Below, in pieces: positions 1 through 64,000 of a DNA stretch of 64,000 nucleotides. The translations under genes were made by a program, and so were the position numbers. Origin of the DNA: an uncultured Roseobacter sp. (GTDB taxonomy: Bacteria; Pseudomonadota; Alphaproteobacteria; Rhodobacterales; Rhodobacteraceae); NCBI GenBank assembly GCA_947501635.1, contig CANMWT010000002.1, positions 124,001-188,000 on the forward strand. Direction: 5' to 3'. Within the stretch, counting starts at the first letter, position 1. Each line of letters starts with the position of its first letter. Under the pieces are notes generated by a model. It was given only the letters and a program-made list of their open reading frames with translations. It was not told where the DNA came from and ran no database searches.

Positions 1-249
1 GATGCTGAGGGTAAAGACCCATGTGATAAACGCATATTTAAAGGTGTTGAAGAAAACGCGGTAAGTGACGTTCGAGCCAAAGAGGAACTCGTAGTTCTCA
101 AGATCAAATGCCGGGATGATCGAGAACTCCGTGGCCTGCCAAAAGCTGACCGTGACAATCATCAGGATGGGCAGCACCAGAAAGAATACCAGCACCGCCA
201 TAATTGGCAGAGCCATCAACCACCCTACAAATGATTTACTTTTCAGCAC
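1..249 (-). CDS. ABC transporter permease, Pot type (partial)
   Basis: N-terminal part of an inner-membrane permease; the gene runs leftward off the window. The translation opens with a short basic stretch, then a long hydrophobic segment (ALPIMAVLVFFLVLPI) and the segment SFWQATEFSIIPAF, as in PotB/PotC-type permeases. The start is either a GTG at 249 or an ATG at 216; neither has a clear Shine-Dalgarno sequence. It follows the binding-protein gene by about 58 bp and is separated from it by a strong hairpin, so it is probably the third gene of the leftward ATPase, binding protein, permease operon. Substrate is inferred only from the neighbouring Pot-like components. Confidence 0.75.
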   Translation of the reverse strand, partial: MLKSKSFVGWLMALPIMAVLVFFLVLPILMIVTVSFWQATEFSIIPAFDLENYEFLFGSNVTYRVFFNTFKYAFITWVFTLSI

Positions 250-273
250 ATTATGACTTTCAGAGGTAGTGTT

Positions 274-299
274 GGGATGGGCGCCTGAACACCCATCCC
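274..299 (-). promoter_or_regulatory. Intercistronic stem-loop after binding-protein gene
   Basis: GGGATGGG at 274-281 pairs with CCCATCCC at 292-299 (8-bp perfect stem, 10-nt loop) in the gap between the solute-binding protein gene and the permease gene. There is no U-run, so a protective hairpin that keeps binding-protein mRNA more abundant than permease mRNA is more likely than a full terminator. This role is inferred from other importer operons. Confidence 0.55.
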
Positions 300-307
300 T
301 TTAGGTC

Positions 308-1567
308 TTAGGCCGCAATGAACTCGTTCCATTTGCGGACCATGTACTGGTTTTCGTCCATGACCGCATTCCAGCACGCCACAGCTCCCATGCGCTCTTC
401 GAACGAACCACCGTCGCGCGTTTCGCCGGCCTGGGCCAGAGCGTCTCCGGTTGGCGAGGTGATGGTGTCTGTCGCTTCTTTACCCTCAAACCAATAGCCC
501 CATTCGTTTTCGGACATGAAGTTCTTGGAGGTTTCCGGCACCGCAGAGTAGTACCCTTGCCGCATCAGATAGCCGCCGACCCAACCGTCGAGATACCAGT
601 TGATGTATTCATAAGCGGCATCACGCTCCAATCCGGTCAATGCGGCAGACAGGCCGATGCCTCCACCCCATGACCGATAGCCTTCTTCAAGTGGCTGGTA
701 GACGCATGGTACACCCTTGGACTTCACCGCCGTGATCGCAGGCGACCACATGGACTGGATCACGACCTCGCCCGAGGCCATCAGGTTCACGCTCTCGTCA
801 AAGGACTTCCAGAAGGCGCGGAACTGGCCGTTTTTCTTGGCTTCCGTGAAGATGCCAATAGTCAGGTCGATCTCTTCTTTGGTCATGTTGCCTTTGTCGG
901 GGTATTTGTATTCGCCCATGGACTCCACGACCATCGCCATGTCCATGATCCCGATGGAGGAGATGTCGAGGATCGATGCCTTGCCCTTGAATTCAGGGTT
1001 CAGAAGCTCGGACCAGTTGCTGATCGGACGGCCAATCAGGTCCGGGCGAATGCCCAGTGTGTCGGCGTTGTAAATCGTCGGGATCAGCGTCATCCAGCCG
1101 GATTCGTTATCGACGAACTCCTTGCCGCCGGGGCCTTCGACAAAGCCAACAGTGTGCGGCGCAGTGCCTTGGGCAATCGTGCTTGTCGGTGTCAATTTTC
1201 CGTCGCGGAAAATGCCAACGATCTTGTCGTAGTTCTTGATCTTTGAGGTATCCATCGCCTGCAAGTTGCCGGTGGGCCAGACTTTTTTACAGATCCAGTA
1301 TTCGATGTCGGCGATATCAAAGCTGTTGGGCTGGGTGGCCGCGCGTTGCGTAACACTGTCACTGTCGAGGGCCGTCATCTCGAGGGTGAAGCCCAAGTCT
1401 TCTTTCACTTTGTTGGCAACATCATTCAAGTTCGACACGCCCGTGCCGAACTGGCGCAGTGTGACGTCCTTGATGTTTTGCGCCCAAATCATTGGTGCGC
1501 CGAGGGTCGTTCCTGCGGCAAATGCTGCGCCGCCTTTCAGAACATTCCGTCTTGATACTTTGGTCAT
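308..1567 (-). CDS. Extracellular solute-binding protein, Pot/PotD-like, Tat-exported
   Basis: 419-residue periplasmic binding protein of a polyamine-type ABC importer. The N-terminus carries a twin-arginine signal (SRRNVLKGGAAF, then a hydrophobic stretch ending near AQN). The rest reads like a family 1 binding protein with conserved segments such as NWSELLNPEFKGKASI, GEVVIQSMWSPA and AYEYINWYLDGWVGGYL. The ATG at 1567 is preceded by GGAGAAAAATAC, a good ribosome-binding site. It lies 26 bp after the ATPase gene and upstream of the permease gene. Polyamines, amino-acid derivatives or related cations are possible substrates; which one cannot be read from sequence. Confidence 0.85.
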   Translation of the reverse strand: MTKVSRRNVLKGGAAFAAGTTLGAPMIWAQNIKDVTLRQFGTGVSNLNDVANKVKEDLGFTLEMTALDSDSVTQRAATQPNSFDIADIEYWICKKVWPTGNLQAMDTSKIKNYDKIVGIFRDGKLTPTSTIAQGTAPHTVGFVEGPGGKEFVDNESGWMTLIPTIYNADTLGIRPDLIGRPISNWSELLNPEFKGKASILDISSIGIMDMAMVVESMGEYKYPDKGNMTKEEIDLTIGIFTEAKKNGQFRAFWKSFDESVNLMASGEVVIQSMWSPAITAVKSKGVPCVYQPLEEGYRSWGGGIGLSAALTGLERDAAYEYINWYLDGWVGGYLMRQGYYSAVPETSKNFMSENEWGYWFEGKEATDTITSPTGDALAQAGETRDGGSFEERMGAVACWNAVMDENQYMVRKWNEFIAA

Positions 1568-1593
1568 GTATTTTTCTCCATGTCAGATGAGTT

Positions 1594-2580
1594 TTAGGCC
1601 GTCAGTTTGTGCAGATTTGCGTCATCCCAGATCAGACCGACCTGATCGCCTGGGTTGAAAGGGTTGTTGAAAAAGGTGTCTTCGGGAATCAACGCACTGA
1701 TCTCCTGGTCGCCCGCGATGCGGGCCGAGACGGATACATGCGCGCCCTGGTATTCAACCGCTGATATGCTGCCTTGCAGCTTGCCCGTCTCGCTGCGCAA
1801 CACGCCAACGGCGTCCGTGCGGATGGCAAAGCACCCTTCGGGCAGCGCAATCACATTATGCCCCCCGATGAACTGAGCCACGAACGCAGTCGTCGGTGCG
1901 TTGAACACATCACGCGCGTTGCCTGCCTGTTCGATCACCGCGTTATTCATCACTACGATCTCATCCGCCAGCGCCAGCGCCTCGTCCTGTCCATGGGTCA
2001 CATGCACAAAGCTGATGCCCAACTCGCGCTGCAACTTGCGCAACTCACCCCGCATGCGGATGCGTAGGAAGGGGTCAAGGGCGGAGAGCGGCTCATCCAA
2101 GAGCAAAACCTGTGGCCGCGTGATTAGGGCCCGCGCAAGAGCAACACGCTGCTGCTGCCCGCCGGAAAGCTGATCGGGTAACCTGTCACTCAGTGCGCTG
2201 AGGTCTACGAGCTCAAGCATTTCACCGGCTTTCTTCAACCGGTTTGCTTTGTCGTCCCCCCGCATCTTGAGGCTGAAGGCCACGTTTTCAGCCACGCTTA
2301 GGTGCGGAAAAAGGGCGTAGTTCTGAAACATCATGGCCGTGCCACGCTTTGCAGGCGGCAAATCTGAGATGTCAGCGCCACCCAGCAGGATGGACCCCTC
2401 CGATACGGTCTCATGCCCCGCGATCATTCGAAGAGTCGAAGATTTGCCGCAGCCTGAAGGACCCAGCAGACAAGCGTATCCGCCCGGTTGGAACTTGTGG
2501 TCGATCGCATCCACTGCAACCGTTGTGCCATAACGCTTGGTCACAGAAACCAGCTCAAGTTCTTTGGTCGGTGTGGTCAT
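1594..2580 (-). CDS. ABC transporter ATP-binding protein, PotA-like
   Basis: 328-residue ATPase energising the adjacent importer. Visible motifs are Walker A (GPSGCGKSS), Q-loop region (MMFQNYALFPHLSV), signature (LSGGQQQRVALARAL), Walker B (LLLDEPLSALD) and a switch histidine (VHVTHGQDEAL). A C-terminal TOBE-like domain follows (about 230-328). A longer open frame extends upstream to 2913, but the ATG at 2580 has a GGGGG ribosome-binding site and starts the recognisable family sequence (MTTPTKELEL), so that start is used. It is the first gene of the leftward operon and divergent from the GntR gene. Confidence 0.88.
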   Translation of the reverse strand: MTTPTKELELVSVTKRYGTTVAVDAIDHKFQPGGYACLLGPSGCGKSSTLRMIAGHETVSEGSILLGGADISDLPPAKRGTAMMFQNYALFPHLSVAENVAFSLKMRGDDKANRLKKAGEMLELVDLSALSDRLPDQLSGGQQQRVALARALITRPQVLLLDEPLSALDPFLRIRMRGELRKLQRELGISFVHVTHGQDEALALADEIVVMNNAVIEQAGNARDVFNAPTTAFVAQFIGGHNVIALPEGCFAIRTDAVGVLRSETGKLQGSISAVEYQGAHVSVSARIAGDQEISALIPEDTFFNNPFNPGDQVGLIWDDANLHKLTA

Positions 2581-2718
2581 ACATCCCCCAGTCTGCAACG
2601 CCACTGAAGTCAGCAGGCGGGCAGCAAAGCAAATTCTGAGGGCGCATTCACAGAACCTTTGACGGCTCTGCATAAAATTTTTGCGCTTTGTTCCCTCTGC
2701 GGCTAAAAATTGAACACA

Positions 2719-2734
2719 AAATTGTATACAATTT
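2719..2734. promoter_or_regulatory. Probable GntR/FCD operator (16-bp perfect palindrome)
   Basis: AAATTGTATACAATTT is a perfect 16-bp palindrome midway between the divergent importer operon (start 2580) and the GntR gene (start 2810). Its core TTGTATACAA fits the TNGTNNNACNA pattern typical of FCD-type GntR regulators, so it probably controls both directions. Confidence 0.72.
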
Positions 2735-2809
2735 AAGTTACAGTTGCTCACACAGGAAAGCCTTGAGGCACGCCAACGGCTCTGCCATTTGGGAAGTGGA
2801 AGGAAAAAC

Positions 2810-3508
2810 ATGACCCAAACCGCAGATTCGATATCAACGCCGCCTGCGACCAGCGACAGCATCGCGCAATCTCTGTCACTCGCCATACACGAACACAGGA
2901 TCGCGCCGGGCACTAAGCTCGGCGAGGATGAACTGTCCGAGATTTACGGGGTATCACGCACTGTGGTGCGCGCTTCCTTGCAGAGCTTATCGCATATGAA
3001 GCTGGTTGATATCAGGCGCAACAAAGGGGCATCCGTTGCATCTCCTTCAACGAAGGAAGCCCATGAGGTTTTTGAAGCACGCGAACTACTGGAACCGCGC
3101 ACCGCACGCAGTGCGGCCAAACGCGCACAGCCAGCAGACATCGCGATGCTGGAGCGGCACATCAATGACGAACATATAGCACTTGAAGCAAATGATCCTG
3201 GCCGGGCGCTGTACCTCTCAGGTCTGTTCCATACAGAGATCGCGCGCATTGCACAGCAGACAACAATAGCGGGGTTTATCGAGACGCTGATCGCACGGTC
3301 ATCGCTGATCATTGCGCTCTACTGGCGACGTGAAAGCGCGCTGTGTGAAAAACATGCGCATCATGCATTGGTGCAAGCCTTGGCGGATCACAACGAACAA
3401 CGGGCGGAGGAATTGATGCGCAGCCATCTGGTTGATCTGCACTCGGCGCTTGATCTGCGAGAGCGGAATGGGCGCACCCTGTCGCTCAAAGATGCGCTTT
3501 CCTCATGA
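2810..3508 (+). CDS. GntR family transcriptional regulator, FCD subfamily
   Basis: 232-residue regulator. The N-terminal winged helix (about residues 15-80) has the GntR pattern LAIHEHRIAPGTKLGEDELS followed by GVSRTVVRASLQSL. The C-terminal all-helical FCD ligand domain (about 90-215) retains likely metal or ligand residues (FHTEIARIAQQ and HHALVQALADHN). An in-frame codon at 2744 would add 22 residues, but the ATG at 2810 follows AAGGA at good spacing. It is divergent from the Pot-type importer and shares its last 4 bp (ATGA) with the acetyltransferase gene. It probably senses the imported compound or a product of it. Confidence 0.87.
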   Translation: MTQTADSISTPPATSDSIAQSLSLAIHEHRIAPGTKLGEDELSEIYGVSRTVVRASLQSLSHMKLVDIRRNKGASVASPSTKEAHEVFEARELLEPRTARSAAKRAQPADIAMLERHINDEHIALEANDPGRALYLSGLFHTEIARIAQQTTIAGFIETLIARSSLIIALYWRRESALCEKHAHHALVQALADHNEQRAEELMRSHLVDLHSALDLRERNGRTLSLKDALSS

Positions 3509-4335
3509 CAATCCGAGTGATGACCCCGGAAGACTTGCGCACGGTCCTGGGCTGGGCTGAGGATGAAGGATGGAACCCGGGACTGGAAGATGCAGAGGCT
3601 TTTCATGTAGCTGATCCTCAAGGCTTTCTGATCAAAGAGGTTGATGAAGAACCTGTCGCCGCGATTTCCGTCGTTAACCACGACCCTGATTTTGCCTTCC
3701 TGGGACTTTACTTGTGCAAGCCGTTCTTTCGTGGACAAGGTCACGGCACGGATGTCTGGCGCGCGGGCATTGCACATGCCGGGACGCGCAGCATCGGGTT
3801 AGACGGGGTGCCCGAGCAGCAAGAGAACTATGCACGTTCAGGCTTTGTGAAATATGGCAGGACCATTCGGTACGAAGGATGGATGGAAGCGGAACCGGAT
3901 CCCAGAGTTCGGCGCGTCTTGACCCATCAGACAGAAACGCTGCTCAACCGTGACGCAGAAGTTTGCGGTATGAACCGCACGGCATTTGCAGCGGCATGGT
4001 TCAGCACATCCTTAAATCGGCAGACTATGGCTCTGACGGACGGAGTGAAGGTCACAGGATATGCGACTTTCCGGCTCTGCATTTCTGGCACAAAAGTCGG
4101 CCCGCTTTACGCAACTTCGCAAGCTGATGCTCAGGCCTTATTGGCATCAAATCCGTTCGCAGAACCTAACGAACCTGTCTTTATCGACGTACCGGAGCAA
4201 AGTTCACCGCTTTGCGCACTGTTACAAAACCATGGTTTCAAACCAGTTTTTGAAACTGCCCGAATGTTCAAAGGCCTGCGACCTGATTCTAACCCACCTA
4301 TGTTTCATGCCATAGCAACAATGGAACTTGGATAA
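3505..4335 (+). CDS. GNAT family N-acetyltransferase
   Basis: 276-residue two-part protein. The first half (about 1-140) is a GNAT fold with the acetyl-CoA loop RGQGHG after beta-4 (FAFLGLYLCKPFF). The second half (about 150-276) resembles the extra C-terminal domain of two-domain GNATs, with YATFRLCISGTKVGPLYA and a PVFIDVPE segment. The ATG overlaps the GntR stop codon, so the two are translationally coupled. The operon context suggests acetylation of the amine taken up by the neighbouring Pot-like importer; the substrate itself is not evident. Confidence 0.8.
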   Translation: MTIRVMTPEDLRTVLGWAEDEGWNPGLEDAEAFHVADPQGFLIKEVDEEPVAAISVVNHDPDFAFLGLYLCKPFFRGQGHGTDVWRAGIAHAGTRSIGLDGVPEQQENYARSGFVKYGRTIRYEGWMEAEPDPRVRRVLTHQTETLLNRDAEVCGMNRTAFAAAWFSTSLNRQTMALTDGVKVTGYATFRLCISGTKVGPLYATSQADAQALLASNPFAEPNEPVFIDVPEQSSPLCALLQNHGFKPVFETARMFKGLRPDSNPPMFHAIATMELG

Positions 4336-4571
4336 CTGAAACACGCCCTTTCCGATTAAAGAAAGCGGTCATTGGCACAGCCGCATCGAAATGGCGCTAT
4401 GTCCGCCTGGCGAAAACCGGTGCCGAGTGTTTCGAACGGTTTATTCAGACCCAACTCACCCAATGCCGGGCCTTGCACAAACGTGCAGTCTCACGACTTT
4501 GGCCAAAGAACGGACCGACTCGCGAAATGTGTTATGCTCGCCGAAAATCGCAGCAAAAAGGGAGGAATAAC

Positions 4572-6371
4572 ATGCTCGATACCACAGTTTCTGATCAAAC
4601 TCAGGCATTCTTGGATGCATTCGGCGAGGCATTATCCAAAGAAGATATTGCCGCGGCCTGTGACATGTTTGAGGACGATTGTTATTGGCGTGATCTCGTC
4701 AGCTTTACTTGGAATATCAAGACAATCGAAGGCAAGGATCAGGTCGCGGATATGCTGTCCCATCAGCTTGCCACCACGAAGCCCAGAGGCTGGAAAATTG
4801 CTGAGGGCGAAGTGCCAACAGAAGATGGCGGTGTTACGACTGCTTGGATTGAGTTTGAAACAGAGGTTGCGAGAGGCTACGGTTTGATCCGCCTCAAGGG
4901 TGACAAGATATGGACCCTTCTGACAACGATGGTAGAACTGAAAGGTCATGAGGAACCGGCAGGCGACAATCGCCCGATGGGCGCAAAGCACGGGGCGGGT
5001 AAGAACCGGTCGACCTGGGCCGAAGAACGGGCCCGCGAAGAGACCGAGCTTGGGTATGAAACGCAGCCCTATTGCGTCATCATCGGCGGTGGGCAGGGTG
5101 GTATCGCCATGGGTGCGCGGCTGCGCCAGCTTGGGGTTCCGACGATTGTCGTCGAAAAGAACGAACGCCCGGGCGACAGCTGGCGCAACCGCTACAAGTC
5201 GCTCTGCCTGCATGACCCGGTATGGTATGATCATCTCCCTTACATAAAATTCCCTGAAAACTGGCCCGTATTTTCACCCAAGGACAAGCTCGGCGATTGG
5301 CTCGAGATGTACACCAATGTGATGGAGCTCAACTATTGGACCCGCACCACCGCTAAATCTGCCAGCTTTAACGAGGCGTCCGGCGAGTGGACTATCGTGG
5401 TGGACCGTGACGGAGAAGAGGTCGTACTAAAGCCCAAGCAGCTTGTTATGGCAACCGGCATGTCGGGCAAAAAGCGTATGCCGGAGTTTCCGGGTATGGA
5501 GACTTTCAAAGGCGTTCAACAGCATTCGTCGGAACATGATGGACCTGATGCGTGGACCGGCAAGAAGGTTGTTGTGGTGGGATCAAACAACTCCGCCCAC
5601 GATATCTGCGCCGCACTTTGGGAACATGACGCCGATGTCACCATGGTGCAGCGGTCATCGACCCATATCGTGCGATCAGACACGTTGATGGAGGTGGGGC
5701 TTGGCGATCTTTATTCCGAACGCGCCGTTGCGGCGGGTATGACGACAGAAAAGGCGGACCTGGTCTTTGCGTCTTTGCCGTATCGCATCTTGCACGAGTT
5801 CCAGATTCCAGCTTATGCGGCCATGAAAGAGCAGGACAAAGAGTTCTACGACGGGCTGGAGAAAGCTGGCTTCTGGTTGGATTGGGGTGACGACGAAAGC
5901 GGACTGTTTATGAAGTATCTTCGGCGTGGGTCGGGGTACTACATCGACGTCGGCGCAAGCCAGTTGATCATTGACGGAGAGGTTAAGCTCAAGCGTGGTC
6001 AGGTCATGGCTCTTGATGAGACCGGGGTGATCCTGGACGATGGGACGCATCTGGACGCGGATCTCGTGGTTTATGCGACGGGCTACAACTCGATGAACGG
6101 TTGGGTCGCTGATCTGATGGGTCAAGAACTGGCTGATCAGCTTGGCAAGTGTTGGGGGCTTGGGTCTGATACAACCAAGGATCCTGGGCCATGGGAAGGC
6201 GAGCAGCGCAACATGTGGAAACCGACCCAAGTTCCAAACCTGTGGATGCATGGCGGCAACCTTCACCAGTCGCGGCACTATTCGCAGTTTTTGTCATTGC
6301 AGATCAAGGCGCGGATGGAGGGCATCCCAACACCCGTTTATGGACTACAGGAGGTTCATCATCTTTCTTAG
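4572..6371 (+). CDS. Flavin-containing monooxygenase with N-terminal NTF2-like domain
   Basis: 599-residue oxidoreductase. Residues about 1-125 form an NTF2/SnoaL-like domain (DAFGEALSKEDIAAACDMFE, then DDCYWRDLV). From about 165 comes a class B flavin monooxygenase: FAD-binding GGGQGG at 172-177, a second nucleotide site (VVVVGSNNSAHDICAAL) and the conserved VVYATGY near the C-terminus. It should use NADPH, FAD and O2 to oxygenate a soft nucleophile or ketone. The ATG at 4572 has a perfect GGAGG at 4561-4565; upstream in-frame codons are ignored. It is separated by about 236 bp from the acetyltransferase gene but may belong to the same catabolic set. It is longer than classical FMOs (about 450-500 residues) because of the fused domain. 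Confidence 0.85.
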   Translation: MLDTTVSDQTQAFLDAFGEALSKEDIAAACDMFEDDCYWRDLVSFTWNIKTIEGKDQVADMLSHQLATTKPRGWKIAEGEVPTEDGGVTTAWIEFETEVARGYGLIRLKGDKIWTLLTTMVELKGHEEPAGDNRPMGAKHGAGKNRSTWAEERAREETELGYETQPYCVIIGGGQGGIAMGARLRQLGVPTIVVEKNERPGDSWRNRYKSLCLHDPVWYDHLPYIKFPENWPVFSPKDKLGDWLEMYTNVMELNYWTRTTAKSASFNEASGEWTIVVDRDGEEVVLKPKQLVMATGMSGKKRMPEFPGMETFKGVQQHSSEHDGPDAWTGKKVVVVGSNNSAHDICAALWEHDADVTMVQRSSTHIVRSDTLMEVGLGDLYSERAVAAGMTTEKADLVFASLPYRILHEFQIPAYAAMKEQDKEFYDGLEKAGFWLDWGDDESGLFMKYLRRGSGYYIDVGASQLIIDGEVKLKRGQVMALDETGVILDDGTHLDADLVVYATGYNSMNGWVADLMGQELADQLGKCWGLGSDTTKDPGPWEGEQRNMWKPTQVPNLWMHGGNLHQSRHYSQFLSLQIKARMEGIPTPVYGLQEVHHLS

Positions 6372-6474
6372 TAACACTCACTGAAGCTAAAAGCGGACCT
6401 TCGCACTCTGTCAATGAGGGTCCGTTTCATCCCGCACAGTGGAAGTAGACCGATTTTTGCCAGCGTCTGCTTTT

Positions 6475-6536
6475 GGGTGAAGCAGCCCTTCACTACCAAA
6501 ACATCAAAATTGCTGACGTGCACGGCTGCTTCACCC
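6475..6536. repeat. 13-bp perfect inverted repeat in intergenic DNA
   Basis: GGGTGAAGCAGCC at 6475-6487 is exactly inverted as GGCTGCTTCACCC at 6524-6536 with a 36-nt loop. The left arm and the bases after it resemble 9330-9349 (gaagcagccgttcactgcc), so this is probably part of a dispersed intergenic element. The 6372-6688 gap contains no convincing gene. Confidence 0.55.
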
Positions 6537-6688
6537 GACAGAGCCGCCATTTGCCAAAAGCGCTCGGATTACGGCTTTGCGCCCAAAGCGACTTATCAAA
6601 TGGGCTCTTTGGACCGCTCCGCAGTGAACGACTGGTCTGTGCCGAAACGATCGAAAGCGATCGCGCTATGGGACACAGCTTTGCTCGT

Positions 6689-6720
6689 CTCGCAAGCTAG
6701 CCCTGCGAGCTGCTTTTTTT
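6689..6720 (+). terminator. Probable rho-independent terminator
   Basis: CTCGCA at 6689-6694 pairs with TGCGAG at 6704-6709, then CTGC and seven Ts (6714-6720). It reads rightward and would end transcripts from the monooxygenase gene, about 320 bp upstream. It also separates that gene from the convergent small membrane-protein gene. Confidence 0.5.
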
Positions 6721-6732
6721 GATACCTAAATT

Positions 6733-6912
6733 CTAGAACCAAGGAGTAACAGTCATTGCAATTGAGACAATAGCGGTTCCGGCAAGGGAAACTGCAAGGA
6801 GTGTATATTTACGGCTTTCAGGTTTCGGCGAACGATTGCGGATCGCGGTCTTGGCCGCTTTTTCAACATCGTCGAGGTAAAATTTCGTAGCCATCGGGTT
6901 TGGATCAAACAT
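6733..6912 (-). CDS. Small single-span membrane protein, unknown function
   Basis: 59 residues: a hydrophilic N-terminal half (MFDPNPMATKFYLDDVEKAA, then a basic stretch RNRSPKPESRK) and one C-terminal membrane span (LLAVSLAGTAIVSIAMTV). The ATG at 6912 is preceded by AAGGA at 9-nt spacing; a longer reading starting at 6948 lacks such a site. The family is not recognised. It stands alone between a convergent terminator and the divergent regulator gene. Confidence 0.5.
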   Translation of the reverse strand: MFDPNPMATKFYLDDVEKAAKTAIRNRSPKPESRKYTLLAVSLAGTAIVSIAMTVTPWF

Positions 6913-7041
6913 CGTTCCATTTCCTTTTATGTTGGAGTTCAGATGCATGAACGATAAGAAATGGGCGTGAGATCACAGTGCTGGCCGGCGTGAGCGCCCC
7001 GTAAAAACGTATTTCACGCAAGATTGACGAAAGACCGAGAA

Positions 7042-8994
7042 ATGCTGACTCTTCGATTTTTGGGCCCCGTCGGCATCACCATAAATGGTGAAAACATTCA
7101 TGTGGGTCGCAAATCTACTGCATTGATCGCCTTCCTTGGCATTCGCGGCCCTTCAGGAGCGAACCGGGAAACGCTCTGCGCTTTGCTTTGGCCCGAGGCT
7201 ACGGAACAGCAAGCAAGATCCAGCCTCCGACAGGCATTATCAGGCATTCGCAAATCCTTCGGCCCAGCGGCTGACAGGCTTGAAGCATCAGCCGATACAG
7301 TTCGGTTGAACCAAGACCAGATATACTCGGATCTCACCGAGTTTTTCTCCAAAGTGGACGCGACGGACATCGAGGACCTGCAAAAGTTGGTTGAACTTTA
7401 CCGGGGAGACTTTCTTGAGGGGCTGGGTGCGGTTACACCTGAGTTTGACCGTTGGCTTGATGCAGAGCGCGGCGCGCTGAGGTCACGAGCAATGGCAGCA
7501 CTTCTGCGTCTTGCCGACCTGAATGCAGAAAATCGCCGGTATGAAGAAATGATTGCCACGGGCCAAAGGCTCCTGCAGTTTGATCCGTTGCAAGAGCATG
7601 TTCACCGCCGGATTATGCGCGTCTACCACGCTCAGGGACGCCACGACGCAGCCCTCAAACAGTTCTCCAATCTGACAGAGGTGTTGACGCGCGAACTTGG
7701 TGTCGAACCCGAAACGCTCAGCAAGGAAATTGCCCAGAAAATACGAAAAGACAGGCGACAACCAGTCGATGGAACCTCCCAGTCTTCGAAAACAGCAGGC
7801 CCCCCGTTGTCACTTGGGGTACAAGCCCCCACACGGCCTTCGATCGCTGTATTGAAGTTTCAAGGGTGGCCAAAAGAGAGCGAGGCGGAGTTTCTCGGCG
7901 ACGGCATTTGCGAGGATGTGACCGTTGAACTGTCGCGTGTTCCCGACGTGCTTGTTGTGTCCCGGCAGTCCGCGTTCCGGATTAACGAGGAAAGTCTGTC
8001 CGCGCAGGAAATAGGTGCGCAACTCGGTGTCCGGTTTTATCTGAGCGGTACGGTCCGCGTCTCAGGGAACAAACTGCGCGTCGCGGCACATCTAGTGAGT
8101 TGTCATACAGGGCACGAGCTATGGGCCGAGCGATTTGACCGGGAGTTGATGGACGTCTTTGATATTCAATCTGAAATCGCTCGCACAGTTTCGGCGACTG
8201 CCGCGGATCGTATGGCTGCAAGCCTCATCACCAAGGTGGCAGATAATCGACCCGACAGTCTCGAAAGCTACGAGCTTGTGCTAAAGGGTATCGCTGCTGT
8301 CCACCGCTTCTCCAAAGAGGGCTATGTGGAGGCGGAAAAACTCTTTGAGCTCGCAGTTGAGCAGTCGCCCGGTTACGGGCGCGCCTACGGATGGCTCGCT
8401 ATGGCGCGCCTCTATCATCGCTGGAATATCGACGCCAGCATCGAGCTTTCCGATGTAGTTACTGCGGCGGAGCGTTCGATATCCCTCGATCCGACCGAGG
8501 CGAAAGGCCATCTGGCGCGTGGCATGAGCCTTTTCATTAACAGGCAATTTGACGAGGCAGAGTTCAGATTTCAGGCTGCTCTGAAGTCTAATCCCAATGA
8601 CGAGCTCGTGCTGATCGAATATGGACGTTTCCTCATGTACCTGGATCAGCCGGAAGCCGGGCTTCAACGGATCAGGGAAGGTATGCGCGTCAATCCCTTC
8701 TTTCCAGACTGGTTTTGGTCGATCCAAGGCCGTTGTCTGCATACGTTGGGTCGCTACAAAGAAGCAGTTTTGGCCTTCGAACGGGTGCAGTCTCCACCGT
8801 TCTACATCCATGCCTATCGGGCAGCCTGTTACGCCAAGCTAGAAAATCCCGATCGCATGGTGTCTGCCCGTTCTGCGCTTTATGCTGCGCGGCCTGATTT
8901 TGATCTAGAGAACTTCAAGAAAATCTTTCCTTACAAAAACAAGGCCACTGCAGAACGCCTGTTTGACAGTTTTGAAATTGCTGGCCTCTCGTGA
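7042..8994 (+). CDS. SARP-like transcriptional regulator with BTAD, TolB/FlgO-like and TPR domains
   Basis: 650-residue protein. It begins with an OmpR-like winged helix (LTLRFLGPVGITINGE) and a bacterial transcriptional activator domain (about 95-240, with LYRGDFLEGL and FDRWLDAERGALR). A linker leads to a FlgO/TolB-N-like region (about 265-400: PSIAVLKFQG, LGDGICEDVTVELSR, FYLSGTVRVSGNKLR) and C-terminal TPRs. This architecture is common in Rhodobacterales and is often labelled adenylate cyclase, but no cyclase domain is visible. The start is uncertain: ATG at 7042 or TTG at 7024, both with weak ribosome-binding sites. It is monocistronic and its targets are unknown. A related C-terminal layout occurs in the gene at 47077-48864. 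Confidence 0.8.
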   Translation: MLTLRFLGPVGITINGENIHVGRKSTALIAFLGIRGPSGANRETLCALLWPEATEQQARSSLRQALSGIRKSFGPAADRLEASADTVRLNQDQIYSDLTEFFSKVDATDIEDLQKLVELYRGDFLEGLGAVTPEFDRWLDAERGALRSRAMAALLRLADLNAENRRYEEMIATGQRLLQFDPLQEHVHRRIMRVYHAQGRHDAALKQFSNLTEVLTRELGVEPETLSKEIAQKIRKDRRQPVDGTSQSSKTAGPPLSLGVQAPTRPSIAVLKFQGWPKESEAEFLGDGICEDVTVELSRVPDVLVVSRQSAFRINEESLSAQEIGAQLGVRFYLSGTVRVSGNKLRVAAHLVSCHTGHELWAERFDRELMDVFDIQSEIARTVSATAADRMAASLITKVADNRPDSLESYELVLKGIAAVHRFSKEGYVEAEKLFELAVEQSPGYGRAYGWLAMARLYHRWNIDASIELSDVVTAAERSISLDPTEAKGHLARGMSLFINRQFDEAEFRFQAALKSNPNDELVLIEYGRFLMYLDQPEAGLQRIREGMRVNPFFPDWFWSIQGRCLHTLGRYKEAVLAFERVQSPPFYIHAYRAACYAKLENPDRMVSARSALYAARPDFDLENFKKIFPYKNKATAERLFDSFEIAGLS

Positions 8995-9111
8995 AGCCCC
9001 ACTATTTGGAAATTCATGGTTTGGGCGGAAACAAATTTGCAAGGCAGTTGCGAAAGGCAGTTTTGTCCGAAGAGTAATCGTGCTGCAGTACAGCCAACGG
9101 CGGCTTCGTCC

Positions 9112-9216
9112 ACATGTAAGACTTAGAACAGGGGCGCAGCGAATGTCCGGATCGAATTTTGGTCGATTTGCGTGATTTGAAAGTCTGTTTTCGGTAAATC
9201 CTGCTGCGCCGCCGCG
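9112..9216 (+). repeat. Dispersed intergenic repeat, copy A
   Basis: This 105-bp stretch aligns without gaps to 32219-32323 at about three quarters identity by eye (shared blocks include CATGTAAGAC and TGCTGCGCCGC). Weaker similarity seems to continue to about 9320. It lies in the 547-bp gap 8995-9541, which otherwise shows no credible gene. Short ORFs across it on both strands are unlikely to be real. Confidence 0.65.
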
Positions 9217-9541
9217 AGCAATTCGATGACACCGTCGGGCAAAAAAGGGAGTTTTCGCGGCGCCAGCGTCAGGCAGCTCCGTCCGCGACTCGTTCATAGT
9301 ACTATTATTGACCGCCGTCCGCTCCCGCGCGAAGCAGCCGTTCACTGCCGAATTTCGACAATTTTGCCGCGAATGGCGGCTACCCGCACCCAACCAGTCG
9401 CCTGAGAAAAAAACTGAGGTGACCGAGTTGAGCCCAAAGAAGCCATTTATCCCGCTTTTGCATGCTGCGACCCAGCGATCAGTTTATTCGGGCATTGCTT
9501 TGCATTTTCATCGTGTCGGAACCGTCCAGCGTCCGTTGGCG

Positions 9542-10324
9542 TCATCCCTTGGTGTACCAACCGTTATCGACGTAAAGCGCCATACCGTTCACGAAACTGG
9601 ACTCGTCTGACGCGAGAAACAGGGCGGCGGAAGCCACTTCTTCTGGTTTGCAAATTCGACCTTGTGTCGCGGCAAGATCACCGTCCTCCCAAGTCTGGCC
9701 TGCCGCATCAAGCTCAGCAATCTCGCGCAATCCATGGGCCGTTTTCACAAACCCGGGGCACACCGCATTGCACCGAATACCCTGTTCCCGGTATTCGACT
9801 GCGATCGTGCGAGAGAGCTGCAGAACCGCACCTTTCGTCATGCAATAAAGGGCCTCCAAAGCATAGCCGAGTTCCGACGCAATGGAGGCCGTGAACACGA
9901 TACTGCCCCCGCCGTTTGCCGTCATTTCCGGCAAAGCGCGTCTGCACACCAGAAAGGCAGATCGCACGTTGATATCCATCAAGCGATCGTAGTCTTCCTC
10001 CGTCGACTCGTGCAGTGGTTTAACTATGATTGTCCCCGCGTGGTTAAACAAAACCTCATATGTGCCGACCTCAGCTTTGATCGCGTCAAATGCGCGATCC
10101 ACCTGATCCGCCTTGGAAACATCCGCTTGAAAAAAATGCGCCGAGCCTTCGGTGGATGTGATCATTTCAACCGTTTCGTGTGCTGCTTTTTCATTGATGT
10201 CGATGATGACAACACGGGCGCCTTCACGGGCAAACATCAAGGAACTGGCGCGGCCAATACCCGCGGCACCACCTGTGATGACGGCTGTTTTTCCGGCAAG
10301 CCGGCCTGCAGTTGCATTGGTCAT
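9542..10324 (-). CDS. Short-chain dehydrogenase/reductase (SDR)
   Basis: 260-residue classical SDR. The NAD(P)-binding glycine motif is TGGAAGIG near the N-terminus, followed by VVIIDINEKAA (an acidic residue after beta-2 suggesting NAD preference). The usual NNAG is NHAG, the catalytic pair is in YCMTK, and the C-terminus has the typical SSFVNGMALYVDNGW. It is the last gene of the leftward operon, 27 bp after a second SDR and downstream of a complete Pot-type importer, so it probably oxidises a hydroxyl-containing product of the imported compound. Confidence 0.87.
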   Translation of the reverse strand: MTNATAGRLAGKTAVITGGAAGIGRASSLMFAREGARVVIIDINEKAAHETVEMITSTEGSAHFFQADVSKADQVDRAFDAIKAEVGTYEVLFNHAGTIIVKPLHESTEEDYDRLMDINVRSAFLVCRRALPEMTANGGGSIVFTASIASELGYALEALYCMTKGAVLQLSRTIAVEYREQGIRCNAVCPGFVKTAHGLREIAELDAAGQTWEDGDLAATQGRICKPEEVASAALFLASDESSFVNGMALYVDNGWYTKG

Positions 10325-10351
10325 TTTAATTTCTCCCCCGTCGTAAATTTT

Positions 10352-11110
10352 TTAGATGCACTCGCCGCCATCGATGACCAACGCATGACCGGTCATAAAA
10401 GAAGACTGGTCAGAGGCGAGAAAAACGATGGCGTCTGCAATCTCTTCAACAGTACCGAAGCGGCCCATTGGAATGACGTCACTGATGTACTCTTCAAGCT
10501 TTTCTCTGCCCCCCATCTGGACCTCGAACCCACGGTTGAAGGGGGTGTCAATGAAACCGGGACAGAGTGAATTGAACCGAATATTCTCTTTCGCGTAGTC
10601 GGCAGCCATCTGACGTGTCATGGCCAAAACTGCATGTTTGGTCGTGGCGTATGCGATCATTTCTCGATCGTATTGCACGCCCGAATTTGAGGAGGTGATA
10701 ATCACGCTGCCGCCGCCCTGCTTGCGCATTGGCGCCAGAACTGCCTTAGCCGCAACAAAGTGTGCTCGCACGTTTAAGGCCCAAGACGCGTCCATATCTG
10801 TAACGGCAACCTGCTCAAGTTTACCTTCCACCTGGAGCCCGGCGTGTGAGTGCAGCACATCGAGCCGCCCATGTTTTTCTGCAACCTCGGCGATGGCATC
10901 AGTGAGAGCCACATCGTTTGTGACATCAAGCTGAAGGGCGTCAGCAGCAAACCCTTCGGCAGTTATGAGACTTGCCACTTCCTGAGCCGCGTTTGAATCC
11001 CGGTCGGTGACCACGACCTTCGCGCCTTGGCGGGCGAGTTCTTTGGCTCCTGCCGCGCCGATACCGGACCCTGCACCTGTAATAAATGCAACTCTGTCTT
11101 CGAGTAACAT
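10352..11110 (-). CDS. Short-chain dehydrogenase/reductase (SDR)
   Basis: 252-residue classical SDR: glycine motif TGAGSGIG, acidic VVVTDRDSNAA after beta-2 (NAD-type), HSHAG in place of NNAG, catalytic YATTK, and FMTGHALVIDGGECI at the C-terminus. The ATG at 11110 has AAGGAAG upstream; an in-frame TTG at 11125 is less likely. It lies 20 bp downstream of an ABC permease gene and is followed by another SDR, so the two enzymes are co-expressed with the importer and may act on successive steps. Confidence 0.86.
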   Translation of the reverse strand: MLLEDRVAFITGAGSGIGAAGAKELARQGAKVVVTDRDSNAAQEVASLITAEGFAADALQLDVTNDVALTDAIAEVAEKHGRLDVLHSHAGLQVEGKLEQVAVTDMDASWALNVRAHFVAAKAVLAPMRKQGGGSVIITSSNSGVQYDREMIAYATTKHAVLAMTRQMAADYAKENIRFNSLCPGFIDTPFNRGFEVQMGGREKLEEYISDVIPMGRFGTVEEIADAIVFLASDQSSFMTGHALVIDGGECI

Positions 11111-11130
11111 CAACTTCCTTTCCAAATCTG

Positions 11131-11949
11131 TCAGCGTTTGGGCTTGGCACCACCGCGCAAAATGAGTTGAGCGATTATCAACAAGATCAAGGACGCAACC
11201 ATCACCATTGTGCCGATTGCATTCACCTCCGGTGTAATTCCGCGCCGGATCGAGGAGAAAATATAGATGGGTAAAGTCGTCTCAGACCCTGCGACAAAGA
11301 ACGCAATGATGAAATCATCGAAACTAAAGGTGAAACTCAGCAGAAAGCCTGCCAGAATGGCGGGCGCGATCAAGGGTAGCGTGATCTGCCGAAAGGTACC
11401 GAACGGCGTGGCGTAAAGATCTGCAGAAGCTTCACTTAACGCGGCTTCGAGGCTCGAAAGCCGCGCACGCACAATAATGACGACCAGTGCAAGAGTGAAC
11501 ATCGTGTGGGCTGCGATCAAAGACCCCATGCCCATGGACAATTTGGGGGCTGCAGCAGCATCTGCCCAAAAAGACGCAACCCAAGGGTTTACAACATCGA
11601 AGACCGTCACAAGCGCAATTAGGGTCGCAATGCCAATAACAATTCCGGGGATCATGACAGCAATGTAAATCAGCGCGTCAAAAAATGCCCGCACCGGGCC
11701 TCTTATGCCTTGCAAACCCACCGCCATCAGTGTTCCGAGAATACTCGCCAGTGTTGCCGACACGAAGGCGACGAAAATGCTGTTCCCCAGCGCATCCATG
11801 ACAAACGGATTGTTGACCGCGCGCCCATACCATTTGACGGAAAAGCCTTCCAATTGGCTGGCGCTGCGTCCGGCACTGAAACTGAAAAGCGCAATGATCG
11901 CGATAGGTGTGTAAAGAAACACGTAGACGCAAAAGGCATAGAGTCGCAT
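11131..11949 (-). CDS. ABC transporter permease, PotC-like
   Basis: 272-residue inner-membrane permease with about six hydrophobic segments. The binding-protein-dependent transport (EAA) loop is visible as EASADLYATPFGTFRQITLPLI, followed by APAILAGFLLSFTFSFDDFI, which is characteristic of PotC/YdcV-type permeases. Its start lies 7 bp beyond the stop of the partner permease gene. It forms the membrane pore with that partner and belongs to the leftward operon driven from near 15155. Confidence 0.87.
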   Translation of the reverse strand: MRLYAFCVYVFLYTPIAIIALFSFSAGRSASQLEGFSVKWYGRAVNNPFVMDALGNSIFVAFVSATLASILGTLMAVGLQGIRGPVRAFFDALIYIAVMIPGIVIGIATLIALVTVFDVVNPWVASFWADAAAAPKLSMGMGSLIAAHTMFTLALVVIIVRARLSSLEAALSEASADLYATPFGTFRQITLPLIAPAILAGFLLSFTFSFDDFIIAFFVAGSETTLPIYIFSSIRRGITPEVNAIGTMVMVASLILLIIAQLILRGGAKPKR

Positions 11950-11956
11950 CAGACCC

Positions 11957-12808
11957 TCACATCAACTGTGCATCATCGCGCTGCACGTTCAGGCGAGAAA
12001 TCAGACGCATATACAAGGTGACAGTCACAAGCATGATAATGATCAGCATCATAGCAACCGCTGAGCCGAAGGCCCAATTGCGGGACTGAAGAAAAAGATC
12101 AACGAGGGCGTTTCCGACAAAAAAGACCTTCCCACCCCCCAAGAGCGCGGGGATAAGAAACTCTCCCATCAAGAGGATGAAAACGAGCATGCATCCTGTC
12201 GCTATTCCCGAAATCGACATCGGAAGTGTCACCGTAAGGAATGTTGTTGCTGGATGGGCCCCGAGATCAGCAGAGGCTTCGAGCAGGCGTTTATCCAAAC
12301 GCTCGAGGCTGACGTAAATCGGAAAGACCATGAGTGGCAGATAGCCGTAAACGATCCCGACCAGAACCGCGAAAGGTGTATAGATCAGCCGGACGTCCTC
12401 GATTCCCAAACTGGCCAAAAGAGCTGGAATGCCGCCGCCACCCAATAGGAAAATCCACGCATAACTCCGGATCAGTATCGAGGTCCAGAACGGTACAATC
12501 ACCAAGACCAAAAGCAGAGTTTTCCAGCGTTGACTCGTCCGTACCGCAAGCTGATACGCCAAGGGGTAGGCAATCAACAACGCCATAATGGTGCCCAGAG
12601 GCGCGAGGATCAGCGTGTTTTTGAAGGCTGTGAACCGCGCCGGTAAGTTGGCGTATTGCTCAAAAGTGAAAGCGGGCACATATCCGCCGGACGGTGCCCG
12701 CTCTCCAAAGCTGAAGACAAACACGACAGACAGCGGCAAGACTAGCATCACAATCAGCCACGCCGCGGCCGGAGCGACCAGAAGCCAATTGCGTAAACGT
12801 TGTGTCAT
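11957..12808 (-). CDS. ABC transporter permease, PotB/PotH-like
   Basis: 283-residue permease with an N-terminal membrane span (LLVAPAAAWLIVMLVLPL) and about five more. The conserved PotB-type loop is EASADLGAHPATTFLTVTLP, and the segment PFWTSILIRSYAWIFLLG is typical of the family. It lies 23 bp after the binding-protein gene and 7 bp before the second permease gene. Together they form a heterodimeric channel for the Tat-exported binding protein encoded upstream. Confidence 0.87.
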   Translation of the reverse strand: MTQRLRNWLLVAPAAAWLIVMLVLPLSVVFVFSFGERAPSGGYVPAFTFEQYANLPARFTAFKNTLILAPLGTIMALLIAYPLAYQLAVRTSQRWKTLLLVLVIVPFWTSILIRSYAWIFLLGGGGIPALLASLGIEDVRLIYTPFAVLVGIVYGYLPLMVFPIYVSLERLDKRLLEASADLGAHPATTFLTVTLPMSISGIATGCMLVFILLMGEFLIPALLGGGKVFFVGNALVDLFLQSRNWAFGSAVAMMLIIIMLVTVTLYMRLISRLNVQRDDAQLM

Positions 12809-12831
12809 GCCAAACTGCCTGCCGGTTTCAA

Positions 12832-13980
12832 TCAGGCCGACTTGAAGCGCGCCAATAACTCTGCACGGTTCGGATCGGTCAGTGTGGCCGCGGCGCCGAA
12901 CTCAAGTGCATTCAACAGTTCTGCAGCCGGGTAGAGGATCGGGTCGTTCAGGACCTCTTCCGGTAGCAGCTCATTTGTCCGGCTGTCGGCCACAGGATAC
13001 CCATGAGCCAGAACTTCACGTGCGTTCACTTCCGGATCGAGCATGAAGTTGATGAGCGCATAGGCAGCTTCCATATGTGGCGCGCCTTTCGGAATTGCAT
13101 AGTAGTCACTCCACAACTCTCCACCCTCTTTACCCAGGGCGTAAGCAATCTCTGGGATGTCCGTGCTGAGCTGTTTACCGTCACCTGTCCAACAGATTGT
13201 GAGCCACGCATCGCCGGACCGCATGGCTGGCTGGTAGTCAGACGTGATTGCAAAAAGATGCGGCTTGACGTCGATCAGCAGCTTTTCTGCATCAGCCAGT
13301 TCTGCCTCATCGACCGAGTTGAACGAGTACCCGTGGTAGTTCAGCGCAGCACCAATTGTCGTCAGCTGGTAATCATGGACCATTGTGCGACCGGAGAAGT
13401 CATCCATCGTGCGATCGAAGAATTCTTTCCACGACGTGAACGGCTTACCGCCGTTGTGTGACATGTTGATCGCCATGCCGGTTGTGCCCCAGTTCTTTGG
13501 CACGGCATAAACCACACCGTCCACAATACCCGCATCGGAGAAACGTGGATCAAAAGCTGCGGGGTCGTAGTTTGGCAGCTTTGACAGATCCAACGGCTCG
13601 ATCAGATCTTCTTCAACGTAGGTCGTGATTGTGTAGTTAGTTGGTACATACACGTCCCACCCGCTACCGCCGGCCTGCAGCTTAGCCAGCATTTCCTCGT
13701 TCGAGCCAAAAACATTGACCTGCAAAAATGCGCCTGTCTTATCTGTGAACATGTCGAAATTGGCTTCGTCATGATAGTTGGGCCAGGTCGCCAGAACTAC
13801 TCGATCCCCAATGTCAGAGGCCATTGCAGTCGTTGCACGCAACCCGGGCATCGTAGAACCCAACACGGCCGTCGCGGCACCAAGTCCGGTTACTCCTAGG
13901 AAATGGCGGCGCGTCACAGACCCTTTTTGGTACCTGCGCAGTTCTTCCATGAATTTCTTCTTTGAAATATGATCCGTCAT
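12832..13980 (-). CDS. Extracellular solute-binding protein, PotD-like, Tat-exported
   Basis: 382-residue periplasmic binding protein. The long N-region carries a twin-arginine motif (TRRHFLGVTGLGAATAVLG). The mature part has PotD-type features: VVLATWPNYHDEANFD, LAKLQAGGSGWDVYVPTNY, VYAVPKNWGTTGMAIN and FMLDPEVNAREVLAHGY. It is second in the operon after the ATPase. The family binds polyamines and similar cations; the exact ligand is not deducible. The two downstream SDRs hint at an alcohol-bearing amine. Confidence 0.88.
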   Translation of the reverse strand: MTDHISKKKFMEELRRYQKGSVTRRHFLGVTGLGAATAVLGSTMPGLRATTAMASDIGDRVVLATWPNYHDEANFDMFTDKTGAFLQVNVFGSNEEMLAKLQAGGSGWDVYVPTNYTITTYVEEDLIEPLDLSKLPNYDPAAFDPRFSDAGIVDGVVYAVPKNWGTTGMAINMSHNGGKPFTSWKEFFDRTMDDFSGRTMVHDYQLTTIGAALNYHGYSFNSVDEAELADAEKLLIDVKPHLFAITSDYQPAMRSGDAWLTICWTGDGKQLSTDIPEIAYALGKEGGELWSDYYAIPKGAPHMEAAYALINFMLDPEVNAREVLAHGYPVADSRTNELLPEEVLNDPILYPAAELLNALEFGAAATLTDPNRAELLARFKSA

Positions 13981-14012
13981 CTTGGGTCTCCTCTGTTGAG
14001 TTGATTTTGGGT

Positions 14013-15155
14013 TTAGTCTTTTGGCAGTATGAGCGCTGCGTCCGCGCTCCAGTCCATGTAAACGGTGTCGCCTGTGCCCAGATTACTAAGGCCTTCATCC
14101 GACTGACGCGGTGCCAGGACGGTGATGTTCCCCAAACTCTCCTGGCTGATCAGATACTCCGTGTGCTCGCCCAGAAAAATCCGGTTCAGCACCTTACCTT
14201 CAAGGGTCTCCGGGGTCCCTGAGAGATGTAGTCTGATCTGCTCAGGGCGGACGCTTAAACATGCGTCGTTCCCAACCGAGATAGCTCCGCTTAAGTGCGA
14301 TTTGTAGATGCGGCCACCCCGGAGCGATATTGAGCCCGTTGACCCATTGATTTGGTTAACCAAACCATCGAAGAAGTTTGAAGTACCTACAAAGTCTGCA
14401 ACGTAGCGCGAGTTCGGCTGATCGTAGAGGTCCTGTGGTGTTCCTGTCTGAACAATACGACCGGCACGCATAACGCATATGCGGTCACTCAGAGAGAGCG
14501 CTTCTTCTTGATCGTGAGTAACCAGAACAAACGTGATACCGAGATCCCGCTGCAGGTCTTGAAGCTCAATCTGCATTTCCTTGCGCAGCTTACGATCAAG
14601 CGCGGCCAAAGGTTCGTCAAGCAACAGCAGTTTCGGTTCGTTTACGATCGCGCGAGCAAGTGCAACCCGCTGCTGCTGTCCGCCTGACATCTCCCAGATA
14701 CGACGGTTCTCAAATCCTGATAAGCGAACCGTTTCGAGCGCATGAGTAACTTTGTCATCTATGGATTTGGAATCGATTTTGGGGCGGCGTTGTTTCAGTC
14801 CGTATGCGATGTTGCGACCCACCGTCAGATGCGGAAACAGGGCGTAGCTTTGAAACACCATGTTGACGGGACGCTTGTATGGCTCAAGCGTCGACACGTC
14901 CCTCCCGTCAATCAATACCTTACCAGTCGTTGGCGTCTCGAACCCGGCGAGCATACGTAGTGCGGTCGTTTTCCCGCATCCTGAAGGGCCAAGAAACGAC
15001 AGGAACTCACCCTGAGCTATGCGCAGGTTCATGTCGCTTACCGCTTGGACAGTTCCGAATAACTTGGAAACGTCGTTCAACTCAGCGATTGAAGCCGAAG
15101 CTACAGCACGCTCGGTATATGCTTCATTTCCCATATCTAGATTCGATTTCAGCAT
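14013..15155 (-). CDS. ABC transporter ATP-binding protein, PotA-like
   Basis: About 380-residue ATPase: Walker A GPSGCGKTT, Q-loop FQSYALFPHLTV, signature MSGGQQQRVALARAI, Walker B LLLLDEPLAALD, switch VTHDQEEAL and a C-terminal TOBE domain (about 295-380). The open frame extends to 15236; the ATG at 15155 is chosen, but 15134 is equally possible since neither has a strong ribosome-binding site. It is the first gene of the ATPase, binding protein, permease, permease, SDR, SDR operon and is divergent from a LuxR-type regulator. Confidence 0.86.
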   Translation of the reverse strand: MLKSNLDMGNEAYTERAVASASIAELNDVSKLFGTVQAVSDMNLRIAQGEFLSFLGPSGCGKTTALRMLAGFETPTTGKVLIDGRDVSTLEPYKRPVNMVFQSYALFPHLTVGRNIAYGLKQRRPKIDSKSIDDKVTHALETVRLSGFENRRIWEMSGGQQQRVALARAIVNEPKLLLLDEPLAALDRKLRKEMQIELQDLQRDLGITFVLVTHDQEEALSLSDRICVMRAGRIVQTGTPQDLYDQPNSRYVADFVGTSNFFDGLVNQINGSTGSISLRGGRIYKSHLSGAISVGNDACLSVRPEQIRLHLSGTPETLEGKVLNRIFLGEHTEYLISQESLGNITVLAPRQSDEGLSNLGTGDTVYMDWSADAALILPKD

Positions 15156-15252
15156 TGCAGGCCATATATCATCTATTAACAAATACACTAGATTTTTGGC
15201 TTCAAAGTAAATATGCCTTTTGTGGTAGTCGAGCAAAGAAAGTCAGAAAATC

Positions 15253-15264
15253 GAATGATCATTC
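15253..15264. promoter_or_regulatory. 12-bp palindrome abutting the LuxR-type gene start
   Basis: GAATGATCATTC is a perfect palindrome ending one base before the ATG at 15265. It sits where a ribosome-binding site would be and no purine-rich site is obvious. It may be an autoregulatory operator overlapping a leaderless or very short leader; this is inference. Confidence 0.4.
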
Positions 15265-16044
15265 ATGGCACTTGATTGGAATACGCATGTCGCTCAAATT
15301 ATTGGCGATCTGGAAAAACCAGACTTTGCTCGAAGTCTTTCGGACGGACTGAAGAGCATTGTAAGTTTTGACTACACGGTGATTTTTGGATACATCGGCA
15401 CTTCGAGACCGCTGGCACTTTATGACGATTTCTCGCCCGAACGCAGGGTGCTTCACGTGGACCAATACGTTGAAGGACCGTATTTGCTCGATCCCTTTTT
15501 TCTGGCGAGCACGGGCAAAGTGAAACCCGGTTTGTGGCGTTTGAGCGATATCGCGCCTGATCGCTTCTACCAGGGCGAGTACTTCCGCAGTTACTACGCT
15601 CAAACCGGGTTGGCGGAAGAAATTGGATATTTGGTCACAATCCATGAAACCCTGTCGATTGTGGTGTCACTGATGCGCAAGACCAAGCGCTTCAGCAAAA
15701 GTGAGTTCAAAGCACTAAAGGCAGCGTGGCCGGTCGTGGAAGCATCGTGCCAAAAAAACTGGGCGCACACCGCCAGCGAAACGACGCAAGTTGCCCCCGC
15801 CTTAGGAGAGAAAATCGAGCTGGCTTTTCAGAGTATTGGCGAAGGCGTTCTCACCCCGCGTGAACGTGAAGTCGTCGAGCATACACTCAAGGGACACTCC
15901 GCCGACGCGGTCGGCAAGCTATTGGGCATCTCATCGGGTACAGTTCGCATTCATCGAAGAAATATATACACAAAGCTTCGCATCAATTCACAAGGCGAAC
16001 TCTTCTCTGCCTTTCTTTCCTCGATTATGAATGGGCAATCGTAA
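15265..16044 (+). CDS. LuxR family transcriptional regulator
   Basis: 259-residue regulator. The C-terminal GerE-type HTH (about 192-255) is clear: LTPREREVVEHTLKGHSADA, then GKLLGISSGTVRIHRRNIYTKL. The N-terminal region (1-170) resembles the autoinducer-binding or GAF-like domain of LuxR proteins but is divergent, and there is no luxI-type synthase nearby, so it more likely senses a substrate. It is divergent from the PotA-like gene with about 110 bp between, so it probably regulates that importer operon. Confidence 0.83.
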   Translation: MALDWNTHVAQIIGDLEKPDFARSLSDGLKSIVSFDYTVIFGYIGTSRPLALYDDFSPERRVLHVDQYVEGPYLLDPFFLASTGKVKPGLWRLSDIAPDRFYQGEYFRSYYAQTGLAEEIGYLVTIHETLSIVVSLMRKTKRFSKSEFKALKAAWPVVEASCQKNWAHTASETTQVAPALGEKIELAFQSIGEGVLTPREREVVEHTLKGHSADAVGKLLGISSGTVRIHRRNIYTKLRINSQGELFSAFLSSIMNGQS

Positions 16045-16109
16045 TCGTGTTTCTTGTATGAAAAAGCCTTCCAGTTCTGGATGATGCATAACTTTACAGC
16101 ACGTCAGCG

Positions 16110-16427
16110 ATGCCTTGCTTGATCCCCCAGCGCCGCGCTGCTGCGAAAGCTCGGTTTGTCCCGCAGAGCAGTCCTTTGCGAGTATTTAGCGAACGCCCGC
16201 ATTATTCGAAAGCCGTCCTTATCTCCCGCCGGATCCTACAAGAAGCCGAGACGCGATGGCAGGAAAATACAGAAATAGACAGAGTGATTGGAACGCTCGT
16301 CTCCTTCCGTCGTCCCGCGCAGGTTCGGGATCCCATTTCTGTGGAAATGAAAGACATTGACGACCCAGTCAAAGAGATCGGAAAACTCGACTTAAAACTG
16401 GAAGAAATGGGGCTACTGGCTTCGTAA
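16110..16427 (+). CDS. Hypothetical protein, doubtful
   Basis: A 105-residue open frame that matches no family I recognise. The C-terminal half is charged and could be a coiled coil (VEMKDIDDPVKEIGKLDLKL). No good ribosome-binding site precedes the start. It lies in a gene-poor stretch with degenerate repeats and may be a remnant or not coding at all. Confidence 0.25.
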   Translation: MPCLIPQRRAAAKARFVPQSSPLRVFSERPHYSKAVLISRRILQEAETRWQENTEIDRVIGTLVSFRRPAQVRDPISVEMKDIDDPVKEIGKLDLKLEEMGLLAS

Positions 16428-17591
16428 CTGAGAATACCTGACAGTGCAGCAATCGCCCGGATTGAGCCTCAAGTGCATCACCGGAGCCAAGGTGGTCTCG
16501 GCATTGTCTCCTGGGCACGAGAAACCTTTTCTTTCAATTCTGGTTGCACAAGTTTCCCCACCCAGGCGCGCCCGATCGGTTAAGGAAATTTTTGAGAAAC
16601 TTTTTGTTTTCTGAGACACAACGCCAGCTTGTTCAAACAAATTCTGGCGGATTGCTAGAGTTTCTACAACAAACACTGAATTACAAACCATTCGGAACTT
16701 TGGCATGATATCGACATCAGAAAATGAGGCCGTCGCCAAGACCGAGATGCAGCTAAGTCAATTCGCGCTGTTGGATTAATTGTGGAAATGATCTGAGTTG
16801 ACCGGATATTTGATTTTTAGAAACAATAATTTATTGAGGGTGGTTGGCTGTGCTGCCAGTCTCGAGCTATCCAGTCTGCGCCCAAATTCCCTGTTAACAG
16901 CGAAAATACAGGGAAAAATTGCCGATTTTGCTGATCATCTAGCTTGTCGACTTTGTTTCGGCAAAGAAAACAGCGGTTTGAGTGGGATTTCCCTAAACAT
17001 GTTAACAGGGAAATCTCGGTCCAGTATCAGCGAAAGAAAAGGAACAAACAGGGAAGCGCTGCCACCGTGCCAGGTCCTTATGGCGTGGTAGCTGAACTGC
17101 CCGATTTTCCCGAAGCCGACATTCGAGTGAAGTGCAGCTTATGACTGGAACGAGCCCAAAGCGGAAGTGCTTGGTCACCATTGTTCGCATATGCAGCAAG
17201 GAAACCGACTGTTATGGTCAGCCGAAATGAAGCAAGAAAAGCGGGCGTCCATTCAATGCGCAGCGCTTTGGGTGTCGTTGTCCGAGCTGCGGACTGAACA
17301 ATCCTATTTGGAGAAATGGGGAAAAGGTGGAATGATCGGCAGCTTATCTGGACTGGCGCAGCCTAAATACTGTGCGAGTTTGCCATTATCGCTTAATAAA
17401 TAAACATTTTTGCCGAATTAAAACGCAGCAGTGTCAAATTCCCACACCTTGTTTCTTGCCTCGCGCAGATGTGAAGGCACATGACGCCCTATCCGCGGCG
17501 CGACTTCTTTTTCGCTCCACGCGATCCGAAAGCTACTGCCCGCGCCGCTTAAATTGAATTTTGCGCCGGTCACTCAAAAGGGAAGAATGAT
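16428..17591. other. Gene-poor region with short inverted and direct repeats
   Basis: About 1.16 kb without a credible gene. TTCCCTGTTAACA at 16887-16899 recurs exactly inverted at 17000-17012. The octamer ACAGGGAA occurs at 16908, 17005 and 17048. The segment near 17100-17130 (agccgacattcgagtgaag) resembles other intergenic stretches in this window, e.g. 39629. It is probably the remains of an old mobile or repeat element. The last 100 bases should hold the promoter of the BMP operon, but no clear hexamers stand out. Confidence 0.5.
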
Positions 17592-18701
17592 ATGACTAGA
17601 CAGGGATATTCACGCCGTAGTTTTATGCATCGCGCTGGCAGCCTCATGGCGGCAAGTGCAGTCACCGCCGCGCTTCCGGGCATGGTAGCCGCTATGGGCA
17701 ATGTAACCGTGGGCTTCATCTATGTAGGCCCCCGGCAGGATTTTGGCTGGAACCAGTCGCATTGGGACGCTGCTAAGAAAGTTGCCGCCATTGATGGTGT
17801 CACTGTCGTCGAGCAGGAGAACGTACCCGAGACTGCCGAGGTCGAAAAAGTTATCCAATCGATGATTGAGCTTGATGGTGCAAAAGTGATCTTCGGTACG
17901 TCTTTCGGCTACTGGGACAGCCTCAAGAAAATGGCGATAGAGTATCCGGATGTGCTCTTCACCCATATCGGCGCAATCTGGAAAGAAGGCGATCCAACGA
18001 ACGTCATCGGGTATCGCGGCTACACGGAAGAAGCGCATTATCTCTGCGGCATCGCGGCGGGCCGCATGAGCAAGACCGGCAAGATCGGTTTCATCGGTTC
18101 GAAACCGCTGTATTTCATATACAACAACTGCAATGGCTTCGTTCTGGGCGCACAGTCGGTGAACCCGGACATAACATGCAACGTGGTCATCACCGGCGAT
18201 TGGAACAATCCGGTCAAGGAAGCCGAAACCACGAACAGCCTGATTGATCAGGGCTGCGACGTGATCATCGCCAATGTGGACAGTCCTAAGGTGTCAATTG
18301 AAACGGCTGAGGCACGCGGCGTCTATACGTGTGGTTACCACTCCGACCTGAGCCCGCTCGCACCGAAGGGATTTCTCACCGGGGCCGAATGGAACTGGGC
18401 CTCAGGCGCAGAATTCGTAGAAGCTTTCTTGGCGGGCGAGCCTTATCCAAATCTCAAGCGCGGCGGATTCAAGGAAGACATGGTGCAAATTAGTCCCTTT
18501 GGTCAAGCCGTGCCGCAAGAGGTGCGTGACGAGGTGATGGCCGCCAAGCAGGGTTTTATCGATGATACGCTGATGCTCTACAAAGGCCCTCTTAAGGACA
18601 ATCAGGGCAACGTTATCCTTGAAGAAGGCGAAGTGAAGGCCAACAGTGACACTCCCTTCAAACTGGGCGTTGATTGGTTCGTCGAAGGCACGGTCGGCTA
18701 G
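17592..18701 (+). CDS. BMP family ABC transporter substrate-binding protein, Tat-exported
   Basis: 369-residue periplasmic binding protein of the basic membrane protein (Med/BMP) family, which binds nucleosides, purines or related compounds. The signal is twin-arginine (SRRSFMHRAGSLMAAS) rather than the lipoprotein signal usual in this family; no lipobox cysteine is seen. Family segments: VGFIYVGPRQDFGWNQSH, VIFGTSFGYWDSLKKMA, GYRGYTEEAHYLCGIAAG and GCDVIIANVDSPKVSIETA. The ATG at 17592 follows AAGGGAAG. It is the first gene of a five-gene operon with two permeases, a double ATPase and an amidohydrolase. Confidence 0.9.
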   Translation: MTRQGYSRRSFMHRAGSLMAASAVTAALPGMVAAMGNVTVGFIYVGPRQDFGWNQSHWDAAKKVAAIDGVTVVEQENVPETAEVEKVIQSMIELDGAKVIFGTSFGYWDSLKKMAIEYPDVLFTHIGAIWKEGDPTNVIGYRGYTEEAHYLCGIAAGRMSKTGKIGFIGSKPLYFIYNNCNGFVLGAQSVNPDITCNVVITGDWNNPVKEAETTNSLIDQGCDVIIANVDSPKVSIETAEARGVYTCGYHSDLSPLAPKGFLTGAEWNWASGAEFVEAFLAGEPYPNLKRGGFKEDMVQISPFGQAVPQEVRDEVMAAKQGFIDDTLMLYKGPLKDNQGNVILEEGEVKANSDTPFKLGVDWFVEGTVG

Positions 18702-18715
18702 GACCGGGCTCAACT

Positions 18716-19777
18716 ATGAACTCTTCCGGCTTACTAAGCTCCGCGGAAGCAGTGACGATCAACGTCGCTGCTTTCGCTTTCACTATGGCGATTTTCGGCG
18801 TTTATGTTGCCGCCTTAGGTCATAATCCTGTGGATGTATATTACGTCCTATACCTGGGATCATTCGCGCGCCAGATATCTATCGAAAGTACGCTAACAAA
18901 TGCCGCGCCGTTGATGCTCACCGCGCTCTGCACAGCAATTCCTGCGCGGGCGGGGCTATTGGTCATCGGCGGAGAAGGAGCGCTCGTCGTGGGCGGGGTT
19001 GCCACGGTGCTCGCGGGTGTGGCGCTCGGCGATGCACCTTTCCTCCCGGGCGTAGCCATGATGTGTCTTGCGGGCGCTCTGGCGGGTGGCACATGGATTG
19101 GCCTCGTTGGGGCTCTTCGCCAATATCGGGGTGTGAACGAAACGATTTCTTCGCTGCTGCTCAACTATATTGCCATCGCTTTGATGTACCACCTGATCAC
19201 CGGTCCGATCCGTGATTGGGAGCGGGTGCTCAAGACATCCAGCTGGTCCATTCCCGAAAGCCTGCGCGTCGGTGAAATGGAGTTTATAGGCGTGCACTGG
19301 GGTCTGGCCGCGGGTGTTTCGGTTTGCCTGATCCTTTACGTGATCATGCGCCGTACGACTTTTGGCTTTGGCGTGGATATTCTGGGCGGTAACCCGCGCG
19401 CCGCGCAGATGGCGGGCCTACCGATCAACCGTATGGTGATCCTTTGCTGCTTCATCGGCGGGGCAATGGCGGGGATCGGAGGTGCGTTTGAGGTGATGGC
19501 CGTGCATGGCTTTGCCTCTGAAAGTCTTGCGGTTGGCTTTGGCTATGCTGGTATCCTCGTGGCCTTCCTGTCGCGGCAGAACCCCGCGGCGATCATCGTG
19601 CTGGCTATTCTACTTGGTGGGATTACGGCGAGCGGTGGACTCCTACAGCGCCGGTTCGATTTGCCTGATGCGACCACGCAGGTGCTTCAGGGCCTTCTTT
19701 TCATGGTTGTGCTGGCCTCGAACGCAGCTTACGGACGGCTGTCAGTATTCCAGCCCGCGAGTTGGAGGACAGCCTGA
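18716..19777 (+). CDS. ABC transporter permease, nucleoside/BMP type
   Basis: 353-residue polytopic membrane protein (about eight to ten spans) of the BPD_transp_2 family. Signature segments include GLLVIGGEGALVVGGV, YRGVNETISSLLLNYIA and GFGVDILGGNPRAAQMAGLP, as in YufP-like nucleoside permeases. An upstream in-frame start at 18674 would overlap the binding-protein gene; the ATG at 18716 is preferred. Its stop overlaps the ATG of the next permease (TGATG), indicating coupled translation. Confidence 0.88.
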   Translation: MNSSGLLSSAEAVTINVAAFAFTMAIFGVYVAALGHNPVDVYYVLYLGSFARQISIESTLTNAAPLMLTALCTAIPARAGLLVIGGEGALVVGGVATVLAGVALGDAPFLPGVAMMCLAGALAGGTWIGLVGALRQYRGVNETISSLLLNYIAIALMYHLITGPIRDWERVLKTSSWSIPESLRVGEMEFIGVHWGLAAGVSVCLILYVIMRRTTFGFGVDILGGNPRAAQMAGLPINRMVILCCFIGGAMAGIGGAFEVMAVHGFASESLAVGFGYAGILVAFLSRQNPAAIIVLAILLGGITASGGLLQRRFDLPDATTQVLQGLLFMVVLASNAAYGRLSVFQPASWRTA

Positions 19778-20703
19778 TGGACGCCGGAGATATCAGTTGG
19801 TGGAGCGTTCTTATCGCCGTAATCGGTGGGGCCATACGGGTTTCCACACCCTACCTCTTCGTCAGCCTAGGTGAGACGCTGACGGAAAAGTCAGGCCGTG
19901 TGAATCTTGGCCTCGAAGGAGTTCTCGTTGTTGGGGCAATGAGCGGCTACGCGACTGCTGTTCTGACGGGTGAGCCATGGCTTGGTGTGCTGGTGGCAGG
20001 TCTTGCAGGGGCGGCGCTCTCTCTTGTTCATGCGCTTGTTTGCAGCCTGCCGCGCGTGAATGATATTGCCGTTGGAATCTCGCTGTTCATCTTCGGCACG
20101 GGTCTTGCGTTCTTTCTTGGAAAGCCTTTCATCAATCCCTCCGCCCCACGTCTGCCTGATATCGATTTTGCATGGTGGAGCAGTTCCCCGCAGGTGCAGT
20201 CGGCGCTCAAAATCAACATACTATTTATTGCCGGCTTCATCCTCGCATTGTTCATGGCGTGGGCCTTGAAGACCACCCGTTGGGGCCTGATGCTTCGCAC
20301 GGTGGGCGATAGCGAAGAGGCGGCGAAGGCCTTGGGATACAACATCCTGCGCGTGCGTATGCTTGGTACGGTTGCAGGCGGGTTTCTTGCCGGCGTGGGC
20401 GGCTCTTACCTGTCTCTTTACTTTCCTGGTACATGGAACGAGGGGCTTTCGAGCGGACAAGGACTGATGGCTGTGGCTTTAGTGATTTTTGCCCGCTGGG
20501 ATCCGGTACGGTGCTTTTACGCGTCACTGCTCTTCGGTGGGGCCACAGCACTCGGTCCGGCGTTGCAAACTGTGGGAATTACCACGAATTATTATCTTTA
20601 CGGAGCCGCTCCCTATTTCCTCACGCTGGCTGTATTGATCTATAGTTCGTCGCCCCAGAAAGCGCTGGAAGGCGCACCGGGAGAGGTGTCAATCAACCGA
20701 TGA
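19777..20703 (+). CDS. ABC transporter permease, nucleoside/BMP type
   Basis: 308-residue second permease (YufQ-like). Segments typical of the family: LGETLTEKSGRVNLGLEGVL, ALVCSLPRVNDIAVGISLFI and GLMLRTVGDSEEAAKALGYN. The ATG at 19777 overlaps the stop of the first permease and is preceded by GGAGGA at 19764-19769. Its end overlaps the ATPase start (ATGA). It should pair with the first permease as a heterodimeric channel. Confidence 0.88.
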   Translation: MDAGDISWWSVLIAVIGGAIRVSTPYLFVSLGETLTEKSGRVNLGLEGVLVVGAMSGYATAVLTGEPWLGVLVAGLAGAALSLVHALVCSLPRVNDIAVGISLFIFGTGLAFFLGKPFINPSAPRLPDIDFAWWSSSPQVQSALKINILFIAGFILALFMAWALKTTRWGLMLRTVGDSEEAAKALGYNILRVRMLGTVAGGFLAGVGGSYLSLYFPGTWNEGLSSGQGLMAVALVIFARWDPVRCFYASLLFGGATALGPALQTVGITTNYYLYGAAPYFLTLAVLIYSSSPQKALEGAPGEVSINR

Positions 20704-22241
20704 CCGATCTGCCAAACCTCGACTTCCCGCCACCTCCCGAGGTGGAAATCTGGAAACTGACCAAGCACTTCGGTGCCTTTACCGCGCTCGACGACGTCTC
20801 ATTCAAAATCGATCCGGGCAGTTTCCATGCCCTCTTGGGAGAGAACGGCGCAGGCAAGAGCACCCTAGTCAAATGTCTGATGGGCAGCTATCGCGCGGAT
20901 GGCGGCTCCATCTTGATAGACGGCAAGGAAACGGTCATCACCTCACCGCGTCAGGCGCAGCAACAAGGGCTTGGGATGGTCTATCAGCACTTCACGCTGA
21001 TCCCTTCCATGACCGTCGCGGAAAACCTTATTCTGGGAGAGCCTGACCTGCCGCAGGTGATGAACTGGGCCAAGGCTCGAGCATCGCTGACCGCTTTCAT
21101 GGCAAAGATGCCCTTCAAGCTCGATCTCGATCGGCTGGTCAGCAGCCTGTCTGCAGGTGAAAAGCAAAAGCTCGAAATCTTGAAACAATTGCGACTCGGC
21201 AGCCGGTTTTTGATACTGGACGAGCCGACCTCCGTACTCACGCCTGACGAGGCTGACCAGATTCTTGGACTGATGCGGCGGCTTACCGATGAGAAACGCA
21301 TTTCCGTTGTACTCATTTCGCATAAGCTGCGCGAAGTGGAATCCTATGCCGACGAGGTAACGGTCTTGCGCCAAGGTAAGCATGCAGGGCAAGGGCGCGT
21401 CGCCGAACTCAATCGCAGTGACATGGTACGCATGATGGTGGGCGACGAGCCCTCAACGACCTCCAGCACCCGTGATACTGCCGGGAACGGCGCCGTCGTC
21501 TTGGCACTTCAAGGCCTCGGGGTTGAAAATGACAAGGGCTTGCCGGCCGTCCGATCCCTTGATCTCGCGGTACGTTCGGGCGAGATCGTAGGTATCGCGG
21601 GCATTTCCGGTAATGGCCAGACAGAGCTTGTCGAAGTATTGGCGGGTCAGCGTGCCCTCTTGGCAGGTGCGCTTGAAGTTTCTGGCAAACCCTATTATCG
21701 CACCCGATCCGAGATGCGGACCCATCGGGTCAAGCTGCTACCTGAGGCACCACTGCAAAACGCCTGTGTACGTGGTATGTCAGTTGCGGAAAACCTATCA
21801 CTCCGGCTTTATGATGAACCGCCTATGAGTCTGGCGGGCTTCTGGCTCAACCGCGCGGCAATGCGTGACCGCGCAAGCAAACTGATTGGTCAGTTCCGCA
21901 TCAAGACCCAAGGGCCGGACGCTCCGATCGAAACACTGTCTGGCGGGAATGTACAGCGCACGGTGCTCGCGCGTGAGTTGGCCGACGGCGCAGCACTGCT
22001 CATCGTGCAGAACCCGTGTTTCGGGCTGGATCTCAAGGCGGTCGCGGAAATTCGTCAGCGTATTCTCGATACGCGGAATGCAGGCGGAGCAGTTCTGCTC
22101 CTGAGCGAAGACCTTGACGAAATCATGGAGCTTTCTGACCGGATCCTCGTTATGTCTGAAGGCCAGATCGTTTACGAAACGACGAGGGCGGCAGCGAAAG
22201 TTCAGGATATCGGGCATCATATGGCGAAGCGAGATATTTGA
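20700..22241 (+). CDS. ABC transporter ATP-binding protein, tandem ATPase
   Basis: 513-residue protein with two ABC modules. Module one is canonical: Walker A GENGAGKST, signature LSAGEKQKLEI, Walker B LILDEPTSVLTPDEA. Module two has the degenerate Walker A GISGNGQTE, signature LSGGNVQRTVLARE and a Walker B lacking the usual Asp-Glu pair (LLIVQNPCFGLD). This asymmetry is normal for RbsA/YufO-type importer ATPases. It overlaps both neighbours by 4 bp or less and energises the BMP importer. Confidence 0.9.
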   Translation: MTDLPNLDFPPPPEVEIWKLTKHFGAFTALDDVSFKIDPGSFHALLGENGAGKSTLVKCLMGSYRADGGSILIDGKETVITSPRQAQQQGLGMVYQHFTLIPSMTVAENLILGEPDLPQVMNWAKARASLTAFMAKMPFKLDLDRLVSSLSAGEKQKLEILKQLRLGSRFLILDEPTSVLTPDEADQILGLMRRLTDEKRISVVLISHKLREVESYADEVTVLRQGKHAGQGRVAELNRSDMVRMMVGDEPSTTSSTRDTAGNGAVVLALQGLGVENDKGLPAVRSLDLAVRSGEIVGIAGISGNGQTELVEVLAGQRALLAGALEVSGKPYYRTRSEMRTHRVKLLPEAPLQNACVRGMSVAENLSLRLYDEPPMSLAGFWLNRAAMRDRASKLIGQFRIKTQGPDAPIETLSGGNVQRTVLARELADGAALLIVQNPCFGLDLKAVAEIRQRILDTRNAGGAVLLLSEDLDEIMELSDRILVMSEGQIVYETTRAAAKVQDIGHHMAKRDI

Positions 22242-23725
22242 TGTTGCAGGTTATCCGTAATGGATTGGTGCTCGATATCGCGGGCCGCAAGGCAGACAAA
22301 GCGGATCTCCTTATCGAGGGCGACGTCATCCGTAAGGTCGGCGCGCCCGGCATGGCCGCGCCTGAGGCTGCGTTAGAGATTGATGCGTACGATCAGCTCA
22401 TCATTCCCGGCCTCGTCAATTCGCACACCCATGGTCATGGCAGTTTTGGCAAAGGTCTGGGCGACAAATGGTCACTCGAGTTGCTGTTGAACGCGGCACC
22501 CTGGACATCTGGAGGCTTCACCCTCGAAGACAAACGCTTGGCCGCTCAACTCAACGCGGCTGAGATGGTGCTAAAGGGCTGCACCTCGGCGTATGACATG
22601 TACTTCGAGTTTCCTACCGCGTCCAAAGAAGGCTTGTCGGCAATTGTACAAGGGTATCGCGATCTTGGCGTGCGCGTAGTGCTTGCGCCAATGATGGCGG
22701 ACATAACACTCTTTCGCGCCATTCCGGGGTTGATGGAAGCTCTGCCGGATGAGCTTCGAACACGTGCCGATACCATGAAAGCGGCTCCGCAAGAGGCGCA
22801 TATCTCTATTTGTCGTGACATCTTGGAAAGCTGGACTTTTGACGCAGAGCAGGCGCGTCCTGCCCTTGGCCCCACCATCCCGTTGCATTGCACCGACGCC
22901 TTCCTGACCGCCTGTCGCGATCTGGCTACTGAGCATGAATTGGGCATCCAGATGCATCTGGCGGAATCAAGAGTTCAGGCTGTTGCCGCGCAAACGCGCT
23001 ATGGTATGTCATTGGCCGCGCATCTAGAGCGATTGGGCGTACTGTCTGAGCGGTTCACCGGCGCGCATTGCGTCTGGCTGGATCAGGAGGATATGCGACG
23101 TTTGGCGGCTCATGGCGCGGGCGTGGCGCACAATCCGGGATCGAACCTCAGGCTTGGCTCTGGTATCGCCCCCGCGAGAAGTTTCCTCGATCATGGGCTG
23201 ACGGTGGGCATCGGCACGGACGGCTCCGGTTCGTCGGACAATCAGAACATGTTCGAAGCGATGCGCATGGCAGCCTTTGTCTCGCGCACTAAAAATGCGG
23301 AGCCCGACCGTTGGCTCGGCACGTGGGATGTTCTGGAAATGGCTACAGTCGGAGGTGCGAAACTGCTGGGTATGAGCGGTAAAACAGGTTTGATTACAGA
23401 CGGTTACAAGGCCGATCTGGTCTTTCTCGATCTCACGAACGTGAATTTTATCCCGCTCAACAACGTTGCCAATCAACTCGTGAATTGCGAGGAGTCCAGC
23501 GCGGTGCAAAGCGTCATGATCGGTGGTAAGATGGTTTTGGAGAATAGAATGTTCACGAGTTTCGACTTTGACGGTCTACGCGGGAAAGTAGCGGCTGCGC
23601 TTGACCGATTAAGGACAGATAATCGCGAGGCCCGCGCGGTTTCTGAAATGATGGCGCGCTACGTTTCAAGCCATTGCGTTGGGCTGGCCTGCTCCCACCA
23701 AGAAGGCCGAGCAGCCGAAACTTGA
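22241..23725 (+). CDS. Amidohydrolase family protein (ATZ/TRZ-type deaminase)
   Basis: 494-residue metal-dependent hydrolase. The metal site is visible as NSHTHGHGSFGKG, later HCTDAF and QMHLAES, then the aspartate in GIGTDGSGSSDNQNMFE. The overall layout fits the ATZ/TRZ and guanine/SAH-deaminase clan. Its ATG overlaps the ATPase stop (TGATG), so it is co-translated with a nucleoside-type importer and probably deaminates the imported purine or nucleoside. Chlorohydrolase- or methylthioadenosine-deaminase-like activity cannot be excluded. Confidence 0.87.
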   Translation: MLQVIRNGLVLDIAGRKADKADLLIEGDVIRKVGAPGMAAPEAALEIDAYDQLIIPGLVNSHTHGHGSFGKGLGDKWSLELLLNAAPWTSGGFTLEDKRLAAQLNAAEMVLKGCTSAYDMYFEFPTASKEGLSAIVQGYRDLGVRVVLAPMMADITLFRAIPGLMEALPDELRTRADTMKAAPQEAHISICRDILESWTFDAEQARPALGPTIPLHCTDAFLTACRDLATEHELGIQMHLAESRVQAVAAQTRYGMSLAAHLERLGVLSERFTGAHCVWLDQEDMRRLAAHGAGVAHNPGSNLRLGSGIAPARSFLDHGLTVGIGTDGSGSSDNQNMFEAMRMAAFVSRTKNAEPDRWLGTWDVLEMATVGGAKLLGMSGKTGLITDGYKADLVFLDLTNVNFIPLNNVANQLVNCEESSAVQSVMIGGKMVLENRMFTSFDFDGLRGKVAAALDRLRTDNREARAVSEMMARYVSSHCVGLACSHQEGRAAET

Positions 23726-23838
23726 ACTGATAGGCTCTTCACGAAATCTAGTTCGGGAAATTGGATAGACATTCGGTTGTTTGAAGCTGTCATTAGATTA
23801 CAAGGGACGACACGGCGGCACTGAACCCAGAGCCGCCA

Positions 23839-24057
23839 TTAACCGCAACACTTTTTTCCTTCTTGGATTGGTGGGCAGGCTACCGTTCCGTAAGAGCAAA
23901 AAACGCAGCAGTCTCCGGGCAGCGGTTTCAAAACGACCTTGCATAAAGCGCATTCGTAGAACCATTGACAGGCATCTGTTGGCATAGTTTCCAGTGCAGC
24001 ATGGCCACATTCAGGGCAGGTGATTTCGCTTTCTAGCGTAATGTTGAGGTCATTCAT
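23839..24057 (-). CDS. GDCCVxC domain-containing small cysteine-rich protein
   Basis: 72-residue protein with two cysteine pairs near the N-terminus (CPECGHAAL, and CALCK later) and the block GDCCVFCSYGTVACPPIQ followed by CCG at the end. Members of this family occur beside mercury or heavy-metal genes and some carry selenocysteine in the GDCC motif; here it is cysteine. It is probably a cytoplasmic metal-binding or thiol-exchange protein. It is the last gene of the MerR-controlled leftward operon, 4 bp after a membrane protein gene. Confidence 0.78.
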   Translation of the reverse strand: MNDLNITLESEITCPECGHAALETMPTDACQWFYECALCKVVLKPLPGDCCVFCSYGTVACPPIQEGKKCCG

Positions 24058-24061
24058 TGTG

Positions 24062-24385
24062 TCACATCAGGTTTATGAGAAAGTCATTGATACGGGTTTC
24101 ATTAAAGACGATCGCCCATGCGAGTAGGTTCAGAATGGTGCTTCCGAGCAGCCATCCTCTAACATGAGCTAGAGAGCCTCGTCTGTGGCACAAAACCCAT
24201 GCGGTTATTAAAAGCACTGTTGCGATAGCCAATACGTAAAGACTGGAAGCGGCGATCTTTCCGAACACAGCAAGCCAGCTTCCGCCAAGACCTAACAGCA
24301 TCATCGTCATCGGCAGGACGCAGCATGTCGCTACACCAAGCGCGGAAAGTGATCCTACGTAACTTGCCCAGACTGGCTTGTTCAT
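24062..24385 (-). CDS. MerT/MerC-like small membrane transporter
   Basis: 107 residues with about three to four membrane spans. The first span has the vicinal cysteines of Hg(II) importers (GVATCCVLPMTMMLLGLGGS). Further spans are VLAIATVLLITAWVLC and LGSTILNLLAWAIVF. A longer frame reaches 24673, but the ATG at 24385 overlaps the upstream stop by 4 bp (ATGA) and starts the conserved part. It resembles the preceding gene product, so the pair may be a duplicated importer. Confidence 0.75.
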   Translation of the reverse strand: MNKPVWASYVGSLSALGVATCCVLPMTMMLLGLGGSWLAVFGKIAASSLYVLAIATVLLITAWVLCHRRGSLAHVRGWLLGSTILNLLAWAIVFNETRINDFLINLM

Positions 24386-24771
24386 GGTCGTGACGCCTTC
24401 CAGAGTGCGAACATCGTGCGCGTTGCTTCCTGCTCCCACAGAGGAGCGGTTGCAGCAGCCAGAAAAAACAAGGTCGTTGCTAACAGGGTCACGAGTGTGG
24501 AACGACGGCGCGATGAGCACGCCCACTTTAGCCAAACGCGGTACCAAGCCCACGCTTGAATAAGCCCTACGACGATTACGATGGGAACTCGGTAGGCAAC
24601 GAACGGTCCCAAATACAAAAGCCATGTTCCGCCTAAGCCAATGATCGAAAAGCCAATTGGCAATACACAACACGACGCCGAGACAAGCGCCAGCAGCCCG
24701 GCAAAACCGATGACGAGGCGGCTTGGCCCATTTGACTGAACTTCAGATGACTGGTCGAGACTTGTTTCCAT
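24382..24771 (-). CDS. MerT-like mercuric/heavy-metal transporter
   Basis: About 129-residue membrane protein with SASCCVLPIGFSIIGLGGTW in the first span: vicinal cysteines followed by proline, as in MerT. Two more spans follow, with a basic cytoplasmic loop (ACSSRRRS). The ATG at 24771 is chosen because the alternative at 24786 lies inside the MerR operator. The predicted -10 is so close to 24771 that the mRNA may be nearly leaderless. There is no merA reductase or merP in the window, so the function may be Hg uptake without reduction, or another soft metal. Confidence 0.75.
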   Translation of the reverse strand: METSLDQSSEVQSNGPSRLVIGFAGLLALVSASCCVLPIGFSIIGLGGTWLLYLGPFVAYRVPIVIVVGLIQAWAWYRVWLKWACSSRRRSTLVTLLATTLFFLAAATAPLWEQEATRTMFALWKASRP

Positions 24772-24784
24772 GTCACTGTTATGC

Positions 24785-24805
24785 ATCCTGTATCTACTAC
24801 AGGAT
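24785..24805. promoter_or_regulatory. MerR-family operator/promoter
   Basis: ATCCTGTA (24785-24792) and TACAGGAT (24798-24805) form a perfect 8-bp inverted repeat with a 5-nt spacer. Read leftward, TTGATC and CATAAC flank 19 bp that contain the repeat, the stretched spacing typical of MerR-activated promoters. It lies between the divergent metal operon and the merR-like gene. Confidence 0.75.
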
Positions 24806-24823
24806 CAATGAGGAGACTTTCAC

Positions 24824-25210
24824 ATGATCGCGATTGGAGAGGCATCACGTCAAAGCGACGTTCCGATAGAAACGATCCGGTACTACGAACGGGAAGGCGT
24901 TGTTCCTACTCCAAAACGTGCTGCAAATGGCCGGAGAGTGTATTCGGAGAAAGAAGTGGGTCGGCTACGCTTTATCAAGCGGTGCCGTGATCTTGGTTTT
25001 TCGATCAAGGAAGCCAAGGGCTTGTTGTCACTTTCAGAAGGTGAAAACGACAACTGCGCGATGGTGAAAGATATTGGAACCGCGCACTTGCATGCAGTGC
25101 GATCGAAGATTGCGGAATTGAAAGCCTTGGAAGCCGCTCTCAAACAACTCACGGCCAACTGTAAAGCTGGCTCTGTTTCTTGCCAAATGTTGGAGACGTT
25201 AGCGCGATAG
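24824..25210 (+). CDS. MerR family metal-responsive regulator
   Basis: 128-residue activator. The MerR HTH is at 1-70 (IGEASRQSDVPIETIRYYER), a dimerisation helix at about 80-110, and cysteines at 78, 113 and 120. C78 and C113 have the 35-residue spacing of MerR/ZntR/PbrR metal sites. The C113-to-C120 loop is two residues shorter than in MerR of Tn501, so the preferred metal (Hg, Pb, Zn or Cd) is open. It is divergent from the MerT-like operon and should bind the operator at 24785-24805. Confidence 0.87.
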   Translation: MIAIGEASRQSDVPIETIRYYEREGVVPTPKRAANGRRVYSEKEVGRLRFIKRCRDLGFSIKEAKGLLSLSEGENDNCAMVKDIGTAHLHAVRSKIAELKALEAALKQLTANCKAGSVSCQMLETLAR

Positions 25211-25634
25211 GATCAAAAAGCGTTTTCTTCAAATTTAATCAATGACCTGATGCCCGTTTTGTCCGTGACACGGACATAGCCCGTTTCTTTCCACCGCCGG
25301 CTTTGGGGCGAAGTCGCAATTTATTGTCGTTGTTTCGGAAATTTCACCGTGAACGTCGGTTCTACGCCTCAATTCAGTGACGTGACGAAAAAAGTCACAT
25401 GTAAAAGACCAACCCAAAGCATTATTGGTCTCTCATGACCTGATGGTTCGAAAAATCGGTTCTTATGGCTTTACATTCCGCTAAGGAAACAAAGACGGAG
25501 ACACTACGATTTCTGCCTTAATTTGGATCGTGTCGGTGACGTCAACCGGGGCAACATATTTTCCTTATGGCGCGCTGCGAGGACATGCTGCACAGTCGGC
25601 GCGAGGCTCGCAAGCACAGAGGTAAGATACCGTC
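25211..25634. other. Intergenic region, no gene recognised
   Basis: 424 bp between the metal regulator and the catabolic block. A 60-codon frame on the minus strand (25235-25417) has no ribosome-binding site or recognisable family. The base composition rises sharply to GC-rich from about 25640 onward. Confidence 0.45.
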
Positions 25635-26018
25635 ATGAATGAGATCAACGAACCTGAGGTGTTAAGGCAAGTGACCGAGGCGTTTGAGCGATACGAGGCC
25701 GCTCTGACAGGCAATGACATCGCCATGCTCGATGCCCTATTCTGGAAGAGCGATCACGTTGTCCGCCTCGGGGCGACCGAGAACCTCTATGGGCATGATC
25801 AGATCCTCGCCTTTCGAAAGGCGCGACCGTCAAAGGGATTGGAGCGCAGCCTTCGCAATACGGTGATAACCACCTTCGGCACGGATTTTGCAACCGCATG
25901 CACGGAGTTTTTGCGGCCGGGCACGGACAGGATTGGTCGGCAGACCCACAGTTGGGTGCGCTTTCCCGAAGGCTGGAAGATCGTCGCGGCACACGTGTCT
26001 TGGATGGATGCGGCATGA
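25635..26018 (+). CDS. AtzH/HpxZ-like (DUF3225) protein
   Basis: 127-residue NTF2-fold protein. LRQVTEAFERYEAALTGNDI and LFWKSDHVVRLGATENLYG are typical of the DUF3225 family, which includes AtzH (dicarboxyurea hydrolase) and HpxZ of oxalurate catabolism; RQTHSWVRFPEGWKIVAAHV closes the domain. Such proteins are regularly encoded beside AtzE/AtzF-type amidases, as here: its stop overlaps the amidase ATG by 4 bp. It probably cooperates with the amidase in degrading a carboxylated urea or amide. Confidence 0.8.
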   Translation: MNEINEPEVLRQVTEAFERYEAALTGNDIAMLDALFWKSDHVVRLGATENLYGHDQILAFRKARPSKGLERSLRNTVITTFGTDFATACTEFLRPGTDRIGRQTHSWVRFPEGWKIVAAHVSWMDAA

Positions 26019-27190
26019 CACAGACAGACACCGCCAATTCATTCGTCAGCACCTTCACGCTGCCCGGCGCGGCAGAAGGTCCACTGTCCGGCCTCACCTT
26101 TGGCGCAAAGGACCTCTTTGATATCGGCGGCCATGTCACGGGCTACGGCAACCCGGACTGGGCGCGGACCCATCCCGCTGCGACCAGCACCTCGCCCGCA
26201 GTGCAAACGCTGCTGGACGCCGGTGCGAACCTGCTTGGCAAGACCCATACGGACGAGTTGGCCTACAGCCTGATGGGCGCGAACATGCATTACGGCACAC
26301 CGGTCAACAGCGCCGATCCACGCCGCGTGCCGGGCGGATCCTCATCAGGCTCGGCGGCTGCCGTCGCCGCGGGGCTGGTTGAGATTGGGTTGGGCAGTGA
26401 CACCGGCGGTTCCGTCCGGATGCCCGCCTCCTTCTGCGGTGTCTGGGGATTGCGCACGACCTTCGGATTGATCCCGCTGGAGGGCGCGATGCCTTTCACC
26501 GCCTCCTTTGATACGGTTGGGTGGTTTGCGCGCGATGCCGATACGATGGGAGCGGTTGCCGACGCCTATGGTTGCCCGGTAGTACCGGCACCGACGCGCC
26601 TTTTGCTGCCCGTGGATATCTGGGCCCGCGCCGAGCCCGATTGCGTTGCCGCGATGGCACCCGCCATGGCCCGGCTACAAGCGCATATGGGCCCGGCCAC
26701 CCCCATTTTGCTCGCCCCGGGCGGCCTTGGCATGTGGCGCGAGACATTCCGGATCTGTCAGGCCGCGGAGATCTGGCAGGCGCTCGGGGGGTGGATCTCC
26801 GAACATCGCCCGAAGTTCGGCCCCGGCATACGGGAACGCTTCCAGATCGCGGAGCAGATCACGGCGGAGGAGTGGTCAGCCGCACAGGCCGAACACACCC
26901 GTATTCGCGCCCGCATGGCGGAGGTCGTGACGGAGGACGCCGTGCTGGTTCTGCCGACCTCTCCCGGCCCCGCGCCGTTTCTGAGCGAACCGCCGGAGGC
27001 GCTGGACGGGTTCCGGCAACGCGCCTTCGAATTGCTGTGCCCCGCAGGGTTGTCGGGTCATCCGCAGCTGTCGGTGCCGGTTGGCAAGGTCGAAGGCGGG
27101 CCGGTGGGTATGAGCCTCCTCGGCGCGCCGGGTCAGGACCGGCAACTGATCGCGCTGGCGAAAGCTGCCAGGCTTGGCGGGGCCTTCTAG
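26015..27190 (+). CDS. Amidase (amidase-signature family)
   Basis: 391-residue amide hydrolase of the Ser-cisSer-Lys type. The catalytic lysine lies in FGAKDLFDIGG, the signature is PGGSSSGSAAAVAAG and the nucleophile serine is in GLGSDTGGSVRMPA. A longer frame from 25898 is an artefact overlapping the AtzH-like gene; the ATG at 26015 is coupled to that gene's stop. The protein is shorter than AtzE or allophanate hydrolase (about 450-600 residues). Its stop shares a CTAG with the convergent deacetylase gene. The substrate is probably an N-acyl or urea-type intermediate. Confidence 0.88.
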   Translation: MTQTDTANSFVSTFTLPGAAEGPLSGLTFGAKDLFDIGGHVTGYGNPDWARTHPAATSTSPAVQTLLDAGANLLGKTHTDELAYSLMGANMHYGTPVNSADPRRVPGGSSSGSAAAVAAGLVEIGLGSDTGGSVRMPASFCGVWGLRTTFGLIPLEGAMPFTASFDTVGWFARDADTMGAVADAYGCPVVPAPTRLLLPVDIWARAEPDCVAAMAPAMARLQAHMGPATPILLAPGGLGMWRETFRICQAAEIWQALGGWISEHRPKFGPGIRERFQIAEQITAEEWSAAQAEHTRIRARMAEVVTEDAVLVLPTSPGPAPFLSEPPEALDGFRQRAFELLCPAGLSGHPQLSVPVGKVEGGPVGMSLLGAPGQDRQLIALAKAARLGGAF

Positions 27191-28083
27191 TCCGGCTTGA
27201 GGATCGCGTCGCAGGTCACGCAGTAGTCGAAGATATCGCCTGCACGGGTCAGCCAGATATCACTCCGATGGGCACAGATATGCTGCAATACCCTGCGAAG
27301 CGCGCGTAGACGGTAGGGCTGGCCGACCAGATAGGGATGCAGCGCGATCCCCATGACCAGCGGCTGCTGCGCCGACTGCTCCAGCATCTCGTCGAAATTC
27401 TCGCGGACGATGTCGGCAAAGGCCTGCCCGCCATCCTTGCGGGCCACGATGGACGGGATGTCGTTGGCCTCTTGCGGGTAGGGAATGGACAGAAGCGGTC
27501 CGTGCTTCGTGCGCATCCACACCGGCTGATCGTCCATCGCCCAGTTCAGCGTGTAGCCATAGCCCGCCGCTTTCAGCAAGTCCGGGGTGGCATGGCTTTC
27601 TGCGATCCAAGGCGACAGCCAACCCTTGGGCGGGGTGCCGTCATTGCCTCGGGTCAGCACCTCGGTCGCCTCGGCGATCAGGGCGGCCTCCTCAGCTTCG
27701 GGTAGCACGCTCTGGCGCTCAGCATTGGTGCGCCCGTGCCCCACGATCTCGTCACCGCGCGCCTGATAGGCGGCCATCAGATCCGGGGCGTAGTCATACA
27801 TCGCGGAATTGGCGAGCACACTCACGGGCATTTCGAGCGCGTCGAACATATCGCGCATCCGCCATGCGCCGACGCGGTTGCCATAGTCGCGCCACGCGTA
27901 GTTCAGAATATCCGGCTGCGGCCCACCGGGCGCGAGTTCCGCCCCGAGCCCCTCACCGAACGCGAAATGCTCCAAGTTGAGGCCGATATAGACCGCCAGG
28001 CGTTTGCCACCCGGCCATGCATAGTCCGGGCGGTTCGTGATGGCGCTGTAGTCATAGCGCCCATGGGTCGTCAGTGTCGTCAA
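27187..28083 (-). CDS. Polysaccharide deacetylase family protein, PuuE-like
   Basis: 298 residues, similar in layout to cofactor-independent allantoinase PuuE and related cyclic-amide hydrolases of the NodB fold. Key segments: RLAVYIGLNLEHFAFGEG, DYGNRVGAWRMRDMFDALEM, GDEIVGHGRTNAERQ, GWLSPWIAESHATPDLLKAA and LVMGIALHPYLVGQPYRL. Its start appears to be a TTG at 28083 overlapping the TGA of the upstream gene, suggesting translational coupling. It is the last gene of the leftward importer operon and convergent with the amidase gene. Ring opening of a cyclic amide or ureide is the likely reaction. Confidence 0.83.
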   Translation of the reverse strand: MTTLTTHGRYDYSAITNRPDYAWPGGKRLAVYIGLNLEHFAFGEGLGAELAPGGPQPDILNYAWRDYGNRVGAWRMRDMFDALEMPVSVLANSAMYDYAPDLMAAYQARGDEIVGHGRTNAERQSVLPEAEEAALIAEATEVLTRGNDGTPPKGWLSPWIAESHATPDLLKAAGYGYTLNWAMDDQPVWMRTKHGPLLSIPYPQEANDIPSIVARKDGGQAFADIVRENFDEMLEQSAQQPLVMGIALHPYLVGQPYRLRALRRVLQHICAHRSDIWLTRAGDIFDYCVTCDAILKPD

Positions 28084-28505
28084 AGAGGGGCCTCCGCAAG
28101 CCCGGCCTTATCGAGCAGGATCTCGGCGCTGTCATTCCAGACCTGTGTGCTGACGATCTTCCCGTCGCGGACGACGAAAATGTCGATATAGCGGTTGGTC
28201 TCGAACGAGCTTCCATCCTTCCACTCACCGTAAAGGTAGCCGGTGTTGTAGACATGCACATCACAGCTCTCCGGGTCCAGTGCCGCGTCAGTGCGCAGGA
28301 ACTTCTTTTTCACCCACGCATAGCGTTTGGCATTGAAGGCTGTGCAATCTGCCGGTGCTGAGAACTGCCGCCCGCCGGTGAAGGTGATGGTCAGGCCGTC
28401 AGCAACATATTGCGCCGCGCCTTCCGGGTCCGGCACCATCGAGCGTTCCAGATAGGCTTCTACAATGGCCTTGGCAGCGGTGACAGGATCGGTGCGCATA
28501 TCCAT
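28080..28505 (-). CDS. NTF2/SnoaL-like protein
   Basis: 141 residues with an NTF2-like fold: AAKAIVEAYLERSMVPDPEG, ITFTGGRQFSAPADCTAFNA and TNRYIDIFVVRDGKIVSTQVWND. The ATG at 28505 is preceded by AAGGA. It follows the binding-protein gene after an 84-bp gap with a hairpin and is coupled to the deacetylase gene. It may be a small isomerase, hydrolase or accessory subunit; the substrate is unknown. Confidence 0.75.
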   Translation of the reverse strand: MDMRTDPVTAAKAIVEAYLERSMVPDPEGAAQYVADGLTITFTGGRQFSAPADCTAFNAKRYAWVKKKFLRTDAALDPESCDVHVYNTGYLYGEWKDGSSFETNRYIDIFVVRDGKIVSTQVWNDSAEILLDKAGLAEAPL

Positions 28506-28541
28506 GGATCTTCCTTTCGAGAGTGGAGCCGGAGACGGATC

Positions 28542-28569
28542 ATGCGCCCCGGGACAATACGGAGCGCAT
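28542..28569 (-). promoter_or_regulatory. Intercistronic stem-loop
   Basis: The arms at 28542-28550 and 28561-28569 (ATGCGC paired with GCGCAT, continuing with two G-C pairs after one mismatch) form a hairpin directly downstream of the binding-protein stop codon. As with 274-299, it may protect the abundant binding-protein mRNA. Confidence 0.4.
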
Positions 28570-28589
28570 GTCAGTGCCGCGTGCGGCGC

Positions 28590-29615
28590 TTAATTGATGC
28601 TGACTTCGAGCTTGCGCTCTTCTACCGGCGGCAAGAACGAGCCGTCGAATATCTCGGATGCAGCCGGCGTCCGCTCGAGGCCGTAGCCCTCCACGATCAG
28701 GGCGATGGAGCGGGTCAGACGCTCCTCTACCAGACCGCCAATCCCGGTTTCGGTGGTTTCGGGCGCGTTCATCAGCTTGGTCAGCGCGAATTCGAGGCGG
28801 TCGCGCTCCAAATCGGGATTCACCAGATTGTCAAAGGCCACGATCGCTTCGACCGCCACATCCTGGTCTTTGGTGATTTCCATCGTGGCTTTGGTCACAG
28901 CGCGCACCAGCCCGGCAACGGCTTCGGGGTTCTCCGCGAGCAGCTCGCGCGAAACCATCATCCCGTTGGAATAGAGATCCATGCCGTAATCTTCATAGTT
29001 CAGCCATGTGAAGTCCTTCGCCGGGTCCTTGCGGTTGGCGATCAAGTTGAACCAGCTCGACACCGTGAAGGTGTAGGCCCCATCGATATCGCCGCGGATC
29101 AGCATCGGCTCTTGCAGGTTCGGGGCGAGCGACTCGTATTTGACCGTATCGATGTCGATATCGTTCAGACGGGCGAAGACCGGGAAGAGGCGGGTTGTTG
29201 GCGTACCTTGCGCGCCGCCCAGCGTTTTGCCTTGGAGGTCCTTGGGGCTCGTCACGCCGCTGTCAGCGGGAACGGCAATAGCAAAGGGCGGGCGGTTCCA
29301 CATCTGGAACACCATCACAGGCGCCTCACCGGGGCGGGCAGCGGCGTTCTGGATAATCGCGTTGATGTCGCCAAAGCCCGCGTCATAAGCACCGCCCATG
29401 ATCCGAGTCACTGTCGCAGCAGAGCCTTCACCCTGGTCTATCGTCACGTTCAGACCTTCTTCCTCGAAATAGCCCTTGTTGAGGGCCACAAGGAACGGGG
29501 CGTCGGAGCCTTGTGTCTTCCAACCCAGCGTGAACCGGATATCGGTCATCTCGGCAAATGCGGGGACGGCCCCGGCCAGAACGCTGAGAGCCGCGCCAAA
29601 CAGAGTGTGTTTCAT
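28590..29615 (-). CDS. ABC transporter substrate-binding protein, NMT1/SsuA-like
   Basis: 341-residue periplasmic binding protein with a Sec signal (MKHTLFGAALSVLAGAVPAFA). The NMT1/THI5 pattern is clear: RFTLGWKTQGSDAPFLVALN, GYFEEEGLNVTID, GEGSAATVTRIMGGAYDAGF and LQGKTLGGAQGTPTTRLFP. Such proteins bind sulfonates, nitrate, pyrimidines or aromatic acids. It is third in the leftward operon after the ATPase and permease genes. The neighbouring amidase and PuuE-like hydrolase suggest a nitrogenous ring compound or amide as ligand. Confidence 0.87.
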   Translation of the reverse strand: MKHTLFGAALSVLAGAVPAFAEMTDIRFTLGWKTQGSDAPFLVALNKGYFEEEGLNVTIDQGEGSAATVTRIMGGAYDAGFGDINAIIQNAAARPGEAPVMVFQMWNRPPFAIAVPADSGVTSPKDLQGKTLGGAQGTPTTRLFPVFARLNDIDIDTVKYESLAPNLQEPMLIRGDIDGAYTFTVSSWFNLIANRKDPAKDFTWLNYEDYGMDLYSNGMMVSRELLAENPEAVAGLVRAVTKATMEITKDQDVAVEAIVAFDNLVNPDLERDRLEFALTKLMNAPETTETGIGGLVEERLTRSIALIVEGYGLERTPAASEIFDGSFLPPVEERKLEVSIN

Positions 29616-29668
29616 GGTCTTTGTCCTTTGTGGTTGTTTCGTTGGGTGTGGTGGATTTGATTTGTGGA

Positions 29669-30442
29669 TCAGGTGATCGCGATGTCATTGCCGCGGGTGG
29701 CCCAACCGGTCACGCGCCGCTCCAGAAGGGAAAAGATGGCGTAAAGCGCCACGCCCATCAGAGCGAGCAGGATCAGCCCGGAGAACACCAGCGAGACCTG
29801 GAAATTCGACGAGGCCGTCATCATGACGAACCCGATCCCCATGTTTGAGGCCACGGTTTCCGAGAGGACCGCCCCGACAAAGGACAGCGTGATCGCGACC
29901 TTGAGCGACGCGAAGAAGTAGGGCATCGCGCGGGGCAGTCCGACATTCCACAGGATCTCGCTCTTGGACGCGCCCATGGTCTTGAGCACGTCTTCCAGTT
30001 CAGGCTCGGTCGTTGCGAGGCCGGTGGCGATGTTCACCACAATAGGAAAAACGCAGATTACCATTGCCGTCAGGATCGCCGGCGTGGTGCCAGAGCCGAA
30101 CCACAGCACGAAAATAGGCACGACGGCGACCTTCGGAATCGAAGAGAAACCGACCAGCAGCGGATAGGCCACGGCATAGGCGACCTTTGAGGTGCCCACG
30201 ATCACGCCAAGCGTCACCCCGATCGTCACGCCAAGACCGAAGCCGACTAGCGTGGAATACAAGGTTTGCAGGATATGCGGCCATAGGACCGGGAAGCGAT
30301 CCCACATCGTCACGACAATCTCCGACGGGCGGGGCAGAACGAGATCCGAGACGTTTAGGAGGACGCAGAGCACCTCCCAGAGCAGGAAAAACCCGATTAT
30401 CAGAGACGTGGACAGGATACGAGTGCGCAGTTTGTCAGTCAT
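29669..30442 (-). CDS. ABC transporter permease, SsuC/TauC-like
   Basis: 257-residue inner-membrane permease with about six spans. The conserved cytoplasmic loop is visible around LKTMGASKSEILWNVGLPRA, followed by MPYFFASLKVAITLSFVGAV. The N-terminal span is LIIGFFLLWEVLCVLLNV. A GAGG ribosome-binding site lies before the ATG at 30442. The gene is 10 bp after the ATPase gene and 53 bp before the binding-protein gene. Confidence 0.88.
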   Translation of the reverse strand: MTDKLRTRILSTSLIIGFFLLWEVLCVLLNVSDLVLPRPSEIVVTMWDRFPVLWPHILQTLYSTLVGFGLGVTIGVTLGVIVGTSKVAYAVAYPLLVGFSSIPKVAVVPIFVLWFGSGTTPAILTAMVICVFPIVVNIATGLATTEPELEDVLKTMGASKSEILWNVGLPRAMPYFFASLKVAITLSFVGAVLSETVASNMGIGFVMMTASSNFQVSLVFSGLILLALMGVALYAIFSLLERRVTGWATRGNDIAIT

Positions 30443-30452
30443 GGGTCTGTCC

Positions 30453-31319
30453 TCAGGAGCTGCGAACCTGAGCGATCAGCTCGCGCAGGCTCTGGGTCAT
30501 TTCGACAAATTCGGGGCTGTAGATCGTGGCAATGTCGCGTGGCTGCGGCATCGACATTGGCTCGTCAGAGATGATGCGTCCGGGCCGCGCGCTCATCACG
30601 CAGATGCGGCTGGCAAGGAACCCGGCCTCGCGCAAATCATGCGTGACCAGCAAGACGGTCGGTTTCCGATCGAGGTAGAGGTCCTGCATGATCTGCCAAA
30701 GTTCCTCGCGCGTGAACTGGTCCAGCGCGCCGAATGGCTCGTCGAGCAGCAGCAGGTCCGGTTCATGAATTAGCGCCCGGCACAGGTTTGAGCGTTGCAG
30801 CATCCCTCCCGACAGTTGCCACGGGTAGTGGTTGGCGAAGCCTTGCAGACCGACCTGCTGGAGCAGCGCATGGACCCGGTCACGATACGCGCCGGTCTTG
30901 TCTTGCCGGTAGGTCCGCTTGAACGGGTCCACGATCTTGAGCGGCATCATGATGTTCTGCTCGATCGTCAGCCAGGGCAGCATCGTGGGGTTCTGGAACG
31001 CCATGCCGATGCGTAACTGCTTGGTCGAGGCTTCCCTGCCACCGACCAAGACGACACCGGACGAGGGCTCGATGAGGTTGCTTACGAGCTTGAGGATGGT
31101 GGACTTGCCACAGCCCGATGGGCCGACAAGGGCGAGAAACTCGCCCGCGGCCATCTTCAGGGTCGTCGGCGACAGCGCCGTGACGGCGTTCTCTCCAGTG
31201 CCGAAGACAACGGAGGCTTGTTGAAGTTCGATCGCGGAGCGTTTTTTGAAGCTGGCGGACGCTGCGGCCTGCGCCGCGGGATCGGGGATATTGTGTGTCA
31301 TGATCATAGCGACAGACAT
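30453..31319 (-). CDS. ABC transporter ATP-binding protein, SsuB/TauB-like
   Basis: 288-residue ATPase: Walker A GPSGCGKSTI, Q-loop FQNPTMLPWLTI, signature LSGGMLQRSNLCRAL, Walker B LLLLDEPFGALDQFT, switch VTHDLREAGF. This is the nitrate/sulfonate/taurine subgroup. It is the first gene of the importer operon; a -10 box TATAAT and an inverted repeat lie about 50-80 bp upstream. The encoded complex imports the compound bound by the NMT1-like protein. Confidence 0.88.
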   Translation of the reverse strand: MSVAMIMTHNIPDPAAQAAASASFKKRSAIELQQASVVFGTGENAVTALSPTTLKMAAGEFLALVGPSGCGKSTILKLVSNLIEPSSGVVLVGGREASTKQLRIGMAFQNPTMLPWLTIEQNIMMPLKIVDPFKRTYRQDKTGAYRDRVHALLQQVGLQGFANHYPWQLSGGMLQRSNLCRALIHEPDLLLLDEPFGALDQFTREELWQIMQDLYLDRKPTVLLVTHDLREAGFLASRICVMSARPGRIISDEPMSMPQPRDIATIYSPEFVEMTQSLRELIAQVRSS

Positions 31320-31366
31320 GACGCCACCAGACAGACGCGGAAACGAAATAAGTAAACACGTGACGA

Positions 31367-31397
31367 ATTATAGCGCGATTCGCCTATTTTGTAGGCG
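31367..31397 (-). promoter_or_regulatory. Promoter with overlapping inverted-repeat operator
   Basis: Reading leftward there is a perfect -10 TATAAT at 31372-31367. Upstream of it CGCCTA (31381-31386) and TAGGCG (31392-31397) form an inverted repeat that covers the -35 position; a -35-like CCTACA at 17-bp spacing lies within it. It probably drives the importer operon and is repressed by the TetR protein encoded next door. Confidence 0.6.
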
Positions 31398-31460
31398 ATA
31401 AGCTCGGAAGTGCCTGCAGAATGCACATATGCGGAGGCATACAATGCAAAAATTGGAGCG

Positions 31461-32123
31461 CTAGACGGATGATTCGACCTTTGACAGCGCTGACGACACC
31501 AAAGCGATCACATGAGAGCGCCGTGCTTTGCGCCAATCCGCCGCCGTGAAATCTGTGCCGAAAGTGGCAGAAAGCGTGTGCGCCGCATTGATGTGATGCG
31601 CGCTCAGGGCGACGATGCTGACATAAAGCTGCAGGGGGTCGACCCCGGCGCGAAACACGCCCTCCTCCGAACCGCGCTCGAGAACCTTCGCAATCTTGTC
31701 GATCAGAGGGTTGGCGTTATCCGTGATCTCGCGAATCTGCCGCACAAACTGCCCACCGAGCAGATTCTCGCTGCGCGTGATCGCGACGAACGGCCCGTTT
31801 TGGTCGAAAAAATCGAATGTGAATATCACCAGGCGCACAATCGCCTCGCGGGGGGGCAGCGAGTCTAGGTTCAATTCGGCTTCCTTGGCGCGGATATCCG
31901 CATAAATTTGCCGTAAAGCGGCTAGATAGAGCTCGTCCTTGCTGCCGAAATAGTGATAGATAAGGCGTGGATTGCAGGCTGCACGCCGGGCAATCTTGTG
32001 AATTTTTGAGCCATCATAGCCGTGCGCAGCGAATTCTGTCAGCGCTGCCTCGAGGATTTGCGCTTTCGTGCGCTCCGGGTCGCGAGAGCGAAACTCTTTC
32101 CCATTTCGAATTGTCGATGCCAT
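31461..32123 (-). CDS. TetR family transcriptional regulator, RutR/YcdC-like
   Basis: 220-residue regulator. The N-terminal HTH is RTKAQILEAALTEFAAHGYD followed by ACNPRLIYHYFGSKDELYLA. The C-terminal domain (about 90-210) resembles the YcdC/RutR group that binds pyrimidines and similar ligands (FAVITR-type segment FVAITRSENLLGG, and ALSAHHINAAHTLSATFG). It lies upstream of, and in the same direction as, the importer operon with a 141-bp promoter gap, and probably represses it in the absence of substrate. Confidence 0.85.
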   Translation of the reverse strand: MASTIRNGKEFRSRDPERTKAQILEAALTEFAAHGYDGSKIHKIARRAACNPRLIYHYFGSKDELYLAALRQIYADIRAKEAELNLDSLPPREAIVRLVIFTFDFFDQNGPFVAITRSENLLGGQFVRQIREITDNANPLIDKIAKVLERGSEEGVFRAGVDPLQLYVSIVALSAHHINAAHTLSATFGTDFTAADWRKARRSHVIALVSSALSKVESSV

Positions 32124-32218
32124 GGCGCAGCGCTACCAGACGGAAGCAGATTAGCCAAGTTACTGCTAGCTTCTCTTGCTTGACCTAAATGCCAATACAT
32201 TGAGTGGCCGGTGGGTCC

Positions 32219-32323
32219 GCATGTAAGACATAGAATGGGAGCGCAGTGAATGTTCTGTCTAAATTTCGGCTTTTTTGCAGGATTTGAACGTCCGGTTTCG
32301 GGAAATCGTGCTGCGCCGCTGCG
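32219..32323 (+). repeat. Dispersed intergenic repeat, copy B
   Basis: This aligns without gaps to copy A at 9112-9216 (about three quarters identical by eye), in the same orientation. It lies in the 374-bp gap 32124-32497, which otherwise holds no credible gene. Translations of both copies on the minus strand share a segment like IHCAPILCLTCG, suggesting an ancient coding or structured element. Confidence 0.65.
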
Positions 32324-32497
32324 GCCGAAACCGTACATACTCGAGTTGATTTTCGCTGCATTCGCATCGGCCGTTGAGTCCCGCGTAGCCGTCATTCACG
32401 ATAGCGGCGACCAATGTCCAGTTTCGGTCCGGGAGCGCTTGATAGGGCCGTTATGTTAAATCCCGTGAAGAACAATCAATTGGTATCGCTCCTGCGA

Positions 32498-33016
32498 TCA
32501 ACCGCCAAAGACTGTTTTCTGGCCCATCCCAAACATTCGGTCAGCAAGCGCATCAAAGCCGGAGATCGTATCAAAGGCGCCCTTATTCAGGACACGTATA
32601 TTCGGCCGTGCCACTTTGACGCCGTCCGCATTCCCTTTGCTGTGCTTCGCGATTTTTTCGGGCAGCCGGGGCAGTGGTTGGCCCGGGTCAGATCCAAACC
32701 ACTTAAAACTGGTCTGTTCCAATGTATGCGGATCGAACCAGATCCAGACCACACAACCGCTTGGGCGCTCTGCGAGCCGCACATTGATACTCTGGCGCGC
32801 GGTTTTGGCGCCCAGATAGCTTGATTTCAACTGAACGTGTCGCTGGATGCCCCGTGCTTCGAGCAGCAGATCATAACCCGACTGATCGGTGTGGCTACGT
32901 AATACATCCATCAGCTCGCCACGTTGCCACATGACTTTGCAAAGCCCGTCGAGGAATCCGTATTCGAGATATTGCTCGCGCAGGATTGAGGCGTGGCTGT
33001 GTATTGGAACGCTCAT
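32498..33016 (-). CDS. Hypothetical protein with PD-(D/E)XK-like nuclease motif
   Basis: About 172 residues. The central part, SGYDLLLEARGIQRHVQLKS, has the spacing of a PD-(D/E)XK core: an Asp after Gly-Tyr, then a strand ending Gln-x-Lys. The rest (VWIWFDPHTLEQTSFKWFG) fits a small alpha/beta nuclease-like fold. The longer frame up to 33517 overlaps two genes on the other strand and is not used; the ATG at 33016 is the best start. It is divergent from a small XRE regulator, followed there by a methyltransferase. It could be a restriction-type nuclease or a DUF4365-like protein. The function is unproven. Confidence 0.6.
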   Translation of the reverse strand: MSVPIHSHASILREQYLEYGFLDGLCKVMWQRGELMDVLRSHTDQSGYDLLLEARGIQRHVQLKSSYLGAKTARQSINVRLAERPSGCVVWIWFDPHTLEQTSFKWFGSDPGQPLPRLPEKIAKHSKGNADGVKVARPNIRVLNKGAFDTISGFDALADRMFGMGQKTVFGG

Positions 33017-33109
33017 GGGAATAGCAATGCTTGGCGTGCAGGTACAGTCAAGCAAAATGAGACTTATAGTCTGTAGATCAAACGTCTGCATCCATGGTCC
33101 AGCATTGGG

Positions 33110-33331
33110 ATGGATATACGCAGGCGTGTTGGTCTCAATCTGAAGAAATACCGCAAGGCGGCAGGCTTCTCGCAGGAAGGGCTTGCGCTGGAATGCGGTC
33201 TGCATCGCACCTACGTCAGTGGAGTTGAACGCGGTATCCGGAACCCGACTGTCACCGTTTTGCAAAAGCTCGCCAGACCACTTGGTATCGCTCCTTCCAG
33301 ATTGCTGGAGGTGCCAGGCGATGACGGATGA
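33110..33331 (+). CDS. XRE family transcriptional regulator (small)
   Basis: 73 residues consisting almost only of a Cro/CI helix-turn-helix: RRRVGLNLKKYRKAAGFSQE, then LALECGLHRTYVSGVERG and NPTVTVLQKLA. The size and sequence resemble restriction-modification controller (C) proteins and small phage regulators. It overlaps the next gene by 11 bp and is divergent from the nuclease-like gene, so it may control both sides. Confidence 0.83.
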   Translation: MDIRRRVGLNLKKYRKAAGFSQEGLALECGLHRTYVSGVERGIRNPTVTVLQKLARPLGIAPSRLLEVPGDDG

Positions 33332-33779
33332 AAAGGAAAGTGGTGTTGATTTCAGCTTTCTGAGGTTGAGCCCTGCGGAAGCCCTCGCTGCGCGGTTGAG
33401 CGCAGGCGAGCACATAAGGAAACCGGAAATTGCAAAGTTTCTGCTGGCCAATCCTCCTGACGGCTGGCCTGCAAATCTGACGGAGCACGTAGTCGGGCTG
33501 CTGGAGGGCAAAATCAAAGGGCCGAAGGGGCGCCCCCAAATCAGGAACGCGGCGATCCGGAAAAACCTGATACAGATTTTTTACCCGGTTATCCTGCGCG
33601 TACTGCAGGGCGATCTCAACGATGTTCCGGGCGGGTTTGATGAAGCCGTCGATATTCTCGGAAACGAGTTGGATGACACACTGGCACCGCACGAGCGAGC
33701 AAAGTCGATAACATCAATGCTGGTGTTTGGCAGCACGGGTCACGAAAAAACGGTTCAGGAACTGTACAGGTCGAAATAA
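33321..33779 (+). CDS. Hypothetical protein, accessory region
   Basis: 152 residues, not recognised. The N-terminal part (LSPAEALAARLSAGEHIRKP) looks helical and a central segment is basic (GKIKGPKGRPQIRNAAIRKN). The ATG at 33321 overlaps the end of the XRE gene, so the two are co-translated. A longer frame from 33183 would lie over the XRE gene and is rejected. Possibly a small phage-type protein such as a terminase-associated factor; this is speculation from context. Confidence 0.62.
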   Translation: MTDEKESGVDFSFLRLSPAEALAARLSAGEHIRKPEIAKFLLANPPDGWPANLTEHVVGLLEGKIKGPKGRPQIRNAAIRKNLIQIFYPVILRVLQGDLNDVPGGFDEAVDILGNELDDTLAPHERAKSITSMLVFGSTGHEKTVQELYRSK

Positions 33780-33865
33780 TCAATCCAGAAAAACATTTTT
33801 ATTTGGAATGATCGGCGAAGCAGCTGGCAACATATTGCGCGGGCATTTGTTTAAGGAGTGCCCAA

Positions 33866-34078
33866 ATGTTAAGAAACGTTTCCCGCCGGTCCGCTGAACC
33901 GGTTCTTCTCGACCGCCGCCATCAAATTCAGTCATCCACCGACGGACTGGTTACAGTCTTTGTGTGGGACAGGTGGCAAATGTCCGCAAATCATACCGCA
34001 ACTTTACCCTGGAAGTTCTCTTTTAAACCAGAGCCGGGCGACGTGCTCGCTCAGGTGAAACGGAGGTTGCAGCAGTGA
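33866..34078 (+). CDS. Small hypothetical protein upstream of methyltransferase
   Basis: 70 residues (DGLVTVFVWDRWQMSANHTA), basic at the C-terminus (LAQVKRRLQQ). The ATG follows AAGGAG at about 11 nt, and its stop overlaps the methyltransferase start by 4 bp, which supports real translation. The family is not recognised. Confidence 0.55.
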   Translation: MLRNVSRRSAEPVLLDRRHQIQSSTDGLVTVFVWDRWQMSANHTATLPWKFSFKPEPGDVLAQVKRRLQQ

Positions 34079-35394
34079 GCGGAGTTTCCGGATTTCCGAA
34101 CAGTGGCGTCGCGGCCGTTTCATCCCTGATACCTTATTCAAACAACCCGCGTACGCACACGACAAAGCAGATCCGCCAGATAGCGCGGAGCATTGAACGC
34201 TTTGGCTGGACCAACCCGATCCTGATTGATGCAGAGAATGGTGTAATCGCCGGCCACGGTCGATTGGAGGCGGCAAAACAGCTTGGCATGTCCGAAGTGC
34301 CGGTTCTGCGTCTCGATCACATGAGCGAGGCCGAAAAACAGGCCTATATAATAGCGGACAACAAACTGGCTGAAAATGCCGGCTGGGATGATGCGCTTCT
34401 GGCCGCCGAACTGCAGGGTCTGTTTGATCTGGATATTGATGTTGAGCTCACCGGCTTCGATATGGGCGAGATCGACATCATTTTCGGACAGGATCCGGTA
34501 TCGGAAGACGAAACCGTTCCCGAACCGGACACTGGTACACCGGCTGTGAACCGCGCGGGCGATATGTGGCTGATCGGGCCGCACCGCCTGGTCTGCGGCG
34601 ACTGCCTTGACCGCACTACGTGGAGCGAACTGCTCGGCACCGACAAAGCGCAGATGGTCTTTACCGATCCGCCTTATAATGTGCGCGTGGACGGCCATGT
34701 CTCAGGGCTGGGGCAAAAGAAGCACCGAGAGTTTGCCATGGCGTCGGGTGAGATGTCTGTCGAAGCCTTCACGTACTTTCTGCGCAGCACGTTCAAACGC
34801 CTGACCGAGTTCAGCGAAGACGGTTCTATTCATTACATATGCATGGACTGGCGGCATATGACCGAGCTGCTGGCAGCGTCCGACGCTATATATAACGAGC
34901 TCAAAAACCTCTGTGTCTGGGCCAAAAGCAATGCCGGTATGGGCAGCTTCTACCGCTCACAGCATGAACTGGTCTTTGTTTTCAAAAACGGCACCGCAGC
35001 ACATATCAACAATTTCGGGCTGGGTGCCACCGGACGCCACCGTTCTAATGTCTGGGAATATGCGGGCGCGAATACCTTCCGCGAAGGGCGGATGGAGGAC
35101 CTGCACGCGCATCCCACAGTCAAACCGCTGCAAATGGTCATGGACGCGATCCTTGACTGTTCAAAGCGCGGCGGGCTGGTCGTCGATGCCTTTGCCGGAT
35201 CAGGAACCACGCTGTTGGCTGCCGCAAAGACAGGGCGTGCGGGCGCTGGGATCGAGATTGATCCCCACTATGCAGATCTCATCCTGCGTCGTCTTGAAGC
35301 GGATACCGGGGAAACTGCAGTGCATGCGGAGACCTTGGACAGTTTTGCAGAGATGAGGCGCCAGCGGACAGGAGGGCTGATCGATGTCCGATGA
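34075..35394 (+). CDS. DNA methyltransferase with N-terminal ParB-like domain
   Basis: 439 residues. Residues about 15-115 are a ParB/Srx-type nuclease-like domain (IPYSNNPRTH, then VIAGHGRLEAAKQLG). The catalytic part is an amino-methyltransferase of the beta arrangement: motif IV DPPY at 198-201, target-recognition region, then motif I DAFAGSGTT at 371-379. It would methylate adenine N6 or cytosine N4. ParB-methylase fusions like this are typical of prophages and usually act without a cognate restriction enzyme. The start is a GTG at 34075 coupled to the upstream small gene. The next gene overlaps by 11 bp. Confidence 0.88.
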   Translation: MSGVSGFPNSGVAAVSSLIPYSNNPRTHTTKQIRQIARSIERFGWTNPILIDAENGVIAGHGRLEAAKQLGMSEVPVLRLDHMSEAEKQAYIIADNKLAENAGWDDALLAAELQGLFDLDIDVELTGFDMGEIDIIFGQDPVSEDETVPEPDTGTPAVNRAGDMWLIGPHRLVCGDCLDRTTWSELLGTDKAQMVFTDPPYNVRVDGHVSGLGQKKHREFAMASGEMSVEAFTYFLRSTFKRLTEFSEDGSIHYICMDWRHMTELLAASDAIYNELKNLCVWAKSNAGMGSFYRSQHELVFVFKNGTAAHINNFGLGATGRHRSNVWEYAGANTFREGRMEDLHAHPTVKPLQMVMDAILDCSKRGGLVVDAFAGSGTTLLAAAKTGRAGAGIEIDPHYADLILRRLEADTGETAVHAETLDSFAEMRRQRTGGLIDVR

Positions 35395-35770
35395 GAATTA
35401 CGATGTTGGCTACGGCCGTCCGCCCAAACACACGCAGTTCAAAAAAGGTCAGTCGGGCAATCCGAAAGGCCGAAAGAAAGGCGCGCGCGGTCTGAAAACC
35501 GATCTGCGTGCCGAGCTGAATGAACGCATTGAGATCACTGAGAACGGTAAGACTGTGAAACTGACCAAACAGCAACTTATGGTCAAACAACTCGCGGCCA
35601 AAGCGATCAAGGGTGACGTCCGCGCAATTGGCAAACTGGCTGACCTGACGATCGCATTGCTTGGTGCGGAAGATGAAACCCGCAAGGCCGCCGCAACGCT
35701 ACCTGCGGATGATGACGCCATCCTGCAGGCGTGGCTCAAGCGGGAGGTCGGAGGGCAGTCAGATGACTGA
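35384..35770 (+). CDS. DUF5681 domain protein
   Basis: 128 residues. The N-terminus matches the DUF5681 pattern (GYGRPPKHTQFKKGQSGNPK followed by GRKKGARG), a basic glycine-rich stretch found in small proteins encoded just before terminase genes. The helical remainder (QQLMVKQLAAKAIKGDVRAI) may bind DNA or act as a small-terminase-like subunit. It overlaps the methyltransferase gene by 11 bp and the terminase gene by 8 bp. Confidence 0.82.
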   Translation: MSDENYDVGYGRPPKHTQFKKGQSGNPKGRKKGARGLKTDLRAELNERIEITENGKTVKLTKQQLMVKQLAAKAIKGDVRAIGKLADLTIALLGAEDETRKAAATLPADDDAILQAWLKREVGGQSDD

Positions 35771-37211
35771 AAAACAGGAAATCTTTGACGCTATTCTGCG
35801 TCAGGACTTTGCGTCCTTTCTTGCGAAGGTCTTTGCAGAAGTCTCCGGCGGGGACCAGTTCATTCCGAACTGGCATATTGATACTATTGCCTGGGAACTT
35901 GAGCAGATCATGCGTGGGAACAACATGCGTCTGATTGTGACGATGCCGCCGCGCTATCTGAAGTCCATCGCCATATCGGTGGCCTGGCCGGCATGGATGC
36001 TGGGGCATAATCCGCATCTGCGCATTGTCTGTGTCAGTTACTCTGGTGATCTGTCTGCCAAACACGCCAATGACTGCCGCGCCGTGATGCAAACCGACTG
36101 GTTCCAGAGGGTCTTTCCAAACACCCAGCTAAAAAGGGGCGGCAGCGCCGAGATGGACTTCCGCACCAAGCAGGGTGGGGGGCGTTTGTCCACCTCGGTT
36201 GGGGGCACGCTTACCGGCCGCGGCGGTGACATCATTATCATCGATGATCCGATCAAGCCGGATGATGCAAGTTCCGAAACCACTCGTAAGAATGTGCTGA
36301 CCTGGTTCAGGAACACGTTGCTTTCGCGGCTTAACAACAAAAAGACAGGATCCATCGTGTTGGTCATGCAGCGGCTGCATGAAGAGGATCTGGCGGGGCA
36401 TCTGCTCGAAGACGGAGGGTGGCGTCATCTGTGTTTGCCGGCCATTGCGGAAGACGATCTGGAGATTGCCATCGGCGACGGCAAAACCAAACTGTTTCGG
36501 GAAGGCGAGGTGCTGCACCCTGAGCGCGAGAGCCGCGCACAACTGGACCGGCTGCGCCGCAGCATGGGCACAGCGACTTTTTCGGCGCAATACCAGCAAA
36601 GCCCAGTGCCTGCCGAAGGTCTTCATGTCAAACGCGACTGGTTGCGTTTCTACCAAACGTCACCTGAAAAAGCGATCGGTGACCGCATTGTTCAAAGCTG
36701 GGACACGGCCAGCAAAGATGGCGTGTTCAACGACTATTCCGTTTGCATCACGGTTCTGATCCGCAAGCGTGAGATCTATGTGCTCGATGTCTTTCGTGCC
36801 AAACTGCAGTTTCCGGACCTTAAGCGACAGGTGAAGGCTCTCGCGTGCAAGTGGCAGGCGAATGTACTGCTCATAGAAGACGCTGCCAGCGGCCAGCAAC
36901 TCATTCAGATCCTGCGACATGAAGGACCGCAGGGTGTGCCGCGCCCCATCGCGCGCAAGCCAGAGGGCGACAAAGTCACCCGCTTTTCCGCTCAAACCCA
37001 TCGCATTGAGGCCGGCGCGTTGATCCTGCCCGAGTCCGCACCCTGGCGCGGAGAGTTTGAGCGCGAACTCCTCGGGTTCCCAAACCTAAAGTACGATGAT
37101 CAGGTGGATGCGCTGACCCAGTTGCTGGACTGGGAGAGCGCAAACAGTCGCAGTGGTGCGGACGACATTGTGTTCCCGCCATCCATGTACCCGCAGGTGA
37201 TCGAGCCCTGA
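35763..37211 (+). CDS. Phage terminase large subunit
   Basis: 482 residues. The ATPase domain has a variant Walker A (TMPPRYLKS, about 60-68) and Walker B DIIIIDDPI at 156-164, followed by the coupling segment VLVMQRLHEEDLAGHL. The C-terminal RNase-H-like nuclease has SWDTASKDG and later acidic residues (LIEDAASG and KYDDQVDAL). The ATG at 35763 is used; a longer frame from 35661 overlaps DUF5681. The expected portal, protease and capsid genes do not follow, so this is either a packaging remnant or part of a non-phage cassette. Confidence 0.9.
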   Translation: MTEKQEIFDAILRQDFASFLAKVFAEVSGGDQFIPNWHIDTIAWELEQIMRGNNMRLIVTMPPRYLKSIAISVAWPAWMLGHNPHLRIVCVSYSGDLSAKHANDCRAVMQTDWFQRVFPNTQLKRGGSAEMDFRTKQGGGRLSTSVGGTLTGRGGDIIIIDDPIKPDDASSETTRKNVLTWFRNTLLSRLNNKKTGSIVLVMQRLHEEDLAGHLLEDGGWRHLCLPAIAEDDLEIAIGDGKTKLFREGEVLHPERESRAQLDRLRRSMGTATFSAQYQQSPVPAEGLHVKRDWLRFYQTSPEKAIGDRIVQSWDTASKDGVFNDYSVCITVLIRKREIYVLDVFRAKLQFPDLKRQVKALACKWQANVLLIEDAASGQQLIQILRHEGPQGVPRPIARKPEGDKVTRFSAQTHRIEAGALILPESAPWRGEFERELLGFPNLKYDDQVDALTQLLDWESANSRSGADDIVFPPSMYPQVIEP

Positions 37212-37573
37212 CAGCTATATCCAGGCATGTGATCCGGATCAGACCTGCAACTGCTGGCCCGATGCCAGTCGCTCAGCTTCCCTACAGGTGCATATTGTAG
37301 GGTGGGCAGACAAAGAGCGCAGTCTGCGTCCACGCAGATTGAAAGGCTCAAATTGTGCTTGGAGGGACTAAAACCGTTTCGGCACTGACGGCCCCAACCG
37401 GACATTCGACGCGACTGTCGGCGCTGCACCGCAGCTTTCTCAAAGCGGACGTTCGTGTGCTACATGATGCATAGCGCGAAGGCTTCACGCTATGAAATGC
37501 AAACGCAAATCACTTGATGCCAACGTTACGGTCAGCATCTGCAAAGAGAATATTCTGAATGTGCTTTTACCTT
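37212..37573. other. Intergenic region with hairpin, no gene
   Basis: 362 bp between the terminase and a convergent gene. A hairpin CATAGCG...CGCTATG (37470-37494, with inner GAAG/TTC pairing) may end transcription on one strand, though no T-run follows. Short frames here look random. Confidence 0.45.
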
Positions 37574-38248
37574 TCAAGAATACCGATCGATGCCATCTCG
37601 AAGCGTCAACAGTGCGCGAAGAAATCCTCGCATTTCGCGATGGTTCACGATTGATTCCAGCCGTATTGGGTAATCGTTATCGAAATCGACCTCTCCGCAA
37701 GGCGTATGAACCGACATAAACTCTGGCACATGCGAGGCCGCGACTGCCTGCATAGCCGCGATGAGATCAGTTTCGAGGATGCCAACATAAACTGCCTGTA
37801 GGCGCCGGATTTCCTCGCGACCGCGATAGGCTGGCCCACAGATGTTAGCCATCCATTCCCCATGGTGATGGGGTGCCTCACCTCGGAGATCGATCGCGTC
37901 AAGACTCTCTATGCCGTTGTCGGCTAGTAGCCTCTGGATCATTGCAGCATCGGGATTGCTCTGGCTCCCGTCGATGTCCCAAAGCAGTAGACGAAACGGA
38001 GCAACTAGGTCGCGCCAAGCGCCCTCTACCTCTTCCATGGCAAGGCTTTGGCGCGTTAGCTTATCCTGGTAGTTCTGCCAAGTGTCGATCAGCGACACAC
38101 CGAACCCCGCGACAGCAACACAAACAGCTAGCCAACCTGCCGGCAGCAGTCGCCGGATACCTCGACGGCTGGCATCCCAGGTATCACCAACGACTGCTAT
38201 GCCAGCAGCAAGAAGGGCGATTGTGTGACCAATGACACTAAGCAGCAC
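37574..38248 (-). CDS. Membrane-anchored protein, unknown function
   Basis: 224 residues. Two N-terminal hydrophobic segments (VIGHTIALLAAGIAVVGD and GWLAVCVAVAGFGVSLI) are followed by a soluble domain of about 165 residues (LWDIDGSQSNPDAAMIQRLL, and HTPCGEVDFDNDYPIRLESI). The start is a GTG with only a weak ribosome-binding site. The family is not recognised. It is flanked by decaying phage and IS sequences, so it is likely horizontally acquired. Confidence 0.6.
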   Translation of the reverse strand: MLLSVIGHTIALLAAGIAVVGDTWDASRRGIRRLLPAGWLAVCVAVAGFGVSLIDTWQNYQDKLTRQSLAMEEVEGAWRDLVAPFRLLLWDIDGSQSNPDAAMIQRLLADNGIESLDAIDLRGEAPHHHGEWMANICGPAYRGREEIRRLQAVYVGILETDLIAAMQAVAASHVPEFMSVHTPCGEVDFDNDYPIRLESIVNHREMRGFLRALLTLRDGIDRYS

Positions 38249-38471
38249 AACTGTTTTCCAATGCCGGATGTGAACAGACTCAAGGAAACATCCAATGTGA
38301 GAGCGTATTGTTCAAGGCGATCCTGCCCCTCTATATCACTGGAAGCTTGAGCTTAACCGGCCCATACCTGCCCTTCGCGTAATTTATCAATGCCGCACTG
38401 CGGCCTCTACAAAACGGACGCTATGCGGTATTAAAACTTACCATCATGCTGAATCTGCAAAGGAAAGCTCA

Positions 38472-38819
38472 ATGAGTGAAGCGATATGGGCACTTATCGG
38501 CGTTGTAGTCGGAGGCGTGTTGACGGGATGTGTGGAGCTATTTCTGCAAAGACGCCAATTCCAGCATGAGATAAGTCTTCTGAAACAGCAAAGGCTCGGC
38601 GCCGAAGTTGCAAAGGAAATTTTGACAGAGATGCTGAATCACAAGTCGTATGTCGACCGTTCATTTCAAGCGCTACGAAGACCGATTGGCGGGTTCTCAG
38701 ACGATGAAGTTCGACAGATGCTTCATGAAGTCGATGCCCGGCGCGCCGAACGCGATGACGGCTCAGAATGGTGGTTTCTGCGGTCCCGAGCTGAGGAACG
38801 GCACAAAAATCGCGGGTGA
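38472..38819 (+). CDS. Small membrane-anchored coiled-coil protein
   Basis: 115 residues: an N-terminal membrane anchor (IWALIGVVVGGVLTGCVELF) followed by a charged helical region (QHEISLLKQQRLGAEVAKEI). A good AAAGGAAAG site precedes the ATG. Similar one-span coiled-coil proteins are frequent beside defence or phage genes, but the family is not identified. Confidence 0.62.
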   Translation: MSEAIWALIGVVVGGVLTGCVELFLQRRQFQHEISLLKQQRLGAEVAKEILTEMLNHKSYVDRSFQALRRPIGGFSDDEVRQMLHEVDARRAERDDGSEWWFLRSRAEERHKNRG

Positions 38820-39010
38820 CATACGAAACCTGCTCGGCCAATTGCTGCCTTTGGTCACATCGAAAGACGCCGCGATGCAGCTTGCTCAAAGCTGTCATTC
38901 AAATTGTCGAACCGCTCGCCGTGCAGCTTTTGGCGTACGCCTTGAGAAAAGACCGCAGTATCACTATATCTTGATGACTAATGGCAATTTACTCTAAATG
39001 AGGTGTTTTA

Positions 39011-39520
39011 GTGTCAGTTCTGTTCTCGTGGCTGCAAACGAATTGGTTGGAAGCGACAATGCTTATTGCTTCAATAGCCGCTGTGATAGCGACCATCGTG
39101 GCGGTGCGAGTAGCAGTCTTAGCTCTCGGAGTCGCTAAGCGATCAGCTCAATCTGCCGACGAGGCACATGAAAGGAATGTGAGACTGCAAGCGCGGATCG
39201 TTCTTGCTGAAGCACACAGTAGTTTCGAAAGACTATCGCGTGCGTGCAATGTAAACCGAGTAAAATGGGAACAATACCGATTGAGAAATGCACCATTGCT
39301 CAGCTCAAACTTTTTCGCCACGACCGATGAAATGAAAGAACTGTCCTCTTTGAGGATGCAGGCGTGTCAAATATTGCGTGTCTCGACAGAAAACCTTCAG
39401 CACATCGAAGAGATGGAGTTATGTGATCTTGAGAATGCGATACCTAAGGCTCGCCACGCGACGTCCACAATCGATGCATTGGCACAGCACATTCAAGAGC
39501 CTCGCGGCGCATTTCAATGA
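39011..39520 (+). CDS. Membrane-anchored hypothetical protein
   Basis: 169 residues starting at GTG with GAGGTG upstream. One long N-terminal hydrophobic stretch (ATMLIASIAAVIATIVAVRV, continuing) is followed by a helical cytoplasmic part (SADEAHERNVRLQARIVLAE). The topology is like that of the preceding small protein. Function unknown. Confidence 0.6.
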   Translation: MSVLFSWLQTNWLEATMLIASIAAVIATIVAVRVAVLALGVAKRSAQSADEAHERNVRLQARIVLAEAHSSFERLSRACNVNRVKWEQYRLRNAPLLSSNFFATTDEMKELSSLRMQACQILRVSTENLQHIEEMELCDLENAIPKARHATSTIDALAQHIQEPRGAFQ

Positions 39521-39900
39521 TGGCCCAAACCTGCCGTTCTGCTTGCTCGCTCGGTGTTGCCATGCCGCACGTCAAAATCCGCCGTTCGCCGCCATTGCGA
39601 AATCTGACATAGTTTAGATGTCTGGAACGCGGACATTCGTCACGCCTTCCGTCAGGCATTCAGGAAGAACAAATCCCTAGAAGGAATTTGTAATCGAGTT
39701 GAACGGGCCTCGTCCCACCGTGACATTCCCCAGATTGTTGATAGCCTTTGACCAATGTCTTACCAAATACGGTATGCCCTGTGGCAGCCCATATCCGTGT
39801 AAAGACCCAATTCTGAGGAGCCATCGGTGATGGACGCACATCAGGAACATCATCGAGGCCTTGGCGCCAAGACCCACTATTGCATTGAAAAGGCGAAGTA
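39521..39900. other. Intergenic region upstream of decayed nuclease gene
   Basis: 380 bp with no credible gene. The segment 39616-39660 (ggaacgcggacattcgtcacg) resembles fragments near 17100 and 37445 and is probably a degenerate dispersed element. A 93-codon minus-strand frame (39660-39941) overlaps the next gene start and is not supported. Confidence 0.4.
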
Positions 39901-41118
39901 TTGAGCAGACCTTTAGAAGTTCTTGGCGCACCTGCTTCCAACGCCGGAGATGAATTTCATGAAGCTTGGGCGCTCGGAAACGCCCTAAAACTGCTGGACC
40001 CGACGACAGGGCTTACCGAGCTAACGGTCGAGGGCGTCAGGGACGCTGCTGAAACCAATGACAAAGCCAATTGGGACGGTGTGGACTGCGCACTATACTT
40101 CGACGACAACGAGCATCCTGAGAACTCGCGCGTTGAACTCGTTCAGCTGAAGTACTCGGTGACTGGCCAGAACAAAAGTTGGACACTAGCTCGTTTGTGC
40201 GCATCAACAAATAAGGCAGGCAATAACTCTGTGGCGCGGAGACTTGCAGACGCATTTAAGGGTGCGACTAAGGGGAAAAAACCTAGCAAGGTGGAGGCAT
40301 CACTAAGCATTAAACTGGTAACGAACCAGCCGATAGCAAAAAACCTTCAAAACACTATAGCCAAGGCAAAAAGCAGCGAGTTACAGGGAGACGAATACGA
40401 CTTGCTGAAGCGCGCAACTGGTCTCGAAAAGAAGCAGCTAATCCAATTTTGCAAGTTGCTATCGCTTGTAGGCGGTGAGAACGCCAGGGCGGAGCTCCGT
40501 AAGCAGAACGTAAAGGCAATCGCTGAACTCATCTTGAGCCCAGTCAAAGACATGTCTGACAGCCTTCGGTTATCGGTTTCGCTGACGCAGCCGAAGCGTC
40601 AGTTGTAGAGCGTCGCGCAGCCGTTGACGCTGAAGCTTCAACAGCTTCCAAAAAACCGTCCTCAAAGCTTGGTGTGCTTTTGAGGTTTCAGATTGATGAA
40701 GTAACAAAGTTGCTCAAGAATGGAGAAATCTCTCCGAAGGAGATCTGCGCATCTATCTTGACCAAGCCTGAACTGGCGAAGCTTATAACCGTCCATCTTG
40801 AGGAAGCGATCAGACGGCTTCAGACTGACCCCTTGGAGCGGGCACCTCATAAAGCGGTTGAGCATTTGCCTGCAGTCTTGCGCCACTTGCGACCCACCAT
40901 CCATGCCGGGATCAGGCCGGGGCGTGTTGAGGCATCGCACGACTTACTGGTCAAAGCTGTTGTTAGCGCACTCACCCGAGCAACGGGCAGTGCCCCAAAG
41001 CGGACCTGGGACGCGTTCAAAGAGGAAGAGTCAGGCTTCGGTCTTGAATGCTGCCGAATTCTGGCGCGCGAGTTGAACCTCGCTCTTCCAGTGAATCTCA
41101 GTAGAGAGGAGCCGCTTG
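39901..41118 (+). pseudogene. Cap4/DUF4297-like nuclease gene, frameshifted and truncated by IS
   Basis: The first 235 codons (TTG start at 39901 after AAGGCGAAG) resemble the N-terminal nuclease domain of antiviral STAND or Cap4-type proteins: GDEFHEAWALGNALKLL, then WDGVDCALYFDD (D62) and VELVQLKYS (E79, Q82, K84), i.e. a PD-(D/E)XK core. The frame ends at 40608. A second frame opens at 40560 and continues (VIGFADAAEASVVERR, later RFQIDEVTKLLKNGEI) until it runs into the IS end at 41119. A frameshift near 40560-40600 followed by IS truncation is the simplest reading. The NTPase and sensor parts are missing. It is not certain that the second frame belongs to the same protein. Confidence 0.6.
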
Positions 41119-41933
41119 GGCACTGTCAGAAAGATTACTGTTGAGACGGGCAGGGCGGCTTCGTAGCGTCGGAACATGACCAAACCTGATCCGTTCAAGG
41201 GCTTTCAGAGCAGCCCAGAAATTATTCGCCTGGCGGTTATGCTCTACGTCAGGTTTACCCTGTCTCTTCGCAATGTCGAGGACCTGTTGCATGAACGCGG
41301 CGTCGAAATCAGCCATGAAACGGTTCGGTTTTGGTGGCTCCGTTTCGGCCCGATGTTTGCCTCGGAGATCCGGAAGCGGAGGATTGAGGGGCTACGATCC
41401 AGCCGCTGGCGTTGGCACTTCGACGAGATATTCGTGAAGATCAATGGCGAACGCCATTACTTGTGGCGGGCCGTCGATCACGAAGGCGAGGTGCTTGAAA
41501 GCTTCGTTACCAAGACGCGCGACAAGAAGGCGGCATTGAAATTCTTGAAGAAAACAATGAAGCGGCATGGCCGTCCACACGTATTCGTCACGGACAAGTT
41601 GCGTTCATATGGGGCCGCGCTGAAGGAAATCGGGGTGGCGGATCGTCAGGAAACCGGTCGCTGGCTGAACAACAGAGTGGAAAACTCACATCTTCCATTT
41701 CGACGACGAGAACGGGCGATGCTTCCATTCCGGCGCATGCGAAGTTTGCAGAAATTCGCCTCAGTCCATTCCTCAGTGCACAATCATTTCAATCAGGAAC
41801 GCCACCTCTACTCACGAGAAAACTTCAAGCTGAACCGAAGCGCCGCTCTCGCCGAGTGGCGTCAACTTTGTTCCGCATAGGTTCACGCATTTAGCGGCAA
41901 ACTGAGAATAGTTCGAATCCGTCTGACAGCACC
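41119..41933 (+). mobile_element. IS6-family insertion sequence
   Basis: About 815 bp. The left end GGCACTGTCAGA (41119-41130) is imperfectly inverted at the right end (TCTGACAGCACC, 41922-41933). It encodes one IS6-type transposase. Flanking octamers (gccgcttg and ttcccggc) do not match, so there is no target duplication. Together with the truncated genes on both sides this suggests an adjacent deletion, a known result of IS6 transposition. Confidence 0.82.
41176..41880 (+). CDS. IS6-family transposase
   Basis: 234-residue DDE transposase, full length for the family. N-terminal HTH (RNVEDLLHERGVEISHETVR), then the catalytic residues in WHFDEIFVKI (first D), VTDKLRSYGAAL (second D) and NNRVENSHLPFRRRER (E). 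The frame is intact, so the element may still be active. The neighbouring genes are broken by its ends. Confidence 0.92.
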   Translation: MTKPDPFKGFQSSPEIIRLAVMLYVRFTLSLRNVEDLLHERGVEISHETVRFWWLRFGPMFASEIRKRRIEGLRSSRWRWHFDEIFVKINGERHYLWRAVDHEGEVLESFVTKTRDKKAALKFLKKTMKRHGRPHVFVTDKLRSYGAALKEIGVADRQETGRWLNNRVENSHLPFRRRERAMLPFRRMRSLQKFASVHSSVHNHFNQERHLYSRENFKLNRSAALAEWRQLCSA

Positions 41934-42333
41934 TTCCCGGCGGGTCATCGGCTGGGCTGTCAGCAACCGCATGAAGCGCGATCTGGCTATTAGGGCTCTG
42001 AAGATGGCCGTCGCCTTCAGGTCACCGCCCAAAGGCTGCATTCATCACACGGATCGTTGATCGCAATACTGTTCTCACGACTATCAAAAGATCCTGCGTC
42101 AACACGGGTTCAAAGTATCGATGAGTGGAAAAGGCAATTGCTATGACAACGCTGCGATTGAGACGTTCTTCAAAACGATCAAAGTTGAGCTGATCTGGCG
42201 ACGGTCATGGGACACACGGCGGCAGGCTGAAATGGCGATCTTCGAATACATAAACGGGTTCTACAATCCACGCCGCCGCCACTCAGCATTAGGCTGGAAA
42301 AGCCCTGTCGCCTTCGAACGTAAGGTGGCTTAA
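41934..42333 (+). pseudogene. IS3-family transposase (OrfB) C-terminal remnant
   Basis: The end of an rve-type OrfB: SRRVIGWAVSNRMKRDLAIR, then IHHTDR followed by a TGA at 42058-42060 where a glycine is expected (HTDRGSQY in the family), then SGKGNCYDNAAIETFFKTIK and FYNPRRRHSALGWKSP. The N-terminal half and OrfA are missing; the IS6 element abuts directly. It therefore carries a nonsense mutation and is truncated. Confidence 0.87.
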
Positions 42334-42373
42334 AAGAGCACTTGGGGTGGCACTAAAACGTGACAGGTCCAGT

Positions 42374-43618
42374 CTAAGGATATTCCTCGGGCAAGAACCA
42401 GAAGTTGCCCTCTATGTTCTGCAAGGGTCGCGCGGCTGTTCCGGGTTTTGCCTGCTCATTGATCAGTGCACCAATGTCAGAAAGGACCGCCGGATTTCGG
42501 GTATAATAGGCGTGGCCGAATGCGCCGCCCTCGCCTTCGATATCTATGAAATTCACATTCTTCACCCGAGCGAAGATGGCCCTCTCATTTGGATCAATGT
42601 CATCCGCTCGAATACGGCCGAAGCGAATACCCGCCATCAAGGACTGTGACAATCCAAGAGCTGAGTCACCCTCATTGATGTAAACGGTGATTTGACCGAT
42701 GTACAAACCAAATGCTTCGGCAATCAATCTCTGCGACGCCACGCCAAAGTCCAGATCGGGTGCAGCCAGAATGAGGTTTTCAACCTTCAGAACGGACTTC
42801 GGATTTGATCCGCTTGAACGGGTCTCGATGATCAGCTCCCTCAGAGCGGTGGTCATCACGTCGGTGCCGCGGGAATGCGCAAGGATGTGAATGTTCCGTA
42901 CCTCTGGCATTCCCGAAATCATGCGCAGGAAAGATTTGAGGTGGTAAAGCGTGAATTCGCCAGCTTCGCGATCTTTGAAGTAGCCAGTCAAGCCAGTGTT
43001 TCCGGCCGGCCAAGAGTAGAGCACAGGGACTGTGGTTCGTCCTGTGTAGTGCCAGAGTTCCGCGAGTGTGAGGCTCGCATCATTAAAGCCGTTGTTGACA
43101 CCGTGAATGAACAGCAGAATGTCGTTTTTTCCGGTCAATCGTATCATCTTCCGGATTGCATCCCGGCTGATCTGGTCAGCGGCGCGCTGTGCTGTCGCGG
43201 CTTCCGGGATCGGCACCGGCCTCCCATTCACGACGTTGAACGGGACCGGAGTTTCTGGATAACGGGTCAATTCTGTTACATTCGCTACGTCGATCGGAAT
43301 TGGCGCCTCTTCTGCAGCCAGCTCTTGAATATCACGCAGGTCGTCCCAACTGGATCCAGATCCAAAACTGACGTCCACTGCACCGAGAATGAGCGAGCGC
43401 GACCGTTGGTTGCTGTAGGCAATCGCCGGGGCAGCCTCTGGGTCAGGCAAGCGATCGGTCGCATAGAGCAACGTTGCACGCGGCTGTTTGAGATTTTGCG
43501 GCAATTCCGCGTCCGGGTAGGTAGCTTCGGCAAGATATGCTGCCGGAGGCGACACAAGATATCTCGTTTGAGAGCAGGCTGCCAAGCAAAGAGAAAGTAA
43601 CAATAGTATAAGGCGCAT
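42374..43618 (-). CDS. Alpha/beta hydrolase lipoprotein (DUF900)
   Basis: 414 residues. A lipoprotein signal (LILLLLSLCLAAC, lipobox cysteine at about 15) predicts membrane anchoring. The DUF900 hydrolase core includes LLFIHGVNNGFNDASLTLAE, VPVLYSWPAGNTGL and the nucleophile elbow LAHSRGTDV, with a later AAPDLDFGVASQ segment. It is probably an esterase of unknown substrate. It is downstream of the MscS gene with a 71-bp gap in the same direction and may share its transcript. Confidence 0.83.
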   Translation of the reverse strand: MRLILLLLSLCLAACSQTRYLVSPPAAYLAEATYPDAELPQNLKQPRATLLYATDRLPDPEAAPAIAYSNQRSRSLILGAVDVSFGSGSSWDDLRDIQELAAEEAPIPIDVANVTELTRYPETPVPFNVVNGRPVPIPEAATAQRAADQISRDAIRKMIRLTGKNDILLFIHGVNNGFNDASLTLAELWHYTGRTTVPVLYSWPAGNTGLTGYFKDREAGEFTLYHLKSFLRMISGMPEVRNIHILAHSRGTDVMTTALRELIIETRSSGSNPKSVLKVENLILAAPDLDFGVASQRLIAEAFGLYIGQITVYINEGDSALGLSQSLMAGIRFGRIRADDIDPNERAIFARVKNVNFIDIEGEGGAFGHAYYTRNPAVLSDIGALINEQAKPGTAARPLQNIEGNFWFLPEEYP

Positions 43619-43689
43619 TAGGTCATCCTGTAGGCTTCGGTTGGCAAAGGGAATGTATAGTCACAAGTTCATACGATATATGGGCAAAA

Positions 43690-45687
43690 TTAGCCCTCTT
43701 TCTTTTCTTCCTCCTGCTGTTGAAGACTTTCCTGCTGCTCCTCAAAGGATTCTGCAGACAGGTTTTCGCTATCATTGAACGTTTCGGCTTCAGGAAAAAT
43801 CGCGTCTGGTGAGCCCGGTGGTGGATACTTGAGCGTCCCGCCGATCCTGTCCAATTTAGCGGCAGGAAACTGAGGGAAGGGAAACTGATTGCCACTGCGC
43901 CAACGCTCCACCTCTCTGATCGCATGTTCTGCACCCGGACCGGTGGGTTCGCCATCCTTTCCCAAGTAAAGCGTTTGCGATGGAAATGCGAACTCCGCAC
44001 CTGCTTCTTTTACGATCTCGCCGATACGGAACAATATATCCTCTTGGACGGCATAATATTCATTCCAGTTGCGCGTTTTTACAAAAACGCGCAAAGATAA
44101 AAGGAGTGCGTAATCGCCGTAATCATTGAAGCGGACGCGCACGGTATCGCCGTCGATTTTGGGGTGTGCGTGGAGCATTTCTCGCGATTTCGCCAAGACG
44201 TACCGTACCTGATCGGGGTTGGTTTCGTAACGCAGCGCGATTGTCCGCGAGATTTGGATATCATTTCTTGACCAGTTCACGATGTGCAGATCTGCCAACT
44301 GGGCATTTGGGATCGTGATCAACGTTTGGTCCAGCGCTGTCAGTTTCGTTGACCGAATGCCAATGGACTCAACCACCCCACCCAGTTCCCCAATAGTACA
44401 GTAGTCTCCCACGCTGACCGGCTGGTCCAAATACAAGATAAAACCACCAATGAAATTCTCCAAAGTCGGCCTAATTGCCAGTGCCAGAGCGAGACCGCCG
44501 ACACCCAGACCAGCCAGAATACTCACGACCGGTAAGCCCAATTCCTGAAGCCCCATGGCAAGCAGCGCAACGGCACCAAAAAAGCCAATAGAGCCGGTAC
44601 CAAGGCGTAAAAGGTTCGCATCGAGACTATCGTCGTCTATGCGCGGAGAGAGTATAATGGCTTCTGCCACCAATCTCATGATAAGCCAAACGAACCATGC
44701 TGAAGCTACCGATACGATCAGAGTAGCGGAATTGTTTACCAATAAGGCAAAAGTTCCCGATGGGTTGATCTCCCGTTCGAAGAACGGAAGAAGCAATAAG
44801 ACAGTTACCAACAGCAGGGACGGGCGAATAAGGCGGATGATCAGTGGCCGGCACCCATCCTCAGGCTCCAGCCGCAAGAGAACGTTATGAGCTACGGCAA
44901 GAAGACCGATGGCGAGCGCCGTGATCAGCAGGATCGCAACAATTTTCCAGATCGGCGTTCCCAGCCACAACTTCAAAAGGCTCTCGGGAAGCGCGAGCAC
45001 GATTGAGTTCGGGATCATAGGTCCCGTGAATTGTGGCAATGCGACGCTCCAGCTCCTTATACCTAAGGGTGAGGTCAGAGGTTCATCTTTGATGCCTTCG
45101 AGTATGCGCGGAGCTACTACTGTCACCCGCTCGTTGAACAGAAACTCGCGCTCGCGCGGGCCATTATCGATCCGGGTGATCCGGATGGGTGTGCCTGGTA
45201 CCTGATATTGTGCAAATCCCTCGTCATCAAAGTCATCCAGCGCGGGGACTTCTTCGGGATTAGGGAGCTCAATTCGCCCGAATATATCCAACAAAGCGGC
45301 GACCGTGGTGCTACCCACTTCGTGTTTTGTAGTATCCGGTACGGAAGAAAGATCGATTAATGAAATCAAGCGGTCGAATAGAACTTCGATACGAGTGGCC
45401 TTTGCCGCCGTCTTGTCGGTTGGATAGGTCAGAAGCACTGCTTCGAGCTCATCGCGCAATCTCATAAAGGATGTCAGCGTTTCCCTCGGACTTTCCGTTC
45501 GGACCCCTCCTATCGATAGTTCGTCAGTGGCACTATCGGTAAGGTCTATCCCCAGCGGGCCAATGTCGGGTCGCTCCTGCGCGTCCAAGGCAACAGTCTG
45601 AAAGGCGCACGCCAAAACCATCACCGCCGCAAACTTCGCCGCGTTAAGGCACAATCTTTTCAGGTCGTTTTTCAATTTGAACCTCAT
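43690..45687 (-). CDS. Mechanosensitive ion channel, MscS family
   Basis: About 665 residues. A signal-like N-terminus (AAKFAAVMVLACAFQTVALD) and a periplasmic domain of some 230 residues precede about four membrane spans. The pore helix and beta domain are clear: LAGLGVGGLALALAIRPTLE followed by NFIGGFILYLDQPVSVGDYC and SIGIRSTKLTALDQTLITIP. The tail is Glu/Gln-rich. The ATG at 45687 follows AAGGAG; an extension to 45750 is unlikely. It releases solutes on hypo-osmotic shock. Confidence 0.88.
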   Translation of the reverse strand: MRFKLKNDLKRLCLNAAKFAAVMVLACAFQTVALDAQERPDIGPLGIDLTDSATDELSIGGVRTESPRETLTSFMRLRDELEAVLLTYPTDKTAAKATRIEVLFDRLISLIDLSSVPDTTKHEVGSTTVAALLDIFGRIELPNPEEVPALDDFDDEGFAQYQVPGTPIRITRIDNGPREREFLFNERVTVVAPRILEGIKDEPLTSPLGIRSWSVALPQFTGPMIPNSIVLALPESLLKLWLGTPIWKIVAILLITALAIGLLAVAHNVLLRLEPEDGCRPLIIRLIRPSLLLVTVLLLLPFFEREINPSGTFALLVNNSATLIVSVASAWFVWLIMRLVAEAIILSPRIDDDSLDANLLRLGTGSIGFFGAVALLAMGLQELGLPVVSILAGLGVGGLALALAIRPTLENFIGGFILYLDQPVSVGDYCTIGELGGVVESIGIRSTKLTALDQTLITIPNAQLADLHIVNWSRNDIQISRTIALRYETNPDQVRYVLAKSREMLHAHPKIDGDTVRVRFNDYGDYALLLSLRVFVKTRNWNEYYAVQEDILFRIGEIVKEAGAEFAFPSQTLYLGKDGEPTGPGAEHAIREVERWRSGNQFPFPQFPAAKLDRIGGTLKYPPPGSPDAIFPEAETFNDSENLSAESFEEQQESLQQQEEEKKEG

Positions 45688-46169
45688 CGCTGAGCTGCTC
45701 CTTAGCGCCCTTTGACCGACACATATGCACGAAGTCAGTAACTTGGCCACCTTTGAGCCCAGGGTGACTTCTTAAAAATGCACCATACACGACCGCTATC
45801 CCCGGAGTATCAAAAAACCGCCTAGGGCATTTTTGGCGCAATTAGGCGGATGTAGTAGTGCTTCAATTTCCTCTTTTGGATCCGGGCTAAGAAAAAGCGG
45901 CTCGCTCCGATTGTAATGATCGGAATATCAGCCTCCATACTTCCAGCTACCGGTCCCCTCGATCCTTGACGTCTCCTAAGAGCCGGAAACCCTCCGCACT
46001 GCGGTGAGCCTCAACTGTCTCAAACGCGCTGACGACGAATAGTCTGGGCTTTACTTCTCCGGATCAAATCTGGAAAACTTGTCAGCGAAGGGTAGGGGCG
46101 TCCGCTGGAACTGCAGCGATAGGCCTTGAACGCCTGGACCAAGCGAGCAGAATTGCGCACGGACGACAC
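45688..46169. other. Divergent intergenic region, no gene
   Basis: 482 bp between the leftward channel gene and the rightward DUF4239 gene. It must contain promoters for both, but no strong hexamers or palindromes were found by eye. Short frames on either strand look random. Confidence 0.4.
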
Positions 46170-46994
46170 ATGGAATACACGGCACTCCAGATAGCACCAC
46201 CATATTTTTCATTGGTGTTTCTAATATCAGTTGTATTTGTTGCCTTGCCGGTTGCGGCGCTCGTCGGATGGCTTTTGGGACGCCGGTCATTCCTTTCTCT
46301 CGGTTATGACAAGTCGCCACCCTCCTCCATTTCGGGCGAAGACACCAGTAACGCGATATTGGCTTTGCTGGGATTGTTGCTGGCGTTCACGTTCGGGTTT
46401 TCCTTGTCGCATGCCGAGAAACGCAAGGTTGCCCAACTAGAAGAAGCTACAGCGATCAGCACAGCCTTCGTTCGTGCCGATCTACTTGAGGAACCCGGTC
46501 GTAGCGCTTTGCGTGAAAAAATCGGCCTATATGCTGAAACCAGGGTCATAGATAATAATGTCCTGGCTTCAGCGGACACTATGGGTTCCTACTTGCAGCA
46601 AACTCTAAAAGCGCAGGAAGAACTCTGGCCGGCAGCGCTCAACGCAATTACTCCCGGTACACCCCCAGCGGTCGCCGTCCTGATCACAAGCGGCATGACG
46701 GATGTTCTGGATGCACACACGCGTCGTTTGGCTGCGGGTGTTGACGCGATTCCTGTAGCTGCAAAGTCCGTGCTACTTCTTTATGCAGCGCTTGTTGCTT
46801 TCCTTGCAGGGAACAATTCCGCCCTTCGCGGGCGGGGACTCAGTTGGCGAACATTCGTCTTATCTGTTACGCTCTCAATGGTCATTTGCGTTGTCTTGGA
46901 TTTTGAGCGGACCCGAGAAGGCTTCATACGGGTCAGCCCTACCATAATGCAAGTCACCAGCGCTGAAATCAATGCGGCACTCGCTGCTGAATGA
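46170..46994 (+). CDS. DUF4239/bestrophin-like membrane protein
   Basis: 274 residues with two N-terminal spans (FSLVFLISVVFVALPVAALV, and LALLGLLLAFTFGFSLSHAE) and two C-terminal spans (SVLLLYAALVAFLAG and FVLSVTLSMVICVVLDF). The GRRSFLSLGY loop and the AEKRKVAQLEEATAIST segment match DUF4239-type proteins, which resemble bestrophin channels. The ribosome-binding site is weak. Function in this clade is not established; anion permeation is possible. Confidence 0.78.
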   Translation: MEYTALQIAPPYFSLVFLISVVFVALPVAALVGWLLGRRSFLSLGYDKSPPSSISGEDTSNAILALLGLLLAFTFGFSLSHAEKRKVAQLEEATAISTAFVRADLLEEPGRSALREKIGLYAETRVIDNNVLASADTMGSYLQQTLKAQEELWPAALNAITPGTPPAVAVLITSGMTDVLDAHTRRLAAGVDAIPVAAKSVLLLYAALVAFLAGNNSALRGRGLSWRTFVLSVTLSMVICVVLDFERTREGFIRVSPTIMQVTSAEINAALAAE

Positions 46995-47076
46995 ACGCGT
47001 GTGATGAGCGAGCGTGACTCCGAAGCGCCGGAAACGCATGGTTTGCCTGCCCGATGATAGCTTTTACCAGCAAAAA

Positions 47077-48864
47077 TCAGTTGCTCAGGCCAGCTTTGCG
47101 CAAGCCATAGATCATCTTTTCAATCAAGTCCTCGTCACGAATTTCCATGCGAACGATATCTTCGGCTCTTTTTGCAAAGTCGGGCATCAACTCAAGCGTA
47201 CGGTCCAGTGCGGCCCTTGCCTTTTCAGAGTCGCCGAGTTGCGCGTAAATCATGGCGAAGTGCGCGTGGGTCCAGAAGAACTCGTTCATATCGATCCGCT
47301 TCATTACCTTTAACGCATCATCGTAGCTCCCTTTCCGGTAGTGATCGAGCACAGGCGCGAAGTAGTATCCTGTCGGATGAAAAGGAGCGGTTGAAATAGC
47401 GTCGCTGAGTATCGTCAGCCCTTCCTCCCAGTTACCGGAAACGGCCATGCGGAACCCCACGACCGCTTTCACATCCATGTCGTTCGGATTGAGCGCAAGT
47501 GCTTTTTGCCCCGCTTCCAGCGCAAGCTCGGTCTCTCCCGCTGCAAACTGGGCATAGAATAATGCGCGCCACGCGGTCGCATTTTCTGGCGATCGCTCCA
47601 CAGCATCCTGCGCCAGTCGAATGGCTGCCGCAAGTCGTTCGGGCAGTTCGTCTCTGAGATTGTAGGCAAATCGAAACTCATCCGTGTAAATCAGCGAAAG
47701 CATGGCTGTCGCTTCGATGTAGTCGGGTTCGAAGGCGACCGTCTCTTCAAGGCACTCGCGCACTTCCTGATGGCTCGAGCGCGACAGTTGAAGTCTGTAT
47801 TCATAGGCGCGAACGACGCACTGATAGGCGCTTAGCGACTTTGGCGGCTTTCTGTCCAGGCTCAGCGCCCTGTCCCGGAAAACGATCCCGTATGGCTGCG
47901 CCATGGTTTGCGCAACCTTGGCGGATATCTTGTCTTGTATTTGGAAGATTTCCGCCACTGTCAATGGCTCTTCCTCAGCGGCGGACCAGATGATACGTCC
48001 GGTGTTGTCGGAGAGCTGTGCACTAACCCTGATCCTGTCGTCCCGACGAACGACTTCGCCGGTCAAGATGAAGTCTGCCTTCAACTCAAGCGCGTTCTCC
48101 ATGATCTCCGACTTGTCCGATCTGGCAATAACCAGCCCGCCGTCGAGAACAATGATGTCTCCGAACTGCACGAGGTTGTGGAGCACATCTCTTGAGATTC
48201 CGCTCGCAACCTGCGCCAATGATGTGCTGCTTGTGCTGTCCTCGAACGGCGCGATGAATATAACTGGCCGTTCAATCGGAGCGGCGTTTTCGAGTGTTTC
48301 AAAAGCGACTTCTTCGTTCTGCTGTTGCAGGAAAAGGAGCCATCCAGCCGCCAAAGCAGTCAGCATACCAAGCAGCACTACGACACGTCGAGGCACGGGT
48401 CCGAGCCATCTGGCGACATCGACGGCTGCTACATCCGTCGAATCTCGTTCCACAGGTATGGCTTCCTTGGGCTCCTCGGCGACACGAGAAGTCAATAACG
48501 GTCCGTAGCCGCCCTTTGGAATGGTGATTTGGACCGGGTCATCTTTCCCTTCGGTCAAATAATATAGTTCCAACAGACGGCGCAGCTTGCCCGCTTCGAC
48601 CCGTACAAGCGGATTGGACTGAGGATCGAATTCCTCGTGCCTGTCAAATACTTCCAGAGCGATGTTGTAGGCCTTGAGTTGACTTGCGCGTCCCGCCAGC
48701 TTTTCCGATACCACATACTCGAGAAATCGGCGCGCCCGGCCCGCTTCAACAAAGTTTTTGCTGTTCACGATCCGTCCCAGTGCGTCCTTCACCAGTTCGG
48801 GTGATGGATTCTTGTCCGCCGTTGCGGTTTCCCCCTTGGACAGGTTCCGTTCAGCTTCATCCAT
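47077..48864 (-). CDS. Membrane-bound TPR regulator with FlgO/TolB-like domain
   Basis: 595 residues. The N-terminal domain (about 25-115: ALGRIVNSKNFVEAGRARRF, RVEAGKLRRLLELYYLTEGK) is a conserved module in Rhodobacterales often mislabelled adenylate cyclase. A single span follows (RRVVVLLGMLTALAAGWLLF), then a FlgO-like region (FIAPFEDSTSSTSLAQVASG, FILTGEVVRRDDRIRVSAQL) and TPRs (about 370-590). It probably senses an envelope signal and is divergent from the SBP56-like gene, whose cluster it might regulate. No catalytic residues of a cyclase are present. Confidence 0.75.
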   Translation of the reverse strand: MDEAERNLSKGETATADKNPSPELVKDALGRIVNSKNFVEAGRARRFLEYVVSEKLAGRASQLKAYNIALEVFDRHEEFDPQSNPLVRVEAGKLRRLLELYYLTEGKDDPVQITIPKGGYGPLLTSRVAEEPKEAIPVERDSTDVAAVDVARWLGPVPRRVVVLLGMLTALAAGWLLFLQQQNEEVAFETLENAAPIERPVIFIAPFEDSTSSTSLAQVASGISRDVLHNLVQFGDIIVLDGGLVIARSDKSEIMENALELKADFILTGEVVRRDDRIRVSAQLSDNTGRIIWSAAEEEPLTVAEIFQIQDKISAKVAQTMAQPYGIVFRDRALSLDRKPPKSLSAYQCVVRAYEYRLQLSRSSHQEVRECLEETVAFEPDYIEATAMLSLIYTDEFRFAYNLRDELPERLAAAIRLAQDAVERSPENATAWRALFYAQFAAGETELALEAGQKALALNPNDMDVKAVVGFRMAVSGNWEEGLTILSDAISTAPFHPTGYYFAPVLDHYRKGSYDDALKVMKRIDMNEFFWTHAHFAMIYAQLGDSEKARAALDRTLELMPDFAKRAEDIVRMEIRDEDLIEKMIYGLRKAGLSN

Positions 48865-49076
48865 CGAAAACTATTTTTCCCATATTTTCATACACATACT
48901 CTCGGAAGCAACAAGGTTAACAACCGTAAGCTACGTTCTAATCCTAATATGTGACGCTACGATAGTTAAAATCAAACAGGATCGGTGAAAAAACGCCTGT
49001 CTAGAAATGTGCGAAATCGCACGCCAGTTATGCCAAGCGCTAATTTGATGTGGCGCAAAAGGGAGAAAATTAAACC

Positions 49077-50318
49077 ATGCCAAGTACCCAAAGAAATGGG
49101 CTCGTAAATGCCTTGGTGCTGAGTACAGCCATCGGACTATGCGCAACTATCGCAAGCGCGCACTCTGACTATCTTTATGTTTGGTCAGGGGACGCGGACA
49201 AAGCCGCTGGCGATAAAGACTTTCTCGCCACAGTAGACATCCGCGAGGATAGTCCCAGCTTTGGACAAGTCATAGCGACTACGCCCGTTCCGGACGTTGG
49301 CACGATGCCGCATCACATTGAACCTACGGTGTCCCAATCTGATGATCTGTTTGCAAGCGGGTTCATGGCAAACAAGATCTATCGCTTTGATATGTCCGAT
49401 CTCGCCAATCCGATCCTGACAACGACAATCAGTGCCATCCCCGGTTGGAAGATGTCACACAGTTTCATTCGAACGCCGGAGAACCAGCTGATCGGCACCA
49501 TGCAATACAGCGCAACAGATCCGGAGGCATCTGGTGGCCTTGCGGTTATCAGCTCCGGCGGTGAAGTATTGCAAACCGTTTCCGCCGAAGATCCAACAAT
49601 GGATACACCGCCATACAGAAGTTATGGTGTAGATATCGCGCCTGATGTGAACCGGATTGTCTCGACCAGTACGCCGATGGCGATGGAGACCCCATCTGTA
49701 GATGCGGTGCAAATCTTTGATGCATCCGACATGAGCTTGCTGAAGACGCTGCAACTGCCGAAACCTGAGGGTGATCCTTCACGGATGCGCCATCCCTTCG
49801 AGATTAGAACTCTCGCAGATGGCAAGTCCATGATGCTGAACACCTTCCAATGTGGCTTCTACCTTGTTGATAACCTAGACACTGACGCGCCGACGGTCGA
49901 ATTCGTCTACGCGATGAAGAAGCCGAACCAACGCGCTTGCTCTGTACCGAGCATCGTCGGGAATTACTGGATCATGCCTGTTCAGAAATCTAATGAAGTC
50001 GTCGTGCTGGACATCAGCGACCCTGGTGCTCCGAAAGAAGTATTTACGCTCACCATGGACGAAGGCTTCAGCCCGCACTACAGCGCTGCGGAACCTGGCA
50101 ATAACCGCATCGCGTTGACCGGCTTCATGGGGGGTGGAGACTTCCGTGTTCTGATGCTGCGCATCGACGAGTCAACAGGGGCGCTCAGCATCGACGAAAG
50201 CTTCACGGATCCCAACACTGGTGGGGTGGGTGTCGATTTCAAACGGGCAATGTGGCCACATGGAGCAACAGGCCCAGCGATCCCGCACGGAATCGTGTGG
50301 AGCACCAAAGCAAAATAA
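49077..50318 (+). CDS. Exported SBP56-like beta-propeller (selenium-binding/methanethiol-oxidase type)
   Basis: 413 residues with a Sec signal (ALVLSTAIGLCATIASAHS). The repeated propeller blades and histidine-rich spots (MPHHIEPTV, KMSHSFIRTP, MRHPFEIRTL, SPHYSAAEPG, WPHGATGPAIPHG) match the layout of SBP56 proteins, whose bacterial members include copper-dependent methanethiol oxidase. The clade is divergent, so the substrate is open. The gene is followed by a terminator-like hairpin and then by a copper-storage-like gene, which fits a copper enzyme. Confidence 0.72.
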   Translation: MPSTQRNGLVNALVLSTAIGLCATIASAHSDYLYVWSGDADKAAGDKDFLATVDIREDSPSFGQVIATTPVPDVGTMPHHIEPTVSQSDDLFASGFMANKIYRFDMSDLANPILTTTISAIPGWKMSHSFIRTPENQLIGTMQYSATDPEASGGLAVISSGGEVLQTVSAEDPTMDTPPYRSYGVDIAPDVNRIVSTSTPMAMETPSVDAVQIFDASDMSLLKTLQLPKPEGDPSRMRHPFEIRTLADGKSMMLNTFQCGFYLVDNLDTDAPTVEFVYAMKKPNQRACSVPSIVGNYWIMPVQKSNEVVVLDISDPGAPKEVFTLTMDEGFSPHYSAAEPGNNRIALTGFMGGGDFRVLMLRIDESTGALSIDESFTDPNTGGVGVDFKRAMWPHGATGPAIPHGIVWSTKAK

Positions 50319-50330
50319 CCACCTCGTATC

Positions 50331-50358
50331 CAAGCCCGGTCCCAAATGGCCGGGCTTG
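50331..50358 (+). terminator. Terminator-like hairpin
   Basis: CAAGCCCGG (50331-50339) pairs perfectly with CCGGGCTTG (50350-50358) over 9 bp with a 10-nt loop, 13 bp after the SBP56-like stop codon. No long U-run follows, so termination may be partial. Confidence 0.6.
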
Positions 50359-50542
50359 ATCCGTGGTCTGGCTGTTTTCTTTGACCGCAGTAAATCGGCT
50401 GCGAAGCTGTAAAATTAATAAAAGAGCACTTCACTGAACCAAGCGCGGGAAAAGACTGCGCAGAAGGAACCTCAACTTTTTTCGGTTTTCAGAGCGTACA
50501 CGAACAAGATGCGATCGAACCGGAGCAAAAAGGAAGTAAGAG

Positions 50543-51019
50543 ATGAACGAGAATAAAATGAAGTACAACGATGTGGAAAATGGGCATATGACGCGCAGAT
50601 CGCTGATCGGCGCGGGGGTCGTTGCTGGCGCTGCTACCCTAGCTGCTGGAAGGTCGAATGCAGCTTCGGAAGCGGCGATGGGCGAAATGGATCTTGTCGA
50701 TATTGCCACGAGATGCATTGCGATGGGAGAACGTTGTCACGCTTATGGCCTTGACATGGTCGCCAACGGCGAAACCATGATGGCTGGCTGTACGCGCGCT
50801 GTTTCCGTCATGACGGCGGTCTGTGGCACTGTAGCTAGGATGGCGGCGCTCAATTCTCCCCATTTGGCAGATGCCTGTCGGATCGCTTTGAATACGTGTG
50901 AAGAGTGCCGCGTCGAGTGTCAGAAGCACTCAGCAAACCACCCGCCGTGTAAAGCCTGCGAAGATGCTTGTGCGACAATGCTTGAGGTGATGAAAAACTC
51001 ACCAATTATGAAGCTTTGA
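50543..51019 (+). CDS. Tat-exported four-helix-bundle copper-storage-like protein (Csp1/DUF326 type)
   Basis: 158 residues. A twin-arginine signal (TRRSLIGAGVVAGAATLAAG) directs export. The mature part has eleven cysteines in helical spacing (ATRCIAMGERC, AGCTRAVSVMTAVC, DACRIALNTCEECRVEC, PPCKACEDAC) plus several methionines, as in periplasmic Csp1 copper-storage proteins. The ATG at 50543 follows AAGGAAG. It lies between an SBP56-like enzyme and an alkylsulfatase and could store or supply Cu(I) for the former. Confidence 0.8.
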   Translation: MNENKMKYNDVENGHMTRRSLIGAGVVAGAATLAAGRSNAASEAAMGEMDLVDIATRCIAMGERCHAYGLDMVANGETMMAGCTRAVSVMTAVCGTVARMAALNSPHLADACRIALNTCEECRVECQKHSANHPPCKACEDACATMLEVMKNSPIMKL

Positions 51020-51082
51020 CTTTCGGTTAGGGCTGTGTTGGCGATCAAATCTCAAGGCAAGATACAAAGATTGGAAAATTAG

Positions 51083-53146
51083 ATGAGCCTTAAAGTCACG
51101 CGGATTTCTGCCGCTTCACTGGCACTGATTTCGCTGGTGCACACGGCAATGGCACAGGAATTGTCGCACTTTGACCCGAAGGGCAAGCCGCCTTCAGCGG
51201 AGACGGTGGCGATCATCGAGGCGTTGCGCGGCTCTTTGCCCTTCGAAGACGATCGTGACTTTGCAGAAGCTCAGCGCGGTTTCATTACCGCGCCTGACTA
51301 CAAGCAGATCATGGCTGAAGCCGGTAACGTTGCGTGGGATATAGGAAGCTACGATTTTCTTCTGCAAGGCGAAGATTTTGACACAATCCACCCTTCACTG
51401 CAGCGTCAGGCCGTTTTGAACATGTCTTACGGCCTGTACGAGGTCATGCCGGACAAAATCTATCAAGTGCGCGGTTTTGATCTTGCCAATTTCACTGTCA
51501 TCAAAGGTGAAACGGGCTGGATCGTGTTTGATCCTCTGACGGCCAAGGAAACGGCTGCGGCAGCGCTCAAGCTGGTCAATGACCAGCTTGGCGAGCGGCC
51601 GGTGACAGGCGTTGTTTACTCGCATAGCCATGCCGACCATTTCGGTGGTGTGCGGGGCGTCGTCAACGAGGCGGACGTGCGAGAGGGCAAGGTGCCCGTC
51701 ATCGCGCCGGTTGGCTTCATGGACCATGCGGTGGCCGAAAATGTTTACGCAGGCAACGCCATGAACCGCCGTTTGTTCTATCAATATGGTGTTCTTCTCC
51801 CCCGTAGCCCCTTTGGCCATGTGGATCAGTCGATCGGTAAAAATACGGCTGCGGGCAATCTTGGCCTGATTGCGCCAACCGTGGTTATCGAAGATGATAC
51901 TGAGGAACTGACCGTAGACGGCGTGCGGATGATTTTTCAGAACACGCCGGGAACTGAAGCACCGGCGGAAATGAACACATACTTCCCCGATCTGAAAGCT
52001 TTCTGGGCGGCGGAAAATATCACCGGCACGATCCATAACATCTACACGCTGCGCGGTGCTCTTGTACGCGACGCACTGGAATGGTCTCGGCAGATCAACG
52101 CTGCACTTTATCTGTTCGGTCAGGAAGCCGAAGTGATGTTTGCCTCTCACTCGTGGCCGCGGTGGGGCAACGAACGCATTCAAGAGGTCATGCGTTCTCA
52201 GAGAGACACCTATGCACACCTCAATAATGGCGTTCTGCATCTTGCCAATCAGGGTGTGACGGTAAACGAGGTGCACAATGAGTACGAGGTGCCACAAAGC
52301 CTGCAACAACAGTGGTCGGCCCGCAGCTACCACGGGTCGGTCGAGCACAACAGCCGTGCAGTTATCAACCGCTATCTGGGATACTGGGATGCGAACCCTG
52401 CGACCCTGATCCCATTGTCCCCGGACGAGTCGGCTCCTTTGTTCGTCGAGATGATGGGGGGCGCGGAGCCAATCTTAACGCGTGGGCAGGAGCTCTATGA
52501 CGCGGGCGACTACAAACTGGCTCAAGAAATTCTGAACAAACTGGTTTACGCCGAACCCGAAAATCAGGAAGCAAAGGATCTTCTGGCCGATGTGTTCGAA
52601 CAAATTGGCTACCAGCAGGAAAGCCCGAGCGTGCGGAATTCATTCCTCGCTGGTGCTTATGAACTGCGCAACGGTATTCCGTCTGGCGCGTCGCCGAAAT
52701 CATCTGGACCAGATATGATCAAAGCTATGGATACCTACCTCTGGTTGGATTTCCTTGGCGTTCGACTGGACAGTGAAAAAGCGGGAGATCGCGCGTTCAC
52801 GATCAACATGATCACGCCGGACAACGAGGAAAAATTCGTCATTGAGCTGTCCAATGGCACACTTACCAATCTTGAGGGCTATCTGGCTGATGATCCAGAC
52901 CTGACACTCGTCGTGAACAGGTCCGATCTGGAACAGGTCATGATGGGCGCGGTCACCATGGACGAACAGATCGAAGCGGGTAAGGTCGCGTTGGCGGGGG
53001 ATACCGGGATCATTGACGACCTGAAAGAGATGTTGGTCCAGTTTGATCTTGGTTTCGAGATATTGCCCGGCACTGGGGAACAGGATCTGACGCCGGAAGC
53101 CAATGCTTTCCAGCAGCCCGAGCCAGCTGATACATCTGGAGGCTAA
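51083..53146 (+). CDS. Exported alkyl sulfatase, metallo-beta-lactamase fold (SdsA1-like)
   Basis: 687 residues with a Sec signal (SLALISLVHTAMAQ). The di-zinc site starts with SHSHADHFGGVRG, and EDDTEELTVDGVRMIFQNTP and MFASHSWPRWGN follow. After the beta-lactamase domain come a dimerisation domain (about 400-540) and a C-terminal SCP2-like domain (about 560-665, LSNGTLTNLEGYLADDPDLT). It should hydrolyse primary alkyl sulfates such as SDS to alcohol and sulfate in the periplasm. Confidence 0.9.
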   Translation: MSLKVTRISAASLALISLVHTAMAQELSHFDPKGKPPSAETVAIIEALRGSLPFEDDRDFAEAQRGFITAPDYKQIMAEAGNVAWDIGSYDFLLQGEDFDTIHPSLQRQAVLNMSYGLYEVMPDKIYQVRGFDLANFTVIKGETGWIVFDPLTAKETAAAALKLVNDQLGERPVTGVVYSHSHADHFGGVRGVVNEADVREGKVPVIAPVGFMDHAVAENVYAGNAMNRRLFYQYGVLLPRSPFGHVDQSIGKNTAAGNLGLIAPTVVIEDDTEELTVDGVRMIFQNTPGTEAPAEMNTYFPDLKAFWAAENITGTIHNIYTLRGALVRDALEWSRQINAALYLFGQEAEVMFASHSWPRWGNERIQEVMRSQRDTYAHLNNGVLHLANQGVTVNEVHNEYEVPQSLQQQWSARSYHGSVEHNSRAVINRYLGYWDANPATLIPLSPDESAPLFVEMMGGAEPILTRGQELYDAGDYKLAQEILNKLVYAEPENQEAKDLLADVFEQIGYQQESPSVRNSFLAGAYELRNGIPSGASPKSSGPDMIKAMDTYLWLDFLGVRLDSEKAGDRAFTINMITPDNEEKFVIELSNGTLTNLEGYLADDPDLTLVVNRSDLEQVMMGAVTMDEQIEAGKVALAGDTGIIDDLKEMLVQFDLGFEILPGTGEQDLTPEANAFQQPEPADTSGG

Positions 53147-53286
53147 GTGCTGCCAGCTCATATGTGAAATCCGGGCGACAAAGCTCCGTAATTTCAACCT
53201 TTTGGCTTCGCCCAGCTTGAGCGGATCACACTACTGCAGCCATGTAAAATGGGTTACAGGAAAATAGAAAACGGAAAGGAAGGGCA

Positions 53287-54156
53287 GTGAAAAAATCCTC
53301 TCAAATAACGAGTTCAGCAGCTTTATCGGCGGTAGTGCTGACCGGGACGGCTGTTTTTGCATCAGATATCCAAAACAACGTGTCCGACGATGTAATCGCG
53401 AACCAAAGAGCATTGCTTGCCGAAAACACACGAGGAGTAGGGTTCGGCCCACAGTCGCCACGAGATATAGAGAACGTTTCAGGTAACAATACTGTCGCAT
53501 TTGCGGCTGCGCCTCCGCATTCGGAGATGAATCTTTGCAACATTCATTTCCACGAAGGCGCAGAGCACAAAGGCGGCGAATTTACAAAGTTTATCGGGAA
53601 TGGAGATGGCAAAGGGTATGGTGGTGGGTACGCGTTCTCAGGCCAACTAAGTGATGCAGAACTGGACCCGCTTGAAAAAGAGATAGGCGCTACGGAACAC
53701 GGTGGCCTTGTTCCAGGAGATACCATTGAGGTTCACTATGTCTATTCTACTGCAAAAATCGCGCCAGGGCCGAGCCTGGCATCTTGCTTAAGTGATGCGA
53801 GCAGGAACCCACAGTTGCGTGTCGAGGCCCAAGTTTTTGTGCTGGTGAATGATGAAGATGCCCTCGATTTCGTAGATCTCATGGAAGTTGGCCAAATCGA
53901 CGGTTTGCATCAGGCGCTGAATATTCCGTCAGATACCGGATCACCTGTTGAATATGCCGGGTCAACGACAGGTCCCGGCTACAATGAAAAGGGCTCGCCG
54001 TTTCAGGTGACTTGGAATGTCCGCCCGAAAGTCGCCAAGGTCGATATCACCACTGTCGCAGACTGGTTGAGTGGCAATATCTTTAACGAAGACCACGCAC
54101 ACGGTGTCAGGAATTTGGTAGTTAATCCCGATCTTCTCTCCACTTTGCCAAGATAA
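53287..54156 (+). CDS. Delta-class-like carbonic anhydrase, exported
   Basis: 289 residues with a Sec signal (SAALSAVVLTGTAVFAS). The core has CNIHFHEGAEHKGGEF, with the Cys-x-x-His-x-His pattern of delta-class carbonic anhydrases first known from diatoms, then GGYAFSGQLSDAEL and GDTIEVHYVYSTAKIAPG. GTG start after AAGGAAGG. It would interconvert CO2 and bicarbonate in the periplasm. It stands apart from the alkylsulfatase gene by 140 bp and is probably a separate unit. Confidence 0.75.
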   Translation: MKKSSQITSSAALSAVVLTGTAVFASDIQNNVSDDVIANQRALLAENTRGVGFGPQSPRDIENVSGNNTVAFAAAPPHSEMNLCNIHFHEGAEHKGGEFTKFIGNGDGKGYGGGYAFSGQLSDAELDPLEKEIGATEHGGLVPGDTIEVHYVYSTAKIAPGPSLASCLSDASRNPQLRVEAQVFVLVNDEDALDFVDLMEVGQIDGLHQALNIPSDTGSPVEYAGSTTGPGYNEKGSPFQVTWNVRPKVAKVDITTVADWLSGNIFNEDHAHGVRNLVVNPDLLSTLPR

Positions 54157-54259
54157 GTCGAACGAGCTGGAGGGTGCTGTGCGGTGAAGCATTGAGTGGC
54201 GCTTAGTACAAGTCTGGTCAGACTAAAGCATTTGCAGAAAAAATGGGGATTCAAGATTG

Positions 54260-54661
54260 ATGCAAGGTAAAGAACGGCTAACGCAGTTCACGGTCAACGA
54301 CTGCTTTAAAGAAATCGGGATGACGGCGGTTGCAAGATTTGGGTGTACGGTTGCATTTGTTTTACTGACGTTTACCGGAACAGTGGGAATAACCCAGGAA
54401 CCGCAAAGTTTGCGCGACATGCCCTTTGCGCTCGTCTGCGCCCATTCCAAGGGAGTAATCATGCTTTATCTCTCTGAGCTGGAAACCGACGGTTCTGCCA
54501 CATACGCCGCGTTGACAGGTAATCGAACAGGGATTGTCTCGCCGGAAGGCGTGTTCGAGCGTATTGGCCGATCGGGTACAACTTCTGATCGTGGATGCAG
54601 CGGAAAATCAATCGAGGAGCTGAGAAACGCAGGTCTTACGATAGAGTACCCAAACTACTAG
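54260..54661 (+). CDS. Small secreted protein, unknown
   Basis: About 133 residues if started at the ATG at 54260; the ATG at 54320 would give a more compact signal peptide (RFGCTVAFVLLTFTGTVGIT). The mature part is about 85 residues with two cysteines (LVCAHSKGVIMLYLSELETD and SDRGCSGKSIEELRNAG) that may form a disulfide. The family is not recognised. Confidence 0.55.
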   Translation: MQGKERLTQFTVNDCFKEIGMTAVARFGCTVAFVLLTFTGTVGITQEPQSLRDMPFALVCAHSKGVIMLYLSELETDGSATYAALTGNRTGIVSPEGVFERIGRSGTTSDRGCSGKSIEELRNAGLTIEYPNY

Positions 54662-54867
54662 CTTGTTCGTTTGAACTATGTCTTTAGGAACAAACCAGCC
54701 TGATGGGTCACAAAATTAGAGCGTAGCGGGAGACAGCGACTTTTGGTGAAACTTTCTCGTATGAACGAAAACAGCTGTAGCAACGCAAGACGACGATCTT
54801 TTGACTGATGTATTCCGCCAGTTTTGTCGCAGTCGTGCTTTGGAAAGTAGTTAAGAAGGAGATCGGA

Positions 54868-54909
54868 ATGAGTTCAAAACACTACCTCCACCCGAAGCAG
54901 GTCTTGTAG
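54868..54909 (+). CDS. Leader peptide ORF (13 codons) upstream of antiporter
   Basis: ATG at 54868 with a strong AAGGAG site reads MSSKHYLHPKQVL and stops with TAG at 54907-54909; its last base is the first base of the antiporter GTG start (TAGTG). The antiporter itself has no independent ribosome-binding site, so its translation probably depends on reinitiation from this leader. A regulatory role is inferred. Confidence 0.6.
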   Translation: MSSKHYLHPKQVL

Positions 54910-56159
54910 TGACCGGCTTCTTGTTTATTTGCGTAATCACCGCCGCTTACACGATGGTGGCGCAGCGAATGTCCTCGACAATTGTAACTGCTCCGATGGT
55001 TTTCATCACGGTGGGAGTGTCGCTCTCCGTATCGGGGTTGCTGTCCGAAGATGGCGCACACGAATTGCTGCATCCTGTCGCGGAAATTGCCCTTGTAGTG
55101 TTGTTGTTTCTGGATGCCGCGAAAATTGACATTGTCGCCTTGTGCAAGCGGCATGTTTGGCCAACGCGCATGCTATTTATTGGATTGCCTTTTTCAATCG
55201 CGTTTGGTTGTATGGCCGGGATTATTCTGCTTCCCGCGTGGCCTTTTGCTGCCGTCGCGCTGCTCGCTTCGATTTTGGCTCCGACGGATGCAGCTCTGGG
55301 CCAAGCGGTGGTTACCAACAAGAACGTACCTGATCGTGCGAGGCGTGCTTTAACAGTGGAGAGCGGGCTCAACGATGGCTTCGCACTACCAGCAATCTTG
55401 TTTTTTGCCAGTCTTACAGCAGCAGCAAGCAACGTGAGCAGCGGCGACTGGCTAATCTTTGGAGCAAAGCAGATTGTGCTGGGACCAATCGTGGGGGTGG
55501 TCTTTGGCGCTTTGGGTGGATGGATATTGCTGCGTGCAAAGGCACGCGGAACAACATCTGATACATTTGAAGGTATTGGCGCACTCAGCTTGGCGGGAGC
55601 AGCATATCTTGCAGCGGTCGAGGTCGGTGGAAACGGATTTATTTCCGCCTTTGTTGCCGGACTGGCTTTTGGTGGCATCGTAAAGGGTGCCTGTAAATTC
55701 GTCTATGAGTTCACGGAAAGTGAGGGGCAGCTGCTCGCCTGGGCGGCTTTCCTGCTTTTGGGTGCCGCTCTGGTGCCGGAAGCGATCGCTCATTTGACCC
55801 TACCGATGCTGTCCCTCATTCTCGCAAGTCTTTTTGTTGTTCGACCGCTCGCCATTTGGTTGTCGCTGTCCCGGACAGACGCCACCCCCCTGACAAGGCT
55901 CTTCTTCGGATGGTTCGGCCCACGCGGCTTGGCAACCGCGCTCTTCGCTCTTCTAGTCGTTGAGCAGATTCCACACGAATTTGGTGAACAAGTCTTGCAC
56001 ACTGCTGTAAATGCCGTTTGGATCAGCGCCTTGCTGCATGGTCTCAGCGCCGCACCCGCTGCCAAGTGGTACGGTACCAAGGTTACCAATCTAGACAGTA
56101 TGCTTGAGCAAGGCGTCACAGTGGAGACCGAAAAAAAGAAGACCTCGAGACCAACCTGA
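54909..56159 (+). CDS. CPA1-family cation/proton antiporter
   Basis: 416 residues, about twelve membrane spans. The ion-binding motifs of CPA1 exchangers are present: SILAPTDAALGQAVV and VESGLNDGFALPAI, and the GWFGPRGLATALFALLV segment. It should exchange Na+ or K+ for H+ across the inner membrane. It starts at GTG overlapping a 13-codon leader ORF and is followed after 29 bp by a Rieske-glutamate-synthase fusion, so it seems to head an operon with redox enzymes. Confidence 0.87.
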   Translation: MTGFLFICVITAAYTMVAQRMSSTIVTAPMVFITVGVSLSVSGLLSEDGAHELLHPVAEIALVVLLFLDAAKIDIVALCKRHVWPTRMLFIGLPFSIAFGCMAGIILLPAWPFAAVALLASILAPTDAALGQAVVTNKNVPDRARRALTVESGLNDGFALPAILFFASLTAAASNVSSGDWLIFGAKQIVLGPIVGVVFGALGGWILLRAKARGTTSDTFEGIGALSLAGAAYLAAVEVGGNGFISAFVAGLAFGGIVKGACKFVYEFTESEGQLLAWAAFLLLGAALVPEAIAHLTLPMLSLILASLFVVRPLAIWLSLSRTDATPLTRLFFGWFGPRGLATALFALLVVEQIPHEFGEQVLHTAVNAVWISALLHGLSAAPAAKWYGTKVTNLDSMLEQGVTVETEKKKTSRPT

Positions 56160-56188
56160 ATCTGAAGCCAGATAAAAAAGGAACGCGC

Positions 56189-57799
56189 ATGGCCAAGACA
56201 GCCATTTATAAACTCAGCAAGCTTAACGACCGAAAACCCGAATACGCGATCGTCGGAGAGGTGGATCTGGTCGTAGTCCGCTTCGATGATGAGATTTCCG
56301 TGTTCTACGGGCGGTGTCTGCACCGCGGGGCTCTGATGGCTGACGGATACGTGCGGGGCAAGGATCTCATTTGTGGCCTTCACAATTGGGATTACCGGCT
56401 GGATACTGGCGTGTCCGCCTACGCCAACGAAGAAAAACTTCCAAAATTCAAATCATGGGTTGAAGGCGACGATGTCTGCGTTGACGCAGACGAGATCAAC
56501 GAATGGGCGTTGAAAAACCCGCAACCTTTCAACCGCGATGCATATCTGGGGCTATATTCGGATACCAGCCATGGCACGGAAGAAGAGCCATACAATGGTC
56601 TAATTCAGCAATACGCACGCGATGGCCTGACCAAAACCGGTCACCACGGTGCTGTAACGTCAATGGGGGTTCCTAGAACACAGCTGCCGGACTGGGATGA
56701 TATTCAAATTATTACAGGTCAGTTGGCGACCCCCCCGCTGCTGGATGACGCTCCAGTTGGCACAGAAGTCATCATTGGGCCGAACTCCCAAAAGCCTTTG
56801 CGGCTTGAGATACCGCTCTTTGTCTCCGATATGTCCTTCGGAGCCCTGTCTGAAACCGCCAAGGTTGCACTGGCCACAGGGGCCGAAATGGCGGGGACGG
56901 GTATATGCTCCGGTGAGGGCGGCATGCTGCCGGAAGAGCAATCTGCCAACAGCCGCTATTTTTATGAACTGGCGTCTGGCCGCTTCGGGTTCAGCTGGGA
57001 CAAACTGGACAACGTGCAGGCCTTTCACTTCAAAGGGGGGCAGGGTGCAAAAACCGGGACGGGCGGCCATCTTCCCGGCAACAAGGTTCAGGGTAAGATC
57101 GCGGAAGTCCGCGGACTGGAGCCGGGCACATCGGCCATCTCCCCGCCGCGGTTTCCGGAGTGGACTGAGGTCAGCCAGATCAGGGAGTTCGCGGATGAGG
57201 TCCGCGACCGCACAGGCGGCATCCCGATCGGCTACAAGCTCAGCGCGCAGCACATTGAAAAGGACATCGATGCAGCCTTGGAGGTTGGTGTGGACTACAT
57301 AATACTCGATGGGCGTGGCGGTGGGACCGGTGCGGCTCCGGTGATTTTCCGCGACAATATTTCGGTCCCGACCATCCCGGCTCTTGCGCGTGCGCGGTCT
57401 CACCTCGACAAGCTTGGGCGTGACGATGTCACGCTGATCATCACCGGCGGTTTGCGCAAGCCGGCAGACTTCATCAAAGCAATGGCGCTGGGCGCAGATG
57501 CCATCGCCGTGTCCAATTCGGCGATGCAGGCCATTGGATGCCTCGCGATGCGCGCGTGCCACACGAACAATTGCCCGGTCGGAATTGCCACTCAGAAACC
57601 ACATTTGGTCAGCCGGTTGTTGGTGGACAAGTCCGCACAGCAGCTGGCCAATTTCTTTGGCGCTTCCGTCGAACTGATGCAGGTGATGGCGCGGGCATGC
57701 GGCCACGATCACCTTTCGAAGTTCAACGAGGACGATTTGACGACCTGGAAGAAAGAAATGGCTGATCTGTCCGGTGTGGCATTCGGTGGCGTCGCTTGA
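56189..57799 (+). CDS. Rieske-domain fusion to FMN-binding glutamate-synthase-like domain
   Basis: 536 residues. The N-terminal Rieske [2Fe-2S] domain has C43-x-H45 (CLHRG) and C62-x-x-H65 (CGLHNW). From about 150 the protein matches the central and FMN domains of glutamate synthase large subunits: FVSDMSFGALSETAKVALAT, GTGICSGEGGMLPEEQ, FHFKGGQGAKTGTGGHLPGN, GRGGGTGAAP and the cysteine segment MRACHTNNCPVGIATQ. There is no amidotransferase or GXGXG domain, so a different 2-oxoacid/amine or electron-transfer reaction is possible. It lies between the antiporter and a second Rieske fusion (11 bp downstream). Confidence 0.85.
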   Translation: MAKTAIYKLSKLNDRKPEYAIVGEVDLVVVRFDDEISVFYGRCLHRGALMADGYVRGKDLICGLHNWDYRLDTGVSAYANEEKLPKFKSWVEGDDVCVDADEINEWALKNPQPFNRDAYLGLYSDTSHGTEEEPYNGLIQQYARDGLTKTGHHGAVTSMGVPRTQLPDWDDIQIITGQLATPPLLDDAPVGTEVIIGPNSQKPLRLEIPLFVSDMSFGALSETAKVALATGAEMAGTGICSGEGGMLPEEQSANSRYFYELASGRFGFSWDKLDNVQAFHFKGGQGAKTGTGGHLPGNKVQGKIAEVRGLEPGTSAISPPRFPEWTEVSQIREFADEVRDRTGGIPIGYKLSAQHIEKDIDAALEVGVDYIILDGRGGGTGAAPVIFRDNISVPTIPALARARSHLDKLGRDDVTLIITGGLRKPADFIKAMALGADAIAVSNSAMQAIGCLAMRACHTNNCPVGIATQKPHLVSRLLVDKSAQQLANFFGASVELMQVMARACGHDHLSKFNEDDLTTWKKEMADLSGVAFGGVA

Positions 57800-57810
57800 A
57801 GGAGACGAAG

Positions 57811-59790
57811 ATGAACAAGGAAACCCTCGACTGGATTAGTATTGGCCACGTCGGTGACCTGCCGGAAGGACGTGTGAAAACGGTCACTGCCCGAACTACG
57901 TCGATCTGTCTGGTACACTTCGACGGGCAATGGACCGCGATGAACAATCACTGTCCCCACCAGCGCGGTCCTCTGGGCGAAGGATCGATCGAGACAGGGG
58001 TCGACGGCAAGTGCTGGATACGCTGTCCTTGGCACGGTTGGGATTTCGATCCTCTGACTGGGAAACCTCCGGGAGGACACGAGGACACCGGGCAGGAGAT
58101 GTATCCGGTCGATATCAGAGATGGTGAGATATTTGTCGGAATAGCACCCGAACCTGCGCATGAACGCACCGTGACGGATGTGATGGTGGATACCCTCGCA
58201 AACTGGGGCGTGCAGTCTGTATTCGGCATGGTCGGCCACTCGAACCTCGGTTTGTCTGATGCGATCCGGCTGGCTGTCGCAGATTGTCGACTGAAATATT
58301 TTGGCATCCGGCATGAAGGTGCCGCCGCCTTTGCGGCCTCCGCTTACGGTAAGCTGACCCGTACCCCCGCCGCTTGTCTGACGATTGCCGGGCCGGGGGC
58401 AACAAACCTGATTACAGGCCTCTGGGATGCGAAGGTCGACCGGGCGCCGGTGCTGGCCTTGACCGGCCAGGTGCAAACGCAGGTCATGGGCCCCGGGGCT
58501 TTCCAAGACATAGATCTGCTATCCGCGTTTTCGGCTGTCACCGCATTTTCGCAACCGGTATTGGGTAGTTCCAATCACGCTGAACTGGCATCGCTTGCTT
58601 GCAAAACGGCTATTGTGGAGCAGGATGTAGCACATCTGATTTTCCCGGATGACGTTCAAACCAAGCCCTCCAATCAGACAGCCGGAACGCCTGAAGGTCG
58701 GATCACGCATGCCTCGGTAACTCCCGCGCAAAGCGAGATCGAAAAAGCGGCGCAAATGATAAAAGGCGCTAAACGCCCGATCGTTGTGGTGGGCCACGGG
58801 GCGTATGGCAATCGCGACGACGTAACGCGCCTTGCAGAGCATCTTGGTGCGCCGGTTCTGACAACGTTCAAGGCCAAGGGCCTGATCCCCGACAGCCACC
58901 CCAACGCGGGTGGCGTATTGGGGCGGTCCGGCACACCCATCGCCAGTTGGTTCATGAACGAGGCGGATCTGATCATCGCGCTGGGAACAAGCTTTTCCAA
59001 TCATACGGGAATTAATCCGGGCAAGGTAACAATCCAAGTTGATCATGATCGCATGCATCTGGGGAAATTTCATTCCGTTACACTGCCTGTGTGGGGAGAT
59101 ATCGGCGCGTTTTGCGACGCGCTAAAGATTACAGACTGCACAAATCCAGGCGCTGCGGACCAGACTTCTGAATTGGCTGAACGCTGGGACATCTGGCGGC
59201 GAGAGAAGCAGCATCGCCTAGAGGAAGACCTGGGCAAGGGCATCCATTCTTTTGCCATCTTCGATGCGCTGGGGCGTTTGGTGCCTGATGATACGATCTT
59301 TGCCGTAGATGTAGGGAACAATACATATTCTTTCGGTCGCTATCTTGAAACTAAAGGCAGCCAGCGGGTGTTGATGTCGGGTTATCTTGGGTCGATTGGC
59401 TTTGGGTTTCCCGCTGCCATGGGGGCTTGGGCCGCGACACAGGACAAGGAAGATCTGAAAGGACGTAAGATCGTTTCTATTTCGGGTGACGGCGGCTTTG
59501 GCCAGTACCCCATGGAGTTCACCACCGCTGTCAAATATGGGATGGATATAACTCATATCCTTTTGCACAATGGCGAGCTCGGAAAAATTTCCAAGGAACA
59601 GCGTTCGGGCGAATGGCCTGTATGGGAAACCAGTCTGCAAAACCCAAGCTTTGCCGCCTTTGCACGGCTTTGTGGTGGGCACGGTACAAAAGTCACAGAC
59701 CCTTCGGAACTGTCATCAGCTATTCAAGAGGCTCTGGACTTCAAAGGCCCAGCCCTCGTGGAGATCATGACTGATGCCGAGTTGGTCTGA
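57811..59790 (+). CDS. Rieske-domain fusion to thiamine-diphosphate enzyme (acetolactate-synthase family)
   Basis: 659 residues. The Rieske domain at 1-115 has C48-P-H50 and C72-P-W-H75. Residues about 120-659 form a three-domain ThDP enzyme: the catalytic glutamate in GIRHEGAAAFAASAYGKL, central domain (KRPIVVVGHGAYGNRDDV), and the ThDP/Mg motif from GDGGFGQYPMEFTTAVKYG to LLHNGELG (GDG...N spacing intact). Relatives decarboxylate pyruvate, glyoxylate or oxalyl-CoA or make acetolactate. An N-terminal Rieske fusion is not a usual arrangement in this family. The ATG at 57811 follows GAAGGAG. Confidence 0.85.
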   Translation: MNKETLDWISIGHVGDLPEGRVKTVTARTTSICLVHFDGQWTAMNNHCPHQRGPLGEGSIETGVDGKCWIRCPWHGWDFDPLTGKPPGGHEDTGQEMYPVDIRDGEIFVGIAPEPAHERTVTDVMVDTLANWGVQSVFGMVGHSNLGLSDAIRLAVADCRLKYFGIRHEGAAAFAASAYGKLTRTPAACLTIAGPGATNLITGLWDAKVDRAPVLALTGQVQTQVMGPGAFQDIDLLSAFSAVTAFSQPVLGSSNHAELASLACKTAIVEQDVAHLIFPDDVQTKPSNQTAGTPEGRITHASVTPAQSEIEKAAQMIKGAKRPIVVVGHGAYGNRDDVTRLAEHLGAPVLTTFKAKGLIPDSHPNAGGVLGRSGTPIASWFMNEADLIIALGTSFSNHTGINPGKVTIQVDHDRMHLGKFHSVTLPVWGDIGAFCDALKITDCTNPGAADQTSELAERWDIWRREKQHRLEEDLGKGIHSFAIFDALGRLVPDDTIFAVDVGNNTYSFGRYLETKGSQRVLMSGYLGSIGFGFPAAMGAWAATQDKEDLKGRKIVSISGDGGFGQYPMEFTTAVKYGMDITHILLHNGELGKISKEQRSGEWPVWETSLQNPSFAAFARLCGGHGTKVTDPSELSSAIQEALDFKGPALVEIMTDAELV

Positions 59791-59811
59791 TTTCAGTGAA
59801 CGGTCTTACCT

Positions 59812-60495
59812 ATGACAGGCGCACTCGCTATTCTGTTCTTGCTGGCCGTTACACTCGTTATCGTGCGGGTGGCCGGTGTGGCGTTGCGCTTGACCGGTCT
59901 GCCAACGCCTGTGGCGCGGTTTCAGGCGGTATCAACCCTTACGGGAACCGGGTTTACCACATCCGAAGCGGAAGGCATGATGCATCACCCCGTGCGCCGG
60001 CGCATTCTGATGATATTGATGTTCACGGGTCACCTAGGTTTGGTCTCACTCACGTCTACGGTCATTTTGGCCCTTGCCGCTAGCGAGAGCAGTTCCGGTG
60101 TTGTTATCCAGATTCTCGCCATGCTGGGTGCAATTGCGATCATCTATGCTCTCTCAGCAAGCGAAACGCTGGATCGGATTATGTGCGACTGGGTGCAGGT
60201 CATGCTTGAGAAGCTGCATTGGGCCACTGACTATCCCTATGAGGTTCTTTTTGAACATTCGGATGAATATCAGCTGTGTGAGCATGTTGTCGACCATCAG
60301 AAGACGGTCGGAGTGGGCTTATCGATTGTGTCGCACAACGGCTCTCTTCGCACTGAAGGCGGCTCACCGTCCCTGTCAAAAGGTGACATAGTCGTACTCT
60401 ATGGCAAACCCGAAGATCACTTGTCGTGGGGAGGAGGCCAAAAGGACGGAGACGCTGCAACTGGTTCTGAACCTCTTTCAGCAAGCAAGACATGA
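59812..60495 (+). CDS. Membrane protein with TrkA-C (RCK_C)-like domain
   Basis: 227 residues with about three membrane spans (ALAILFLLAVTLVIVRVAGV, GHLGLVSLTSTVILALAAS, IQILAMLGAIAIIYALS). The segment FQAVSTLTGTGFTTSEAE resembles the pore-loop region of TrkH-type transporters, and the C-terminal part (VGVGLSIVSHNGSLRTEGGS followed by KGDIVVLYGKPED) a TrkA-C ligand domain. It may sense or gate cation flux. It starts 21 bp after the ThDP fusion, so it belongs to the antiporter/Rieske operon. Confidence 0.75.
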   Translation: MTGALAILFLLAVTLVIVRVAGVALRLTGLPTPVARFQAVSTLTGTGFTTSEAEGMMHHPVRRRILMILMFTGHLGLVSLTSTVILALAASESSSGVVIQILAMLGAIAIIYALSASETLDRIMCDWVQVMLEKLHWATDYPYEVLFEHSDEYQLCEHVVDHQKTVGVGLSIVSHNGSLRTEGGSPSLSKGDIVVLYGKPEDHLSWGGGQKDGDAATGSEPLSASKT

Positions 60496-60655
60496 TGCGT
60501 AAAGGCAGTGCTGAACGATTGACCCATCGGGTGTGTTTACTTCGAAAGGCCGAAGCTTGATCTTTTAACCGACATATAAAATGAGGCTCTTTTAGCCACG
60601 GAGGCAACCATTGAGCCGCAGCAAAGCTCTGCAACCGGAAAGACACGAGGCTTAA

Positions 60656-60931
60656 ATGGCAACATCCGTTTCACAAGAAAAACCGAGGCTTACAAGGCTG
60701 GTATTCGGTGATGGCACGCCGCGAAAAGCGGCCCTTACAGCTTTGGTTGTCGGCAGCGTATTGACAGTAATCAACCATGGCGACGCCATTTTGTCGGGAC
60801 ATTTTCCACCTGTGCTCAAAGTTCTGCTGACTTACTGTGTACCCTATTGCGTGACCACTTGGGGTGCAGTGACGGGTAAGCTCGCGCAGGCGGAGCGGCA
60901 AAGCAAATCCTCGGAAGAGCCTGTGGCTTGA
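60656..60931 (+). CDS. nrtS: NrtS-like nitrate/nitrite transporter
   Basis: 91 residues with two hydrophobic segments: ALVVGSVLTVINHGDAIL and LKVLLTYCVPYCVTTWGAV. The CVPYCVTT region fits the NrtS family of small nitrate/nitrite transporters first described in cyanobacteria. Hydrophilic termini face the cytoplasm. Its stop is 13 bp from the nucleotide cyclase start, so the two are probably cotranscribed. Confidence 0.72.
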   Translation: MATSVSQEKPRLTRLVFGDGTPRKAALTALVVGSVLTVINHGDAILSGHFPPVLKVLLTYCVPYCVTTWGAVTGKLAQAERQSKSSEEPVA

Positions 60932-60944
60932 AAGGAGTTCAGTC

Positions 60945-62237
60945 GTGAACGCAGAACAGTTCTTCAATCAGAAAACAATTCTGGACCTCAGCTTTTTCAA
61001 TTTCAGGAATGCGATAACTGCGGCGTACTATGCCAACAGCGATCTCGAAATCCTGCGCACAAACGAAAATTTCAGAAAATTTTTTCCGATCCTTGGAAAT
61101 GTAACAAATGCATCGATGCTGGATGTGCTCGAGCAGCTTGGGCTACCCGGCAGTCAAATCGATCTGTTTGCGTCTGAACTCGAGGAAAAGGGGGCGGTCT
61201 TGTTGCCGCAAGTCAGGATTTCAGTCGATGGTGAGAACAGGATTTACTCCTTGCTCTCTGCAAGAACGCAAGACGGCAACTTTTCATATTTGAACGGCGT
61301 GCAGGGTCAGTTTGTGGACAGAACCGAGGAATGGAAACTGAGGCAGGAACGTGAGCAGTTGTTGGAACAAAAAATGCGCGATCGGGAGCTGATCGAGCAA
61401 AAAAGCCAGCAGTTGGAAAGTCTGGCCAACCGTCTCGCCAAGTATCTTTCGCCGCAGATATACAAGAGTATCTTTTCCGAGACCGAAGATACGTCCCGCA
61501 AGCATGCACGCAAGAACCTCACGATCTTTTTTTCAGATATCGTTCAGTTCACTGATTTGAGCGACACGATGGATCCTGAACGCCTCGCCGTCGTCATCAA
61601 TTCATACCTGTCGGAAATGACCAATATTGCGCTGGATTGTGGAGGGACAATCGACAAGTTCATTGGTGATGCTGTGCTCGTCTTCTTTGGTGATCCAGAA
61701 TCCGATGGCGAAGTCGAAGATGCGCTGAAGTGCGTTGAAATGGCATTTCGGATGCAGCAGCGGATAGAAGAGCTGCAAGGCTATTGGAAAAAGAACGGCG
61801 TTCCCAACGGCATCAAAGTCAGGATGGGTATCGCAACGGGATATTGCACGGTCGGGAATTTCGGGTCGGATCAACGCCTTGAATATACCGTACTCGGTGG
61901 CACAGTGAATCTCGCGTCGCGGCTGGAAGCATTGGCAGCACCGGGCAGTATACTTCTGGATCAGAACACCAGCTCCCTGATCGAAGGCCATGTGACTTCT
62001 AAAGAGAGGGGGGAAGTCATCCCGAAGGGCTTTGCTCGATCTGTAAAGTATTACGAACCAATAGAGTACTCATTGTCAGAAGAGCATCTGACAAGCAGGA
62101 ATTGGTCGCACATGGGCGATCGCGTCGAGGTCAAGATCATAGACAGTTCAGACATCCGCAGCGCCATACAGGAGCTGCACGATATTCAGGTAAAATTCGA
62201 ACGGCAATTAAAACAGTCGGCTTCGAAGGAAGACTAA
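60945..62237 (+). CDS. Class III adenylate/guanylate cyclase with N-terminal sensor and coiled coil
   Basis: 430 residues. The N-terminal 120 residues look PAS-like (YYANSDLEILRTNENFRKFF), followed by a coiled coil (about 125-165, REQLLEQKMRDRELIEQKSQ). The cyclase homology domain (about 185-370) has the metal aspartates in FFSDIVQFTDLS and KFIGDAVLVFFGD and the segment GIATGYCTVGNFGSDQRLEY. GTG start after AAAGGAG. It makes cAMP or cGMP; the coupled NrtS-like gene suggests that nitrate or nitrite status is the signal. Confidence 0.85.
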   Translation: MNAEQFFNQKTILDLSFFNFRNAITAAYYANSDLEILRTNENFRKFFPILGNVTNASMLDVLEQLGLPGSQIDLFASELEEKGAVLLPQVRISVDGENRIYSLLSARTQDGNFSYLNGVQGQFVDRTEEWKLRQEREQLLEQKMRDRELIEQKSQQLESLANRLAKYLSPQIYKSIFSETEDTSRKHARKNLTIFFSDIVQFTDLSDTMDPERLAVVINSYLSEMTNIALDCGGTIDKFIGDAVLVFFGDPESDGEVEDALKCVEMAFRMQQRIEELQGYWKKNGVPNGIKVRMGIATGYCTVGNFGSDQRLEYTVLGGTVNLASRLEALAAPGSILLDQNTSSLIEGHVTSKERGEVIPKGFARSVKYYEPIEYSLSEEHLTSRNWSHMGDRVEVKIIDSSDIRSAIQELHDIQVKFERQLKQSASKED

Positions 62238-62838
62238 GTCGATGCGCTGGGACATTACACCGTTATGAGGAAGCGTTGTTTAGTTGGACAAAGTTACTAC
62301 GCTTCAAGAGCAACTCGACTGGGCCATCCCAGGCAAGCGTTTTTTGCGCTTATACCAATAGGCTGTTTGCATTTATTCCGTTCACTCTTCGCTGTCTGCT
62401 CATTGATACTTACCGCGAGCAAGCTCACCGAAGACCGTTACTAACCGTAAGATACTTTCTTACGCACTAGCGACACATTAACCCTTGGGCACAGCAACAG
62501 TCGCCTGCATTGCTCGATGCTCGGGCAAGACTAAATCTGGTTTAGGGAAACAAAAGGTTTCGGGTAGGGAATGACGTACTTTGAGCGCAGACCGTGTTTA
62601 CTCGAATTTTTATTCCGTGGCGGGATCACCTTGACCTTATCCGCATGCTGCGGCGGCCGTCCCTTCGGTCACTTCGAACGATTTCAGTTCGAGCCACTTC
62701 GCCATGCGAATGATACGCCACCGTACACCTCTTTCGTTCACGCAGGGAGTTTCGGATCGGGAGGAGCGCTTTGTGTCAATCTAGCTCTCTCCAGCCAACG
62801 CTATTGTCACCGATCATCTTGCTGCCGATGAATATTCA
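62238..62838. other. Intergenic region with hairpin, no gene
   Basis: 601 bp. CGTAAGA (62446-62452) and TCTTACG (62458-62464) form a perfect 7-bp inverted repeat with a 5-nt spacer, possibly a terminator stem for the cyclase or an operator for the MFS gene. A CTAAA/TTTAG repeat lies near 62530. The 86-codon frame at 62571-62831 has no ribosome-binding site or recognisable family. Confidence 0.45.
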
Positions 62839-63993
62839 ATGCTGACACGTTTTGCAGTTATCGCCCTTCTCGCGTTTCTGACGCTTATCGATCTTTTTGG
62901 GGCTCAAGCGCTACTTCCTTCTCTTGCAGCGGAATTCGAAGCAGATGCTGCTACCATGGGCTCAGCTGTGAACGCGTCAACATTTGGCATGGCGATCGCA
63001 GGATTGGCTGTAGCCTTCTTCAGTAGACAGATCGACCGCAGAAAGGGAGTGTGGATAAGTCTTGCCTTGTTGTCAGCCCCGACATTCATGCTGGGAGTCG
63101 TAGACGACATAAATCTTTTCACCGCCTTACGTGTGATACAGGGCATGCTGATGGCAACAGCCTTCACGCTCACGATGGCTTATCTGGCGGAAGAGTGTTC
63201 TGGCCCGGAGGCAGCTGCGGCAATGGCCGCCTACATCACCGGTAACGTTGTATCCAATCTGCTTGGACGCTTGATGGCTGCGGGTCTTGCGGATATGGGA
63301 GGGCTTTCCGTCAGTTTTTGGGCCTTCGCTACTCTCAACCTTCTGGGTGCAGTGTTAGCAGCCCTATTCCTTTCTCAGACCACGTCGAGAGAGACGACAG
63401 GACCGACCAAATCACCGCTCGCCGTCTGGGCGACGCACTTGTCGAATCCTTCCCTACAAGCTGGCTTCGCCATCGGGTTCCTCATTCTTTTTGTCTTCCT
63501 GGGCGTATTCACCTATGTGAACTTCGTGCTCGCAGGGCCGGAGTACAATTTGGGGGCGGCCCAGCTCGGACTTGTGTATCTGGTCTTCATTCCATCAGTC
63601 TTTACGACCCCTATGGCCGCGTGGCTTGTATCGAACGGTGGGACGTTCCGCGCCTTCGCCATTTCAATGTCTGTGGCAACAGCAGGATTGGTGCTGCTGA
63701 TCACAGGTTCTCTGCCGTTATTGTTGCTTGGTCTCGCAGCAATTGGCGTCGGTACGTTTTGCGCACAGGCGGTTGTCAGTGGGTTCATCGGCCGCGCCGC
63801 CGACGAGGACCGGGCGGCAGCCAGCGGTCTCTACCTGACAAGCTACTATTTCGGCGGCCTAGTGGGGTCGCTGGTCGTAGGCGAGGTTTTTTCGGAAGCG
63901 GGCTGGACCAGTGCCGTGTTTTTGATGATCGCTGCTGCGGTGCTTTCTGTCCTGCTGGCCTCGCGCCTCAAATCTCTGCCTGCTGCGGCATGA
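62839..63993 (+). CDS. MFS transporter (probable drug/metabolite exporter)
   Basis: 384 residues with about twelve membrane spans in two halves. N-half segments include RFAVIALLAFLTLIDLFGAQ, SRQIDRRKGVWISLALL (the loop 2-3 basic motif) and RVIQGMLMATAFTLTMAYLA. The C-half ends in VLLASRLKSLPAA. The substrate is not predictable; a divergent repressor is not visible within the window. Confidence 0.83.
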   Translation: MLTRFAVIALLAFLTLIDLFGAQALLPSLAAEFEADAATMGSAVNASTFGMAIAGLAVAFFSRQIDRRKGVWISLALLSAPTFMLGVVDDINLFTALRVIQGMLMATAFTLTMAYLAEECSGPEAAAAMAAYITGNVVSNLLGRLMAAGLADMGGLSVSFWAFATLNLLGAVLAALFLSQTTSRETTGPTKSPLAVWATHLSNPSLQAGFAIGFLILFVFLGVFTYVNFVLAGPEYNLGAAQLGLVYLVFIPSVFTTPMAAWLVSNGGTFRAFAISMSVATAGLVLLITGSLPLLLLGLAAIGVGTFCAQAVVSGFIGRAADEDRAAASGLYLTSYYFGGLVGSLVVGEVFSEAGWTSAVFLMIAAAVLSVLLASRLKSLPAAA

Positions 63994-64000
63994 TCAATCG

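Follow-up and report, generated by a model that had tools for sequence, protein, structure and literature searches.

Two Rieske fusions, to a pyruvate-oxidase-like ThDP enzyme and to a glutamate-synthase domain, in a Roseobacter gene cluster and a candidate redox/ion module

Four codirectional genes in a 64-kb stretch of DNA from an uncultured Roseobacter sp. (GCA_947501635.1, contig CANMWT010000002.1, positions 124,001 to 188,000 of the forward strand; the window) encode a CPA1 antiporter, a Rieske-glutamate-synthase fusion (RiGlt), a Rieske-ThDP fusion (RiTPP) and a small membrane protein (TrkC). Many other bacteria, and some salt-loving archaea, have the RiTPP/RiGlt pair too, often near a third Rieske fusion, the ferric-reductase-like haem-type membrane protein FRDr (PF01794 and PF00355), and in some loci a CDGSH-type protein replaces RiGlt. 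We tentatively prefer the reading, although the chances are somewhat against its being right as a whole, that RiTPP is a pyruvate-oxidase-like 2-oxoacid oxidase and RiGlt a glutaminase-less GltS-like enzyme, both Rieske-wired to a partner (FRDr where it is present) within a widespread redox/ion module.

Gene layout and Rieske domains of the locus

The segment studied (54868-60495 of the window) carries, all on the plus strand, the genes for the antiporter (54909..56159, 416 aa; PF00999, 2.8e-34), RiGlt (56189..57799, 536 aa; PF00355, 7e-11, and PF01645, 9e-91), RiTPP (57811..59790, 659 aa; PF00355, 2e-16, and TPP_enzyme N/M/C, PF02776/PF00205/PF02775) and TrkC (59812..60495, 227 aa; a TGTGFTT segment and an RCK-C-like tail). 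The reading frames, protein families, common direction and intergenic gaps of 29, 11 and 21 bp given in an earlier note on this DNA agree with the ORF and Pfam analysis, provided that RiTPP starts at ATG 57811, which is preceded by a good Shine-Dalgarno sequence. The first gene does not begin at 54868, where that note had placed it: the ATG there opens a 13-codon ORF (54868..54909, plus strand) with a strong Shine-Dalgarno sequence in another frame, and the antiporter starts at GTG 54909, a start matched in one relative (L052). The TAG of this putative ORF overlaps the GTG (TAGTG), and translational coupling between the two is possible. A terminator-like hairpin lies 3′ of the last gene (60540..60555, plus strand), the count of such sites being at chance level, and the promoter and terminator scans likewise gave site counts no better than chance. 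Spurious ORFs or mis-joined genes are ruled out by homologues that are collinear in many genomes, and the arrangement is not a product of chance since it is found again in dozens of genomes.

Both fusions have the C-x-H ... C-x2-H ligands of a Rieske [2Fe-2S] domain, the motifs in the two proteins being CPHQRG/CPWHGW and CLHRGA/CGLHNW. The ligands named earlier were right in each case: C43/H45/C62/H65 of RiGlt are invariant in 61/61 Rieske-type RiGlt, and C48/H50/C72/H75 of RiTPP are conserved, together with the ThDP glutamate E169 and the DGG motif, in 100/100 RiTPP sequences (a few genomes enter these sets twice). The Rieske proteins of bc1/b6f complexes have additional disulfide cysteines, a CPCHGS-type motif and a membrane anchor, and such an identity is ruled out here by motifs and domain content; a ring hydroxylase (Rieske oxygenase), which would have a mononuclear-iron catalytic domain at the C-terminus, is ruled out by C-terminal domains that are Glu_synthase and TPP_enzyme, with no Pfam match to an oxygenase catalytic domain. 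The two Rieske domains share only 22% identity, which rules out a duplicated module; that of FRDr is 26-31% identical with them.

RiTPP, RiGlt and their nearest relatives

According to Pfam, RiTPP is an N-terminal Rieske domain fused to a pyruvate-oxidase-like ThDP enzyme. Its best matches are pyruvate oxidases and, among solved structures, the quinone-linked PoxB (3ey9, 3eya), with a score of 372.6 bits on the NCBIfam pyruvate oxidase/PoxB model, below the cut-off of 742. It shares with PoxB the full-length ThDP fold, the catalytic Glu, the DGG motif and F112, but has the extra N-terminal Rieske domain and is missing the C-terminal membrane-binding peptide, since the match stops at PoxB residue 528, of 572 in all, four residues before the end of the window protein. 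A further difference is at PoxB F465, which we take to be located between ThDP and FAD; the corresponding position is lysine in 100/100 RiTPP, so that the substrate or the electron route may differ from that of PoxB. Lys592 of RiTPP is invariant and close to the ThDP site. The next ThDP relatives share at most 36% identity among the matches listed (best 15 of 139 records by coverage x identity), and in one of two relative searches their matches start only after the Rieske domain. The earlier note knew of no described system of this make-up, and no description of RiTPP or of the module was found in a literature search at the level of titles and abstract openings.

RiGlt joins an N-terminal Rieske domain to the FMN/[3Fe-4S] domain of glutamate synthase; by Pfam the glutaminase domain is absent and the Rieske domain alone precedes the synthase domain. 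Three [3Fe-4S]-type cysteines are kept in 67/67 Glt proteins, and in RiGlt C451, C457 and C462 align with C1102, C1108 and C1113 of Azospirillum GltS, presumably the [3Fe-4S] ligands of that enzyme. K288 and R308 are retained and align with GltS K937 and R957, which we assume to act at 2-oxoglutarate, and the GltS motif GAKPGEGG reads GAKTGTGG. The FMN/[3Fe-4S] synthase domain is shared with ferredoxin-dependent glutamate synthase, in which, according to the part of PMC8097209 used here, it receives electrons from ferredoxin. RiGlt differs from that enzyme in lacking Pfam matches to a glutaminase or C-terminal domain, in the altered motif, and in a carrier that is fused and of Rieske type. An ordinary GltB homologue is also encoded in the window's genome (contig 1).

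A second known relative is type 5 CISD, a twin CDGSH fused to the glutamate synthase FMN domain, for which the portions of PMC3174974 drawn on here report no function. Its GltS domain is 64-71% identical with that of RiGlt and it too has an N-terminal [2Fe-2S] domain, but RiGlt has a Rieske (2Cys-2His) domain in place of two CDGSH motifs. Such motifs occur in the Glt of relatives L066, L067, L116, L122, L125 and L131, and in four loci the twin-CDGSH Glt replaces RiGlt beside RiTPP (L116, L122 and L125 at 5-14 bp, L131 at 6.6 kb); the [2Fe-2S] domain can therefore be of another kind. In a tree of the GltS domain the seven CDGSH types cluster together (support 0.967), joined within their clade by one protein that has neither domain, and the Rieske-versus-CDGSH root has a support of only 0.181.

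Distribution, co-occurrence and FRDr

The check proposed in the earlier note, a search across genomes for the domain pair and the gene order, found the pair in many bacteria and some haloarchaea and the order again over many genera. The species-genome scan gave at least 580 stretches matching RiTPP (a match to one of two peptide patterns, tblastn E ≤ 1e-3; double counting of a gene is possible). The best 80 loci among them, including some genomes twice (L072/L079, L076/L081) and many short contigs, were read and had the Rieske domain confirmed. Rarity of the fusions is not supported by these numbers. The relatives come largely from groups, as named in the records, that are usually marine or halophilic. 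Among 248 genera, RiGlt was present in 13/14 with RiTPP (expected 1.3, p 1e-14) and FRDr in 12/14 (expected 1.2, p 6e-13); among 207 genomes of the class outside the organism's own family, each accompanied RiTPP in 4/9 (p 8e-6 for RiGlt, p 1e-4 for FRDr), shared ancestry being ignored in all four tests. The proteins also occur apart: RiTPP without RiGlt in 5/10 genomes of the class sample (G252 and G828, with matches from 130 and 120, excluded from the Rieske type), RiGlt without RiTPP in 10/23 of the family sample, and FRDr without RiTPP in 10/22. In the family sample a match from query residue ≤11 was counted as Rieske-type (23 genomes, two partial) and a match start of 126-130 as CDGSH-type (22 genomes, of which only G025 and G019, loci L066 and L067, were read), G226 (match 231-535) being excluded from both. 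Across genomes, CDGSH-type Glt and RiTPP were not associated (2 joint, 1.2 expected, p 0.36).

FRDr lies near RiTPP in 35-39 of the best 80 loci from the at least 580 stretches, and its four spaced haem-type histidines (89, 101, 171, 184) and Rieske ligands are kept in 50/50. The sections of PMC3591440 considered here give the spaced histidines of the FRD superfamily a haem role and describe members with a Rieske domain, an architecture that FRDr shares, but contain no tie to RiTPP or RiGlt. In the window's own genome FRDr had no match at E ≤ 1e-15; the Rieske genes on contig 9, considered as candidates, look ring-hydroxylase-like by eye and were rejected, and further Rieske matches lie on contigs 1, 5 and 7. 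P254, a conserved neighbour of FRDr, has a good predicted model (pLDDT 88.6); its Pfam matches reach E 0.014 at best (21 members), and no convincing match to a solved structure was found (best E 0.042). FRDr, the CDGSH-type protein replacing RiGlt and the solitary RiTPP or RiGlt had all been missed in the earlier reading.

The distribution is patchy over archaea and bacteria and partly plasmid-borne, as would be expected if independent enzymes travelled together as a stress or fitness island and clustered through shared regulation or transfer and not as one pathway. On haloarchaeal plasmids the neighbours include redox and metal-resistance genes (merA and DsrE, for example); these, an ECF sigma gene in 7/80 loci, a zf-HC2 anti-sigma gene in 6/80 and the ability of RiTPP and RiGlt to stand alone point the same way. 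By eye, operon neighbours outside the core had no common theme. We nevertheless consider an island of this kind improbable, because the co-occurrence holds where genes are unlinked (FRDr from the others in G019, G167, G213 and G282; RiTPP, RiGlt and FRDr each on a different contig in G757) and the gene order and short gaps are repeated over many genera. FeS domains can have regulatory roles, and with the small sigma/anti-sigma association this might suggest that the Rieske domains gate activity, as redox sensors or as structural elements, and are not electron wires; the strict conservation of the Rieske ligands, the finding of another [2Fe-2S] kind where RiGlt would be and the co-occurrence with the Rieske-bearing FRDr make this highly improbable.

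Ion-transport proteins and proposed electron flow

The antiporter has the PF00999 fold and an N155-D156 pair kept in 31/31 relatives, and its best NCBIfam K+/H+ model gives 116.8 bits against a cut-off of 355. We take this pair to be of the electroneutral CPA1 type; the charge balancing by ion flux suggested earlier is therefore not supported, and pH, Na+ or K+ homeostasis is the likelier role. For the TrkA-C-like tail ascribed to the membrane protein, TrkA_C was absent from the Pfam matches of 8 TrkC members at E ≤ 10, which were only weak and unrelated. The predicted TrkC model (pLDDT 73) loosely resembles K+-channel/RCK proteins, the best 50 fold matches listed being nearly all K+ or cyclic-nucleotide-gated channels and RCK domains of KtrA/TrkA/GsuK type (Foldseek probability up to 0.99, TM-scores 0.16-0.30, none at E ≤ 0.001), and its TGTGFTT segment is invariant. 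The sequence profile matched only TrkH chains, at residues 308-326 (E 2.7-2.8, not significant). The gating domains of KtrA/TrkA, MthK and GsuK have the nearest predicted fold, with E-values that are not significant; TrkC differs from them in a short membrane part of its own and in having no Pfam TrkA_C. One haloarchaeon and one actinobacterial plasmid have PF00999 antiporters, not closely similar to that of the window, in the vicinity of RiTPP, and in the five haloarchaeal loci examined an annotated antiporter was nearby only in L029.

The cofactor loading, direction, substrates, partners and ion role that we infer for the module are as follows. RiTPP, probably a ThDP/FAD enzyme, would decarboxylate a 2-oxoacid and transfer the electrons one at a time to the Rieske cluster at its own N-terminus, a domain that would replace the C-terminal membrane peptide with which PoxB contacts the quinone pool. 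RiGlt would use its FMN and [3Fe-4S] cluster, the Rieske domain acting as a built-in ferredoxin, and would most likely convert an amino acid into the corresponding 2-oxoacid or the reverse. For both Rieske domains the exchange partner in many relatives might be FRDr, which would connect them to the respiratory chain; in the window's organism, which has no FRDr, RiTPP and RiGlt would have a different carrier, or each other, as partner. Control of pH, Na+ and K+ would fall to the electroneutral antiporter and the K+-channel-like protein. As the earlier note had proposed, the domain content fits electron exchange of each Rieske centre with ThDP/flavin or FMN, but its joint 2-oxoacid and amino-group reaction is weakened, as one obligatory reaction or obligate complex, by genomes in which RiTPP or RiGlt stands alone.

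That the two enzymes are coupled directly, RiTPP oxidising a 2-oxoacid and sending electrons Rieske to Rieske to RiGlt for the reductive amination of 2-oxoglutarate, with low-potential electrons from the decarboxylation replacing NADPH or ferredoxin and glutamate serving as counter-ion of K+ imported via the ion proteins, is suggested by RiTPP and Glt genes that are ≤39 bp apart in 27/62 loci with both (window included, three of CDGSH type; gaps between tblastn matches, not gene ends). It also agrees with the presence of both enzymes without FRDr in the window's genome, the resemblance of RiGlt to a ferredoxin-dependent GltS with its ferredoxin attached, the K+-channel-like and antiporter genes in the same operon and the mostly marine or halophilic groups of the relatives. 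Haloarchaea, however, rely mainly on KCl for salt balance, the window's genome has its ordinary GltB homologue, and each enzyme is found without the other. Low-potential Rieske centres, moreover, lie near -150 mV. The part of PMC8097209 used here places the [3Fe-4S] and FMN of GltS at about -180 to -330 mV, so that transfer from Rieske to FMN would be uphill, and direct coupling seems unlikely to us. The same potentials (PMC8097209 for GltS) favour flow from FMN/[3Fe-4S] to Rieske, in line with a two-step amino-acid oxidation, in which RiGlt would form the 2-oxoacid, RiTPP decarboxylate it and both feed the respiratory chain. The invariant Lys592 could then bind a second acid group, and a gene annotated as M20-family hydrolase follows RiGlt within 1.7 kb in three haloarchaeal loci, while in Haloferax an AstE/AspA-type deacylase gene precedes RiTPP; no such neighbours were noticed by eye in the operon listing of bacterial loci, and we rate this oxidative route as quite unlikely.

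A bolder form of the preferred reading, a respiratory module of three different Rieske fusions (a ThDP 2-oxoacid oxidase, a flavoenzyme of glutamate-synthase type and a haem-type membrane protein) in which Rieske-to-Rieske contact would carry electrons from soluble enzymes to the membrane or back, with coupling to cation/proton exchange and with twin-CDGSH and Rieske domains as interchangeable wires, appears possible but doubtful; if it is true, a function is gained for some type 5 CISD proteins at the least. ThDP enzymes of the pyruvate-oxidase/acetolactate-synthase branch pass electrons to flavin, quinone or O2. The Rieske-fused branch, conserved in the best 80 loci read from at least 580 matching stretches, would, if our assignment is true, give electrons a new way out of 2-oxoacid oxidation. 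The CDGSH-type protein replacing RiGlt beside RiTPP connects the module with type 5 CISD, some members of which could thereby be approached genetically, the co-occurrence of FRDr points to a testable membrane partner, and, as the module occurs in the Roseobacter group, a phenotype can be sought there in laboratory strains that are not pathogenic.

The operon and its surroundings in the window

The operon lies on contig 2 of a 4.2-Mb genome, and reading of the open reading frames placed its four genes at 54909-60495, all on the + strand. According to Pfam, the first gene encodes an antiporter with a Na_H_Exchanger domain (CPA1), the second a Rieske–glutamate-synthase-domain protein (RiGlt; Rieske plus Glu_synthase) and the third, starting at ATG 57811, a Rieske–ThDP enzyme (RiTPP; Rieske plus TPP_enzyme N, M and C); the fourth, a small membrane protein (TrkC, 59812-60495), had no Pfam match. 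The earlier note had started the operon at 54868, but the ATG there begins a 13-codon ORF that is out of frame with the antiporter and has a stop overlapping the latter's true start, GTG 54909. Given the RiTPP start at ATG 57811, the intergenic gaps of 29, 11 and 21 bp were borne out, and alignments agreed with the Rieske ligands first claimed for both RiGlt and RiTPP.

Directly upstream of the operon, 53287-54156 encodes a bacterial delta-carbonic-anhydrase-like protein (PF10563, 5e-78), and 51083-53146 an alkyl-sulfatase-type metallo-beta-lactamase protein; genes that by eye look like MBL-fold genes also lie near RiTPP or RiGlt in L052, L116 and L133 (L-numbers denote loci from other records). 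The gene at 49077-50318, a weak match to selenium-binding protein (SBP56) under the cut-off, adjoins one for a Tat-type-looking, Cys-rich protein of 158 aa. Not far from the operon, an MscS-type channel gene stands near a weak, under-cut-off bestrophin-like gene (43690-46994), and the terminase RNaseH-like and DNA methylase genes at 34075-37211 are a prophage or phage remnant. Past the operon (60656-62237), an NrtS-like nitrate/nitrite transporter gene is followed by an adenylate/guanylate-cyclase gene.

The RiTPP and RiGlt families

By its sequence, the Rieske–ThDP fusion is a sharply bounded family. The top five plasmid relatives were 52-60% identical to RiTPP across nearly its full length, Rieske domain included, and those after them, among the best 15 of 139 records, at most 36% identical. 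Ten of 398 Pseudomonadota genomes matched at E<=1e-70, five at 74% identity or more (the window's own genome among them) and five at 30-36% in alignments starting past the Rieske domain. In a species-genome collection of 84,980 species, scanned by tblastn (E<=1e-3) for one of two family peptides so that a single gene was possibly counted twice, at least 580 stretches matched such a peptide and encoded a relative; the best 80 loci were labelled mostly as Alphaproteobacteria from groups that are usually marine, with a minority of Gammaproteobacteria and of MAGs labelled Campylobacteraceae and Thermoleophilia. Plasmids carry RiTPP as well, four of them haloarchaeal and one from Mycobacteroides. 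Across 100 sequences, no variation was seen in the Rieske ligands, the glutamate of the ThDP site or the DGG motif. Pyruvate oxidases were the top-scoring NCBIfam models, the best 25 models all falling under their own cut-offs, and the closest solved structure was PoxB; F465 of PoxB faces a Lys in all 100 RiTPP sequences, and its C-terminal 44 residues have no counterpart in the window's protein.

The glutamate synthase (GltS) domain of RiGlt keeps three Cys opposite C1102, C1108 and C1113 of Azospirillum GltS, which we take to be cluster ligands, and also the residues facing K937 and R957, whereas a His faces Q943; the glutaminase domain is absent by Pfam. Three haloarchaeal plasmids carry Rieske-type relatives at 62% identity. 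A second type shares 64-71% identity within the GltS domain and, in the proteins inspected, carries two CDGSH motifs in place of the Rieske domain; this twin-CDGSH architecture corresponds to the type 5 CISD (PMC3174974). One Pseudoalteromonas relative has neither. The CDGSH type neighbours RiTPP in L116, L122 and L125 (5-14 bp) and L131 (6.6 kb), and since these four proteins group within the CDGSH clade of the GltS tree, whole genes rather than domains alone have been swapped. In a genome of the same genus lacking RiTPP (L019, G001:C144), the RiGlt frame is without most of the Rieske domain, which may be an assembly effect.

A wider module and its distribution

Neighbours were counted over the best 80 RiTPP loci by clustering and by translated search, respectively: RiGlt of either type (50 and 53), a ferric-reductase-like membrane protein with a C-terminal Rieske domain (FRDr; 35 and 39), its conserved neighbour P254 (33 by both), CPA1 (27 and 28), the recurrent families m123 (16 and 26), P283 (12 and 9) and m92 (10 and 17), and TrkC (7 and 8). 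The frequent orders were CPA1-RiGlt-m123-FRDr-P254-m92-RiTPP and CPA1-RiGlt-RiTPP-(TrkC), and TrkC and FRDr never shared a locus (0/9). Where both enzymes were present, they lay on the same strand in 56 of 62 loci and on opposite strands in six, separated by at most 39 bp in 27 and by about 2.45 kb in 20; m123, FRDr, P254 and m92 filled the latter interval in the five such loci mapped. His 89, 101, 171 and 184 of FRDr and its Rieske ligands were kept in 50/50 sequences, and a survey of FRD proteins counts Rieske among their electron-transfer domains (PMC3591440). P254 (L052:8858-9619 and relatives), which comes after FRDr, is membrane-anchored, belongs to no Pfam family and conserves D, C, M, H, C and C (CDGKC..HKAC..C); in L150, a separate 248-aa ORF shows by eye a second P254-like Cys/His segment. 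By clustering, an ECF sigma gene was counted at seven of the 80 loci and a zf-HC2 gene at six: the sigma gene adjoins the module on the opposite strand in L096, L100, L107, L109, L111, L137 and L148, accompanied by the zf-HC2 anti-sigma gene at all except L107, a pair that possibly provides redox-stress regulation.

Among 248 family genomes (one per genus), RiTPP was carried by 14, Rieske-type RiGlt by 23 and FRDr by 22; with shared ancestry ignored, RiTPP coincided with RiGlt in 13 genomes against 1.3 expected and with FRDr in 12 against 1.2, and showed no association with the CDGSH type (2 against 1.2). A class-level sample of 210 genomes held 10, 6 and 9 carriers, respectively, and there the coincidences, on the same footing, were 5 against 0.29 and 4 against 0.43. 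RiTPP nevertheless occurs without RiGlt in five of ten RiTPP genomes of the class sample, RiGlt without RiTPP in 10 of the 23 family-level genomes that carry it, and FRDr, present in 17 of 18 congeners searched, was not found in the window's own genome, all of which count against an obligate system. That the genes travel as independent passengers is, in our estimate, unlikely.

Ion proteins and possible electron flow

The antiporter keeps an ND pair in 31/31 relatives, presumably marking the electroneutral kind. RiTPP has PF00999 antiporters nearby in L029 and L049 too. Since these are so unlike the window's antiporter (28% identity over 96 residues for L029; nothing above 40 bits in L049 with the window's protein as query), the comparison gives a hint that function, not common descent, ties them to RiTPP; on the other hand, among five haloarchaeal loci L029 alone has an annotated antiporter. 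In TrkC a TGTGFTT segment is invariant; its profile matched only TrkH chains in the PDB, over this stretch (E 2.7-2.8), and the structures nearest to its model (pLDDT 73) were K+-channel and RCK, without significance.

Judged from the parts, RiTPP would pass electrons from a 2-oxoacid to ThDP, perhaps through FAD, and on to the Rieske centre, and RiGlt would pass them from FMN via [3Fe-4S] to its Rieske centre, or in reverse. Low-potential Rieske centres lie near -150 mV. As the published potentials of GltS are lower (about -180 to -330 mV; PMC8097209), outflow from RiGlt is favoured; inflow would need a strong reductant, for example the 2-oxoacid of RiTPP, and we regard direct coupling of RiTPP to RiGlt as improbable. 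Amino-acid oxidation by the enzymes in series ranks lower still, below both this coupling and independent passage. Because the potentials favour outflow, we tentatively rank first a respiratory discharge through FRDr-like partners, though with less than even confidence.

Judged by title and opening of the abstract, no paper found in the open-access literature deals with a Rieske–ThDP fusion or with the module, a result that, with subscription journals mostly outside the search, leaves such absence unproven. The module is real, conserved, widespread and apparently uncharacterised; its parts are already known, and together they offer a testable chance of a new respiratory module.
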